Source: Limnanthes douglasii subsp. nivea | Lineage: Eukaryota > Streptophyta > Magnoliopsida > Brassicales > Limnanthaceae | DNA length: 64,000 nt | Direction of reading: 5' to 3' | Assembly: GCA_036936605.1 (NCBI GenBank) | Contig: JAUPFV010000001.1 | Coordinates: 341,445,081 to 341,509,080, forward strand | Translations under genes and position numbers: made by a program | Part shown: positions 1 through 64,000 of the stretch, piece by piece | Numbering within the stretch: position 1 is the stretch's first letter | How the letters are laid out: each line of letters starts with the position of its first letter | The notes under the pieces: generated by a model | Told to the model about the DNA's origin: nothing | The model's input: only the letters and a program-made list of their open reading frames with translations | Database searches by the model: none

Positions 1-1528
1 GGGTGACGGTCATTTATGCTAAATGTTCGAGTTATAGGGAAAAATATTTTATTGGTGATTTCAATTGTATAACAAAATCATATAAATAACTCGCTTGTAC
101 AAATTTATGTTTAAGAAGTTTGCATGAATTCAATAACATGATTTTGGATTGCTCCTTAGATGATGCTAGATACATTTGAACCCATTTACTTGGACCAACA
201 AAAGAAAATGGAAAAGATTAGATATAGTCTTAGCTGATGAAAATATGAGGTGTTATTTTAAATTTATTCAGGTAAAACACTTAGCAAAAACCTATTCAGA
301 TCATTCCCCTCCCTACATTTCATTACATAATAGCTATTTCAATCATAAACCTTCTTTTAAGTTCCAAAATATGTGGAAACTACACCTAGACTTCAACCAA
401 ACAATTAGTAAATTTGGAATTCTCCACTAACTGGAAAGCCTTTATTTGTTTTTTTGGAAAAAGCTAAAAAGTCTCAAAGGTAGTAACTGGAAAGCCTTTA
501 TTTGATGAGGAAATAACTTATTTTGAAAAAAAAAACTACAAGAGGATCAAAATCGATAAAATAAAGCTACTCTGTCAAAAGATAATGCTAAATACATTCT
601 TCTCTTCACAAGAGAAGAAGCATATTGGGAACAAAAAAGATCTATAAATTAGATAAAGAAGGATGAAAAAAATACCTCTCTTTTTCATAACTTTGTTAAA
701 AAAAGGCAAAAAAAGAATATGATCAATGACACTTATAATAATGGTACATGGATTGATGATCAAGATAAAATATATGATCATGCAGTCAATTATTTCAAAG
801 ACCTATTAGCCATAAATAACGCTGTTAAAAAATATAATCCAATGAATGTCATTCTTAATATACTCTTTAATAAAAAATAATCAAATCCTCTTCAACATCC
901 CCACAAAAGAAGAAATATATAAGAAAGTAAAAAGTCTATCACCAAATAATGTTGCTAGCCCTCATAGGTTTAATGCAACATTTTATCAAACTTGATGGTC
1001 CATAATTGAAAATGTCTTACACTTAGTTATAATTGACTAATTTAAGGGTAAATCTACTCCAAATAGATATTTTTCATATGTCATATACTTAGTTCCCAAA
1101 ATAAAAAGCCCAAAACGATTGAAAGACTATATACCTTAATGGAATGAGGTATGGGGATCCAATCTCCCACTGCATATTCATGTTAGCTAACGAATACCTC
1201 ATAAGAGGTATTAATAAGCTATTCAATATAAATCCATCAATGAAATGAAAAAAAAGTGAAATGGTTGTTAACTGCCTTGCATTTGCACATGACTTAAATG
1301 GTTTAATAACCAAGATTAAAAATTTAATACATTACTAAGCATTTACCAAGGAATACCTGGCGAATCCATTAACATGGATAAGTCAAGTCTAATTGTTTAA
1401 AAACGAAATCTTTTCCTATGAAATATTTTGTAGTTTCTGTCCATAATAGTAACAAAGCTAGTTTATATGATGACTTAGTAAGTAATGTAAGATCTAAAAT
1501 TCATGATTGGGATATTAAATCCCTATCA

Positions 1529-1877
1529 AAAGTCCGTTAGTAATCCTTAGACTATCTAGTTTGGTGACATATAGTCCTTGAAATTTCAAAAGTCCAGTGG
1601 TAGTCTATGGACTATCCATTTTGGATAAAGTTAGTCTCATGAACATGTTTATTAAGACGAATAACTTTATCAAAAAAATAAAGTCAAAGGACTAGCTATA
1701 TAAAAAATAAATAGTTGAGGGACTATTTGTCACAAAAATTGATAGCTAATACACACAGAAGGACTAATTTTATCTAAACTGGATAGTCCATGGACTACCA
1801 GTGGACTTTTAAATGTCCATAAACTATCTATCACTGAAATCAATAGTCTAAGGAAGAGTTATTATTCAAAGCCAAAA
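1529..1877. mobile_element. Hairpin MITE inside LINE copy 1
   Basis: A 349-bp non-coding insert made of inverted arms rich in 'tagtcc...ggactatcc' words. The left arm around 1605-1650 is the near-perfect reverse complement of 1760-1805. It is flanked by ATCCCTATCA (1519-1528) and ATCCTATCA (1878-1886), a 9-10 bp near-identical duplication, the size made by Mutator-like transposases. The same insert sits at the same LINE position in copy 2. Assignment to a MULE-type MITE rests only on TSD length and hairpin form. Confidence 0.65.
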
Positions 1878-2299
1878 ATCCTATCATACTACATCTAATG
1901 TTGCAATCTTCATAAGTCGGTTATAAACATAATTGAAAGACTTCATAATAGATTCCTTTGGAGGATCAAAGGAATTTCTTCATCCAATTATTTGGACTAA
2001 ATGGATCTTAATAATAAAACCATATAAGGAAGATGGGCTAAATATTAAGAAAATTATTGATCTTCATAATACCTTCTCATGTATATTAAGGTTTATATTT
2101 TTAGAAAATAAAACTATTTGGGTGAGATACATGAAATATATTTATTATAATAACTCTCACCCTCTTCTTAAATCAAACAAAAAGGTACTACAACTTGGAA
2201 GATATTACTCTCTATAAAAGATACCGCAAAACTTTATATTACTTGGATATTAGGTAAGGTAATATGGATTTTGGTTGGAAAAATGGTTTAGAGATAAAC

Positions 2300-2527
2300 T
2301 GATATAGACCAGACAACCCACAACTATGTAGCTGTTTTGGACAGACGCGAATTGACTTTATTTGTCACTCGAGTATCAGAACTAGGAAAAATCGGTACTC
2401 AAATTGAGCGTCTCGACGAGCCCAACAACTGTGAAAAGCCTGACAACATCACAAAATTTGGACGTCAAATTCTATTGTCTAGTGTCAAAAACCCTATTTT
2501 ATCATTTTTATACTTTATTTTATTTTA

Positions 2528-2573
<46 letters not shown>

Positions 2574-2817
2574 TAGTGAATCGAATCTAATTGAACTCAG
2601 ATTTTATTTGATTTTTATTTTTAATATCTTTGTTGTATTTTAGAATATTTTATTAAGATTTTGGATGTCTCATACATAAAGCATCTTATACTATATTTGA
2701 CCGTCACACTTTGATTAATTAAATTTTTGGAATTATTTCTCTGAGTCTCCCTATTTCTCTAATCTAGGATTAGGTTTTATCGTTATTTATTTCTTCTAAT
2801 CTTCCGCCACGCTATCA
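2300..2817 (+). mobile_element. Solo LTR (gypsy-type) in LINE copy 1
   Basis: A 518-bp segment absent from LINE copy 2, starting TGATATAG and ending GCTATCA, flanked by a perfect 5-bp TSD TAAAC (2295-2299 and 2818-2822). Its last ~100 bp (ctgagtctccc...ctaatcttccgccac) match the ends of the LTRs at 42260-42580 and 57301-57629, so the three belong to related gypsy families. No internal sequence remains, which is the product expected of LTR-LTR recombination. Confidence 0.85.
2532..2569. repeat. (TA)n microsatellite
   Basis: About 38 bp of uninterrupted TA repeat inside the solo LTR. Confidence 0.95.
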
Positions 2818-4003
2818 TAAACCAATAAACAACTTTGTAAATGAGAGTAACACTGCCTGGTATATTAAAGATATGGTGAAATACTTCTGGTTGAATAGAA
2901 CTTGGGATCTAACTAAGTTTAATCAAAATATTACTTTTTCTGACATTAAATTGATTCTAAATCTTTCAATCCACAATGATCAAGAGGATAAAATATCATG
3001 GTCGATTGATAATTTAGGTAACGTCAATACTAAATTAACTTGGAACAACTTAAGGCACATAAGTAATCCTTCTATTTTTATAAGATTTTGAATAACATTA
3101 TTTCAGCGAAATACTCATTTCTGATTTGGAAATATGAAATTTTGGATCTCTATGGATAGTAACCTTAAAAAATAAACTTAATATAGCTTCTAAATATCAA
3201 TCTTCTTTAACATTGAAATAATTAATCATGTTATTATTAACCGTTCCATGACTTGGTATGATTGGTCTTATTTAGCTGGAATATTTTGTCTAAACATAGG
3301 TAGATATATGACTATACACCATCTAATCAGGTTTTGGTTCTGGTCAACTAACAAACCTATTCACGTTCAATGATTCTTTCTATAGTTTGCTGGTTTTGGC
3401 ACTTTAGAAATAAAGCAAAATTTGATAATCAAACAATTTCTTCTAAAGTTATATTAGACAAAATACATTTTATATTATCTAGATTAGATAATATTAATAT
3501 CTTAAATACGAATTTGGTTAGGTAATATTCACATTGTTAATAAACTTCGCAACTACTTTCATATTGATAACCCAAGTAAGGTTAAGGTTTTGAAATGGAT
3601 ATACCCCATTGATAATAGACTTAAGTTAAATTCATATGCATTTTTACTATCAAATGGTGAATCCAGTGGTATTGGACTTAACAAAGATAAAAAAAATAGT
3701 GTTTCTCTAGTTGTGTATGACAGGTTATATGATAAACAAAACCCTTTGCATAATGTAAGGCTATTTTAGATGTTCTTATCATATGTAGTCAAAACTACTT
3801 AAAAAATATTAATATTAAATATGACCCAACCATTCTAATTGATATGCTGGTTAAAAACTCCGGCCATTGGTTCTTGAACGCATTCATCAATTATTGTAGA
3901 AAACTAATCCTTGTCAACCATGACTATTAAGTATATTTCTAGAACTCAGAATTAACATATTGACTAGCTAGCCCACTGGACCCTTAAATTCAAGATAAAA
4001 TAG

Positions 4004-4095
4004 GATTTTTTATTTGGTATGTGAATGGTTATAATAATAATTGGTATTGAAATCAAGAGGAACATGCTAAAGGGTATCAGTTCTTATCTCAACAA

Positions 4096-4129
<34 letters not shown>

Positions 4130-4972
4130 ATAATCCTAAGGAAGTTTGTTGATGTCCGAAGAAAAATCAGTTGGAACTTCTATTGGTTTCCAATTCAAAC
4201 TCAATGTCACTCAAACATCAATCGAGGCATCAGGTAAGAAGTACATGTAGGGGATACGTTCTAAAAATATTATTGGTATTATTATGTATGCTATGATTTG
4301 CACGAGATCTGATCTGGCCTATGCCGTAAGTGTTTTGATCAAATTCATTTCGAATCCAGGAAAGTCGCATTGGCATGCAATCAAGTGGCTCATGAGATAC
4401 TTTAAGGGCTCAACTTATGTATGGTTATGTTATAATAAGAAAGATATTGGTCATATAGTGATGAAGGGGTATGTAGACTTCGATTACGCAGGTTGCATCG
4501 ATAAAAAGAAGACTTCTTCAGGTTATTTATTTACTGTGTTTGGAGGAATGATTAGTTGGAAGTCTTATATATAGAAGGTCATTACATTATCGTGTAGGGA
4601 ATATCGAGTATATGGTTGCGTTAGAGGCCATGAAGGAGGTTTTTTGGTTGGATAGATTTTGAGAGAATTCAGTAGGTTTTGAGCAAGATGTGGTTATGTT
4701 ATGTGACAACATTAGTGCTATTCATTTGATGAAAAATAAGAGATTCCATGCGCAAACTAAACTTATAAACATTAAGCTGCACTTTATCCACAAACTGCCT
4801 AAGACTGCAAGCGAGAATATTATTTTGATCCTCTGACTAAGGTATGATCGATTTCAAAACTCACAAACTGCCTGAGACTGGTGCAAGTCTAGGAACCAAG
4901 TGAGCTAGTTTCTAAAGAGTAAAATATTGGATACAACATATATTGGAGTTACTATAAGCCTATGTGGAGAAT
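4004..4972 (+). pseudogene. Ty1/copia pol fragment (RT end and RNase H)
   Basis: 5'-truncated copia polyprotein. The first trace is the end of reverse transcriptase (GIEIKR at about 4040-4060). The open stretch 4284-4574 matches the RT-RNase H connection of copia elements (MYAMICTRSDLAYAVS, NPGKSHW, ISWKS) and includes the acidic box VDFDYAG. RNase H continues out of frame after a stop: CDNISAIHLMKN and a degenerate HIKLHFI-like segment at 4700-4790. The upstream gag, protease, integrase and most of RT are missing. A purine-rich tract (near 4960-4972) leads into the LTR at 4973. A (TA)n run at 4099-4127 interrupts the RT end. Confidence 0.8.
4099..4127. repeat. (TA)n microsatellite
   Basis: About 29 bp of TA repeat within the degenerate copia RT segment. 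Confidence 0.95.
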
Positions 4973-5601
4973 TGTTAAGTGTATGTTATAAATAACTCGT
5001 CAACAAAGGTATTGCTACTACATATGTGTTTGATCTACCATTACATGTATAAGCAGGAACTACTGAAACTCTATTGTGCTTGAGCCGTGATTTAGTTGTG
5101 GAGACGTCTACTGCTCCTAAGGGTTGATACAAAATGTAGAAGACTAGTAATTTTTGGGTCGAAAGAAATACGCATTGAGTCGAAGCAGGACTGGTCGAAG
5201 CAGGGTGGTTAACCAAACGAATCAAAAGTATCACTATGATCCAAAGCGCACAACGTATTCCTTTTATTAGGTTTCTTATGTTAATTGAGATTCCATATAT
5301 TAATGGAGCATTAATTATTTTAATCGTTGATTAATGGGCTTTAATCTGGAGCATGAAGAATTAGAGTTTCTCTAAACCTATAAATACTAGATAATACTCT
5401 AATTAATAATGTGATACAGCTCTGATTATAGAGAGAAATTTACGTGAGAATAAATTTTCTGACCGAGTGAAATATCTCTAAATCTTTGGGAAGATAAGTG
5501 AGGAGAGAGCGAAATAGTAAATAAAGAATTTTGTGAATCAAGTTATTTTTTGTTATATAGAGTGATTGATTCATTTGTGTTTCGATAATCTTTCTATAAC
5601 A
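4973..5601 (+). mobile_element. 3' LTR of the truncated copia element
   Basis: Starts TGTTAAGTG directly after the RNase H region and ends TCTATAACA, giving TGTTA/TAACA terminal repeats and a length of 629 bp. No partner LTR is visible because the 5' part of the element is gone, so the right boundary rests only on the TG...CA ends. The sequence TATAAATAC near 5380 is a plausible LTR TATA box. Confidence 0.65.
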
Positions 5602-6692
5602 TACTTATATATAAAAGAGTGTATGCTGCCCGCGGATATAAAATTTTTTTACTATCCGAACTACTTTAAATTTTGTCTTGTGTTTTTGGTTTTATTACAA
5701 TTTTTTCATCTATTATTCCTTGTTGTTCGTTTTATATTAGACAATTAGATTGTTCTTTCATTTAGATTTGTTTAATTGTATTTTTTTGCCGTGATCGGTC
5801 AATGTGCAAATTTTAATCCTAAGGTACAAAATATTTACTTCTAGAATTTTTTTAAACACAATAACCTCTTTCGGTTTTTCTTATTGAAGCATTAAAATTA
5901 ATATTGAAGCATTAAACCTACTTCATAAATATAATTCATAACCATGATTATTATTTTTAATGAAAATATTGGTGAAATCTACGATTAAGTTTTTCAAAAA
6001 TTGTGATATCAGTCAATATTAACAAACAATAAAAATACATGATATATTAATATTTTGAATAAACTTAAAAAGTTGTTCTTTTTTTTAAGATTGGGAGTTT
6101 CTTCCAACAAATTATTTTAAGATTGATTTTTAAAAAGTAAGTAGAGGATCACAGTAAACACCAAGTCAAAATGATAAATTGGCAATTATCCACATATATC
6201 TAATGTTATGTTAATTGACACCTCAAGGGTTAGTTGAACTTAGGAAATTGCATAAGAAAAATTTCTTATTGCAAATAATTAATGATAATCAAGATAAGTG
6301 ATTTAAAAGCTTTTAAGTGAACAAATTTTGATGAACTAGTTCTTCTTTGTTTGATTATAATTCAAGTTCCAATTTTTATATACGGTTCAAGTTTTATAAA
6401 TAGGAGATGCGTTAGAATCTATTTTAGTTTAAAGTAGATTTTATATTTTATTTCAAAATAAACTTTTTGGAGAAAGTAAAAAAGCAATATCTCTCCAGTT
6501 TTTTGCTTTTAAAGAGATAATTAAAATTAAAGTATGTTATATGATTAGAGGTTACACCTTTATCTTAGATGGCATGTTGGTGAACAGCTGCAGATCTAAT
6601 GTTTTAATTTTAGAGTCAATGTTGGATTTTCTCATTTTATAGTATACAACACTTTATCTATTCTAATCATGTCTGTTATTGCAAATATGATG
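5602..6692. other. AT-rich unassigned DNA
   Basis: No gene, LTR or terminal repeat recognised. The stretch around 6555-6580 (tatcttagatggcatgttgg) recurs in diverged form at 26600-26625, so part of this may be an old low-copy repeat. Confidence 0.5.
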
Positions 6693-6697
6693 AGTGT

Positions 6698-7166
6698 TGG
6701 TGAGGATAAAAGTAGCCTGAGGGTAGGCTGGTAATTTCAAGTGGAGTTTCAAAACGGAGTAAGGGTGTTTCAGGATGGTGTGAAGGTGTTTCAAGGTGTT
6801 TCAAGGTGGAGAGAGAATTGAGCAGTTTGGCAGCAGTAAATTTTGTTACCCATAGTTAATGCTGGTGGTTGGGTATTTATAGTATGAAATTTGGGCCCTT
6901 ATGGGCTTTCGGGTCAAGTTTAATGGACCTGGGTCATGTTTAAAGACCCATGAGTTTTAAGCAGATGGGCAGGTAGCTTAGTCAGATAGTGTTTAGGTTT
7001 TTTAGTACTTTAGTCATAGTTCGAACTGCCTTAGGCTTGCAGTGTTCGAAGTCATCTGCCCGGTTCAAAAGTCCTGTCCGAATTAAGTTCTTGGAGCCTG
7101 TCCGGTTTACGGAGAGATTTACTTTGGGCTGCCCTCCCGGGGAGCACTTCGAATTCGGACTCATCA
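6698..7166 (-). mobile_element. 3' LTR of the Tat element
   Basis: 469 bp, TGATGAGT...CTCACCA on the minus strand. It differs from 16639-17107 at six positions. On the minus strand the polypurine tract precedes it, so this is the downstream LTR. Confidence 0.95.
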
Positions 7167-7180
7167 GGAGCCCCTTTTTT
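7167..7180 (-). promoter_or_regulatory. Polypurine tract of the Tat element
   Basis: Minus-strand AAAAAAGGGGCTCC abuts the 3' LTR directly, the position where plus-strand DNA synthesis is primed in LTR retrotransposons. Confidence 0.8.
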
Positions 7181-7496
7181 AGGTATTTGAACAAGTGTCC
7201 TTGTCAAAGAACTGAAAAATAGTCCGATTTAGGAAGTGGTTTTTCAATTCGAAGAGAGTTGAGGACGGACCCGGACAGACCAATTGTTACAAATTCCAAA
7301 CGGTTCTTGTCAGAGTTAGTGGGACACGTGTCACTCTCTGGTTGGTCACTTTAGCCGTTTTTTCACCTTGAAATTCGCACCACTTTCTCGAACAAGTTAC
7401 CTCTTTTAAATGTCATTAATGACATCAGCGCCGTCTTTTAATCATTGCCCAACTTTTCGGATTCTCCTAGGAATCAACCCCTTTTTTCACATTTAC

Positions 7497-7570
7497 TATA
7501 AATTCTATTCACCTTTCACTATCAACCCCTTTTTTATCTCTCTAAAACTTCAAAATTTCTTTAGCTGTTT
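7497..7570 (+). promoter_or_regulatory. Candidate core promoter of the antisense gene
   Basis: CTATAAATT at 7497-7505 is a TATA-like box about 70 bp upstream of the ATG at 7571, with a pyrimidine-rich leader between them. It lies just inside the 3' LTR, so antisense transcription could use its own promoter. Sequence pattern only. Confidence 0.35.
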
Positions 7571-10472
7571 ATGTTCACAGCAAGAACAGCACTGATCAAG
7601 GGCGGTTGGCTTAACCTCTCAATATTGGAGAAAGCTCAAAGAGTTGAAAAAGAAAAAAGACTTGCAGCAGGGCTTCCAGCGTCGCCTGTCGAGAAACCAG
7701 CCCCTTCAATCGAAGAATCTGAGAGAGGTTCATCTTCTTCTAAAGGTACAAACCCTAGAAAACTCTTTCAATCAACACTCTCCCCCATAGTATCTGGCTC
7801 TTCAGTTCAAGAGTCGACCCCTATTGTTGAACCGGGGGTCACTGCCACAAGTGTTAGGAAAAAATCCTCTTTCATTGCTATGGGGTCTGACTCCGACCAT
7901 TCCCCGGATAAACTAATCATGAAAAGGCCAAGTAGGTTGGTTAAAGGGCTTTCTTCCAAAAATACTAGTGAATCAGGATCCGGGGCAACTATTAGGACTC
8001 TCCGGGAAAGGCCGGCCGGTCCGGGGGCTAGCAGTCCTCTACCTCCCAAAGAAACTTCAACCTCAGAAACTCAAACTGAGGTGATAAGTCGAAAACATTC
8101 AGAGGGTCAACAGTCTGGAGGATCAGTTATGCCAAGCCTCAACCCTCCCCGAGTGGTTTCTACAGAAGCTCCCCTAACAATAATGGAGGAGAGGATGGAG
8201 GACTCCACCGAGGAGGTTAGATTTGAGTCCGAGTCCTCCGGACAAGCTGAAACTGTTAGAGTTGCTGTCAAGAAAGGCAAAGAAGACTTATATCTGAGGC
8301 ATCCGGACCTGCCGGAGAGCCTCGAAGGGAGAGTAGGGCCATGTTTTCATAAGGTCGAGCTCAAATATCTTTCATCTCTGTTAAAGACCAAGTATGCGTT
8401 CATCCATACTAAAGATCTGGGACGACTGCGTACTAAGTGGGGGATCCCTGAGAATGTAAAGATTCGAATTCCCATCGATCCAGAGACCCCGATGGATTGC
8501 AAAAGAAATGAGATAGTCTTCTTTACGGAGCTATTCAATTGGGGACTTAGGTTCCCACTGGACCCAGAGATAGTGCGCTATTTTCACTTGGTCAAGCTAT
8601 GTCCAACACAGCTAAGCCCTAACGGTTGGTACACCTTGATGTCATGTATTATGGCGTCTAGGCTGTCTGGAATCCCTCATCCTATGGAAGAGTTTGCAGC
8701 TGTGGCCAACTTGTGCAAACACCATCAGTTCCCCTTCTACCATTTCAACATGGGGAACGATCTTAAAGCTGTTGACGATCTCCTGGAGTCGGAGAGCAAG
8801 TGGAGGAGCCAATTCTTATTCGTCAGTGGCTCATGGGAGAATGGCAAGAAAATCAAGACCGGGGAGAATCCTAGCCTACTTCGAAGTAGATGGAGGAGCG
8901 ATCGTAAGCTTCTCACCTTAATTCTCTGTTCGAATTTCCCTTTTCTTTCAAGTTTATGCTAATTAGTTTCTCTTTTGTTTTATCAGAGCTGCCAAAGGAG
9001 TTCGGAGATTATCTGAAGGCCGGACAGGTTACCTGTGGCAAAATCAACGCTTGGGCCGCAGAGAACTGGGAGAATCGGTTCCATAAAGCCTTCACTGCTG
9101 GGAACTTGCAAGGTCTCACCTGTGGAACACCACGGGTCGAAGAGATCTAACTTGGGAGGAGCTCTCCACACAACCTGATGAAGACATCGTGCTAAGAAGA
9201 TCTCACGAACTGGACGGGACTCTCTTCCTTCCTGCCCGGGCCAAAGCCCCAAGTAAAATGAAGGGCAAGAAGAAGAAAGGCAGGAAAGCGGTAGAGGATA
9301 CTGAGAAAGAGGCCCCAACAGACTCAGAGGTGCCAGCCCAGGCTCAAGTTAATGCAAACCTTCTACAAGTGGTAGAACAGGAGAGCGAGAAATAAGGAGT
9401 GAATCCCCCAAAACCTTCAAGGGCTTCCAAACGGACTCGTAAGCAAGCAAGTGACAGTGCTGACAGGGAAGTCAAAAAGAAAAAGACTTCCCAAGGAGAA
9501 GAGCTCGCTCTCCGGGATCCGGAGCCCACTTTCCCAACCGATCCGATGTTAGCCGAAGAGATCCCAGGGAATCTTAATGAAGGGATTCCAATGGAATTCC
9601 ATACTGATGAGATTGAAAGGGGAGAGATTAACATGGATGAAGTGGACGTCACCGGTCTAGGTGCTCTAGGTGATTATTTCCTTGGCCTGTCCAGAGATGA
9701 GTTCGCAGGGCCATATGTTCTCCCAAGTAGTTCCAACACAGTTAATTTCAATGGTAGGACTTTTATGGTTTCCAGTAAGAGGGACGTTATAGCCCATTCT
9801 CTCCTTAGCAACGTGCAGCCAGTACTTACTTTGGAAAGGAAAGTCCGAAGTCAGGCAAACACCATCAAAGAACTCAAGTCTGAGAAGGAGAAGTTGTCCG
9901 ATGACCTCAGGACTGCTGCTACTAAGGTTGATTTGCTTAAGGAGTCGAACGAACAGCTAAAGAAGAATCAAAATGAAAGCAACACAAAAGTTGCTTCTTT
10001 AGAAGAGACCGTAAAAGATCTCCGGGCTAAGCTGTCCGGACTGGAGAAGGACTTGACAGCCTCAAGAGGAGAAACTGCAGCAAAGGAGAAGCTTGTCACC
10101 AACCTGACCACTGACAAAATTGCTTTAGAGAATGCAGTGACTCAGGCTGTTGAAGAGAAAGCTGCTTTGGTGAAGGATCAAGAGGCCATGATCAAGGCCA
10201 AAATCAATGCTTATGCCAGGGAGATGATACGGAGTGAAGAATTAATGATTGAAAAAGTGAAGTCCGATATGGTCCTCCTGTTTCACGAGAAGTTCCCGAA
10301 GAGGAGACTAGGGGACTTATGGCGCTATGTAGATGACGATGAAGAGGAAACCGGAGAGAGTCCAGGTGAGGAAGAGATTGACCCCAAGGGTAAGAAAATT
10401 GTCGAGGAGAAGAGCGACATCAAAGGCAAGAAAGCAGATGAGGGTGAGCCATCTTCAAAGGCTCAACCTTAA
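7571..10472 (+). pseudogene. Antisense accessory gene of the Tat element (Transposase_28-like, coiled-coil), interrupted
   Basis: Long plus-strand gene opposite to gag-pol. Exon 1 (7571-8903) has a Ser/Pro/Glu-rich N-terminal ~230 residues, then a globular region from about residue 250 (ELKYLSSLLKTKYAF, FFTELFNWGLRFPLDPEI, QLSPNGWYTLMSCI) resembling the plant 'putative gypsy type transposon' family (Transposase_28). A GTAAG...CAG intron at 8904-8986 joins in phase to LPKEFGDYLKAGQ. Near 9115 the frame shifts, probably one G lost from a short run. A lysine-rich segment follows, then a TAA stop at 9393-9395, after which the same frame continues to 10472 with about 130 residues of coiled coil (LERKVRSQANTIKELKSEK and onward) and an acidic tail. 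Extra antisense ORFs are known in the Tat lineage; their function is unknown. The start is the first ATG of the open frame. Confidence 0.8.
8904..8986 (+). other. Intron in the antisense gene
   Basis: 83 bp, GTAAGC donor and a TTTTATCAG acceptor after a T-rich tract. Removing it keeps the reading frame (phase 1) and bypasses the stop at 8960-8962. Its retention within the element shows that this strand is not the one copied as spliced genomic RNA. Confidence 0.75.
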
Positions 10473-10938
10473 TTTATAATTTGTTTTGTTTATCTTTTGT
10501 TTGAACTAAAGTCCTTGGAAGGCCAAGGCACCTTTTTTGTGATGGTGTCCGTATTATTCGGACAGATTTTTGTACTGTGCCCAAACTTACTCAAAAAGTC
10601 CTTGGAAGGCCAAGGCAACTTTAAGTTGTTGAATGAATGCTTTTATTTTACTCAACCATCTTCTTCTTTTGTTACTTGTCTTACTTTAGACAGCTAGAAT
10701 TTAAGTAGCTTTGAGCTATTGTATTGTGAGAGTGTTTAGTTTCTCTGGCTAGAATTTAAGTAGCCCTTAGACCTTTCAGTCCGGGTAGTATGACAAGCAA
10801 CAGAAATTTGGAAAAACTTAGAAAATTATTGAAGAAGGCATCAAGTTTTATTGAAAGCTCTCCGTGCCACCGAAGAGGGGAAGGTATGCCCCCAAATATT
10901 TACATGGATGTTTAAACAAATAAATATTTACACAAGTT
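10473..10938. other. Spacer between convergent antisense gene and pol
   Basis: Both genes end towards this 466-bp spacer. It holds two short direct repeats: gtccttggaaggccaaggca at 10511-10530 and again near 10599-10618, and ctagaatttaagtag near 10695 and 10751. These may be 3'-UTR or terminator sequence; no clear hairpin terminator was seen. Confidence 0.5.
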
Positions 10939-13900
10939 TTATTCCAAGTACATTCGTAGGTGTTCAATATTCCAAGGGTGAGTTAAAACCCTGCCATCTT
11001 TGTCTTCCAACCAGTATGTCCCAGGCTTGATTCTTTCAACCACAGTATATGGACCCTCCCAAGTTGGGGCCAGCTTTCCGAAGAGCTTTTCCTTGGTATG
11101 CAAGAAAACTTTCCTCAATACTTTATCTCCTGGTTGAAAGTCCCTTCTTTTAACTTTAGAAGCAAACCGGCTTCTCATCAAGCCCTGATAGTGTGCCATT
11201 CTAAGATGAGCTTTAACTCGTCTTTCTTCAATCAAATCAAGCTGATTTCTAACTGCCATCTCATTAGCCTGCCCGGAGAAATTATGAACACGAAATGAGG
11301 GGAGTGTCTTTTCTATGGGAGCTACTGCATCCATTCCATAGACCAAGGCAAAAGGGGATTCTTGTGTTACAGCCCCAGGTGTTGTCCGGTAGGCCCATAA
11401 GACTTCTTGTAGATAATTAGGCCACTTTCCAGCAGCTCCTTCTAAGTTTTTCTTTAAGCCGGAGAGAATTGTTCTATTAGCCACTTCAACTTGCCCATTG
11501 GCTTGAGGGTGGAAAGGTGAAGAAAAACAGTGCTGAATACCTCTTGAGGCACAGAAGCTCTCCATCTCTCTATTATCAAACTGTGGCCCATTGTCTGTTG
11601 TTATTTTCTGGGGGACACCAAATCTGCAACATATGTTGGATAGAATGAACTTTATAACAGCTTTTGATGTTGTCCCTGCCAAGGGGGCTGCTTCTATCCA
11701 CTTCGAGAAGTAGTCAATGGCTACAATTATGGTTTTACGCCCTCTGGACGCCACAGGGAGAGGCCCAACTAAGTCCAATCCCCATCGAGCAAAAGGGATG
11801 GGCTCAGAAATTGATTCCAAAGGAATGGCTGGTACATGAATTTCATTGCTGTACCTCTGGCATGGGTCACACCTCCTTACCAGCTCCTTAGCATCTTTCA
11901 TTATTGATGGCCAATAATATCCGGAGAGAAGCACTCTTCTTGTTAAAGCTCTAAATCCACAATGGGCTGATCCCTCACCATCATGCAATTCGGAGAGAAC
12001 CATTTGTGACTCATGATCCCCTAAACAGCGTAGGAGAGGTTTGCTATAGGACTTTTTGTACAAGATTTCTCTAATCATAATGAAACCACGAGCCCTGTGT
12101 TTCAACGTTCTGGCTTGTGATTTATCCAAGGGCACGATGCCATCGGACAGATATTGCATAAGAGGAGACCTCCAGTCTTGAGGCCGGTTTACTTGTATTT
12201 CAAAGACTTCCTCTTTTTCACCTTCATCAAGTTGAATAGAAGGGCTTTCGAGCACATGGATCCATGGATAGGACTCCGTATATGCTATCGTTGCCAATGA
12301 GTCTGCTAGCTCATTCTCTGTCCGGGGAATGTGCTCATAGACAACAGCTTTAAACTTTGACGCTTCATTTTTAAGGAGGAGCAAGTATTTGATCAATTGC
12401 TCCTTTATAGCCTCTGACAGGCCTAGAGCATGGTGGACAAGCAATTGGGAGTCACTTAGTAGCTTGACCCTTTTTGCTCCACAGATGTAGGCCAATTTCA
12501 ACCCAGCTATAGCCGCCTCGTATTCGGACTCATTATTGGATGCCCTGAAAGCAAAACAAATAGCTTGGAACATATTGTCCCCGTAGGGGGAAGTGAGACA
12601 TATTCCTGCCCCAGATCCCATGGTACTGGATCCTCCGTCTGTTCGGACAATCCACACTTTTTTGTCTTTTGAATCAGCAGGTTGTTCTGAATCCCAATCA
12701 GAATGGAACTCAACTAGAAAGTCAGCCACAGCTTGAGCTTTTACTGCTGTCCGGGGTGCGAAGTCTATGTCGAAGTCTCCCAACTCTACTGACCACTTTG
12801 TCATTCTGCTCGAAATGTCTGCTTTTTGAAGGACATTCTTTAAAGGGAAAGATGTCCGGACCACGATAGGATGAGCCTGGAAGTAGGGCCTCATTTTTCT
12901 TGCAGTTATCACCAAGTTCAATGCTAGTTTTTCGAGTTTCAAGTAACGCCTCTCAGCATCAATCAGGCTTTTGCTGATGTAGTACACTGGGTGAGGATAC
13001 CCATCAACCTCCCTTACTAACACAGCACTGATGGCACAACTTGAAACAGCCAGATATACAAAAAGAGTCTCCCCATCGACTGGTTTAAACAAAGTCTTGG
13101 GAGAGGACAGATGCTTCTTGATTTCATTGAATGCCTCATCACACTGTGGTGTCCATTCAAACCCCTTTGCACCCTTCAGGGTTTGAAAGAATGGAGCACA
13201 TCTGTCCGAATACCTGGAGATAAATCTGTTCAAGGTTGCCAACCTCCCCGTTAATCGATGTACTTCTTTAATGTTTCGAGGAGGCTCCATTTGGAACAAA
13301 GCATCGAGTTGGTCCGGGTCGGGCTGTATTCCATGCTCACTTATGATATACCCTAAGAACTTCCCAGACTGCACTCCGAACACACACTTTTCAGGGTTTA
13401 ATTTTAAATTCACTTTGGCCAAGTTGGCAAAAGTCTCTTGGAGGTCGGACAAGTGCAACTGCTCATCCACGCTTTTCACCATCATATCGTCAATGTAAAC
13501 CTCCATATTTCTTCCAATTTGATCAGCAAATGCCTTGTTGACTAACCTTTGATAAGTAGCCCCAGCATTTTTCAAGCCAAAGGGCATCACCTTGTAGCAG
13601 TGTAAACCTCTATCAGTGACAAAAGTGGTATGCACTTGATCTTTTGGATCCACCTGGATCTGATTGTACCCGGAGAAGGCATCCATGAAGGAGAGTAGCT
13701 TGTTCCCAGAAGTAGAGTCTACTAACTGATCTATCCGGGGAACCGGATACAAGTCTTTTGGGCAAGCTCGATTGAGGTCTGTGAAGTCAATGCACATACC
13801 CCATTTACCATTCTTCTTTTTACCAAGACAGGATTGGCAGTCCACAAAGGGTACTGAGATTCTTTAATGTGCCCCATCTTTGTGAGTCTGTCAACCTCTT

Positions 13901-14225
13901 GTACAATGACATCAGCCTTTTCTTTTGAGAAAGCTCTCCTTTTTTGTACCACTGGTGCCACATCTCTCCGGACTGATAGGTGATGGGAAATCACCTCTGA
14001 TGGAACTCCAGTAACATCAGCGTTGCACCAAGCAAAAACATGCTGATGGTCTTTCAAGAATTTCAACATTCCTTCTTTCAGTATTGGTGGCATTTTGGAC
14101 CCTATCTTGACGCTTTTTCCTTCTTCCAAGCAGTGTGTCTCAACCTCTTCAATCGGAATCAACACTCCGGGGGTCTCTCTGGGGTCATCAATTTCACCCT
14201 CACCCCAGAAAGGCCCTTAAACTGC
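10939..14225 (-). pseudogene. Tat-element pol: RT, RNase H, archaeal-type RNase H, integrase
   Basis: The main open frame (13845-10939, 968 codons) has the RT catalytic YIDD at residues 117-120; the native gypsy RNase H around 260-380 (LFVYLAVS, where the usual first Asp is absent); a second, archaeal-type RNase H around 397-520 with all acidic residues visible (D403 in RTDGGSS, E441 in NNESEYEA, D465 in SDSQLLV, D515 in NELADS); an integrase HHCC finger (H621, H628, C659, C662) and DDE core (D691, D751, E787). The RT N-terminus is in another frame (14165-13731): one A is missing from the A-run near 13825. Another frame change plus a TAG stop lies near 14205-14225. RT and RNase H copy the RNA into DNA; integrase inserts it. 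The Tat assignment rests on the dual RNase H. Confidence 0.9.
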
Positions 14226-14885
14226 TATTGATCGTTTATACGGACTGCCCCCAGCGTTCGTGGAGCCAAGGCAGTGGCATAGCATTCTCTTGCAACCTTT
14301 TGGCTGCTCCGGAAAACCCCAACCTGTCCCTGAACAGCATACTTTAGACACTGATGGACTGTCGAAGCCACTGCGTGCATCCTAGAGAGCCAAGACCTCC
14401 CTAGAATAGCATTATAACAGGTGGGACAATCCACCACAATGAAGAGTATTCTAACCATTTTCTTGAAAGGGCCCCTGCCCAACAACACTTCTTCTTCAAA
14501 CTCCCGATCACATCGGCTGAGCTGCCCGTGAAGCCTACAATTGATCTGTCCGACTTTTGAATCACAGCTGGATTTTTCATTTTCTTGTAAGTGTTTAGAA
14601 AAAGGATATTGGCAGAGCTTCCAGTATCCACCAAAATTTGCCTTACCTCATTGCCCCCTATAGATGCTCCTATGACAACCGCATCCTCATGAGGGCCAGC
14701 AATATCTCTCAAATCATCCTCATCGAAGACTATGAATGGGAACGAGTTTGGAGATTGATAGGATGTCATGCCCCCTTCTAGTTGGGAGGCCAAATTATGA
14801 ACATGTCTTTTTCTTGATGAAGTGGTAGGAGCCGTTACAGTGTCCCCTCCGAAAATTGTCAGTGACTCAAAGAATTTAATGAGCC
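14226..14885 (-). pseudogene. Tat-element aspartic protease region
   Basis: Retroviral-type aspartic protease that would cleave the polyprotein. The active-site motif ILVDTGSSANILF is intact at about 14620-14660 in the frame 14793-14401. The family's second half continues in another frame (14488-14225: DCPTCYNAILGRSWL), reached by one base change in a G-run near 14503. Upstream, the gag frame crosses into this frame near 14885, again by one base in a G-run. All these shifts are single-base length changes in homopolymers. Confidence 0.8.
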
Positions 14886-16565
14886 CGGAGACCGACTAGA
14901 ACGCTCCTCTATAGCTCCCACTCTGTTCCTTATTGGATCAGGATCCAAGTACTCAGACTCTACATCAAACCTTTCAACTATTACCATAGCCCCCTCCAGG
15001 GCAGCGTTGCTTGGACCAACCCTATGAGTGTTATCAGGCCTGTTGCCTCCTCTCCTTTTAACGTATGCACCCAACTTCCCTCTTTCAATCAAGTTTTGTA
15101 CCTCTTGTTTCAATGCTATGCAATCATCGGTGGTATGGCCAATATCATTATGGTATTGGCAAAAGGAATTATTTCGATGTTCTCTGGGAGACTGCAAGGT
15201 CGCTGGTCTCCGGTAGTGTACTTCATCTTTTGTTTTATCGAAAATGGTTGCCACACTTTCTTTGAGCTCTAAAAACCACTCCGGTTGGACCCATGACCCT
15301 CTTTTGTTTCTAGACTGTTGGCTTTGTGCAGGAGCAGCTGGTTGAGACTGAGCTTTTCCCCTTCCATGCCCCTGTCTGGTTTCTCTTGCTTTGTTCCCGG
15401 ACTGGTTTTGATTTGGAGTTGGTGCCACCGGGGTGGATCTCACCTGTCTGTGCACCCTGGTCTTTTTCGTTTCATCAACATTTATTTGCTTGCCAACTTG
15501 GTTCAGCAATCCTCCCCAGGTCATGGCTTTCTTCCTGGTCACCGAATCGGCCAGGTTACCTGGGTTCAAACCTTGTCTCAGGGATGCTATTGCTACCTGT
15601 TCAAAGCAATCAGCCAACCCATTTTTTGTGTTTACAAAACGACTTATATACTCTTTTAATGATTCGTTTGGTTCCTGGGCACAATGGATTATGGTATCTC
15701 CATTACCCTTCAGTTCCTTACTCCCCACAAATTACCTTCGAAAGGCCACCCAAAAAGTATCAAAGTCTTTAATACAACCCTGAGGCAGGCTGTTGTACCA
15801 TTTCAGAGCACTCCCCGTAAAATACTGGGAGAATGCCCTACAGAGTAGTTTATCATCATCATCAAAGTTCATCATGAAGTTCTTGAATTGCTCCAGATGA
15901 TTGTCCGGATCAGTACTACCATCATACTTCTCCATCTTGGTGCTGTCAAACCTCTTGGGGAGGTTTCCGGACAGGATTTTAGAAGACAGTGGAGACTGCC
16001 TCCAATTCCTTCCAGGACTAAACACGGTATCCTCATTAGGAGTTGCAAAGATACCTGGCTCATCGTGGAAAGCAAAGGGATCCATCAACATCTTGTCTGT
16101 ATACCTCCGGTGGTAAGATGACCCCTTTCCAATATGCCTCTTCATTCTTCCATGGTGATCTCTTTTTCTGGAATACTTTTTAACTTGCTTTTGTTTCTTC
16201 TTGGTTCGTCCCTCATCACTGCTAGAGGACAAGGACTTTTCATTTCCCTCACTGTCCGAAGAGCTGTCCGAAGACTCTGAACTCGAGTCAGAACTCTCCA
16301 CAGGCTTGGACCGGTGAGATTTTTTAGAGCTGGCATGCGTCTTCTTAGTGCTCACATGAGTTTTGGAAACCTCATGCTCTCTTGGGTTATCGGTGTGGTG
16401 AGCAGCTGATGCCTTGGATTTCTCTTTCACGCCCATCTTGGCTTTTTCAGCCCTCTGAGCTTCTATCTCAAGTTTTAACCTGTCGCGCTCTTGAACAGTA
16501 TACTCATCGTTCTCTTCCACCACTTCTAGCAAAGCTGGTGGAAGCTCTGGATTATCCGGATTCAT
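14859..16565 (-). pseudogene. Tat-element gag, one in-frame stop
   Basis: Capsid/nucleocapsid gene. Start ATG at 16565; the first ~160 residues are charged and Ser/Lys-rich. The capsid region ('retrotransposon gag' family) includes KRFDSTKMEKYDGSTDPDNH and FSQYFTGSALKWYNSLPQG. A TAA stop at 15734-15732 interrupts it after FWVAFRR, but the same frame continues to 14859, so this looks like a single codon change. A zinc knuckle of the CQYHNDIGHTTDDC type lies in the C-terminal part, for RNA binding. It ends by frameshift into the protease frame. Confidence 0.85.
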
Positions 16566-16618
16566 TCGGACAGAATTTCTTTACTTGGTTTCGAATACTT
16601 GATTCAGGCACCGTCGCC

Positions 16619-16635
16619 TCCCACTGTGGTCGCCA
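16619..16635 (-). promoter_or_regulatory. Primer binding site of the Tat element
   Basis: On the minus strand, three bases after the 5' LTR end, TGGCGACCACAGTGGGA can pair with the 3' end of a tRNA ending ...GUCGCCA, a form found in some plant Arg tRNAs. The exact tRNA was not verified. Confidence 0.65.
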
Positions 16636-16638
16636 ATT

Positions 16639-17107
16639 TGGTGAGGATAAAAGTAGCCTGAGGGTAGGCTGGTAATTTCAAGTGGAGTTTCAAAACGGAG
16701 TAAGGGTGTTTCAGGATGGTGTGAAGGTGTTTCAAGGTGTTTCAAGGTGGAGAGAGAATTGAGCAGCTTGGCAGCAGTAAATTTTGTTACCCATAGTTAA
16801 TGCTGGTGGTTGCGAATTTATAGTATGAAATTTGGGCCCTTATGGGCTTTCGGGTCAAGTTTAATGGACCCGGGTCATGTTTAAAGACCCATGAGTTTTA
16901 AGCAGATGGGCAGGTAGCTTAGTCAGATAGTGTTTAGGTTTTTTAGTACTTTAGTCATAGTTGGAACTGCCTTAGGCTTGCAGTGTTCGAAGTCATCTGC
17001 CCGGTTCAAAAGTCCTGTCCGAATTAAGTTCTTGGAGCCTGTCCGGTTTACGGAGAGATTTACCTTGGGCTGCCCTCCCGGGGAGCACTTCGAATTCGGA
17101 CTCATCA
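16639..17107 (-). mobile_element. 5' LTR of the Tat element
   Basis: 469 bp, upstream on the minus strand, followed by PBS and gag. Six substitutions against the 3' LTR. Confidence 0.95.
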
Positions 17108-17112
17108 AGTGT

Positions 17113-17366
17113 AATAGACAAGTACTACTTATAACAGACTTATATAATGTGTGCTATAGAATAAGAGACTTATATTTGATTTTCCATACTATTATTTAAA
17201 ACATCAATTCATATTACCATGATTCCGTCTTTGTTAGAGTAGTGGATAAAAAACACTTGTAAGATAGAATCTTATTGTATCCTTTACTTTTAATTTTGAC
17301 TTTAAAAAAAACCAGACTATGCATTCAAAAAATAATTTATTTAAATTTATCTGTTATATATATATA
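17113..17366. other. Unassigned spacer ending in (TA)n
   Basis: 254 bp of AT-rich DNA between the Tat element and the truncated copia; a short TA run (17355-17368) lies at the break point of the copia copy. No gene seen. Confidence 0.5.
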
Positions 17367-20140
17367 TAGTTTAAGTTTAGATATGCCCCTTTTCTGCCTA
17401 ATCTGCATTGTAGGGGTGTTTTGTAGTGTTTGGGAAGGGATAGAAAGATTAGGATTGGAAAGGGGTAATTCAATTGTCAGTGTATTCGTAAACTTTGAAA
17501 GTTTCTTATTGCTGATGTGTGTGGGATTTGAGTGTGATGGAGTAGCTTTAGATAAAGATTGTGAGTGTGATAGACTGGTTACCTTAGGATAGTCAGGTAG
17601 AGGACTTGGAGTAGAGCTCTGTTGCTGCAAGTGATTAGGGCACAAAGGTGTATGCTGTTCCGTTGGAGCTGCAGAGTTAGACTCTTCAGATGATACCTTT
17701 CTATTTGTCACAAGACCTGTAGGAAACCTAGGTAGCCACAGATGAACAGAGGACCTAGAGACTGACTCATTTTGGTGTGTGTTTAGGACACCAATATGAA
17801 AGGAAAAATCATCCTATTTAAACACAACGTTTCTAGAGACAAACACCCTACCATTAGAGTTAAGACACTTATAGCCTTTGTGACTTTGATTATAGCCAAG
17901 AAAAACACATTTGATAGAGTGAAACTGAAATTTATGTATTTGGTAAGGTCTTAGGCAGGGAAAACAAGGGCAACCAAAGGTTTTCAGACTTAGATAGTTA
18001 GGTTCTTTGTGAAAAAGTGTTTCAAATGGATATTTATTGTCAAAAATAGGTGTAGGAAGCATGTTTATCAAGTAAACACTAGTTTCAAAAGCTTCAACCC
18101 AGTACTTGTAAGGTAGTTGAGCCTGAGCTAAGAGAGTTAACCCAGATTCCACAATATGTCTATGTTTTCTCTCAGCCCTACCATTCTGGGCTGAAGTATG
18201 TGGACAAGACCTACGTAGTAAGAACCCACTTTCCTTAGCTAGTGAAAGCAAGGGCCTAAACTCACCCCCAGTCACTTTGAACAGATTTGATGGACCTTTC
18301 AAACTCACCCCCAGTCACTTGAGATACAACCAAGTATACCTAGAGAAGTCATCTAAGAACAATACATAGTACTTACATCCACCAATAGATTGAATAGGAG
18401 CAGGGCCCAGGCATCAATATTTATTAAGTCAAGAACATTTTTAGCATGAAAACTAGAGATAGAATAAGATAGACTGTGAGACTTGCCTAACTGGCAAGCT
18501 TCACAAAAAGTGATTGTATTGCTCAACACAGAGTTCAACTTAAATGACCTAAGAACAGAATCTAAGACATTCTGAGATGGATGGCCAAGCTTCCTATGCC
18601 ATCCATCTTTGACAGACTGAGATACACTACTAGAGAAAACACTAGGAACACCTTGATTAAGACTAGATTGTGACTTAGAGAAGATATCCATCTCGTGGAG
18701 TCCATCTTCAGACCTCCCTCTGAGCAGGATACTCCATGTTGCCTTGTCCTTCACAAGACAGAAACCCTTATGAAACTCCACAAAAACATTATTGGGATTG
18801 GTTAGTTGAAAAAAGACAATAAATTTTTGTTAATCCTATGAACATGAAAAATATTTTTTAAGCATATAGGTTTCCTGGTTAAAGAGTGTAGGGTAGACTG
18901 ACCAATGTGGGAAATGGGAAGTCTCTCACTACTACCAACAAGAATGGATTTGTTACCTGAGTACTCAGACTTCTGTGCCATCTGACTGGTGCTCCCTGTG
19001 ACATGGTGACTAGCACCACTGTCTGCATACCAGACCCCTTCACTTGTAGAGTCTTGTGTAGCTAATAGAGCATTCTGATCTCCGTCTGACCTAGCCTGTT
19101 CTGATGATGTAAAGCCTATAACTGAGGGATCATCCCTATAGAAACAAACAACAGCAGAGTGACCATACCTGCTACAAATTTGACAGGTTGGCTTGTTCTG
19201 TGAGAACCTTCCTCCTCTGCCCATGTAGAAATTACTCTTTCCTCTAGTGCCATAGTTAGAATTGAAACCAGATCTGGCTCTGTATTCTCTATGATTAGCA
19301 CCTCTGTTATTAGGAAAATACCCTCTCTGATTAGAGTTAGTGAGTTGTTGCTTTGAGTCACTCCTGTGAGTAACATTTGCACTAGAAATGTTGATATTGG
19401 ACACTGAGTTTTGTAACCCAATGAGTTGCTGAAGCCTGCTTTTATACGTGAGCAGACTTGTTTGCAAGTCAAGCCAGCCCAATCCCTCCTTGTCAGCAAG
19501 ACTGACCACAATAGGTGTATATTCTGCATCAAGACCTGCAAGAACCTGTGTTAACTGATCATCAATAGAAGTTAGACAACCAGCTAGGATTAGGTTGTGA
19601 TATATCAATTTCATCTTGTTATGTAGTATAACATTGTTGAGGCTCCTTTACGAGTTCTTTGAAACTCAGCCTTATAGTAAGTATTCCTTGCTCTAGTATG
19701 TGAACCAGACAGCTTGCCAGCAGCCTCCCAAACAGCTTTAGCTGACTGTTTATCCATCAATTGAGCTGCTATCTCAGGGCTCATAGTGGAGTAAAACCAC
19801 CCAAGTAGCAGATGGTCCTTTGACACCCATTCTTCAAACTCTGGATTCTCAATGACAGTGCCCTCAGTGTTTGTAACAAATTTAGGAGGACACATATTTT
19901 CTCCAGTAATATAACTCCATAGCTTATTACCTTTAATCATAAGCAAAACAACAGTTTTCCATAAGAGATAGTTACTTCTATCAAGTGGAATGTTATTGAC
20001 ACTGCTAATTAGATGCAGGTGCAAGTTTTTTAGGATAAAGATGAGTTGTTCGAGAAGATGAATCCAATAGAGTCTGAGCTAAAACATAGGAAATTATTTG
20101 GAGTAGCCATTGAAGGCTTAAGAGTGGCTATGATACCAAG
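17367..20140 (-). pseudogene. Copia internal A: gag-protease-integrase, 3' truncated
   Basis: PBS at 20126-20138 (TGGTATCATAGCC on the minus strand; one mismatch to the initiator-Met type). Gag begins near 20024 (DRSNYLLWKTVV) and continues in frames 19614-18802, with the zinc knuckle CQICSRYGHSAVVC and the protease motif WYADSGASHHVTG, catalytic Asp intact. The integrase finger (WHRKLGHPS ... CEACQLGK) is at 18781-18353 and the core C-terminal half at 18308-17814 (NGRAERKHRHIVE). The central DDE-core segment present in B (about 23105-23180) is missing here. RT and RNase H are absent because the copy stops at 17367. Confidence 0.85.
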
Positions 20141-20570
20141 TGAGATTGAAAGAGAAAAAGAAGGATTTGTAAATATATAATATTTTTCCTTAATTCAGCA
20201 GCATAGAACAATGCTGCTTATATACAAGCATAGTCACTAACAACCTTGGGAATATTCCCTTGTGAGGTTGTTAGTGAATTTGAACTTTGTTTGGTTACAT
20301 GTATATTAATCAGTTACATCTGTTTGGTTATAGCAATTATGTAAACCCAAGTATTAGTTTTTTGCTGGACATGGGCCATGGATAGTCTACTAACTTGATC
20401 TAGGCCAAGCCTTGAGTGTTTACCCGGTCCAACACCAAAACAAAAACAGACACACCGTTTAGAGTTAGGTCATAACTGAGGAGCTGAGTTTAGGGTTATC
20501 TTCAACCAGCTCCTCTTCTTCATTCTTCACCTCTTCAATGGAAACCGTAGGATTACTATGATCTCCAACA
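20141..20570 (-). mobile_element. Shared central copia LTR
   Basis: 430 bp, TGTTGGAGATC...CAATCTCA on the minus strand. It acts as 3' LTR of internal B (preceded on the minus strand by the purine-rich GATGAGGGA) and as 5' LTR of truncated internal A (followed by a PBS). Confidence 0.9.
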
Positions 20571-22320
20571 TCCCTCATCAAACGCAGCGGCGACTCCGAA
20601 AGTCCAAGTTTGTCACGGAGATAAAGAAAACGAGAGGAAGGTAACGCTTTGGTGAGAGAATCGGTAATTTGATCAAGTGAGGGCACATATCAGATCTGAA
20701 CTAGACCTTACCAGTACTTGATCTCTGAGAAAGTGCACATCTAACTCGATCTGCTTGGTGTGAGCATGAAAAACGGGATTAGAAGCAAAAGAATTGGCGC
20801 CTAGGTTATCACACCACATGACTGATGGTGGAATGAGGGGAATCCGAATTTCGGTAAATAACGATTTCAACCATATCATTTCTGCTGAGAGATTTGTTAA
20901 TGCACGATATTCTGACTCAGTGGAGGACCTGGCCACTACATTTTATTTTTTGAGGACCAGGAGATGAGGGTTTCTCCAAGAAAGACGCAGTATGCTCCAA
21001 CACTACGGCGGTCATCAGGAGACGAAGCCCAATCCGCATCAGAATACCCGTGAAGTTGTAACTGGTAGCACGGTTTGATGTGAAGACCTAACCAACGAGT
21101 GCCAGAAAGGTAACATAACACTCTCTGTAAGCTTTGCCAATGTATAAATGTGGGGTTTTGTTGATGTTGGCTCAGACTGTTGACAGCGTAAGCTATGTCA
21201 GGTCGTGTGTGAGTCATGTATTGTAAGGCACCTAACAGACTTTTGTACTGTGTAGGACAAACCAGAGGCGAACCATCATGAGAGGAGTGCTGAGTACCAG
21301 CTACCATAGGAGACAGACAGGTCTTGGACATGGACAGTCCTTGTGCAAGCAGTAAGTTCTCTATGTACTTGTGCTGTATTAAGTAGAAGCCTCTCTGGTC
21401 ACGATGAACTTCTATTCCCAGGAATATATGGAGTGGCCCCATATATTTGAGAGCAAAAGTAGAGTTGATATTGTGAATGAACTCATTTAAGCAGATTGTG
21501 TCATTCCCAGTCACAACAATATCATCTACATAGACCAGAATAAGTAGAATAGTTGCATTGGAGACCAAAAAGAACAAGGATCAATCAGCTTTTGAGTTGC
21601 CAAAACCCCAACTCAGAAGGGTATCCCTTATCTTAGAGTACCAAGCTCTAGGAGCTTGCTTCAGACGATAGATGGCTTTATGAAGTTTGCAAACGTGTGT
21701 AGGATGAGAAGAGTCAACAAAACCCTGAGGCTGTGTCATGTACACAGTTTCTTGTAACACTCCATTGAGAAAAGCATTATTTATGTCAAGTTGCCTTACT
21801 GTCCAACCCTTAGAGACAGCAATAGTAAGAATTAACTTGACAATAGAAGCCTTAATAACTGGACTAAAAGTTTCATAAAAGTTAACACCAGGTGTTTGGT
21901 GAAAGCCCTTAGCCACTAAGTGTGCTTTGTATCTCTGAACAGAACCATTCAGACCATATTTGACCTTATAGACCCACTTACAGCCAATGATAGTAGATGA
22001 GTCAGACACTGGTACTAGAGACTATGTGTTGTTAGCTAGTAGTTCTTTATAATCACTCACCATAGCCTCTTGCCACTTAGGATGCCCAATAGCCTCACAG
22101 AATCGAGTAGGTTCAAAAACATTTTTATCACTAGTAACAAGAGACCCCACATATGGTAGTTTAGGTTTAGATATGCCACTTTTCTTCCTAGTCTGCATTG
22201 TATGGGTGTTTTGTAGTGTTCGGGAAGGGATAGAAAGATTAGGATTTGAAAGGGGTAATTCAATGGTCAGTGTAAGTGTAAACTTTGAAAATTGTTTGTT
22301 GCTGATGTGTGTGGGATTTG
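20571..22320 (-). pseudogene. Copia internal B: reverse transcriptase and RNase H
   Basis: RT starts around 22009 (GCKWVYKVKYGLNGSVQ; RQLDINNAFLNG) and continues after an in-frame TGA (21580-21578) with the catalytic YVDD (ILLILVYVDDIVVTGND) in 21577-20936. RNase H has the acidic box YSDADWASSPDDRRS, then a frameshift at about 20936, ARSSTESEYRAL and WCDNLGAN in 20936-20673, and a C-terminal tail whose frame runs about 35 codons into the LTR (to 20465). The domain order INT-RT-RNaseH is the copia order. Stops and shifts make it inactive. Confidence 0.85.
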
Positions 22321-23452
22321 AGTGTTATGGAGTAGCTGTAGATAAAGACTCTGAGTGTGATAGACTGGTTACCTTAGGAGAGTCAGGTAGAGGACTTGGA
22401 GTAGAGCTATGTTGCTGCAAGTGATCAAGGCACAAATGTGTATGTTGTTCAGTTGGAGCTGCAAAGTTAGACTCTTCAGAGGGTACCTTTTCATTTGTCA
22501 CAAGACCTGTAGGAAAACTAGGTAGCCACAGATGAACAGAGGACCTATAGACTGACTCTTTTTGGTGTGTGTTTAGGAAACCAGTATGAAATGGAAAATC
22601 ATCCTCATTAAACAAAACGTTTCTAGAGACAAACACCCTACCATTAGAGCTAAGACACTTATAGCCTTTGTGACTTTGACTATAGCCAAGAAAAACACAT
22701 TTGATAGAGTGAAACTGAAATTATGTGTTTGGTAGGGTCTTAGGTAGGGAAAACAAGAGCAACCAAAGGTTTTCAGACTTAGATAGTTAGGTTCTTTGTG
22801 AAAAAGTGTTTCAAATGGAGACTTATTGTGAAGAATAGGTGTAGGAAGCCTGTTTATCAAGTAAACACTGGTTTCAAAAGCTTCAACCCAGTACTTGTAA
22901 GGTAGTTGAGCCTGATCTAAGAGAGTTAACCTAGATTCCACAATATGTCTATGTTTTCTATCAGCCCTACCATTATGGGCTGAGGTATGTGGACAAGACC
23001 TACGTAGTAAGAACCCTCTTTCGTTAGCTAGTGAAAGCAAGGGCCTAAACTCACCCCGAGTCACTTTGAACAACTTTGATGGACCTTTCAAACTGAGTTT
23101 CAACTAGGACTTTAAAGTTTTTGAATACTTCAAACACTTGGATTTTATCCCTGATGGGATACAGCCAAGTATACCTAGAGAAGTCATCTAAGAACAATAC
23201 ATAGTACTTACATCCACCAATAGATTGAATAGGAGCAGGGCCCCAGGCATCAATATTTATTAAGTCAAGAACATTTTTAGCATGAAAACTAGAGATGGAA
23301 TAAGATAGACTGTGAGACTTGCCTAACTGGCAAGCCTCACAAAAAGTGATTGTATTGCTCACCAAAGAGTTCAACTTAAATGACCCAAGAACAGAATCTA
23401 AGACATTCTGAGATGGATGGCCAAGCTTCCTATGCCATCCATCTTTGACAGA
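22321..23452 (-). pseudogene. Copia internal B: integrase
   Basis: HHCC finger (WHRKLGHPSQ ... FCEACQLGK), then a core with ...LINIDAWGPAPIQ and VVQSDSG (frame 23374-23051) and, after a shift, the remaining core HTSAHNGRADRKHRHIVE (23103-22573) and the variable C-terminal region to about 22325. The usual Glu-containing NGRAERKH is NGRADRKH here, so the third catalytic position is changed to Asp, consistent with decay. Confidence 0.8.
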
Positions 23453-24949
23453 CTAAGATACACTAGTAGAGAAAACACTAGGAACACCTAGATTAAGACT
23501 AGATTGTGACTTAGAGAAGATATCCATCTTGTGGAGTCCATCTTTAGACCTCCCTCTGAGCAGGATACGCCATGTTGCCTTGTCCTTCACAAGACAGAAA
23601 CCCTTATGAAACTCTACAAAAACATTATTGGGATTGGTTAGTTGAAAAAAAAACAATAAGTTTTTGTTAATCCTAGTAACATGAAGAATATTTTTTAAGC
23701 ATATAGGTTTCCTGGTTAAAGAGTGTAGGGTAGACTGACCAATATGGGAAATGGGAAGTCTCTCACCACTACCAACAAGAATGGATTTGTTACCTGAGTA
23801 CTCAGACTTCTGTGCCATCTGAATGGTGCTCCCTGTGACATGGTGACTAGCACCACTTTCTGCATACAAGACCCCTTCACTTGTAGAGTCTTGTATAGCT
23901 AATAGAGCATTCTGATCTCTGTCTGACCTATCCTGTTCTGATGGTGTAGAGCCTATAACTGAGGGATCATCCCTGTAGAAACAAACAATAGCAGAGTGAC
24001 CATACCTGCTACAAATTTGACAGGTTGGCTTGTTCTGTGAGAACCTTCCTCCTCTGCCCATGTAGAAATTACTCTTTCCTTTAGGGCCATAGTTAGAATT
24101 GAAACCAGATCTGGCTCTGTATTCTCTCTGATTAGCACCTCTGTTATTAGGAAAATACCCTCTCTGATTAGAGTTAGTGAGTTGTTGCTTTGAGTCACTC
24201 CTGTGAGTAACATTTGCACTAGAAATGTTGATATTGGACACTGAGTTTTGTAACCCAATGAGTTGCTCAAGCCTACTTTCATATGTGAGCAGACTTGTTT
24301 GCAAGTCAAGCCAGCCCAATCCCTCCTTGTCAGCAAGACTGACCACAATAGGTGTATATTCCGCATCAAGACCTGCAAGAACCTGTGTTAACAGATCATC
24401 AATAGAAGTTAGACAACCAGCTAGGATTAGGTTGTCATATATCAATTTCATCTTGTTTAGATAGTCAAACATTGTTGAGGCTCCTTTATGAGTTCTTTGA
24501 AACTCAGCCTTATAGTAAGTAATCCTTGCTCTAGTTTGTGAACCAGACAGCTTGCGAGCAGCCTCCCAAAGACCTTTAGCTGACTGTTCTTCCATCAATT
24601 GAGTTGCTATCTCAGGGCTCATAGTGGAGTAAAGCCACCCAAGTAGCAGCTGGTCCTTTGACGCCCATTCTTCAAACTCTGGATTCTCAGTGACAGTCCC
24701 CTCAGAGTTTATAACAAATTTAGGAGGACATATATTTTCTCCAGTAATATAACTCCATAGTTTATTACCTTTAATCATAGGCAAACCAATAGTTTTCCAT
24801 AAGAGATAGTTACTTCTATCAATTCTAATGTTTTTTACACTGCTAATTGGATGCATGTGCAGGTTTTTTGAGGAGAAAGATGAGTTGTTCGAGAAGATGG
24901 ATCCAATAGAGTCTGAGCGAAAGGATGAGGAATCATTTGGAGTAGCCAT
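23453..24949 (-). pseudogene. Copia internal B: gag and protease
   Basis: A single 498-codon frame from an ATG at 24949. Gag carries the LTR-copia gag motif DRSNYLLWKTIG, an alpha-helical capsid region (NKMKLIYDNLILAGCL, DAEYTPIVVSLAD) and a zinc knuckle CQICSRYGHSAIVC. The protease motif reads LYAESGASHHVTG: the catalytic Asp of DSG is Glu, so the protease is probably inactive. The frame stops just before the integrase finger. PBS at 24965-24977 reads TGGTATCAGAGCC on the minus strand. Confidence 0.85.
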
Positions 24950-24979
24950 TGAAGGCTTAAGAGTGGCTCTGATACCAAG

Positions 24980-25407
24980 TGAGATTGAAGGAGAAAAAGA
25001 AGGATTTGTAAATTTAGAATATTTTTCCTTAATTCAGCAGCATAGAACAATGTTGTTTATATACAAGCATAAACACTAACAACCTTGGGAATATTCCTAT
25101 GTGAGGTTGTTAGTAAATTTGAACTTTGTTTGGTTACATGTATAATTCAGTTACATATGTTTGGTTATAGGAATAGAATAAACCCAAGTATTAGTTTCTT
25201 GTTGGACATGGGACATGGATAGTCTACTAACATGATCTAGGCCAAACCTTGAGTGCTGACCCGGTCCAACACCAAAACACAAACAGACACACCGTTTAGA
25301 GTTAGATCATAAGTGAGGAGCAGAGTTTAGGGTTGTCTTCAACCAGCTCCTCTTCTTCATTCTTCACCTCTTCAATGGAAACCCTAAGACTACCATGATC
25401 TCCATCA
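24980..25407 (-). mobile_element. 5' LTR of copia internal B
   Basis: 428 bp, TGATGGAGATC...CAATCTCA on the minus strand, followed two bases later by an initiator-Met-type PBS. Confidence 0.9.
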
Positions 25408-26011
25408 ATATAGTAAATTATCACACATATTTCAATGGATTTGTTAAGTTGTTTAAGACATTTAACATGCAATAATCATTGACTAGGTTGGCGAATTTTT
25501 TACCGTTTTTAATTTAAAACTCCACAAACTATTAGACTTATATTCATAAAACTTATATTTGAGGTTATGTATTCCAATCTTATAAATATAAATATTCAAT
25601 TGATATATATTTTAGGGTAATGTTAACCACCCCGTTTGGCTCCATGAATAAATAGTCTACTATTTCTGCACATAAGTAATATTTAGATACCTAGTAATTA
25701 ATAAATTTTATAACTTTTATTTCAACAAAGTTGACCTACACTAACTATATCAATAAATAAAATTTGTAGATTTCAACATTAATTGTTGGTAAAACTACTC
25801 TTAAAAATGATTCCAGATGGCAATTGTTTCTAAAGCTGATTCTAGCCCGCTTCTAAAGTTGATAAATTATCAAAATAAATGAAAAAATTTATAACGTTGG
25901 TTATTTATAATATAATACTTGAATTAGTTATAGAAAATTAATATCGTTCTCACTTGATTCTTGACTGTAATGGTTTCTAAAGCTAATTCTAGCCCGCTTC
26001 TAAAGGTAATA
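25408..26011. other. AT-rich unassigned DNA
   Basis: No gene. Two diverged direct repeats of 'ctgattctagcccgcttcta' (about 25840-25860 and 25980-26003) flank a segment related to 26232-26315, a local duplication into which the SINE was inserted. Confidence 0.5.
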
Positions 26012-26231
26012 TTTTTTTTTTTTTTTTTTCCGGAGGGAACCCGCAGCCGCTACTCAGAGTGCAATGAGTGCGCACAGGGTAAACCCTCAGTCTGACGCGA
26101 TAGCCTGCAAACCAACGCCAGAAGGTAAACCACACAAGGTGACAGACTCAGCCGAGAAAGCGTATGTAGAGGGACTCGAACTCATGACCTTTTGGTTATA
26201 AGAATGCCATACTCAACCAACTCGGCTACCC
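26012..26231 (-). mobile_element. tRNA-derived SINE
   Basis: Read on the minus strand: GGGTAGCCGAGTTGGTTGAG (box A-like) at the 5' end, GTTCGAGTCC (box B-like) about 35 bp further, a tRNA-unrelated body, and an A-run of about 18 (the T-run 26012-26029 on the plus strand). Boxes A and B would drive RNA polymerase III; mobilisation would use a LINE in trans. The likely TSD (taatatttt on both sides) is ambiguous because it merges with the T-run. Confidence 0.8.
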
Positions 26232-28372
26232 AGTTATTTATAATATTTTCTTTTAATTAGTGATAGAAAATTAACATTATTTCCTTTTAATTAGTGATAG
26301 AAAATTAACATTGTTTTCCAAATATAGCTTGTTGCACAACCCTGAAATTTCAGGCCTAATTGTTCGTATTTAAAAGCAATGTTATTTTTCATTTTTCCTA
26401 ATTAATCCAAACAAAATATTATAAATCACCAACGTAATCAAAGAAATTTTTACTCATTTTTAAAATAAAAATGAAAGAATTTTTTACTCATTTTTAAAAT
26501 AAAAATGATTTTTAAAAATAACTGTGGACTAAAATCAGTTTTAGAAATTGACTACATTTAATTTTTAATAATAGTTTTACAGACAAATTGTTTCAACCTA
26601 CTTTATCTTAGATGGTATGTTTGTGAAGGATGCAACATTGAATGTTCTTATAGATAGTATTTTTTACTGTAATCCTTGTATAATGATTTCAAACCTACCA
26701 AATTTAAATCTTGTAGATAAGTATATTCACTTTAATCCATGTATAATGATTTCAACCAATCACTTCAATTACAGTATTTTCTTTAAATTCTTAAATTTAT
26801 ATCTGTGCGATCCCATGATTGGATTTGAAGTGTCTTTTATTCTTATTCGTTTTGTAGAATAAGTGATGGTGATGCAATGGCTGCGTAAGAACTAGATTGA
26901 TCAGGATAGGGACATCAAAATTCGTGGTCTCAAAGAACACCAAATTGTGACGTTTAACTAAGCTAATTGTGTATATTTGTATACAATAAAACTATTGAGT
27001 TATAATTAATATATTGGTAAAATAAAAACTACGATAAATGTAATTCCAAAACAATGAATTTTTTATAATTAATCCAAATGAAATATTATAAATCACCACC
27101 ACAGGTAAAAAACATAATATATAATTATTTTACTCACTTTTTATATAAAAATGATTTTAAAAACAATTGAGGACTAAAATTAATTTTAGAAAATGACTAC
27201 ATTCAGTTTTCAAAAGGAATTCAATAAACCAATTATTTCACCAACTTCGTGAATGAATGCAAGTTGACTGTTCACGTTTTAGATATAATTTTTTGATTTT
27301 TGTTCATTCGTATCATTCTTATAATTTTCGATTCAATTTTTTATTTTCGCATTGGTAACTATACACATCAATTTTTTCCATTTTAATAATGGATAAGAAG
27401 TGTAGTAGACTACAATTATAAAAGATTTATATATCGAGCATTTCTCTATATATATATATTCAAATTTCTTAACAAAAACATAATTTAACAAAATGTCAAA
27501 AAAAACTTATTTTACAAGATCATAATTAAGATAGGTTGGTGAAACCTTATTTTTATGAATAAAAATTATAATTTTCTAAATTATCCTTAAAAATAATTGA
27601 AGAGGACAAGCCAAAATCAAAGTAAAAAGTAATATAACAATGCTTAACAAACTTAAATTTTTTATTATCTAAATCAACCAAACCAAATCTTTATTTATGG
27701 AATTCGAAAATAAAATAATAAAATAATATTTTAAATTAAAAATAAATAAAACTGAATTAGAAAAAAAAACACCAAATTACATTTGTTTGTCCTATCACAT
27801 GTTATCAGTCACAAACTAGTAAACATATGAGTGCTGCCATAGACTGAACCAACAACTAAGTGTTTGGCTTGTAAAAACTCCCCGCATTCTTAGCCCCAAA
27901 ATTTACTCTTGTATAAGGTCTATGTATTAATAAAATAATTGAATCGGAATAATTGCATTTTCTTTCTCGTCTCAAGATATTGTGCTGTGTTGTCGGGGAT
28001 GGACACTTTGGTGATAAGGGTACCGTAACTTGTGTTGAATTCATTTTATATACGAGATGTGTTTAAAATTTTAGAGAAGCAAGGGTTGAAATTTAAGATT
28101 CTATAACTTAGGTTTTCGATAAGATACTTAACATGTAGATGTACGCTTAAAAATAAAATCATAATTTTAATTTAAATAATTTACTAAATGTAAAACATTG
28201 TCACCTATGAAACATTTGTAAAATGTTGAATATACTACTAATTGTTTTCTATTTTTTATATCAATAAATATTTGACTTTCTCAACCAATAATAATCAAAA
28301 TAAAATGTTTATTATAACACGAAATTTGTACACCCAATCCCATAGTTTACTAATTTTATCCATACTTATTCA

Positions 28373-28420
<48 letters not shown>

Positions 28421-28610
28421 AAATTATCTTATAATTGATTATGTTCTGATTAATATAACTTTAATACTTTTTATTCTCTTATCCATGGTATTAGAATTTT
28501 AATCGGAGAAATGAACTAATTTTCAAATGTAGATGAAACAATTAATTTTTTTCTTTCTAGAGTTCAAACATGAAGCAAAGTTATTTTTTTTTAATTTAAA
28601 GAATTTTTAT
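26232..28610. other. AT-rich unassigned DNA
   Basis: No coding region with recognisable domains. It includes short duplicated words (ttttaattagtgatagaaaatt at 26252 and 26285; tttttactcatttttaaaat twice near 26448-26505) and a TA microsatellite at 28384-28416. The open stretch at 27856-28044 (minus) matches nothing known to me. Confidence 0.5.
28384..28416. repeat. (TA)n microsatellite
   Basis: About 33 bp of TA repeat. Confidence 0.95.
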
Positions 28611-29689
28611 TTAAAATAGACCCAAACTTGGCTCAAGGCATACAAATTATCCATACACGTCGAAGGCTCGCATTTTTTATGAGCTTTTTCTAGTACATGT
28701 TATCGAAAGAGGGGTAAACCCTAATTTCTCACGCTCTTTTCCTCTCTCTAGCTAAAATCTTATCTTGACTCTGAAGAACTGCTCGATGAGCTCCAAATCA
28801 TGATGATTACTAGAATCTACATCACATCTAATACCGATTTGAGGAACTAGTTAGGAGTAAGGTCAAATTAAGGAACCTCATTTAAATATGAGCTCTCTCA
28901 AGGTTATGCAGATCAGGGTTAACTTAGGAGAATGTCACCCTCAGTGAAATCGGACTTTAATAAAGATGATTTCTTGGGTTCAGTAACCTCTTACAAGCAA
29001 AGGAATATGGCTAGCAACACACCATCTTACAGGTATGATTCTGCGTTTCTTCAGGTTAGAAAGATTCATGGTAAACGTATCTATACTGATTTATGTTTAG
29101 CTTTGTCTCAGGAAGTACTTATGCAATTATTGAGCATCACTCTTATTGAGATGGAATAATCTTAATTGATTCAAGTGTAGCCTTGCTTGCAGACCCATGA
29201 AGGGGAGAAGTCTAATTAAGGAAGGTCAATGATCTCGCGACTAGAAGAATGTCACCCCCCAAGTTGCTTAGATTGGACTTCGTTAAGGCTGAGATATCAT
29301 GAGATTGGTTTCAATAGCAACTTTTCAAGGCGCGGTCTGATTGTAGAATATTTTAGAATATCATGTTGAAACTTAATCTTCCCTTTAGAACAACCATTGA
29401 TAAAATCATCTAACTAATTCTATGTAGAATGTTAGGTACACTTGGAGATTACTCTGAGCAACAATGGCTTCATGTGAGCTTCTCTCTTAGCTCCATCGTC
29501 TTGTCTAGTTTGCTATCTACAAGTATTTCTTGAGTCATCTTATCTGAAAAATAAAGTAAAACTATAAGTCATTCTGTTTTGATGCAGCCTACATGTAGGA
29601 TTTCTAGGAATGTAATGGCTTCTAAATAAGGAGGTATTTTCATGGTTTTAAAATTTTAAATATAATTTTTCAGCTTACAATAGAGAGTC
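28611..29689 (+). other. Unassigned region with a diverged internal duplication
   Basis: Less AT-rich than its flanks. Two segments resemble each other: 'gaatgtcaccc...ggactt..taa' at about 28931-28965 and at about 29245-29290. A short open frame (28932-29159) has no domain I recognise. It could be a leader of an old retroelement or a gene fragment. Confidence 0.3.
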
Positions 29690-32600
29690 CATCGAGCAAG
29701 CGAGTCAGCTGCTCGATTTTGCGCTCTAAATATATGTTGGTAGGTTTTTTTAGAAAAATTAAACTTCTTATTGTTCTTAAAATTAATTCTAAAGTTTTTA
29801 GATATAGACCAGTTGAAATGAGATTGACTAGTATCTCAGAGTCAGTGTCTATATCTACTTATCTTAACCTCATTTTGTCACATATTTACAGGCCTTCACA
29901 AATGGCTTGAGTCTAAGCTTTTATGGAGGAGAGTCTCCCAAATGCTTGGATGATGGCGCCCTGGCTATCTCTAATGATGATAGCTCAACTAGATTCTTTG
30001 AAGCTCAAATAACAAGAATCTGGGTTGATTTTATATCTTTCTGGTGCTGGGGAAGACCAAGCCAGATAAGTAACTTTCTTTTTATTTTTAAGTCGTTGTA
30101 CCATCCTAATAAGGTGGCTGCTTCCTCATTTTTTTTCCAGTGTTTCTTCTTGAGTAAAGTAGACTGTACCAGACCATTTCAAATATGAATGATGTAGTTG
30201 ATTGTAGACACCACAGAATATGTTTCACCCTTCATCTTAGTTTTATTTCGTTGTTGCCAAATTGCTCAATAGACTATGATAGGTAGGATTGTCTTATAAT
30301 AAACTTTATAAGGCGATGACCAAAACCAACTATGCAACAAGTGTTTAGATATCATGAAACTCCTGATTCCCACCTTTAGAATACCTGCAAAATAGGACCA
30401 AACTTTCCAAGTAAAAGGGAAAGACACAAATAGGTGATCCTTAGATTCTATATTTGGACAAAAATGACAGTTAAAAAATTTAGTTAGATGTTTTTCTTGT
30501 AGGATAATGTCTATAGTAAGTTTGTCTTCCATTATTCTCCAGACTAGGATAGAACATTTAGTAGGGGTAACTTGATTTCATATATTCTCATATAGAGAAG
30601 ATTGATTAGAAAAATGACCAATAAATGGAATCTTCATAATGTTCTTATATTATAAGATTGTTAATTATGTTAATGTTAAATTTACTAAAAATTGAGTTTA
30701 GTTTAGTGAAATTCCAGGAATCATTTTCTCATAGGGCATTTACTTTCAATACTTTAAACCAAAAATTATAAGTATATGAGTTAAGAGATATTATAGGAGA
30801 CTTATCAAGACAATTGTCAAGCCATATGTCCATATTTCATTATCATAGGATCCACCTTAAGTTTTTTCTGCAAAATCCTTAGCCCTTGCCAGTCTTCTCC
30901 ATGTTTCTGAACCTGCTTTAAGATAGTTTAACTGAAGAGGGTGATCACCCTTACAATAAATACTATGTAGTAGTTTTGCCCAAGGGGAGGTATTATCCCT
31001 TAAACTTACCCAAAGTTTACATAAAAAGCCAATTGTATGTCATTTAGACTGTTTAGGTTAAGTCCACCATTGTCATATGACTTGCATATAGTAGACCAGG
31101 ATGACCAGTGAATCCTATAAGATTCACTATTAGTCCCCCACACAAATCTGTTAAAGAGCTTTTCTATTTTAGATATGACTGGATTAGAAATCCAGTAACT
31201 TTATAGCCAATATATAGGGATAAAAATTAGGACACAATTAATTAGGATGATTCTACCACCTTGAGAAAGATATTTATCTTCCCAATTAGAGAATTTTTCT
31301 CTGATCTTATTTAATAGGGTATAGAAATTAGTGGACTTGTTATGAGGGCTTAATGTAACTCCAAGATAAGTAGTAGGAAGCTAACTAGTTGTGAAACTGT
31401 ATTTAATAGAGAGTGCTTTGAGTTTATCTTAAGGGAATTTCTGAGAGGTTATGATTTTCTGTTTGTCTTTATTTAGGGATTGTCCAGAGATAGCTTGATA
31501 TTCCTGTAGAGAGTTTCCAGTTGTCTCCATAGTAGAAGCTAGGCCTTTATAACTAGGTTGCTTATGGTAGTATACTTAAGCTTTTTGTTTGAAACAACTA
31601 GGTTAAGTATGCCTCTTAGTATTACCTCTTCAGCTAGGATACATAGACTTTAGGAAAAAGGGTCCCCTTGTCTAACTCCTTTATTAGCTTGAAAATATCA
31701 TATTGTCTTTCCATTAATTGTAGAAATAGAGACAAACTTAATCAAGTTTTTCACAAGCTTAATAACCTTATTGTTAACCATAGGCCTTATGAATCCTCAA
31801 AATAAAGCTATGAGAGATATTATCAAAAGCTTTTGAAATATCAACCTTTAGAATTATATTTCCTGTTTTTATTTTTATGTTTAGGTCATGAATTAGTTAT
31901 TTGGCTATTAGTATGTTGTCATGTATTAGCATGTCTTTGACATAAGCTCCATGAATCTCAGATATAAGTGTAGGTAAAAGTAGGGAAAACCTATTATTAA
32001 TCAATTTAGAGATGATCTTGTTCATTAGGGTGCATAAACCTATTGGCTTATATTGATTCCATTATGAAGGATTAGAAATCTTAGGTATTAAAAAAATACT
32101 TATTGCCAATATCCCGTTAAGAACAAACTGACCTTCAATAAAAGATTTTAAGGTAACACAAAGATCACTCTTTATAATTTGCCAGCATGAAATGAAGAAA
32201 CGTTTGTTAAAACCACCCATGCATGTAGCGCTGGATGAGTTAAGGCTTTGTATGACTCCCCACATCTTATTTTCTGTAGAAAAATCTAGTATAGTTGCAT
32301 TATCTGCATCATTAACAACATTAGGTATGACACTAAACATAGAATGATTCATATATTTTTTTCTTGATCCAGGCTAGTACAAGATAAAGATGATAGGTTG
32401 TTCTGAAAGTAAGATAAATCTGAGTTGTTGATGATATCCTTATCTGTAACCCATGTATTGTTAGCTTTAATACTGTTTATCTTGCTTTTTCTTCTCTTTC
32501 TCTTTACAAAATTATGATAGAGTTTTGATATTTTTATCTCCATCATATAACCAGGAGGCATAGCACTTCTGATTCCAGTACTCCTCCTCCATGGTGAGGG

Positions 32601-34390
32601 ACAATAGATGCTCAACATTTTCTTTAGAAAGGTTAGCTTTTGCTTCACTGCTTCTTGATTGAAGATATATAATTTCACTTTTTTTATAACTCTTTCTTGT
32701 GTTTCCAATTCCATGCCAAATAAATTTCTAAAATAATATCTGTTCCAAATGTAGGAATTCTCTATCCATAGTCCAAATGTTTGGGAACTTAAAACTTTTG
32801 ACAAAATGAATTTTGTCCTTAGTAATTGATATACACAGTGGTTTATGATCTGTACAAGTACGAGCCATGTTTAGTACTTTGGTATCTGCAAAGTAATCTG
32901 ACCAATCTTGATTATAAAGAACACGATCAAGACGCTTCCACTTTGTTTTATTAGTCTATGTGTAATTTGTGCATGAAAACCCTCCATCTTCCAAATAACA
33001 ATCTTTTATCATTTCATTAAAATCAAAGGAACTATGATTAAAATAATTGACACAACCTGTATGTTCCATATGAGAGCTTATTGTGTTGAAGTCTCCTAAT
33101 ATTATCCATTCCTTTATGTTAGCAGATATATTCCATAGATCCTCACGTAACTCTAGTCTCTAAAATCTCTAGCACTTGGCATAAACACAAGTAATGAAAA
33201 ATTATTAATCAAGGTCAATGTGCTTAACAACCATATGCATAAATTGAACATGATCAATTTTAATCTTAACATGTAAACTATCATACCACGACATCCAAAT
33301 CTTATTAGATATGTTTATTGTGTGATTAGGAAGATCCAGTTTAGTAGATATATTAGAAAGAAAATCGATGCTAACCATAGCCTCTTGAACTAGTAAGAGC
33401 TTGATAAGATTTTAGTCTTCTCATAAAAGATTTGTTATTGATCCCCCTTATATTCCAGCATAGAGCCTTAGTCATTGAGGGCTTTTGAGATATTTTCTCC
33501 TGACCTCCGAGTATTGTAGTGGTTTAACAACCAGAGGCTTAGATCTTTTAGTGTTTCTTGCCTGTTTTAGCTTTTTATTCAATAACCTTTGAAAATCAGT
33601 GTCTATAACTTTATTTTTTAGTATAGGTGTTGATGGGAGGCTTCCCTGATTGTCTTTGTTGGGCGTTTGGTTTCCAAAGCAAAGAGAATCTGAGCTTGGA
33701 GAAGAGATATTAACCTCAGCATCTAGGGACTTAATAGCATCAATAATTTCATATTCACTACTGTTTGTTCCAACTAGTCTACTATCTTCTTAAAAAGTTT
33801 TTCCTTTGTCTACTTGTTTGCTTTTATTATTATTATTATTAATCATCCTTCTTTTTGTTTTGTTACCAAAAATATTACTTCTATCTTGGTCTGGCATTCT
33901 AGTACTGGCATCTACACAAGTAGGTGTGACTTCCTCTTTTCTAGCATTTTCTATCTATTTCTAGTATTGGCCCCGTCAATGCTGCCAAATTCTGTCCAGA
34001 TGTGTACTAAAGATCTTTGGAGATATCTATTTTTATCCATACATAACAGGCATTGTAGAGGACACGTTTCTTAGGAGGAGTCCAAACTTTTATTGGGGAG
34101 CCAATTAATGAATCAAAAAGTAAACGAATTCCTCATTATACAATTATTCAGGAACCTTCTCCAACCTAGTCCATATTGGAACTATACGAATTTCAATTTT
34201 TGGATTGAAGTTGGGATACCATTTCAATATTCTCATTGAATTTGATCCAACTGTCCAGACAAGTCTAAAACAAATTTTGTTGAGATCTGAGCAGAGAGAA
34301 TTCGAAGAAAATGGGGATTGAGTCCCAATTGGAATAAGAGAAGTTTTCTTCAAATTTTATGACTTTAAAGAAGCCATCCAAGAGTTGTTT
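29690..34390 (-). mobile_element. LINE remnant on the minus strand (ORF1 and ORF2)
   Basis: A near full-length but broken LINE. ORF1: 34353-34144 with the DUF4283-like ILKWYPNFNP ... PIWTRLEKVPE. ORF2 endonuclease end: RLDRVLYNQDWSDYF at about 32890-32945 and TDHKPL near 32840. The pre-RT linker is open in 32804-32349. RT boxes are VDISKAFD (31820-31846) and RQGDPFS (31653-31672), but I see no FADD catalytic box after them, apparently deleted. A zinc-binding stretch CHFCPN...DHLFVS lies in 30532-30266. RNase H pieces are 30065-29910 and DTDSEILVNL at 29858-29821. The element is inactive. Confidence 0.8.
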
Positions 34391-35249
34391 TTTTTTGTAA
34401 TCCTTGACTAAACATTCACATCTGTGTATATGTGGTGCTGGATTTCAGTTCTTCACTGATACTTTCTTCATACTGAAAGAATATATAATATGCCTTTTGG
34501 TGTATACATGTAGGTTTATAGGAGGAATTGCGCTTATTACTGACTATTTCAGAGTAAGACCTGAAGTTCCACTTGAATTTTTGAGGCTCGATGCCTTTGT
34601 TCGTTTCTTTGACATTTTGGTGAAGAGATTGATGAAGGGGAGAAACATATTTACCAATACGAGCAATTTGGTGATGATCATCAATGATTGAAACAATTTC
34701 TTAATTGATAAGTAATGAATCAATACAGTTTAGAAGAGAGGGCATTGTTTTTTACTTCTCCGTTAATTGTTTTTAGTGTAGTTCTTGTTTTAGTTTCTGT
34801 TGTTATTTCATTTTTATTCTTTTGGCATATTAAAGCCGTGGTATATTTAACGTTTTAAAAACCAAAAAAATAAAACATACCACGTTATTAAATGTTTTTA
34901 TATGAGAAAATACTATTGAATTTGTTTTTTAACACGAACAAAACTAGACCTATGAACAATTATTTTTTACGAGACCAGTTAACCACTTGTTCACAATTCG
35001 TATTTGCTTTAATATTAACATTTGTTTCACAATCCGTATTTACCTTGATTCACCATTCATATTTAGCAATAAATAATTTTTTGTTAATATTTTCGGATAT
35101 TTTCATCAAGGTACCATTTGAAATATACAAAATTTTAAAATTTGAAAAAAAAATGTAAACAAATAGACGCGAAAATTACATCTCAACGAGACTAAATATC
35201 TTATTTATCATAATAAAAGTAACCTTATTGTTGAGTTATTATTAATGTT
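34391..35249 (+). other. Spacer with an exon-like segment
   Basis: At 34518-34690 an open stretch preceded by a tacatgtag acceptor-like site reads FIGGIALITDYFRVRPEV ... LEFLRLDAFVRFFDILVKRL and ends at TGA (34688-34690). It looks like a terminal exon of a real gene by composition and its good open frame, but I do not recognise the family. The rest (34691-35249) is AT-rich with nothing recognisable. Confidence 0.35.
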
Positions 35250-36222
35250 CAGGAGAAAGACTTAATTGTCTGGAATTTTTCCAAAGAATGTTGTCTCAAC
35301 TTTAAGGACACTATTCAAAGCATCAGACTCAGCTATAACAATTCCTCCCTTTATGCCAAGATTTGTAATCAAATTTCTCCCAAAAAATGTTTCTTTTTAT
35401 AGTGGAGACTCATTCGCAAGTTTCTCCATACTAACTCTATCATGCAATCTAAGCACATTACATTAGTATTTAAGTGTCAAATCTGAAGAAACTTAAAAAA
35501 TATTGACCATCTCTTTGTTTCCTATTCTTTTTCTTGGAGTTTATGGTCTTACTTTGCAAATTTATTCAAGATAAATATAAGCAAATTCATGTTTCCAGTT
35601 CATATGCTAAAGTGTTGGTTCTGGTCATCTCCAAGGAAAATTCATATTACTACTATTTTGCTAGTAATCATTAACTGGGTTATCTGGCACACTATAAACA
35701 AAGTTAAGATTAAATGGAGTTCTTTCTCTCCTACTTTATCTATTAAATACATTAAGCTTAGAGTTTCTAGTCTAGATCAAGCTAATCTTCTTAAGCAGAG
35801 TATTGGAAAAATTCTGATAAGGCAGTTATAACTCTGGAATATATCAATCATTATAATATGCGAAAGAAAGTCGCTTACCTAACATGGAAGACTCCTCTCC
35901 TTGGTCGATGTAAACTCAATACAGATGCATGTTTTCTTCCCACAAGTGAATCTAGTTAAGGTATCATCATTCAAGACAGTAATGGAAGCCTCATCGATAC
36001 AACAATCTTTACGGCAAACTCACTCATATCCCAGCTAAAGCCATGGTTCTTCATGATGACCTTCAAATCTACATGATAAAAGGTTTAAATAAAATTAATA
36101 TTGAAACGGACTCAGAGATTTTAGTTTCACTTCTCTCATTTGGACATTACCCCTCCTACTTGGAATCTATACTTAAGAACATAAGACATTTGATCTCTCA
36201 TTCCATGAATTTTCTTCATATT
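35250..36222 (+). mobile_element. 3' part of a LINE (zinc-binding region and RNase H)
   Basis: Plus-strand LINE ORF2 tail of the same type as 29690-34390. A zinc-binding/linker region spans about 35260-35570, then WFWSSPRKI at 35616-35640 (compare WFWSSPYKV in the other LINE), and RNase H with LNTDAC near 35910-35925, IIIQDSNGSLIDTT near 35962-36003 and IETDSEILVSLL at about 36093-36130. Stops interrupt it. It ends abruptly where the LTR-like sequence of a copia derivative begins near 36222. Confidence 0.75.
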
Positions 36223-36690
36223 TTCAGAAAGAAAGAGAGAAGGATTTTTTATTGTAAAATTTATAATTCAATACACAAAGTGTAGCCAATAGTATAGTCT
36301 TTATAGTTAGGCTAGCAATCTAATTGGTTAGACAGTTTTGCCACCTATTATAAGTTGTTACATAGTTTGTTACACTCATTTATTTATCAAACTAGTATTT
36401 AATATGTGCTACTAGACCACAGCAACATCACAACGCGTGATGTAGTCCATAGAATTGCTAGACATCTCTTGGGCTTGACCAGATAAACAATCGGCCCGAT
36501 TGAAGACCCGTAATAGCAAATCCATCGTGACCACTTCGACATAGTAGAGAATGTTGTCTGAAGAAACCCTAACTACTCTTCTCTATTCATTATCTCTTCC
36601 ACACACTTAATCCAGCAGCCATGCGAGACCTGATTGAAGTTTCAAGAAATTCAAAGTTGGCTTAAAACTTCATCTGTTATGTATTCATCA
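36223..36690 (-). mobile_element. 3' LTR of the copia derivative
   Basis: About 468 bp. The left limit is approximate because it joins purine-rich LINE sequence; the right limit is set by ATTCATCA followed by the polypurine tract. Confidence 0.65.
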
Positions 36691-38800
36691 CATCCCCCCG
36701 TAAACGAAAGGGCAAATCAATGAAACCAAGTTTGTCTCTGAGGAAGAAGAATCGGTGGTGAGTGAGGGGTTTTGTGAGACAGTCAACTAACTGGTCGTGA
36801 GACGAGACAAAGCGAACCTGGAGAGAGCTCTGAAGAAGTTGGTCACAGATGAAGTGGATATCGAGTTCGATATGCTTCGTCCTCGCGTGGAAGGCTGGAT
36901 TACATGCAATGGAGTTCGCTCTTAAGTTGTCGCACCATATGACCGAGCAACCAAATAAGTTCTGCCAAAAAATTCGCCAAAGCCCTATATTCAGACTCAG
37001 TTGAAGAATGAGCGTCTACATTCTGCTTTTTGGAGGACCACAAAACCAACAAATCTCCAAGATAAACACAATAAGCTCCTACACTCCTTCTATCATCAGG
37101 AGAAGACGCTCAATTGACATCAGAGAAGCCATGGAATTGAAGGTTACAGCTCGGTTTGATATGGATTCCAACCCAGCTAGACCTAGATAAGTAACGAAGC
37201 ACTCTTTTTAAGCTTTGCCAATGTATTGTAGTAGGTGCCTGCTGATATTGGCTTAGCTTATTAATAACAAAGGTAATATTAGGTCGGATGTATGTTAGGT
37301 ACTGTAATGACCCTAAAAAAATTCGATACGGAGTAGAGTCTGCAAGAGGAGTCCCAGAGGTGCTTGAAAGATGGACACCAGCAGCAATGGGCGTTGGACA
37401 CGGCTTAGACTGAGAGAGCCCTTGCGAAATCACTAAGTTTTTAATGTACTGATGTTGTGTTAGGTAAATTCGTGTGAGGTCACGATGAACCTCTATTCCA
37501 AGGAATAGATGGAGTGGCCTCATGTTTTTTAGTGAGAACATTGCATTCAATTTATGAACAAATGCAAACACTCTGTTTGTATGCGTGTGACAAGAATGTC
37601 ATCAATATAGACCAAAATTAGGATAACAGTGGCTTTAGAAATAAAATAAAATAAAATAAAATAGGGAATAGTCAGCCCCAGGATTTTTGAAACCCCACTG
37701 TAGTAATGTATCCCTCAGTCTAGAGTACCAGGTTCTTGGAGTAGAGCCTGTTTGAGACCATACAAGGCCTTGTGGAGTTTGCACACATGTGTAGGCTGCG
37801 CAGGGTCCTGAAACCCTTATGGTTGAGCCATATAAACATCCTCAGTGAGAAATCCATTGAGAAACGCATTGTTAATGTCCAACTGTCTGACCTCCCACTC
37901 TTTAGACACAGCCAAAGTAAGAACAAGCCTGATTGTAGATGGTTTGATCACGAGACTGAATGTTTCTGAGTAATAAATGCCAGGGGTTTGATAAAACCCC
38001 TTGGCAACAAGCCTGGCCTTATACCTCTGAATAGAACCATTTATGTGATGTTTCACCTTGTACACGCACTTACACCTCACAACATTCTGGTTAGGAGTCC
38101 AGGGACCCAATGACCAAATATTGTTAGACATAAGAGCTTGATATTCAGTCTCCATAGCAGTGACCCAGTGAGGACTTAGAACTGCTTTAGAGTAAGTGGT
38201 AGGCTCAATAGTAGATAGATCAGTTAGTGGTTAAGGAGCAAACATAGGGAAACTTAGGTATACGAGTTCCATCTTGAGACCTAGTTTGCATAGGGTGAGT
38301 GTGGGAACCAGGAGGTGGCTTAGATAAGTGACCAACGTGAGAAAAAGGTAAGTAGATAGATATTTTGGGGTTAGGATAATATACAGGACTTAGTGAAGTA
38401 TTTGAGACATGTTTGTGGGCAGGTAGATGGTTGTTCCTAGATGTAATGACAAAAGTAGGAGAATTTCTCTGAATTTGTGGTGAATGAGGATTAGTAGGAG
38501 TGGTAGAGACAACACAAGTATCATCACCATGACTAGATGACGTTAGGTTATTACCTTGTGAGGGAAACCATTATCGAGAGCTACCTTCCTGAGAGACACC
38601 AAGAGGAGTAGGAGATGTGGATGAGTATTCATTAGTCACAAGCCCTGTAGGTAGATGAAAAAGCCACAACACTAGGGGAATACCTTTAGAGGACTCAGAT
38701 TGTGAACTGTGTAAGAAGTTTCCTTGAAAAGGGAATTCTGTTTTATTGAAAACCATATTTCGAGATATATAAACTTTACATATAGAACTGAGACACATAT
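36691..38800 (-). pseudogene. Copia derivative: RT and RNase H
   Basis: RT pieces: VVRCKCVYKVKHHINGSIQ and RQLDINNAFLNGFL in 38155-37817, a shifted continuation 37926-37720, a YIDD catalytic box (VYIDDILVT) near 37590-37625, and 37571-37110 with FLGIEVHRD and YLTYIRPNI. The RNase H C-terminal half (37110-36700) is heavily degraded. The 38571-38798 piece is the integrase-RT spacer. Many stops. Confidence 0.8.
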
Positions 38801-38953
38801 ATAAACTTTATGAAACTAACTAAACCCAAAAAAGACACATTTTGTAGTATGGAACTGAAATTTGTGAGTCTGATATGACATGAGGCATGGAAAGAAAACA
38901 CAACCAAAAGTTTTCAGAACTAGGTAGTTTGGAACTTTATGAAACTACAACTC

Positions 38954-40473
38954 TTATGGTGATTTGTTAGATAGAACTGGAGTAGGTAGTCTATTTATGA
39001 GATAGACAACAGTTTCAAAGGCTTGTACCCAAAACTTGTAGGGCAGACTGGCTTGTGCTAAGAGAGTCAGTCTTGTCTCCACAAGATGTCTATGCTTGCG
39101 CTCAGCTCTACCATTTTGAGCTGAAGTATGAGGACAAGACTTCCTCAAAATAAACCACTGCTCTTGAGCCATAGTAGACAAAGGTAAATATTCCCCTCCA
39201 CCATCACACTCAACAACCTTTATAGACTTGTCAAACTGTTTTTTAACAAGGCATTTGAATCCTTTGAACACACCAACAACCTGACTTTTATGTTTTATAG
39301 GATAGAACCAAGTGAATCTAGTATGATCATCTAAAAAAATTACATAGTATCTGTGACCCTGAGTGTAGAGAATAGGAGAGGGACCCCATACATCTATATG
39401 TATGAGGTCTAACACAGTTTTAGTATAAGAATGAGACATAGGATAAGGTTATACATGAGATTTTTCAAATTGACAGGCTTCACAAAAGCTAAACTCATCT
39501 TTTAAAACAGAAGTAAGATAACAAATCTTAAGAACAGTGTTTAGAACATTCTGTGATGGATGGCCAAGCTTCATATGCCATCCATCTTTTAGGGAATTAG
39601 AAAGACTAACGGACATGACAGTAGAATGAAATACATTAGTGACTTGAGAGCTAGACTTTGTAATGATAGAATGAACCTCATGTGCTTGTGACTTAAGAAT
39701 ACTCTCCATCTTGTACATCCCACTCTCAGTAGTCCCTTTGAGGAGCACATTGTTTTGTAGGTTCAATAGCTGATCTAGTCTGCTCTCAAACGTGAGCAGA
39801 CTAGTCTGAAGATCCAACCAACCAACAGACTCCTTATCTGCTAGACTAACAATAATTGGAGTGTACTCAGAGTCCAAACCAGCAAGGACTTGAGTCATAA
39901 GATCATCAATAGAGCCAACACAAGATTATCAATTATATTCTTTATTTTACTTAGATAATCAGTCATACTAAAGGTACTTTTACGTGTCTTCTGAAACTCA
40001 GACTTGTAGTAAGTAATTATGGCTCTTGTTTGTGAGCCATAAAGCTTGCTAGCATCATCCCAGAGTTCTTTTGAAGTACCTTCTTGCATCAGGTGAGTAG
40101 CCACTTCAGAACTTATAGTAGAATATAACCATCCAAGAAGAATCTGCTCCTTAACGATCCACTCTTCATGATCAGTATTTTTAGCAATGTTTCCTTCAGA
40201 ATCACTAGTAAACTTAAGAGGACAAGGCTTATCCCCTGTGATAAAACCTCCTAGTTTATTTCCTTTGAAAATAGGTAGTACCATCGTTCTTCACACTAGA
40301 TGGTTTTTTCTATCAAGTATAATCTGATTACTGTTTTTGTTGCTGATTGTTTGCAGATGCACACTTTTGGTGGCACTGGAGAAGCAGCCATGAAGAAATG
40401 AGCCTAACGACTCATTACTTAGAGTATGTGATTCAGGATTTGCTATTGAAGGCCTTAAAGGCTCTGATACCAA
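38954..40473 (-). pseudogene. Copia derivative: gag joined directly to integrase
   Basis: Gag starts at 40473 (PBS-proximal) and continues at 40284-39895 (NKLGGFITGDK, MTDYLSKIKNIID). In frame 39898-39449 gag (LAGLDSEYTPIIVSLAD ... LLNLQN) runs without a stop straight into the pre-integrase segment (LLKGTTESGMYKMES) and the finger WHMKLGHPSQ. The ~200-residue stretch carrying the zinc knuckle and the DSG protease in the other copies is absent, removed in frame. The integrase core is at 39439-38954 (LIHIDVWGPSPIL, VVECDGGGEY, NGRAERKHRHLVE), with the DDE residues visible. Confidence 0.8.
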
Positions 40474-40560
40474 GTTGAAGATTGAAAGAGAAAGAAAGAA
40501 AGATTTTTTATTGTAAAATATGTGTTACTAGACCACAACAGCATCACAACGTGTGGTGTA
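40474..40560 (-). mobile_element. Truncated 5' LTR of the copia derivative
   Basis: 87 bp retained (tgaagattgaaag ... tgtggtgta). It matches two separated parts of the 3' LTR, so an internal segment of about 150 bp and the outer end are deleted. Confidence 0.6.
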
Positions 40561-42254
40561 TTTAATATGTGTTTCTCCTGCAATGTAATTAATACGGAAA
40601 ATGTTAATCAGAGAGCGACGACAAACCATAACTATAGTATATGGTTGCCAAATCTTGTTTCAAAGTACTATAGCAAGTATGTAACAAGATATATATGCTT
40701 CTTTGGGAAAATAACTTTAATATAAATATAATTTTCTTTAATGAATGAAACTTATCATTGATCATGATAGTGATACCATGGAAATAAATCACGTATGTGC
40801 TAAAATAAATAGATTTTCCAAATAAAAACTTCAAGCAGAGAAAAATATCACGGTCTTTTCCATAGTATCATCGTATATCCGTATTTTCCAAAGTATTACT
40901 CAATATTGAACTATGCATTATGATAATTTGGACGGATTAGATAAAAAAGATTTTGTTGAGTGAAATATAATTTATTTTTTTCATTTGTTTTGGTCGTATC
41001 CAACCGCAAATTCGGAAAAGAAAATTATAATTGAGATAACAAAAATGAAATGCCTATTATTTTAAACAAAACTTTTAAATCTGATTATAGTAACGCTTTA
41101 ATATTATTTAATATAAAACAAATTTATTATGGATTTGTACGAAAAAATTGAAATCATTGCAAGTTACCCAACATTGATTTATTAATGGATTCATTAGTAG
41201 GTGAATTATCTTCTACTTGGTGGGAGATTGATTTTAAAGTTATATACTTCTAACTCTATCTCAGGACTTAGGGTTTAAGAAGGAAAAAGAGAGGACGATT
41301 TACTGAATAGAAATTGTTGACGTCAATAAAAGAGAAGGAGACATGAAAAAAGTAACAACTAGCACGATGGAGTAGAGAGATTTTTTCGGCGAAGAAACAA
41401 CGTTCGTGCTCCAAGATTTTTTCGACGAAGAAACAACGTCCGTGTTCCAAACAGATGAAAAATGTTGAGAGACGCGAAAAGCTGCAACGATGACGTTGAG
41501 GTTGATATCATATCACATAGGATATAGTTGAGTGGTAGAAGTTTAGATACACAAAGAGATGCAACGATAACATCAAGTTTGATCAGGTATCTAGCAGGAT
41601 GCTCTCAAATGGTGCTAGTAATACAACGTAAAAAATCTATAAAGCAAAGTCATACACATGATTTGAATAATAATACAAATTTAGCACAAACGGGCAAAAA
41701 GAAAATACTTATAGAAAATACATAAATTGACAAACCTAGCGTTAAATCAAAGGAAAATAATTCTCAAACTTTATGAGAAAAATATGATGTCAACTTAAAA
41801 TAATTAGATAAATCATCAACGGAAGGAAAAGAAGAAAACTAGAACATTATTTCTGAACTTTATAACTTCTCGATAACTATTGAGGAGTTAAACACACAAA
41901 TTATTAAAGCTCCATTTAATAGAGCGTGTGAAAAGATACAATGCCATCAATGATTTATATGAGAATGGACAACGTGGTAATTCACCAAAACCTAAATTAA
42001 CTAGTCGCTCACCGGTTCGTTTAGTCCTAAAAAAGATAAATAATTCATTGAAGTCATTAAAAAAAGTTAATAAGAAGAAATTTAAAACCAGCAAAGTGCC
42101 TTTAAATAATAATCAAATAACCTTTAAAATGTCTATTGAACCCTCAACTTCTAACATTAAATGACAATTAAAATATTAAACTAGATTGTTGAGGAGTAGA
42201 AAACAAATGCCCAATTAGAAGAATAAAAATAACTCTAAAAGTTGAAAAAATAGA
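40561..42254. other. Unassigned DNA with a 36-bp tandem repeat
   Basis: No recognisable gene. 41380-41451 holds two copies of a 36-bp unit (agattttttcggcgaagaaa and onward). A lysine-rich open stretch (41928-42164) is unassigned. Confidence 0.45.
41380..41451. repeat. 36-bp tandem repeat, two copies
   Basis: Two adjacent units containing 'cgaagaaacaacg', differing at about three positions. Confidence 0.8.
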
Positions 42255-42259
42255 CTTAC

Positions 42260-42580
42260 TAATGTAGTTCACTATTTAAATTCAATTATTTAAATATTAT
42301 ATTTTTAGTTTTATTTTATTTTTTATATTTTAAGGATTTATTTAAGATAGAAAATTAAATCCGATTAGATTCAGATTTAATAGGATATTATTTTATTATG
42401 TTTATTTTTGTTTTCATATTTTGTATTAGGGATTTGTGCGATTCCTATTTAAAGCGCCTCAAACCCTACTTTTATTTTTAGACTTTCATGAATAAAAATT
42501 GAGATTTTTCTCTTAGTCTCTTGTACTCTAACCTAGGGTTCTCTTAGTCTCTTGTACTCTAATCTTCCGCCACACTATGA
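42260..42580 (+). mobile_element. 5' LTR of the chimeric element
   Basis: 321 bp, aligned along its length with 57301-57629 (ttcaattatttaaat, ggcgcctcaaacc-type box, aacctagggtt, ctaatcttccgcca). Ends CTATGA (CCATCA in the partner). A duplicated ctcttagtctcttgtactct near its end distinguishes it. It is noticeably diverged from the partner, hence old. Confidence 0.85.
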
Positions 42581-42880
42581 GTTGGTATAAGATACTGGCA
42601 ATTCTTGCTATGCAAATACATGAATCACAATTCCTGCTATGCAAATACATAAATCATATTCCGGGTACCTCTTGATTTGAAGGCTAGAATAGAAAATGAC
42701 ATCTTCCAGTTTACCTGCAGAATTGGAGGAAGAATTTGCAAATTTGTCATCGATTCAGAAATCTGCGAGAATCTAATTTCAGATGAGGCTGTTCAGAAAC
42801 TGGCATTGAAGACTAAAGCTCTTCCATACCCGTACATACCGTCAGGACTCATAAAGCTCTTCCATACCCGTTTATATTAG
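42581..42880 (+). pseudogene. PBS and Ty3/gypsy protease remnant
   Basis: TTGGTATAAGATAC at 42582 is a degenerate initiator-Met PBS. The open frame 42677-42880 reads CRIGGRICKFVIDSEICE followed by NLISDEAVQKLALKT, the pepsin-like protease of Ty3/gypsy polyproteins; the active-site DSG is DSE. A 15-bp duplication (ctcttccatacccgt, about 42820 and 42858) follows. Gag, RT and integrase are not seen. Confidence 0.75.
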
Positions 42881-43478
42881 TTCCATCTAGAGTAGTGTCT
42901 CCAAAACCACCACCAGTTAAGGAGTTCCATGCTCAAATTTCACCAGTTGCCGATCTTAGCTGTGATGTTAAAACTGCGTCTGACTCCGTGTTTGTCAAAC
43001 CGATCTCGGTAAGTATGATGATGAGGTTGATGAGAAGAGCCTTGATGATAGAAAAATAGAACCCTTAGAAAAATAGAACATTGATGTAGGTTTTGATTTC
43101 GATTTTTTTTTGTGGAAATGGGGCTAAAGAACTTATAATTCGAAATATTAAGTACAATTTAAAAGCAAGAAAAAAATATTGGGAACTAGATCTCCGTTAA
43201 ATTTTTTGATATCAGATACCTACCACCGTGTTTACCATCAAAGTCTCTAGCGACCTTCGTCGGAGATTCTAATGCTGGAGATCCTTTATCACTGTTGTTA
43301 CCGCCGCCAAAACCACCTGAAACTGTAAAACTGTAAACATAAGAGCTAGTGTTGAAAAGTGCAAAACAAAGGACCTTCTTCCAACTATTGATTTTTAGCT
43401 TGATGAATTCGGAGATGTAAAAAACTTACTTGATGAAATGTCTGAGACGGGGTGACTAGCTCGTCAAATAGAAAGGAT
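42881..43478. pseudogene. Exon-like host fragments in both orientations
   Basis: Plus strand 42878-43008: open frame with SPKPPPVKEFHAQ and LSCDVKTASDSVFVKP, ending at a GTAAGT donor. Minus strand 43322-43224: a 99-bp (33-codon) open exon VSGGFGGGNNSDKGSPALES ... RDFDGKHG bounded by a TTTTACAG acceptor and a GTAGGT donor. The intact splice signals imply capture of unspliced DNA. Parent genes not recognised. Confidence 0.45.
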
Positions 43479-43597
43479 TGCAGGTTCTTGGCTGAGAAAG
43501 ATGAGCTGTTTGAAAGTATAGACCCAACTGAGTTTGTGCTCAGTGAAGGAGACTCGTTAAGATTTGCCATTGAAGGCTGGAAGAAGCTCTGATACCA
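43479..43597 (-). pseudogene. Extra PBS and gag start beyond the copia 3' LTR
   Basis: PBS TGGTATCAGAGCT at 43585-43597 and the first 31 or so gag codons (MANLNESPSLSTNSVGSILS and onward), identical to the true start at 48432. After 43479 the homology stops and chimeric-element sequence follows. Confidence 0.9.
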
Positions 43598-44056
43598 TGT
43601 TAAATTGTGAAGAAAAAGATAAAGATTTGTTTTGCTGTAATTTTCAATTTCTTAAATCTGTTCAGAATACAAGTTGTGTTATATAGAGAGTAGAGAATCT
43701 AACAACCTTGGGAATATTCCCATGTGAGGTTGTTACATATTGTTACCATTTTTTTGGCAATACTAATAAGACTACTCTTGAAGGGCTTTAGTAGATATAT
43801 TTGGGCTTCAATACTTAGAGAGACCCATGCTCATAAATGACCAGACCCACGTAGAGATCCAAGCCCGGTCCATAACTAAACCCAAGCTTAGATGACAATT
43901 AGGGTTTAGAGACCCTCAGACCAAAGCTGTCGAAGTCTTCTCTTCAGCCTCAATCCCTCTCTTCTCTTCAACCTGACTTCCTCTATTCTCTTCTCTTCTC
44001 TTCTCTTCTCTTCTCCGGTGTGCACGGTGGTCTTGTGACCATCACTACCTTTAACA
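43598..44056 (-). mobile_element. 3' LTR of the young copia
   Basis: 459 bp, TGTTAAAGG...TTTAACA on the minus strand, preceded by GTTTGAGGGGGGA. Contains a (gaaga)n microsatellite (43990-44016) that is translated at the end of the pol frame. Confidence 0.93.
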
Positions 44057-46026
44057 TCCCCCCTCAAACGCAGTGGCGATTCTGACAGCCCCAGTTTGTC
44101 ACGAAGGTACATAAACCGAGATGAAGTAAGAGCTTTGGTGAGGAAGTCTGGAATTTGATCCAGTGAAGGTACGTATCTAATCTGAACCGATCCTTGTAGA
44201 ACTTGATCCCTTAGAAAATGCACATCTAACTCTATATGTTTGGTTCGTGGATGAAATACAGGGTTGGAGGCTAAGGAACTGGCACCGAGATTATCACACC
44301 ACATCACCGAAGGCGGTATGAGAGGGATCTGCAATTCAGTGAGCAACGACTTCAACCAGATGAGCTCAGTAGAGAGATTGGCCAAGGCACGATACTCCGA
44401 TTCAGTGGAGGAACGGGCGACAACATTCCGTTTCTTGGATGACCAAGAAATAAGTGTTTTGCCCAGGAATACAGAATACGCCCCCACACTGCGACGGTCA
44501 TCTGGGGACGAAGCCCAATCAGCATCAGAGTAGCCATGGAGTTGCAGCTGATAGCATGGCTTTATGTGAAGACCCAGCCACCGAGTGCCAGATAAGTACC
44601 GAACGATTCTTTTAAGACTCTTCCAATGTATAGATGTAGGATTTTCCTGGTGCTGACTTAGACTATTAACCGCAAAAGCTATATCTGGTCTAGTATAAGT
44701 CAGGTATTGCAGAGCACCTAACAAGCTTCTATATTGTGTAGGACAGAACAATGGAGAACCATCAGAGGAGGAGTGCTGAGTACCAGCCACCATGGGAGAG
44801 GGGCACAACTTGGACATGGACAGACCCTGTGCGCAAAGTAAGTCTTCAATGTATTTATGTTGAGTTAGGTAGAACCCACTTTGGTCACGATGAATCTCTA
44901 TTCCCAGGAATAGACTGAGTGGCCCCATGTCGTTTAGTGCAAAAACAACATTCAGATTGTGTATGAATTCTGTTACGCATGCTGTGTCATTGCCTGTTAC
45001 AAGAATATCATCCACATACACAAGAATTAGAAGTATAGTTGTCTTATAGATTAGATAGAACAGTGAGGAGTCTGCCTTAGAGTTACAGAACCCCCAACTG
45101 AGTAGAGTTTCCCTCAGTCTAGAATACCAAGCTCGAGGGTCTTGTTCCAATCCATAGATGGCTTTATGTAGCTTGCAAATATGTGTAGGATAAATGGAGT
45201 CAACAAAGCCCTGAGGCTGTGTCATATACACAGTCTCTTGTAGAACACCATTCAGAAAAGCATTATTGATATCCAGTTGCCTCACAAACCAGTCCTTAGA
45301 AACAACAATAGTTAGGATTAACCTAACAGTAGAAGCTTTAACAATTGGACCGAATGTTTCATAAAAATCAACCCCTGGTTGTTGATGAAATCCCTTAGCC
45401 ACCAATCGAGCCTTATACCTCTGAATAAAGCCATCCAGTCCATACTTAACTTTATATATCCACTTACACCCAATGACATTAGATGAAGTAGAAGTAGGAA
45501 CCAAAGACCAGGTTTTATTAGCCATCAAGGCTTTATATTCAGTAGTCATAGCGTTTTTCCACTCATGAAGCCCAATTGCCTCAGTAAAACAAGTAGGTTC
45601 AAACACAGTGGTTTTAGCAGTGACCAGAGACCCAACATATGGCATTTTAGGCTTAGAAATTCCACTACGCAGTCTAGTTTGAATAATGTGTGGGTTGGGT
45701 GATGGGTGGTTAACAGATAAGTGTTCAGGATTAGAAAAGGGAAGTTCTATGGTCAAGGTAGGTGTTTGAGAAGTATTATCATTGGTATGAGTAGGGAATT
45801 TAGTTATGTCAGATAAAGAATCAGGAGAACTTGATGATGAAATTACCTTAGAAGGACCAGTAGGAGAGTGTTGAGTGGAGCTTTGTGGCTGCAAGGGAGC
45901 AGGGCACAGAGGTGTGTTATGTTCAGTTGGAACTGCATAGTTGGACTCAACAGATGATACCCTCTCATCCATCACAAGACCTGTAGAAAGATTAGGTAGC
46001 CAAAGATGGACTGAAACAGGAGACAC
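43906..46026 (-). CDS. Young copia: RT and RNase H polyprotein segment
   Basis: 706-codon open frame, the most intact coding unit of the copia elements here. The start is the first ATG of the open stretch and lies in the integrase-RT spacer; in the element it would be part of one gag-pol frame. RT: GCKWIYKVKYGLDGFIQ, RQLDINNAFLNGVL, catalytic YVDD in ILLILVYVDDILVTGND. RNase H: YSDADWASSPDDRRS, VARSSTESEYRALA, WCDNLGASSLAS, HIELDVHFLRDQV. The last ~50 codons lie inside the 3' LTR, including an Arg/Glu-rich tail from the (gaaga)n repeat. The upstream portion is in other frames, so the whole polyprotein is not open. Confidence 0.85.
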   Translation of the reverse strand: MSPVSVHLWLPNLSTGLVMDERVSSVESNYAVPTEHNTPLCPAPLQPQSSTQHSPTGPSKVISSSSSPDSLSDITKFPTHTNDNTSQTPTLTIELPFSNPEHLSVNHPSPNPHIIQTRLRSGISKPKMPYVGSLVTAKTTVFEPTCFTEAIGLHEWKNAMTTEYKALMANKTWSLVPTSTSSNVIGCKWIYKVKYGLDGFIQRYKARLVAKGFHQQPGVDFYETFGPIVKASTVRLILTIVVSKDWFVRQLDINNAFLNGVLQETVYMTQPQGFVDSIYPTHICKLHKAIYGLEQDPRAWYSRLRETLLSWGFCNSKADSSLFYLIYKTTILLILVYVDDILVTGNDTACVTEFIHNLNVVFALNDMGPLSLFLGIEIHRDQSGFYLTQHKYIEDLLCAQGLSMSKLCPSPMVAGTQHSSSDGSPLFCPTQYRSLLGALQYLTYTRPDIAFAVNSLSQHQENPTSIHWKSLKRIVRYLSGTRWLGLHIKPCYQLQLHGYSDADWASSPDDRRSVGAYSVFLGKTLISWSSKKRNVVARSSTESEYRALANLSTELIWLKSLLTELQIPLIPPSVMWCDNLGASSLASNPVFHPRTKHIELDVHFLRDQVLQGSVQIRYVPSLDQIPDFLTKALTSSRFMYLRDKLGLSESPLRLRGDVKGSDGHKTTVHTGEEKRREEKRIEEVRLKRREGLRLKRRLRQLWSEGL

Positions 46027-47433
46027 AAGCTCACTCTGATGAGTATTAAGAAAACCATTAGTGAAAGGAAAAACATCCTCATTAAAAACAACATTTCTAG
46101 AGATATAGACCCTCCCAGTAGAACTGAGACACTTATAGCCCTTGTGACTCTGACTATACCCAAGAAAAACACATTTAACTGAGTGAAACTAAAATTTATG
46201 GCTTTGATAGGGTCTAAGACATGGATAGCATGAACAACCAAACTTTTTGAGTGTGAGATAGTTAGGAACTTTGTGAAAAAGAACTTCAAAGGGTGATTTA
46301 TGGTGTAGGATAGGTGTTGGGAGTCTGTTGATCAGGTAGACACTTGTCTCAAATGCTTCAACCCAGTACTTGTAGGGTAGATTTGACTGAGCTAGAAGAG
46401 TAAGCCCAATTTCAACCACATGCCTATCCTTCCTTTCAGCCCTTCCATTCTGGGCTGAAGTATGAGGGCATGATCTCTTTAGAATAAACCTACACTCTTG
46501 AGCTATAGGTAATAATATTCTAAACTCACCACCCTAGTCACTCTGAACGGCCTTAATAGATCTATCAAACTGTGTCTCTACCAAGGCTTTGAATATTTTG
46601 AACACTCCTAGAACCTGACTTTTGTCCCTGATGGGATACAACCAAGTGTATCTAGAGAAATCATCTAGAAAAAGAACATAGTATTTAGCCCCCCCAATAG
46701 ATTGAATAGGTGCATGACCCCAAACATTTGTATGAATTAGATCTAGAACATGTGTAGAATGAGAAGTAGATATTGAATAAGGAAGGCTGTGAGATTTGCC
46801 CAACTGGCAAGCCTCACAGAAACTATTTGAATTACTCAAAACAGAATGAAGATTACAAGACCTAAGAACTTTGTCTAGAACACTTGAAGATGGATGACCA
46901 AGTTTTTGATGCCATTCATCTTTGACAGACTTAGATACAACTGTAGACAACACCCTAGGGACACTTAGATTTAGATTGCCTTGTGACTTAGGAATGGTAT
47001 CCATCTTGTAGAGCCCATCTTCACATCTCCCTCTGAGCAGAATAGTCCCTGTTGCCTTGTCCTTTACCAAGCAGAAAAATTTGTGAAATTCAACAAAGAC
47101 ATTGTTATGATTAGTCAATTGAAAAACAGAGAGTAAATTCTTATTGATCCTAGGAACATGCAATATAGGTTTCAAAACAATAGGCTGTTTAGTAAAAGAA
47201 TTTAGGGCTGACTGACCAATATGTGATATAGGAAGTCTCTCACCACTGCCTACTAAAATGTGTTTTGTACCTGAATACTCAGATTTCTGAGTCATTTGGC
47301 TAGTGCTGCCTGTGACATGGTGACTAACACCACTGTCAGCATACCAGACCCCTTCTCCTAGTGTATCTTGTGAAGCAAGCAAAGCATTTTGTTCACCTTC
47401 TAACCTTGATTGTTCTGATGGAGAGGAGCCCAT
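46027..47433 (-). pseudogene. Young copia: protease and integrase
   Basis: Frame 47433-46534 begins after the zinc knuckle. It has the protease motif WYADSGVSHHVTG (Asp intact), the integrase finger WHQKLGHPSS ... FCEACQLGKSH and the core start DLIHTNVWGHAPI, where the first catalytic Asp (usually IDVWGP) is Asn. It ends at VQSD, the second Asp. After a stop, integrase resumes in 46419-46189 and 46289-45972. The zinc knuckle itself (CQICNRFGHSAAVCYY-like) is visible at 47440-47500, separated from both neighbours by a stop or shift. Confidence 0.8.
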
Positions 47434-47646
47434 AACTGAGGGATCATCCCTATAATAACATACAGCAGCAGAGTGGCCAAACCTGTTACAGATCTGACAG
47501 GTTGGTTTACTCTGTGAGTACCTTCCACCTCTACCTGAGCCTCTGTAGAAGTTGCTTCTGCCTCTTGTATTGTAACCATTAGTATTGTAGTTAGATCTGC
47601 CTCTATATCCTCTACCTGAGCCTCTATTTTGGTTGTAGAAACCTCT

Positions 47647-48432
47647 CTAACTAGTGTTAGTAGATTGCTGCTTCAAATCACCTCTGTAAGTAACATTAGC
47701 ACTAGAAATGTTAACCGTAGTCATAGAATTCTGTAGACCAGTCAATTGCTCTAGTCTGCTCTCATAAGTGAGTAGACTAGTCTGTAAATCTAGCCACCCA
47801 AGTCCTTCCTTGTTAGGTAGACTGACAACAATTGGTGTGTATTCAGCATCCAGGCCAGCAAGAACCTGTGTTAGCAAATCATCTTTAGATGTGAGGCATC
47901 CTGCTAAGATTAGATTGTCATGAATTAGCTTCATTTTGTTGAGATATTCTGTCATTGAGGTAGATCCTTTGCGAGTTCTTTGGAACTCAGATTTGTAGTA
48001 TGTTATTCTGGCTCTAGTCTGTGAGCCAGATAGTTTTCCAGCAGCATCCCAGAGACCCTTAGCAGACTCTTCCTCCATCAATTGAGCTGTAATTTCTGGG
48101 CTCATGGTGGAATACAACCACCCAAGTAACAACTAGTCCTTAGCAACCCGATCTTCAAATTCTGGGTTGTCTGTGACATTACCCTCAGTATCTGTGACAA
48201 ATTTTGAAGGACAAGTCTTCTCTCCATTGACAAAGCTCCATAGCTTATTACCCTTAATCATAGGTACTACAACTGTCTTCCACAGCAAATAATTATGTCT
48301 GTCAAGACGAATATTATTGACATTGCTGATTGAAAGTAAATGCAGGTTCTTGGCTGAGAAAGATGAGCTGTTTGAAAGTATAGACCCAACTGAGTTTGTG
48401 CTCAGTGAAGGAGACTCGTTAAGATTTGCCAT
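47647..48432 (-). pseudogene. Young copia: gag
   Basis: ATG at 48432 (MANLNESPSLSTNSVGSILS), DRHNYLLWKTVVVPMIKGN, then a stop at 48133-48135 where the family has a Gln (…AKDQLL); the same frame continues 48132-47647 with SPEITAQLMEEESAKGLWDA, YLNKMKLIHDNLILAGCL. Coats the genomic RNA in the virus-like particle. Ends at a stop before a Gly/Arg-rich linker and zinc knuckle. Confidence 0.85.
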
Positions 48433-48459
48433 TGAAGGCTGGAAGAAGCTCTGATACCA

Positions 48460-48880
48460 TGTTAAATTGTGAAGAAAAAGATAAAGATTTGTTTTGCTGT
48501 AATTTTCAATTTCTTAAATCTGTTCAGAATACAAGTTGTGTTATATAGAGAGTAGAGAATCTAACAACCTTGGGAATATTCCCATGTGAGGTTGTTACAT
48601 ATTGTTACCATTTGTTTGGCAATACTAATAAGACTACTCTTGAAGGGCTTTAGTAGATATATTTGGGCTTCAATACTTAGAGAGACCCATGCTCATAAAT
48701 GACTAGACCCACGTAGAGATCCAAGCCCGGTCCATAACTAAACCCAAGCTTAGATGACAATTAGCTCTTCAGCCTCAATCCCTCTCTTCTCTTCAACCTA
48801 ACTTCCTCTCTTCTCTTCTCTTCTCTTCTCTTCTCTTCTCCGGTGTGCACGGTGGTCTTGTGACCAGCACTACCTTTAAC
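48460..48880 (-). mobile_element. 5' LTR of the young copia
   Basis: 421 bp. PBS TGGTATCAGAGCT directly adjoins at 48447-48459. Lacks 37 bp present in the 3' LTR, and its terminal base is missing (TTTAAC instead of TTTAACA). Confidence 0.92.
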
Positions 48881-49735
48881 TGGACCTCAGTTTAGGTTTT
48901 CGAATTCTTAACCGAATGAGAATCAAGGGAGTGATGCTAGACGGAGCTACCATTACAACTGTATTGCTTTTGTGTTCTTCACTTGTTGCTAAACTACGAG
49001 GCACCAGGTAATACGGGCACTTTAGGAAGGTCACAAAGGGGGTTGATGAGATCCTCGCTGAACAAGGTACTAAACATCCGTGCAGGGCTAAAGAAATGAC
49101 GGATGGTAATTTGTCCACACTTGCAAAACAGGCTTCTGAATTGATCAAATGGATGACTTCATGTGAACCTCATCTCCAAAGACTTGTTTCGATTCTTCTT
49201 TCGGCTGCAAATGATTCTAACTGGAGAATTAGACTTGTAACACTGAATTTTGTGCTAATATTTATGTACAAGTATAATTTCCTTTTCTCAATTGTTGATA
49301 AGAAAAATACTTGTGACATGGTGTGGAAGCTACTCACTGCTACCCATGTGGAGATTAGGGAGCATGCTGATACAATTCTGGTAGACTTTAGCGGTCTGGG
49401 TTCCCGTCCAACTGGTTTCGTTAAGTTTTTTAGCTCAACCATAAGTACTTCCAATGTTTTAAACACAGTAAGTTATACTGATGGTGATGCTTGTGTTAAT
49501 GGCTTTACGGGTCATACAAATGACAGGTTTTCTGTGGGATTGTCGAATTTCGGTGCGTATATTACTCGTGATTCAGAAGATATAGAAGCTATTTCCTTTG
49601 ATTTCCGAAAGCAGTACTTCATTTACTCAAAGGAGAATGATATTTTTTGCAAGCTTCCTTATCCAACATAAGATACATTTGGCTAGTATATTACAAGTGC
49701 GAGACATGGTACTAAAGTTAATATTAATCCGGCCA
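48881..49735 (+). pseudogene. Captured gene fragments: HEAT-like segment joined to P5A ATPase piece
   Basis: Interior of the chimeric LTR element. The open frame 49096-49671 starts with a helical, HEAT-repeat-like segment (SELIKWMTSCEPHLQRLVS, LLSAANDSNWRIRL, HVEIREHADTILV), faintly like plant TTI1-type proteins, though I would not name it. Its last ~35 codons clearly change character and match P5A-type cation ATPases (the MIA/PDR2 family): ISFDFRKQYFIYSKE and FCKLPYPT. The match continues through two stops to about 49735 (DTFG, HGTK). The join inside one open frame shows a chimera of two genes. A separate open piece at 48897-49010 (MLDGATITTVLLLCSS) is unassigned. Confidence 0.6.
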
Positions 49736-50129
49736 CTCAGAAGTGGATTAGGCTGTCAGGTACAGATCTTTTGACAGGTGATGTTGTCTCGGTTGAGCGA
49801 TTTTCTACTGGAGACCTGGGCATTTCAGGTAATGGATTTTCTCGTGGCTTATCGATTTTTCGTGCGATAACAATCCTTCCTCAGCATGACCGACGGAAAA
49901 CTAGATTTGGAAGAGTTGCAGGAAACACAAATTTGTACTTGAGAACTTTCAACAAGTTGCGAAGTTGCAATGTACACAGTTCAAAGCCATACATAAACAG
50001 TTGATTTACAAATGGCATTTTTCGAACATTCAGAAATGTGGAATCTGCATATTATATATTCAAAATTCAACGTTTTTCAACTATACATGATTCTGAACAT
50101 TACGAGTCTGATACCTTTGAATATACAGG
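49736..50129 (+). pseudogene. P5A ATPase continuation with internal deletion, plus unknown tail
   Basis: [19 protein letters not shown] at about 49741-49797 matches the actuator-domain start of P5A ATPases (family consensus close to GTDLLPGDVVS). In the family this motif lies roughly 90 residues after the HGTEA motif, whereas here they are about 10 codons apart: the membrane segment between was deleted. Downstream ([20 protein letters not shown]) I recognise nothing. Confidence 0.6.
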
Positions 50130-50541
50130 CTTCAAATAGAAATTGTATATATACGTACAAATCGACCGAAACCCGACGATCCAGTCTCTATTTATTTGAG
50201 GATTGTGGACACAAAACATTTTGACTTCAAATGGAAATTATATATATGTACTGTTAGAATTGTGTGTGCGAATGTGTGTACCGACCTCACGGACTAGCAA
50301 GATATTGTTCGCTTTGCGCTCGCAGGCGCGCACGGATTTGCTCTTGGGTGTATTTCCAAAAAGCCTCTTACTAGTTGAGGTTGGTCCACACTTATATACA
50401 CTTTTTTATGTTCAATCTTGGCAATGTAGGATTGGGGTTCCTCTATGAGATGAAGTTTATTCTTCACATGTACAAATCGACCGAAACCCGACGATCCAAT
50501 CTCTTTTTATTTGAGGATTGTGGACACAAAACATTTTGACC
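50130..50541. repeat. 95-bp tandem duplication split by a solo LTR
   Basis: Unit 1 is 50130-50224 (cttcaaatagaaattgtata ... cattttgac). Unit 2 starts at 50225, is cut at 50251 by the solo LTR, and resumes at 50474 to about 50541 (aaatcgaccgaaacccgacg...). The units differ at only a few positions. Confidence 0.85.
50252..50468. mobile_element. Small solo LTR
   Basis: 217 bp, TGTTAGAATTG...TTCTTCACA, flanked by a perfect 5-bp TSD TGTAC (50247-50251, 50469-50473). Comparison of the two halves of the surrounding tandem duplication confirms it as an insertion. The size suits a copia or TRIM LTR. Confidence 0.8.
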
Positions 50542-50721
50542 CGAAGTGGGAAGTTTTTATTAGTTTCTAACTTTTTATCAGATAAAAGACAGGTTTCTTA
50601 CTATAAAAGGTTTGGACGGGACAATGAGACGTTTTCACGAGCTAGAAAAAGAATGGGGGTATAAGTAGAGGTGTCAAACGGGTTAAACCAGCACCAACCC
50701 GCACCGTTTAAATCAGAACCA

Positions 50722-50873
50722 CGGGTTGCGGTCCTGCCGGGTTGCGGTCCTGCCGGGTTGCCGTCCTGCCAGGTTGCGGTCCTGGCGGGTTGCTCTTATG
50801 CGGTCCTGACGGTCTGGCGGTCCTGCCAGGTTGCAGTCCTAATGGGCCAGTTTCACAGTTAAACCGCCAGTTC
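50722..50873. repeat. Left subterminal repeat block of the hAT
   Basis: About seven copies of a 16-20 bp GC-rich unit (ggttgcggtcctgccgg type), then ggttgcagtcctaatgggcc. The last 45 bp (50829-50873) recur with two mismatches at 56720-56764 in the same orientation. Likely transposase binding sites by analogy to other hATs. Confidence 0.8.
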
Positions 50874-51487
50874 AAACCACCAGACGAACCATTTAAGAGC
50901 CGTTTACCAGTTCAAACCATCAGCCAAACCATTTAATAATTCAAGAACCGTTTATCAGAATATTTTATAATGTTATTTAAAATTAATTTGTAAGTGTTAA
51001 TTGAATCTAATTTCAATAATTGAGATATGTACCATATACACGAGTTAATTATTCTATTTCATGTATTTTAATTTAAATATGTTATCATTTTAATCGAAAC
51101 TTTATAATCATCAATTACATTTTAAACAAAAAATTGTAATTTGATTTTGATACGTTTGAATAATATATACCTATTAAATAATATATACCTATTAGACATT
51201 TAATTGTATTTTAATTTTAAATTATTAGGTGATTATTTAGATTCTTTCAAGCTTGAAGTGTTTATGGTATAGACATATATTAGTGTTTATGCATAGACAT
51301 AAATTACTTGTAAGTTGTAAAGAACAAAATAAAAATTGAAAGCGAGAGTGATTTAAATAACATTTAATAAAAAAATAGAAGGAAAACAAGCAATTCATTA
51401 AAAATAAAAACCAAACAAGTAACATAGTTGTTTAATCAAATAAAAAAGAAAAACATTACAACGATAATGAAAATCAAATGCAAAAAA
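50874..51487. other. AT-rich left flank within the hAT
   Basis: No coding sequence; presumably the 3'-UTR side of the minus-strand gene. Confidence 0.5.
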
Positions 51488-52997
51488 CTAAGGAGCTTCA
51501 TCGTTGTTGTTGTTGTTAGGTGGTTGACCTTGCAAATGCATGTTCTCCATCATCTGTCGCATATACTCCGACTGTTGGGCTTGAGAGTTTGCAAATCGCT
51601 CATTCCATTGATCTTGTCCATGATGCCACTGCTCGTATTGACCATGCCACTGCTCGTATTGACCATGCCACTGCTGGATGTGACCAAGTTGATCATTCAC
51701 CCCTACTTGCCACTGCTGTATCTGGCTAAGCTGGTCATTTACCCCCCTGCCAATTTTGAAATTCGATTTTCCATTTTGTAAAATCATCATGCCATTCCTT
51801 TTGTTGAGTATGCGCAAATTGCATATAATCCATATGATGCTGATGCAAAAACTCAGCAAATTCGCGATCGGTTCGTATTTGTTGTGGCGGTACTCCAGAA
51901 GAACCACTAGCATTTGGATCGAAAGACGCTTCAGCCTCAACTCGATACTGAGTAGGTGGATTTGGCGGTTTTGTAAGACCGTTCGCAGTATATATCTGAT
52001 TCAAGTATTGTCTATGGTGGTTCCATGCCTCCAAATTCGAAATCAACTCTCCATCCCAAGAGTATATTTCCTGCAAACGCAAAGAGTTTCTACCTATAGC
52101 ACTAGTCGGCCTCACCTTCACCGGAGTGTACATACTCACATCAGCTCCTTTCGAAACAAGCAATTTACTCAATATCATCCCATAAGGTAGTTTATTTGTA
52201 CCACACCTCGTTACCATATTTCGAATGATCAAGCTAGGTAAATTAATTATTCCCTGATTTCGAATGATAAAAGCAGTAACAAATGTTTGAATATATGAAA
52301 GCTGTGAATCATTGTTACTAGGGGGAAGAAATATACTATTTACCAATTTCAAAGCTAATCTCCCATTACCATCAAAATTACCCCGCATGCTTCGAAATTT
52401 ACCGCTAATTTTCGGAGCTTCCGCACCAGGACAAGTAAGAAGCTCTACTGCTTCTTCGTAAGACAAAGGCCAATCATCACTCCAGATCGTAGGGCGATAA
52501 CTAATGGGAGGTAATTTATTACCGGTATACATATCATGGGTTGGAACGGAAAAAATATCTTCGAAATCAGTTTCAAAAAAACTATAGGTTTGGCCATCAA
52601 TCAAACAATTCATTCCTAAACCTCTTGGATCATTTTCGATTAATCTTCTTGTGGCATAAAACTTTCGCACTAGTTCTATATACCAATCACATTTGAATCT
52701 AGCTAGTGTCATCCAACCTAGGCCATTATTAGGTTCAATAAGTTTGAAATGTTTTTGCATACCCTTTATTTGGATCAGTTCCTCATAGTCCAGATACATA
52801 GCGGACCAAATTTTTGTTACACCTCGACCTACTTGCTGATTACGGATGCGAAGCTCCCCCTCGCCGCGATGTTCGATAGTCTCGCTCTCCGTTACCTCCA
52901 TATCTTCAAACAACATATTTTCCATCTCTTTCACTTGGGAAGCGGTTGGTTCAATACATCCACCTTTACGAGCATGCTTTGTTCTTTTCGAAGACAT
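51488..52997 (-). CDS. hAT accessory protein (putative plant transposon protein-like)
   Basis: Start ATG at 52997, the first in the frame, about 150 bp downstream of a minus-strand TATA box. Basic N-terminus (MSSKRTKHARKGG), then a globular core from about residue 60 to 350 (YLDYEELIQIKGMQKHFKL, WYIELVRKFYATRRLIEND, RGLGMNCLIDGQTYSF) with the look of the large 'putative plant transposon protein' family, whose members occur in plant transposons without known activity. The C-terminus is Gln/Trp-rich with imperfect repeats (GVNDQLSQIQQW, GVNDQLGHIQQW, HGQYEQWHGQYEQW). The first frame closes at 51735; the repeat tail lies one frame over and is reached by removing one G from a six-G run at about 51745, so the real protein probably ends at 51488 (about 500 residues). 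No catalytic motif recognised. It may assist DNA binding or regulate the transposase. Confidence 0.75.
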
Positions 52998-53183
52998 TTA
53001 GCGAAACCTGAAATTTAAATAGAGTTTGAAAAATATATAAAAAAAATTAGAGAAGTGTAGTAGAGAGAGGGGATAGATTTGTAGTGGAGAGGGAGGAGGG
53101 GAGAGATTTGTAGTGGAGTTGGAGTGAAAAATATAGGAGGAGGTATGTGTTATTTATAGGGTTTTTTTTTTCATACTAGCCGT

Positions 53184-53493
53184 TTGATGACGTCATCAAG
53201 CGGACCATCCGGCCAGGCGTCCGGATGGTCCGCGCCCAACGGCTATTTCAAACCAACTAGCCGTTGGATGAACCGGGGCATCCGGACGGTTCGTCCGGAT
53301 GCCCCGGATGACCAACGGCTAGTTGGTTTGAAATAACCGTTGGTCATCCGGGGCATCCGGACAAATCGTCCGGATGCCCCGGTTACAACCGGACCATCCG
53401 GATCGACATCCGGATGGTCCGATTTGTCTGTCCGGGCGTCCGGACATTTCGTCCGGATGCCCTGGACCATCCGGACGCCCATCCGGATGGTCC
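53184..53493. repeat. Array of perfect inverted repeats in the hAT promoter
   Basis: At least eight palindromic units: TTGATGACGTCATCAA (53184-53199, with a TGACGTCA bZIP-type core); CGGACCATCCGG/CCGGATGGTCCG (53201-53212, 53221-53232); CCAACGGCTA/TAGCCGTTGG (53236-53245, 53258-53267); CCGGGGCATCCGGAC and its complement twice (53273-53307; 53348-53382); ATGACCAACGG/CCGTTGGTCAT (53308-53318, 53337-53347); CGGACCATCCGGAT pair (53390-53421); GGGCGTCCGGAC/GTCCGGATGCCC (53434-53462, one mismatch); GGACCATCCGG/CCGGATGGTCC (53464-53493). Loops are about 4-18 bases. Could be protein binding sites or strong hairpins. Confidence 0.93.
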
Positions 53494-53708
53494 GGGCGAA
53501 ATTTTTTTTTTTTTCGTTTTTTTTATGGGTCTCCCCTATAAATAGAGGAGACCCCAACACCAATACTCACACCTCTCAAACAACTCTCTACTTCTCTCTA
53601 AATCTATCTACTTGTTCGAAAAGTTGTAGAAATCTATAATTACTTATTTTACATATTCTACTCCTACGTTCGAAATTGTTTGATTTTTGTTTTTCCGCAA
53701 ATTGTTTC

Positions 53709-53795
53709 TTAGTTGTTATTAGTCTAAATTTAGTTGTTCTATCTTGTTATTAGTCTAAATTTAGTTGTTCTATCTTGTTATTAGTCTAAATTTAG
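53709..53795 (+). repeat. 31-bp tandem repeat in the transposase leader
   Basis: About 2.5 copies of ttagttgttctatcttgtta followed by ttagtctaaat, just upstream of the transposase start. Confidence 0.85.
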
Positions 53796-53853
53796 ATTTT
53801 ATTATTAGTATTTTATTGTATATTTAAAAAAAAAAACTGTTATTAGTTTTAAA

Positions 53854-55989
53854 ATGAATTCAAAACGTAGAAATACTGGGATAAACCAACCATCTAATGT
53901 GGATCTCAATACCATGGATGAATTTTCTACAGATTTCCCTCACGTTGACATGTTCTCCTCCCACGAAAGTGGTGGTGGAAGTACTAGTGGGTCGAGATCT
54001 CGTAAGAAAACATCTTGGATTTGGAAACACTATACTCTATCAGAAGATGGTTTGAATTGTATTTGTAACGTGTGCAAAAAAAGTTATCTTCACGTAAGTG
54101 GAGCTAGAAATATGGGCACTAGCACTGTGGTAAAACATTTATTTAAACATTCAATATATGATCCTACAAAACCTAACCCAACTAATGTTTGCACGAACCC
54201 TCAAACAGGTCTTCCTTTTGAGTTTAACCACGATACGTATAGGGAGGAAACAATGATTTATGCAGTCGGTAGTTTACAACCATTTAGTTTTGGGGATTCT
54301 TGGAGATACGAAAATTGGATGCAAGCTGGGGTAAACCCACAGGCAACACGCATTCCACGTACCTCTTTGCGATCGCTAGCCTTTAAATATTATTTACAAA
54401 GAAAAAAAGAGATTATTCAAACTATGCAGACTTTGCCATGGAATGTTTCGATTACTAGTGACATAGCTACTTTTACTGATTTAGATATGATATGTGTTAC
54501 CCTCCATTGGATGGACGCCCAATGGGTCCTCCAAAGGAGAATTATATGGTTTGAATCAATTGGGAAGCATAACGCACAAATAATTAGGGAGAGTATGATT
54601 GAATGCATGAATGTTTATGGCATTAAAAACAAGATTATGTCTATTTCGTTGGATAATGCATCTTCTAATATTAGTGCTATAACATTGCTTATACAAGATT
54701 GCAATCCCCCTTTTCCAAAATTGTTTCACACCAAATGTTTATGCCACGTACTTCAATTAATTGCGAAAGAAGGAATACGTATGGTTCAGGGTGATTATAT
54801 TACCCCTATAAAAATTGGGATCCTATTTTGCTCGACATCCGCTGCTAAAAAAAGAGCTTTTAAAACACTTGTTACTTCAAATGGGAAAAAATATAAGAAA
54901 CTTTTATTAGATGTCGAAACTAGATGGAATTCTACTTACACAATGCTTGCACGTGCGCATGTTTTTAAAGAAGAGATTACGACGCTTTGTAATGCATATC
55001 GTGAAACACCAATTGAACTAGATCATTGGAAATTTTGTGCACACATGTTAAGATTTTTAAGACTTTTTAAAGAAAACACCCTAACCTTTTCTTCACAAAA
55101 TCAACCTAATGCTCATTTGGCCCTTTTCACGATTGCTAATCTTGCCATGCATATGGATGAATTTAGATCACATTATGCATGCGTAGACATGGTGCCCGGA
55201 ATGGAATATAAGTTCACAAAGTATTTTCATCCAATCCCTGATAGTTATTCATTTGCTTGCCTTTTAGATCATTTTTCACGAAAATAAAAATTTGAATTGC
55301 TAGTTAGATGCTTTTATAATTCTGTACGGTTTTCTACAGATAAACCACCGACCGAACCAATTGACCCTGAAGGGTATATTAGCGGTATATATGATAGTTT
55401 GTATAATATCTATGATAAGTATGCTGCAAGATATAGATCAAATACATCTACAAATGTAAGGAGTGGTAACAATAGGGGTAGAGGGAGATCTACTAACTAT
55501 GTTCAATTGGCAATGTTACGAAACAATGTTACAGAAACCCCTCAATCTGATAATGAGTTGTATAGATTTTGGAGCACTAGGTTTGATTTTACGAATTATC
55601 CTGACCAAGGTATTGAAGATATCATAAGATGGTGGGGTACCAAAATTGAAGAGTTTCCTATTCTTTGCAGGATTGTTAAAGAGATTTATGCTATACCTAT
55701 GTCTACAGTTGCAAGTGAGTGTGCTTTCAGCCAAGCGAGGTTGCAATACACGACTAAGAGAACAAGATTGACGGGCAAAGCACTTGGAGTGCTTGTGGCA
55801 GTTAAGGATTGGACAGCGGCGGATAAAAGGATGCAAGACATAGAGTTTAGAGACGAAGTGAACGTAGACGACATCTTCGAAGATTATCCGGATGATTACG
55901 AAGATATACTTGAACAAGAAATTGCGGAAGAAAACGAAAATGACGACGAAGATTTTACTTACGAAGATGACGAAGCTGAAGATGAATGA
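53854..55989 (+). pseudogene. hAT transposase with BED zinc finger (one internal stop)
   Basis: Cuts and joins the element ends in the nucleus. One frame from ATG 53854 to TGA at 55987-55989, about 711 codons, broken only by a TAA at 55285-55287 in a run of A. BED-type finger C71-x2-C74...H95-x3-H99 (CICNVCKKSYLH, VVKHLFKH). Catalytic-core motifs: TSD with D203, then SLDNASSN with D267, then KCLCHVLQLI, the hAT C-x2-H box. After the stop: the middle region, a short RSGNNRGRGRS linker, and the C-terminal hAT dimerisation region (ELYRFWSTRFDF, IIRWWGTKIEEFPILCRIV) with the conserved Glu in STVASECAFS. Acidic tail. Length is normal for plant hATs. The single stop may be real or a base-call error. 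Confidence 0.88.
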
Positions 55990-56689
55990 TGTTTGTAATA
56001 GTTTTTTGCTATTTTGTATTGTAATTTGAAAACATTTGTACAACTCCTGGCCCGCACGAGTATAAACTGTGAATGGCTAAATTATCCAAAAATGACTTTA
56101 CCTTTTATTATAATAACAACAACTGTATTATGAAATACTTATAACTTCATAACATCTAAAACCAAAACAAAAAATAATAACAAACACTTGTAAAATTTAA
56201 AACCAAATCACAATAGTAATCAAATTGTAATATTAAAATTATAACCATAGAATTTGTAATATTTTAACATGATAAGATATAGTTAAAATGTGATAATAAC
56301 ATAAGTAATATTTAAAATTTTACTTATGTTATAAACATAATAATAAACATAATAATAATATTTGTAATATTTGTAATAGTAATATTTAAAACCAAATCAC
56401 AATAGTAATCAAAATGTAATATTTGTAATATTTATAAACATAATAATAATAATATTCAAAATGTGATAATAACATAAGTAATATTTAAAAATTTGGACTA
56501 TATAATAATTACAACACTTAAAATATTAATAACCAAAACAAATTAATATTAACAAAAATGTAATAATAATTCTATAATAATATGCAATATCTCAATATTT
56601 TTTAAATATAACATTTTGGTTATAAAATAAATAAAATCAGCATAATATTTACCAATAAACCGCCGATTTTTTACAAATAAACCGTGGTT
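55990..56689. other. AT-rich right flank within the hAT
   Basis: Non-coding, rich in 'taatattt' words repeated many times (for example aataataatatttgtaatat near 56340-56370 and again near 56440). Confidence 0.6.
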
Positions 56690-56764
56690 TCGCAGTCCTG
56701 CCGGGTTGCAGTCCTGCCGGGTTGCAGTCCTAATGGGCCAGTTTCGCAGGTAAACCGCCAGTTC
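56690..56764. repeat. Right subterminal repeat block of the hAT
   Basis: Three copies of the gcagtcctgccgggtt unit ending in the 45-bp segment shared with the left block, in direct orientation. Confidence 0.8.
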
Positions 56765-56825
56765 TTAAGCAGGTTGTCAGCTTTGATCCGTGGTTCCAGA
56801 ACCATTGGACACCTCTCGGTATAAG

Positions 56826-57300
56826 TCACTTATTTTCGTTGGCCGAGTTTAGTTACATTCCGAATGGATATCTTTCAAATGATTTTACCTCGTTTGGAGC
56901 TGAGGCTTTTGTCATTAAATAGGAAGCCACATTATTGAAACAGCCAGCAGGTGAAAATGATCTTACACTTGGATGATTTCAAAATTTTCAACTGTAACTG
57001 ATCTACTTTATTACTCGGAAACTATTGGTGGATTTACTGTCCCCTCCATAGCACAATGGAAGGGACATAGGTGGTGCTGACTTAGATTCACTATTGGTGG
57101 ATTTACTGGAAGATGACATAGCACAATGGAGGGGGCATGGGTGGTGCTGACTTGAATGATATAATTCAGGATTTTAATAGCGGGGGTTCGAGTTAGCAAC
57201 TTGTGAATCTCGTAGTGCAGTTTTTTCGATGTTTTGCCTTTTTGAATTCGGACGTTTTGAATTCGAGGTCGAATTCTTTCCAACCGGAGACAGAGAAGGA
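56826..57300 (+). other. 3' interior of the chimeric element with tandem repeat and PPT
   Basis: No stop-free gene. An open stretch with FSYIPNGYLSNDFTSFGAEA at about 56840-56920 may be another captured fragment. A ~75-bp tandem duplication (actattggtggatttactg units) spans about 57018-57160. The end (gaattcgaggtcgaattc, then ggagacagagaagga at 57286-57300) resembles the pol-end/polypurine region of gypsy elements. Confidence 0.55.
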
Positions 57301-57629
57301 TGATGTAACTCACTATCTAAATTCAATTATTTAAATGTTTTTTTTTTTTGTTTTTTTTTTATATTTTAAGGATTTATTTAAGATAGCAAATTAAATCTAA
57401 TTACATTTAATTTAATAGGATATTATTTTATTATGTTTATTTTTGTTTCCATATTTTGTATTACGGATTTGAGTGATTCCTATTTAAGGCGCCTCAAACC
57501 TTACTTTTGTTTTTAGACTTTGATGAATAAAAATTGAGATTTTTCTCTGAGTCTCTGAATCTTATTCTCTAACCTAGGGTTAGGTATATATCTATTGTTT
57601 TTTTCTTCTAATCTTCCGCCAGGCCATCA
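57301..57629 (+). mobile_element. 3' LTR of the chimeric element
   Basis: 329 bp, TGATGTAAC...GGCCATCA, followed by TSD CTTAC. Confidence 0.87.
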
Positions 57630-57634
57630 CTTAC

Positions 57635-60600
57635 TTGCGTTACAAAAACCAATGATAGCTGAAAAAAAAAACTTAAATTAACCTTAAAAAATATTGGTTT
57701 CTGTCATGGTATACCAAATATGCCAAACAAAATTTGGATTATATGAAGAGACCATTTTAAAGTGTATGTAATTTGCAATCATGAGCAACTCATCCACTTA
57801 AAAGTTAATCACTCAGCATAAAGCAAATAATTCAAGGTAACTAACATTTTATGCTAAATGTTCTAGGATAAATAGAATTCCATTATAGGATAAAATTATT
57901 GACCTATCCAACAATCCACTAGAGTAGATTGTTATTGATGAATTAAACTGCATCACAAACTCATCTAAACAACTCTCTCGTACAAATCTATGTTTAACAA
58001 TTCTGGATGACTTCTTAACATGATTTTGGATTGATCTTTAGAGTATGTTAGATACATTTGAACCTCATTTACTTGGACCAACAAAACAAATGAAAAAAGA
58101 TTAGATAAAGTCTTAGTTATTACTTTGAAAATATTAAGGAAACACACTTAGCAAACACCTATTCAGATTATTCCCCTCTTCGCATTTCATTATGTAATAG
58201 ATCTTTCAAACTTAAACCTTCTTTTAAGTTCCCAAATATGTGGAAACTATACCTAGACTTCAACCAAATAGTTAGTGAATTTTGGAATTCTCTACTAACT
58301 GAAATTTTTTAATTTGTTTTTTGGAAAACATTAAAAAGGTTCAAAGTTAGTCTTACATATAAGGAAATATTTGGCAATATCTTTAATGATATTTCCAAAG
58401 TTTATGAGGAAATAACTTATGTTGAAAGCAAACTACAAGAGAATTAAAATCCATAGAATAAAGCTAATTTGTCAAAGCTAATGCTAAATATCTTCTTCTC
58501 TTGACAAGAGAATAAGCATATTGGGAACAAAAAATCTCTATAAATTGGATAAATGAGGGTGACAACAATACCTCTTTTTCATAACTTTGTGAAGAAAAGG
58601 CAAAAAAAAAAGAATAAGATCAATGAAATTAAAAAAAAAAAGTGAAATTGTTTTTAACTCCTTGCATTTGCAGATGACTATGTCATCTTCAAAAATGGTT
58701 TAATAACGAAGATTAACAAATTGAATTCCTTACGAAGCATTTACCAAGGAATATTTGGTGAATCCATTATCATGGATAAGTCAAGTCTAATTGTCTAAAA
58801 TAAAATAAACTAGAAAAGATTAAACAACATTTTAAAAGTCACTAGTTTCAAAACAAAATCTCTTTCTATGAAATATTTAGGAGTTTCTGTCGATAATAGT
58901 AACAATTCTAGTTTATATGATGACTTAGTAAGTAGAATAAGAATTAAAATTTATGATAGGGATAATAAATCCCTATCAAAAGTCGGCCGGTAGTCCTTAG
59001 ACTATCCAGTTTGGTAACATATAGTCCCTGAACTTTCAAAATTTCGGTGGTAGTCCATGGACTATCTATTTTGGATAAATGTAGTCCCATGCACATGTTT
59101 ATTAAGAGGACTAACTTTACCGAAGAAAGAAATTCAAAAGACTAACTTTATAAAAAATGAATAGTTGAGGGACTATCAATCACAAAAATTGATAGTCAGC
59201 ACATGCAGGGGGACTAACTTTATCCAAACTGGATAGTCCAGGGACTACCAGTGGACCTTTAAGTCCATGGACTATCTATCACTGAATCGGTAGTCGAGGG
59301 ACGAGTTACTGTTAAAATACAAAAATCCTATCATACTACATCCAATGTTCCAATCTTTGTAAGTTTGTTATTAACAAAATTGAAAGGATTTTTAATAGAT
59401 TCCTTTAGGGGATCATTGAAATTTACTCATGCAATTATTTGGACAAAATATAGCTCAATAATAATAAAAAACCTATAAGGAAGGTGGGTTGAACATTAGG
59501 AAATTTACTGATCTTCAAAATACATTCTCATGTATATTATTGTTTAAATTTAGAGAAAACAAAACTATTTGGGCCAGATACATGCAATATGTTTATTGTA
59601 ATAACTCTCACCCTCTTCTCAAATCAAACAAAAAGGTAGTACAACGTGGAAGATATTACTCGCTATAAAAGATAATGCAAGATTACTTGGATATTAGGTA
59701 ATAGTAATATGGAATTTTGGTTGGACAAATGGTTTAGAAATAAACCATTCATCAATATGATAAATGAGAGTAACACTGTGTGGTATATTAAAGATAGGGT
59801 GAAAGACTTCTGGTTGAATAGAACCTAGGATTTAACTAAGTTTAATCAAAACATTACTTCGTCTAATATTAAATTTTGATTCTAAATTTTTCAACCCACA
59901 ATGATCAAGAGGACAAAATATTGTGGTCAATTGATAATTTAAGTAACTTAAGGCACAAAAGTAATCATTATATTCTTTTTTATAAGATTTAGAATAACAT
60001 TATTCCAACCAAATACTCATTTATGAAACTAATGAAAGGTTGGATCTCTGTGGATAGTAACCTTCAAAAAATAAACTTTAATACAGCTTATAAATGTCAC
60101 TTTTGCTTTAACATTAAAATAGTGAATCATGTTTTTATAAACCATTCATGGTTTGTTGTGACTGGTTTTATTTAGCTAGAATATTTGGTCTAAACATTGG
60201 TAAATATATGACTATATACCATCTAATCATGTGTTGGTTCTAGTCAACCAACAAACCTATTCACGTTTGAACAATGATTCTTTCTATAGTTTGCTCGCCT
60301 ATCTGACACTTTAGATATAGAGAAAAAATTGATAATCAAACAATTTCTTCTAAAGTTATATTAGACAAAATATATTTTATATTATCTAGATTAGTTAATG
60401 TTAATGTCTTGAAGAAGAATATTTGGTAAGGTGATATTCACATTGTTAATAAACTTGGAAGTTACTTTCATATTGATAACCAAAGTAAGGTTAAGGTTTC
60501 GAAATGGATACAGCTCATTGACAATAGACTTAAGTTAAATTCATATGGGGTTTTACTGCCAAATGGCGAATCCAGTAGTCCTAGACTTATCAGAGATGAA

Positions 60601-60950
60601 AATGTTGTTGTCGTAGTTGCTTATGGCAGGTTATATGATTAAAAAATCCTTTAATTGCATAATGTAAGGCTATTTTAGATGGTTTTATAATCTGTAGTCA
60701 AAATTACATCAAAGTATCGATATTAAATTAGACTCAACCATTCTAATTGATATGCTGGCTAAAGGCTCTGGTTCCTGGTTCTTGAACTTATTCATCAATT
60801 GTTGTAGAAACCTAATCCTGTCAACCATGACTATTATACATATTTCTAGAACTCAGAATCAAGTTGTTGACTAGCTAAGCTAGCCCGCTGGACTGTTAAA
60901 TGCAAGATAAAGTAGGATTTCATACACAATCAAATCCCCAATCTACTTAG
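57635..60950 (+). mobile_element. LINE remnant, copy 2
   Basis: Same LINE as 1-4003. Endonuclease traces begin near 57700 (KIWIIWRDHFK) and run to TSFTWTNKTN near 58060-58085. RT: LAFADDYVIF at about 58660-58690, with the catalytic FADD box intact here though the surrounding frame is broken. Zinc-binding and RNase H-like traces run to about 60900. A segment of ~515 bp present in copy 1 (about 728-1240) is missing here. Shares the hairpin MITE (58979-59324) but lacks the solo LTR of copy 1. Stops and shifts throughout. Confidence 0.8.
58979..59324. mobile_element. Hairpin MITE inside LINE copy 2
   Basis: 346 bp; same insert and same flanks (ATCCCTATCA 58969-58978, ATCCTATCA 59325-59333) as in copy 1. 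Confidence 0.65.
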
Positions 60951-61309
60951 GCATATAACCTTTCGAGAAGGTGTTTAAATAAGATACTTAAGGCATGTTG
61001 AATACACTATAACACTGTGTCTTCAGAAGTATAGACTAACATTCTATTGGATTGTCTATCAAATATATGCAGGTTAAACACAACTAAAGTTCTTATAAAA
61101 TATACAGGAAATAAGCACCTGATATTACAAGGAAAAGCTGATGACAACAATCAAATGAAAGAAGACGCCGAGCAATAAAGCTCTTTAAGCTAACAAAAAC
61201 TGAAGAGGATTTAAATGAGATACAAAATATATTCAAATTTTAATTTAAAGTATAATTACATTACTCAAGTTTGTAAGATTTATTTCAATTAATAATAAAA
61301 ACTAAAAAA
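60951..61309. other. AT-rich unassigned DNA
   Basis: Follows the LINE end; no clear poly(A) tail, gene or terminal repeat found. Confidence 0.5.
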
Positions 61310-62299
61310 GGGAAATTCTATCTAAAGTATCTACTCAACTGTTATATTTTCATCTAATATCCAACTTCTCTTTTATTATTACTTAATACTAATCTTATCT
61401 ATATAAGTCAAAATTAATACCTAATTATTTAATAATACCTCAACTACCCTCGCTTCATCACCGACCGCATAACCATTTCTAATTCTTGAACCAAAAATTC
61501 TCTTTCTTACTTTTTATTTTTATTTTATTTTTTAAACGGTCATATCTTTTGAACCGGAGTTTGAAAAAAATATCCGAAAGCATTATTGCATTTCTTCATT
61601 TAAAATAAAAAAAACTAGATCCATTGATGATATTTTATGATTTTTTAAAAATAAAATTTCAATCATGAGATTTCTTTGAAAATCAATCATGTGATTTCCT
61701 TAAAAAATTAAACGTGCGAGTTCTTTGAAAAATTAATCATGAGAGTCTATTGAAAAATCAAAGATGAGAGTTCTTTGAAAAATCTATCACGAGAGTTCTT
61801 TGAAAAATTAAACATGTGAGTTCATTGAAAATTTAACAATGCTATTTTGTTTAAAAAATCAACAATGTGAGTTCTTTGAAAAATCAAGAATGAGAGTTCT
61901 TTGAAAAATCAATCATAAGAGTTCTTTGAAAAATCAATTATGCGAGTTCTTTGAGAAAATCAATCATGAGAGTTCTTTGAAAAATAAAACATGCGAGTTC
62001 TTTGAACAACAAATAAGAAAATATCGTTAATAGATCTACTTTTGTTAGTGTAAAAAAACAAGTCGATTGTACCTTCACACATTTTTTTCCCGAACTACAG
62101 TTTGAAAGTTACGGACTTTTTAAAATAAAAATAAAAAAGAAAAGTAAGAAAGAGAAATTTGAAACAAATAACTTCTATATAGAGTATCAAGGGTATTTTT
62201 GTCCATTATTTGGGCTGGTATACTTATTGACACTGTCCTATTTTCGGATATTAGTTGGTAATAAGGAAGTTGAGTGAGTATTTAGTGGTACTTTTCTCG
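61310..62299. mobile_element. Foldback/MITE-like element with a minisatellite loop
   Basis: Left arm 61310-61620 and right arm about 62055-62299 are diverged inverted repeats: outer ends ggaaattctatctaaagta versus the complement gagaaaagtaccactaaata, both reaching 'actcaac', and inner parts ttctctttcttacttttt in both. The loop is a 25-bp minisatellite. No ORF. A TSD is not convincing (A-rich on both sides). Confidence 0.65.
61660..62008. repeat. 25-bp minisatellite, about 14 copies
   Basis: Consensus ATCAATCATGAGAGTTCTTT then GAAAA; copies vary mainly in the first ten bases (aatcatgag, aaacatgtg, aacaatgtg, aattatgcg), while GAGTTCTTTGAAAAA is nearly constant. Confidence 0.92.
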
Positions 62300-62467
62300 T
62301 AAAAAATGAAAAAATTTCAATAAAAATTAAGAATGAAGAAGAATGTAAAAACAAAACTTAAAATTTTAAAATATTAATTTTTTACTTTTAAAAAAGTGTA
62401 GTGTCAGCAGTGGTATTAAAACCAAACTTTACTGTCATCTAGTACCTCACATTTCATTGCTACCTAT

Positions 62468-62655
62468 CTAATATTCATTTGCTTACCTAATTCCAACTCA
62501 ATACAAAATTCTCTAAATAATACCTTAAATACTTATGCTTCATCACCAGCCGCGTAACTACTTATCTTTTTTTGAACCAAAAGTTCTCATTTTTACTTTC
62601 TATTTTTTAAAAAGTTTGTATCTTTCAAAGCGGAGCTAGAAAAAAAAATGAAAGT
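62468..62655. repeat. Partial second copy of the foldback arm
   Basis: Matches the left arm at about 61350-61570 (ctaatattc, cttcatcaccagccgcgtaac, ttgaaccaaaagttctc, ...tttgtatctttcaaagcgga) in the same orientation. No right arm or minisatellite follows. Confidence 0.6.
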
Positions 62656-64000
62656 AATTTGTGGCGGTGTGAAAGATTTTCGGAGGGTATTTTCGTAATA
62701 AAAGAGGAAATAATTAAACTTTTGATAAGTTTTATGAGATACTTGGGCAACTTGGTATAAGTATAGATAGACAAGTTCCGAGAGAACTATTAGGCTAGTA
62801 AATATGTTACTTTCTTTCATTAGTTCAAGCCCAGTGGGTTTACATGCTCCATGAGTCCATTTTTTCAACCCAAGCTCAAATATAACCAAAGTACATTATT
62901 ATATAAAATATCTCTAATTAGTATATTTATTACATCGATACTATAAAATAAACTTTGGTTTAATACCTCATTAGTTCGAGTTGTCCTTCGGAGAATTATG
63001 TCTTTATTAGTAGCCCACATAGTCCTTGCGAAGGTCCTTCGAGAGGACTTAGAATCGAAGCGACTTCATATTAAACCATGCAGAAACTTGTCACTTTCAG
63101 TCAAGTCACGCAAATACTTAACATTTCTTTACCGATTTTGGTTGATCCGAACACGTCTTGGTATGATAATTTCGAGTGATTTATGAAGCTATCTGGATTT
63201 AGTTATTCACATGCTTCAGAGATGGTTATTCATAACTCTACTATTGTACACGTGTCATACAAATACTTGGCCCACGACCTTTCCTTTAAATGGTGACGTG
63301 TGATAGTGTTTTAAAACGATTCCACTTCTCTAAGAAAATAATCGTTGAAGAGACTTTTTTTTACGTTTGGAGGGTTATACATATTGGGCTTGTGAAAAAA
63401 TGTTGTTGGGATCTCCCACATTTCTGTATAAATATTCCCCCCTTTAGTATCACTTTAATATTTAGAAATTTCTGGAGATAGAGAAAAGCTACGAAATTCT
63501 ACAACTACCACTTCCAATTTTCAGTGTGGTAGCCACTACAACATACTTTTCCGACAACAATTTTAGATTTTCATGTATAGAGTTGCCACTGTTTTGACTG
63601 ATTGGTTGTGTCTCTTAGATAAATCCAAAGCGGATAGAATAACAAGAAAATATTATGGGCTTCCGGAAACTGAAGGACCAACAATTAATACTCATTATTT
63701 AGCTGATCCCACATCTTGTACGACTCATTAGTTAGCTTTGAGAATGCATTTTTCAAGGCCAACACGATGAGAAACTAGCAGAAAATACTGATAACGCTTT
63801 CTATGAATATGTTTGGATACCAATAATATATCACATGTGAAGAAAACTACCCTCATTGGTCGATGAGGACAAACACAATTACTCTAGTGGATTTGACTCC
63901 ACTGATGATGAAGAAGGTATCGGTGAGAGTTCAAGTGCTGAACTCAAAAGTCCCAAAAAGATGATCGTGAAGGAACTTCCGAAGGGAACAAGCCTAAGGT
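62656..64000 (+). other. Unassigned region ending in an open, acidic reading frame
   Basis: No known element recognised. From about 63856 to the window end a plus-strand frame is open: SLVDEDKHNYSSGFDSTDDE then EGIGESSSAELKSPKKM, acidic and Ser-rich, unlike the surrounding AT-rich DNA. It could be an exon of a gene lying to the right, or a transposon fragment. Confidence 0.35.

Follow-up and report, generated by a model that had tools for sequence, protein, structure and literature searches.

The analysed window, a 64-kb stretch of Limnanthes douglasii subsp. nivea DNA, contains a hAT element of 6,152 bp at 50666–56817. An 8-bp direct repeat (TSD), GGTATAAG, flanks the element at 50658–50665 and 56818–56825. 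The left TIR (50666–50681, plus strand) begins TAGAGGTGTC and the right TIR (56802–56817, minus strand) gives GAGAGGTGTC when read inward. These match at 9 of 10 positions, or at 13 of 16 by eye count. We scanned for 8-bp direct repeats immediately flanking inverted ends that match at 9 or more of 10 positions and lie 200–20,000 bp apart, with low-complexity repeats excluded, and the ends of this element were the sole pair to qualify in the 64-kb window. Second-order Markov sequences (20 runs) yielded 0–4 qualifying pairs, with a mean of 1.55, and thus the TIR/TSD pair by itself is not beyond chance. The initial annotation had described precise TIRs and an 8-bp TSD at these positions; both are present, and the pair alone is within chance expectation. 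The element call is convincing because the ends enclose a hAT transposase and a 57-nt subterminal block that is repeated at both ends.

The left subterminal region (50722–50873, plus strand) comprises a 16-bp unit, CGGGTTGCGGTCCTGC, repeated in tandem at 50722–50793, and a copy of the 57-nt block at 50817–50873. The same tandem unit and the block recur at the right end (56692–56764, plus strand) in the orientation that they have at the left, and the 57-nt blocks of the two ends are 93% identical. An intact transposase would probably bind these repeats and cut at the TIRs, in the style of Hermes. A pattern search based on the subterminal repeats returned no match. Neither blastn (E ≤ 1e-3) nor tblastn (E ≤ 1e-2) retrieved further copies or fragments of the element elsewhere in the window, the one exception being a 26-bp match at 57333–57358. 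One contig of the viral_contigs collection (L001) was the only match to the TIR pattern. It was taken as a chance match, its similarity to the element being confined to the first 37 bases (84%, E = 1e-4); it compares with the second protein of the element at E = 0.033, and has no other match to the window at E ≤ 1e-5.

Several other features were recorded in the window. A Ty3/gypsy element at 6697–17107 has 470-bp LTR-like repeats (6697–7166 and 16638–17107, 98.7% identical). Its minus strand encodes pol and also gives a gag match below threshold, and its plus strand has antisense extra ORFs at 7565–8962 and 9396–10472. The ORF at 7565–8962 has a weak, sub-threshold match (E = 0.0074) to Transposase_28 (PF04195), a domain that excerpts of one survey report in 23% of Retand elements (PMC6317226). 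Several copia-type elements lie in 17367–25407 and 43479–48880. They include two 3.2-kb stretches (17367–20570 and 22157–25407) that are 92.7% identical, and an element with LTR-like repeats at 43479–44055 and 48341–48880 (92.7%). A direct duplication of about 3–4 kb links 49–4008 with 57932–60920, in pieces that are 78–82% identical; a copy of the hAT flank showing the empty site would fall outside the window. The open frames at 49012–50001, to the left of the hAT element, look like plant gene exons and have no Pfam match at E ≤ 0.01; one of them presumably resembles proteasome activator PA200. Finally, a tandem array at 61659–62018 consists of about 14 copies of a 25-bp unit with a 101-bp higher-order period.

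The hAT transposase gene occupies 53854–55989 on the plus strand and comprises 711 codons when read through one in-frame TAA. This stop, at 55285–55287, is codon 478 and therefore the copy would lose the C-terminal part of the protein with E622 and the dimerisation region. PF05699, the C-terminal dimerisation region, is matched by the C-terminal piece (E = 3.7e-15, 55.9 bits, cut-off 21.4). Searched by itself, the N-terminal piece hits no Pfam family at E ≤ 1, and this copy gives no match to the zf-BED profile. C71 and C74 (CxxC) and H95 do not vary among the 10 sequences aligned, and P0001, the nearest relative, matches zf-BED at 5.1e-5. Thus, of the proposed assignment as a BED/hAT transposase, the hAT part holds, based on PF05699 and a predicted Hermes-like fold, while for the BED part the profile is silent here and the BED-like residues are invariant.

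Of 3939 candidates, 60 proteins match the read-through sequence at E ≤ 1e-3. The closest, P0001, comes from a 2.9-kb contig and is 43% identical over 90%, and eight named plant proteins align at 22–26% identity. Two alignments were analysed, one comprising the query and 9 of the 60 matches and the other the query and 39 of the 60, some of them partial. In the ten-sequence alignment D203, D267, C295, H298, R357, W358 and E622 are invariant. In the 40-sequence alignment D267, R357 and W358 are invariant, D203, C295 and H298 are conserved in at least 90%, and E622 is absent from the 90% list. We take D203, D267 and E622 to be the hAT catalytic positions, and C295/H298 and R357/W358 to be CxxH and RW. 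A structure model based on the 40 sequences, in which the stop was read as a residue, has a pLDDT of 79. When this model was compared with the PDB using Foldseek, 12 of the 15 matches at E ≤ 0.001 were Hermes chains, and these were the twelve best (top, 6.9e-16). Based on sequence comparison only, Hermes matches transposase residues 547–645 with an E value of 6e-6. Stop aside, the predicted protein resembles a complete transposase of the hAT type, with BED-like residues, D203/D267/E622, the dimerisation region and a modelled fold like that of Hermes. A search of viral_contigs with the transposase alignment gave 11 pattern matches, of which none was confirmed.

The second gene lies on the minus strand, head to head with the transposase gene. 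Its main open frame of 420 codons starts at 52997 and is closed by a stop at 51735. An out-of-frame 3′ tail (51488–51741, minus strand), which encodes about 82 Gln/Trp-rich residues over 21- and 42-bp repeats, overlaps the main frame and ends at 51488. The frame break is apparent and was placed near a C run at 51742–51747. Across the break the protein does reach the approximately 500 residues first attributed to it, but the open frame itself has only 420 codons. The two divergent genes annotated in the element are both present as coding frames, although both are broken in this copy. The copy is decayed, with one lesion per gene: the in-frame stop in the transposase gene and the apparent frame break in the second gene.

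No open stretch exceeded 263 codons when the region was shuffled 1000 times by mononucleotide, compared with the 420 observed, and the base use of the second gene per codon position resembles that of the transposase gene. In synonymous codon use it is closest to the transposase gene (correlation 0.62), compared with 0.47 for the copia pol and 0.39 for the gypsy pol of the window, and 0.08 and 0.29 for its own shifted frames, although these differences are small and weak as a guide, each comparison involving a single gene. In a neutral frame like that of the second gene, about 64 point changes (5% of sites) suffice to break it with 95% probability. Given this estimate, and provided that the absence of close relatives is due to genuine divergence, we infer that the frame evolved mostly under selection, somewhere.

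Residues 93–284 of the second protein match Pfam family PF20167 (Transposase_32) with an E value of 5.3e-8 and 33.4 bits, below the curated cut-off of 45. The match is end to end, spanning profile positions 3–175 of 177. No PIF/Harbinger-type Pfam family matched the second protein. Among 1802 candidates from a protein collection that includes plant proteins, no relative was found at E ≤ 10. Because candidates had to share five-residue words with the query and be similar in length, remote members of the family may have escaped this search, and the collection may omit the retroelements of the host plant itself, so a recent donor could also have been missed. The second protein gave five pattern matches in viral_contigs and four in genome_contigs, none of which was confirmed, and the best E value in a sequence search of the PDB was 0.17. 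A single-sequence structure prediction had a pLDDT of 33 and was not used. Excerpts on a sunflower Athila element place PF20167 within a 487-aa extra protein that is predicted to be nuclear, and describe the family as related to Athila ORF1 (PF03078) (PMC11728184). Athila ORF-1 is reported in 16% of the Athila elements surveyed (PMC6317226), and in the relevant excerpts of both papers the role of extra ORFs in Athila-type retrotransposons is debated or doubtful (PMC11728184, PMC6317226). The second protein thus bears a weak resemblance to the accessory proteins that plant retrotransposons encode in this Athila-ORF1-related family, PF20167.

A GC-rich nested palindrome of 314 bp, largely self-complementary, separates the two genes (53187–53500) and contains 11 of the 25 TCCGGA sites of the window. 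Folded as single-strand DNA, it has an energy of −150.4 kcal/mol, compared with −63.8 ± 3.6 for 100 shuffles, none of which is as stable (z = −24.2). Two TATAAATA boxes face outward, one on each side of the palindrome. The box at 53151–53158 (minus strand) is the putative TATA box of the second gene, in agreement with the initial annotation, which had given this gene a TATA box of its own, and the box at 53537–53544 (plus strand) is the putative TATA box of the transposase gene. Taken together, the palindrome and the two boxes suggest that the genes share a divergent promoter or operator. Alternatively, transcripts of the palindromes might form hairpin RNA and so induce silencing. A perfect 16-bp palindrome (53184–53199) at the edge of this region surrounds TGACGTCA, which we take to be a bZIP-type binding site.

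We searched for boundaries of a separate insertion around the second gene by comparing left ends at 50900–51489 with right ends at 52995–53859, using TIRs that match at 9 or more of 10 positions and duplications of 2, 3, 4, 5, 8, 9 or 10 bp. This yielded sixteen TIR-like pairs bracketing the gene, each with a small duplication. All are AT-rich, with duplications of just 2–4 bp, and we rejected them as unconvincing. No LTR-like repeats or pol-like frames surround the gene, as would accompany an Athila-type ORF in an LTR element with gag-pol, and it lies inside the hAT ends.

We consider that the second gene is an accessory gene resident in the hAT element, with a probability of roughly 0.45. 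The gene lies wholly within the TIR/TSD boundaries, and neither an LTR-like nor a convincing TIR/TSD boundary of its own is found at the gene. It has the signs of a coding sequence, in the length of its open frame relative to the shuffles and in its transposase-like base use per codon position, and it covers PF20167 almost completely. The absence of a close donor among the candidates searched, together with codon use that is nearest to that of the transposase, is consistent with residence, as are the outward-facing boxes that flank the palindrome and the predicted nuclear location of the Athila extra protein with PF20167, as given in excerpts of its description (PMC11728184). One lesion per gene also fits, weakly, with joint decay of the two genes following the same insertion. 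On the other hand, this reading is based on one copy, a PF20167 score under the curated cut-off and small codon-use differences from one gene each, and selection on the frame could predate capture, having acted in a retroelement rather than in the hAT element.

As a resident accessory gene, the second gene would likely be co-expressed with the transposase gene and have moved along with the element. The intergenic palindrome would serve as a bidirectional promoter or operator, so that the two proteins are produced jointly. The proposed role of the second protein is nuclear: it would assist or regulate expression or transposition, and would not be a second catalytic subunit. The gene was likely acquired long ago, from a pool of proteins that is also used by retrotransposons. 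A stronger version, in which a hAT lineage permanently recruited a gene of the PF20167/Athila-ORF1 type under one palindromic promoter with the transposase gene and thereby became a true two-gene hAT, the second protein being a required or regulatory partner with possible binding to the TCCGGA array, is tentative and, in our view, rather unlikely.

Because the second protein resembles PF20167, which is tied to Athila accessory ORFs, gene acquisition is a serious rival explanation. It is nearly as likely that a retroelement-derived gene was captured by one hAT copy or a small subfamily, by transduplication, and has no role in the element. The resemblance to a retrotransposon accessory family and the observation of a single copy point in this direction. 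There is also precedent for copy-variable sequence in hAT elements: the inserted sequence of grapevine Hatvine-6 elements is variable and is discussed under transduplication in excerpts of the report (PMC2528002). Capture without a role sits less well with the end-to-end domain, the putative TATA box of the gene itself and the promoter-like region held in common with the transposase gene. Likewise, the frame of the gene has just one apparent lesion, and no close relative that could be its donor turned up in the searched collection, nor any donor in the window.

The initial annotation proposed a role for the second protein as a dedicated partner or regulator, and suggested that the element may found a two-component hAT subgroup. 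The second, divergent coding frame within a hAT element is supported; the partner role and the subgroup are hypothetical. A hAT element in which the second protein is needed for excision or insertion, by analogy with ORF1 in PIF/Harbinger, is possible but improbable. The transposase, stop aside, looks like a complete hAT type, and Hermes transposase works alone. An obligate partnership would nonetheless be consistent with the divergent two-gene layout and the common palindromic intergenic region, and PIF/Harbinger elements do require two element-encoded proteins, according to the abstract of one paper (PMC2836001).

It is very improbable that the second gene represents a distinct mobile element inserted within the hAT element. 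The occurrence of its protein family in retroelements might suggest this (PMC11728184, in excerpts), as might the 16 TIR-like pairs, but these pairs are AT-rich with tiny duplications, and flanking LTR-like repeats and an accompanying polymerase-like open frame are both missing. The initial annotation had named a TIR/TSD belonging to the second gene itself as the mark of a nested insertion, and our scan revealed no convincing one.

The ordinary part of this locus is a decayed hAT copy. What is unusual is a near-complete second gene of the retroelement-accessory type, divergent from the transposase gene, and a strong central palindrome. To our knowledge, the two-gene plan is unusual among plant hATs. 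We found no report of such an element in the open-licence full-text literature, of which most subscription papers are not part and which was represented in part by excerpts. If the second gene is indeed resident, the sharing of an Athila-like gene with an unrelated DNA transposon would suggest a function that both kinds of element need. Examples would be delivery to the nucleus, evasion of silencing and expression control, as opposed to envelopment of a particle.

The element resembles the hAT superfamily (Hermes and plant RICESLEEPER-type proteins) in its 8-bp TSD, short TIRs, PF05699 domain, core residues and predicted Hermes-like fold, but differs in having a second, divergent gene and a central palindromic array. 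Like PIF/Harbinger elements (Ping/Pong), it has two element-encoded genes, although its transposase and TSD are of the hAT type and the second protein lacks a PIF/Harbinger-type Pfam match. The PF20167/Athila ORF1 (PF03078) extra ORFs of Ty3/gypsy elements share the end-to-end domain match, and the protein of sunflower Athila 14 has 487 aa in the excerpted description (PMC11728184), compared with about 500 here. In contrast to those ORFs, the second gene has a sub-threshold score, yielded no pairwise relative in our searches and is located in a DNA transposon instead of an LTR element. The grapevine hAT elements of the Hatvine-6 family likewise have additional sequence next to the transposase, which, as far as excerpts of the report indicate, is often unique to a copy (PMC2528002), whereas the addition in the Limnanthes element is an almost complete gene that has promoter-like sequence of its own.
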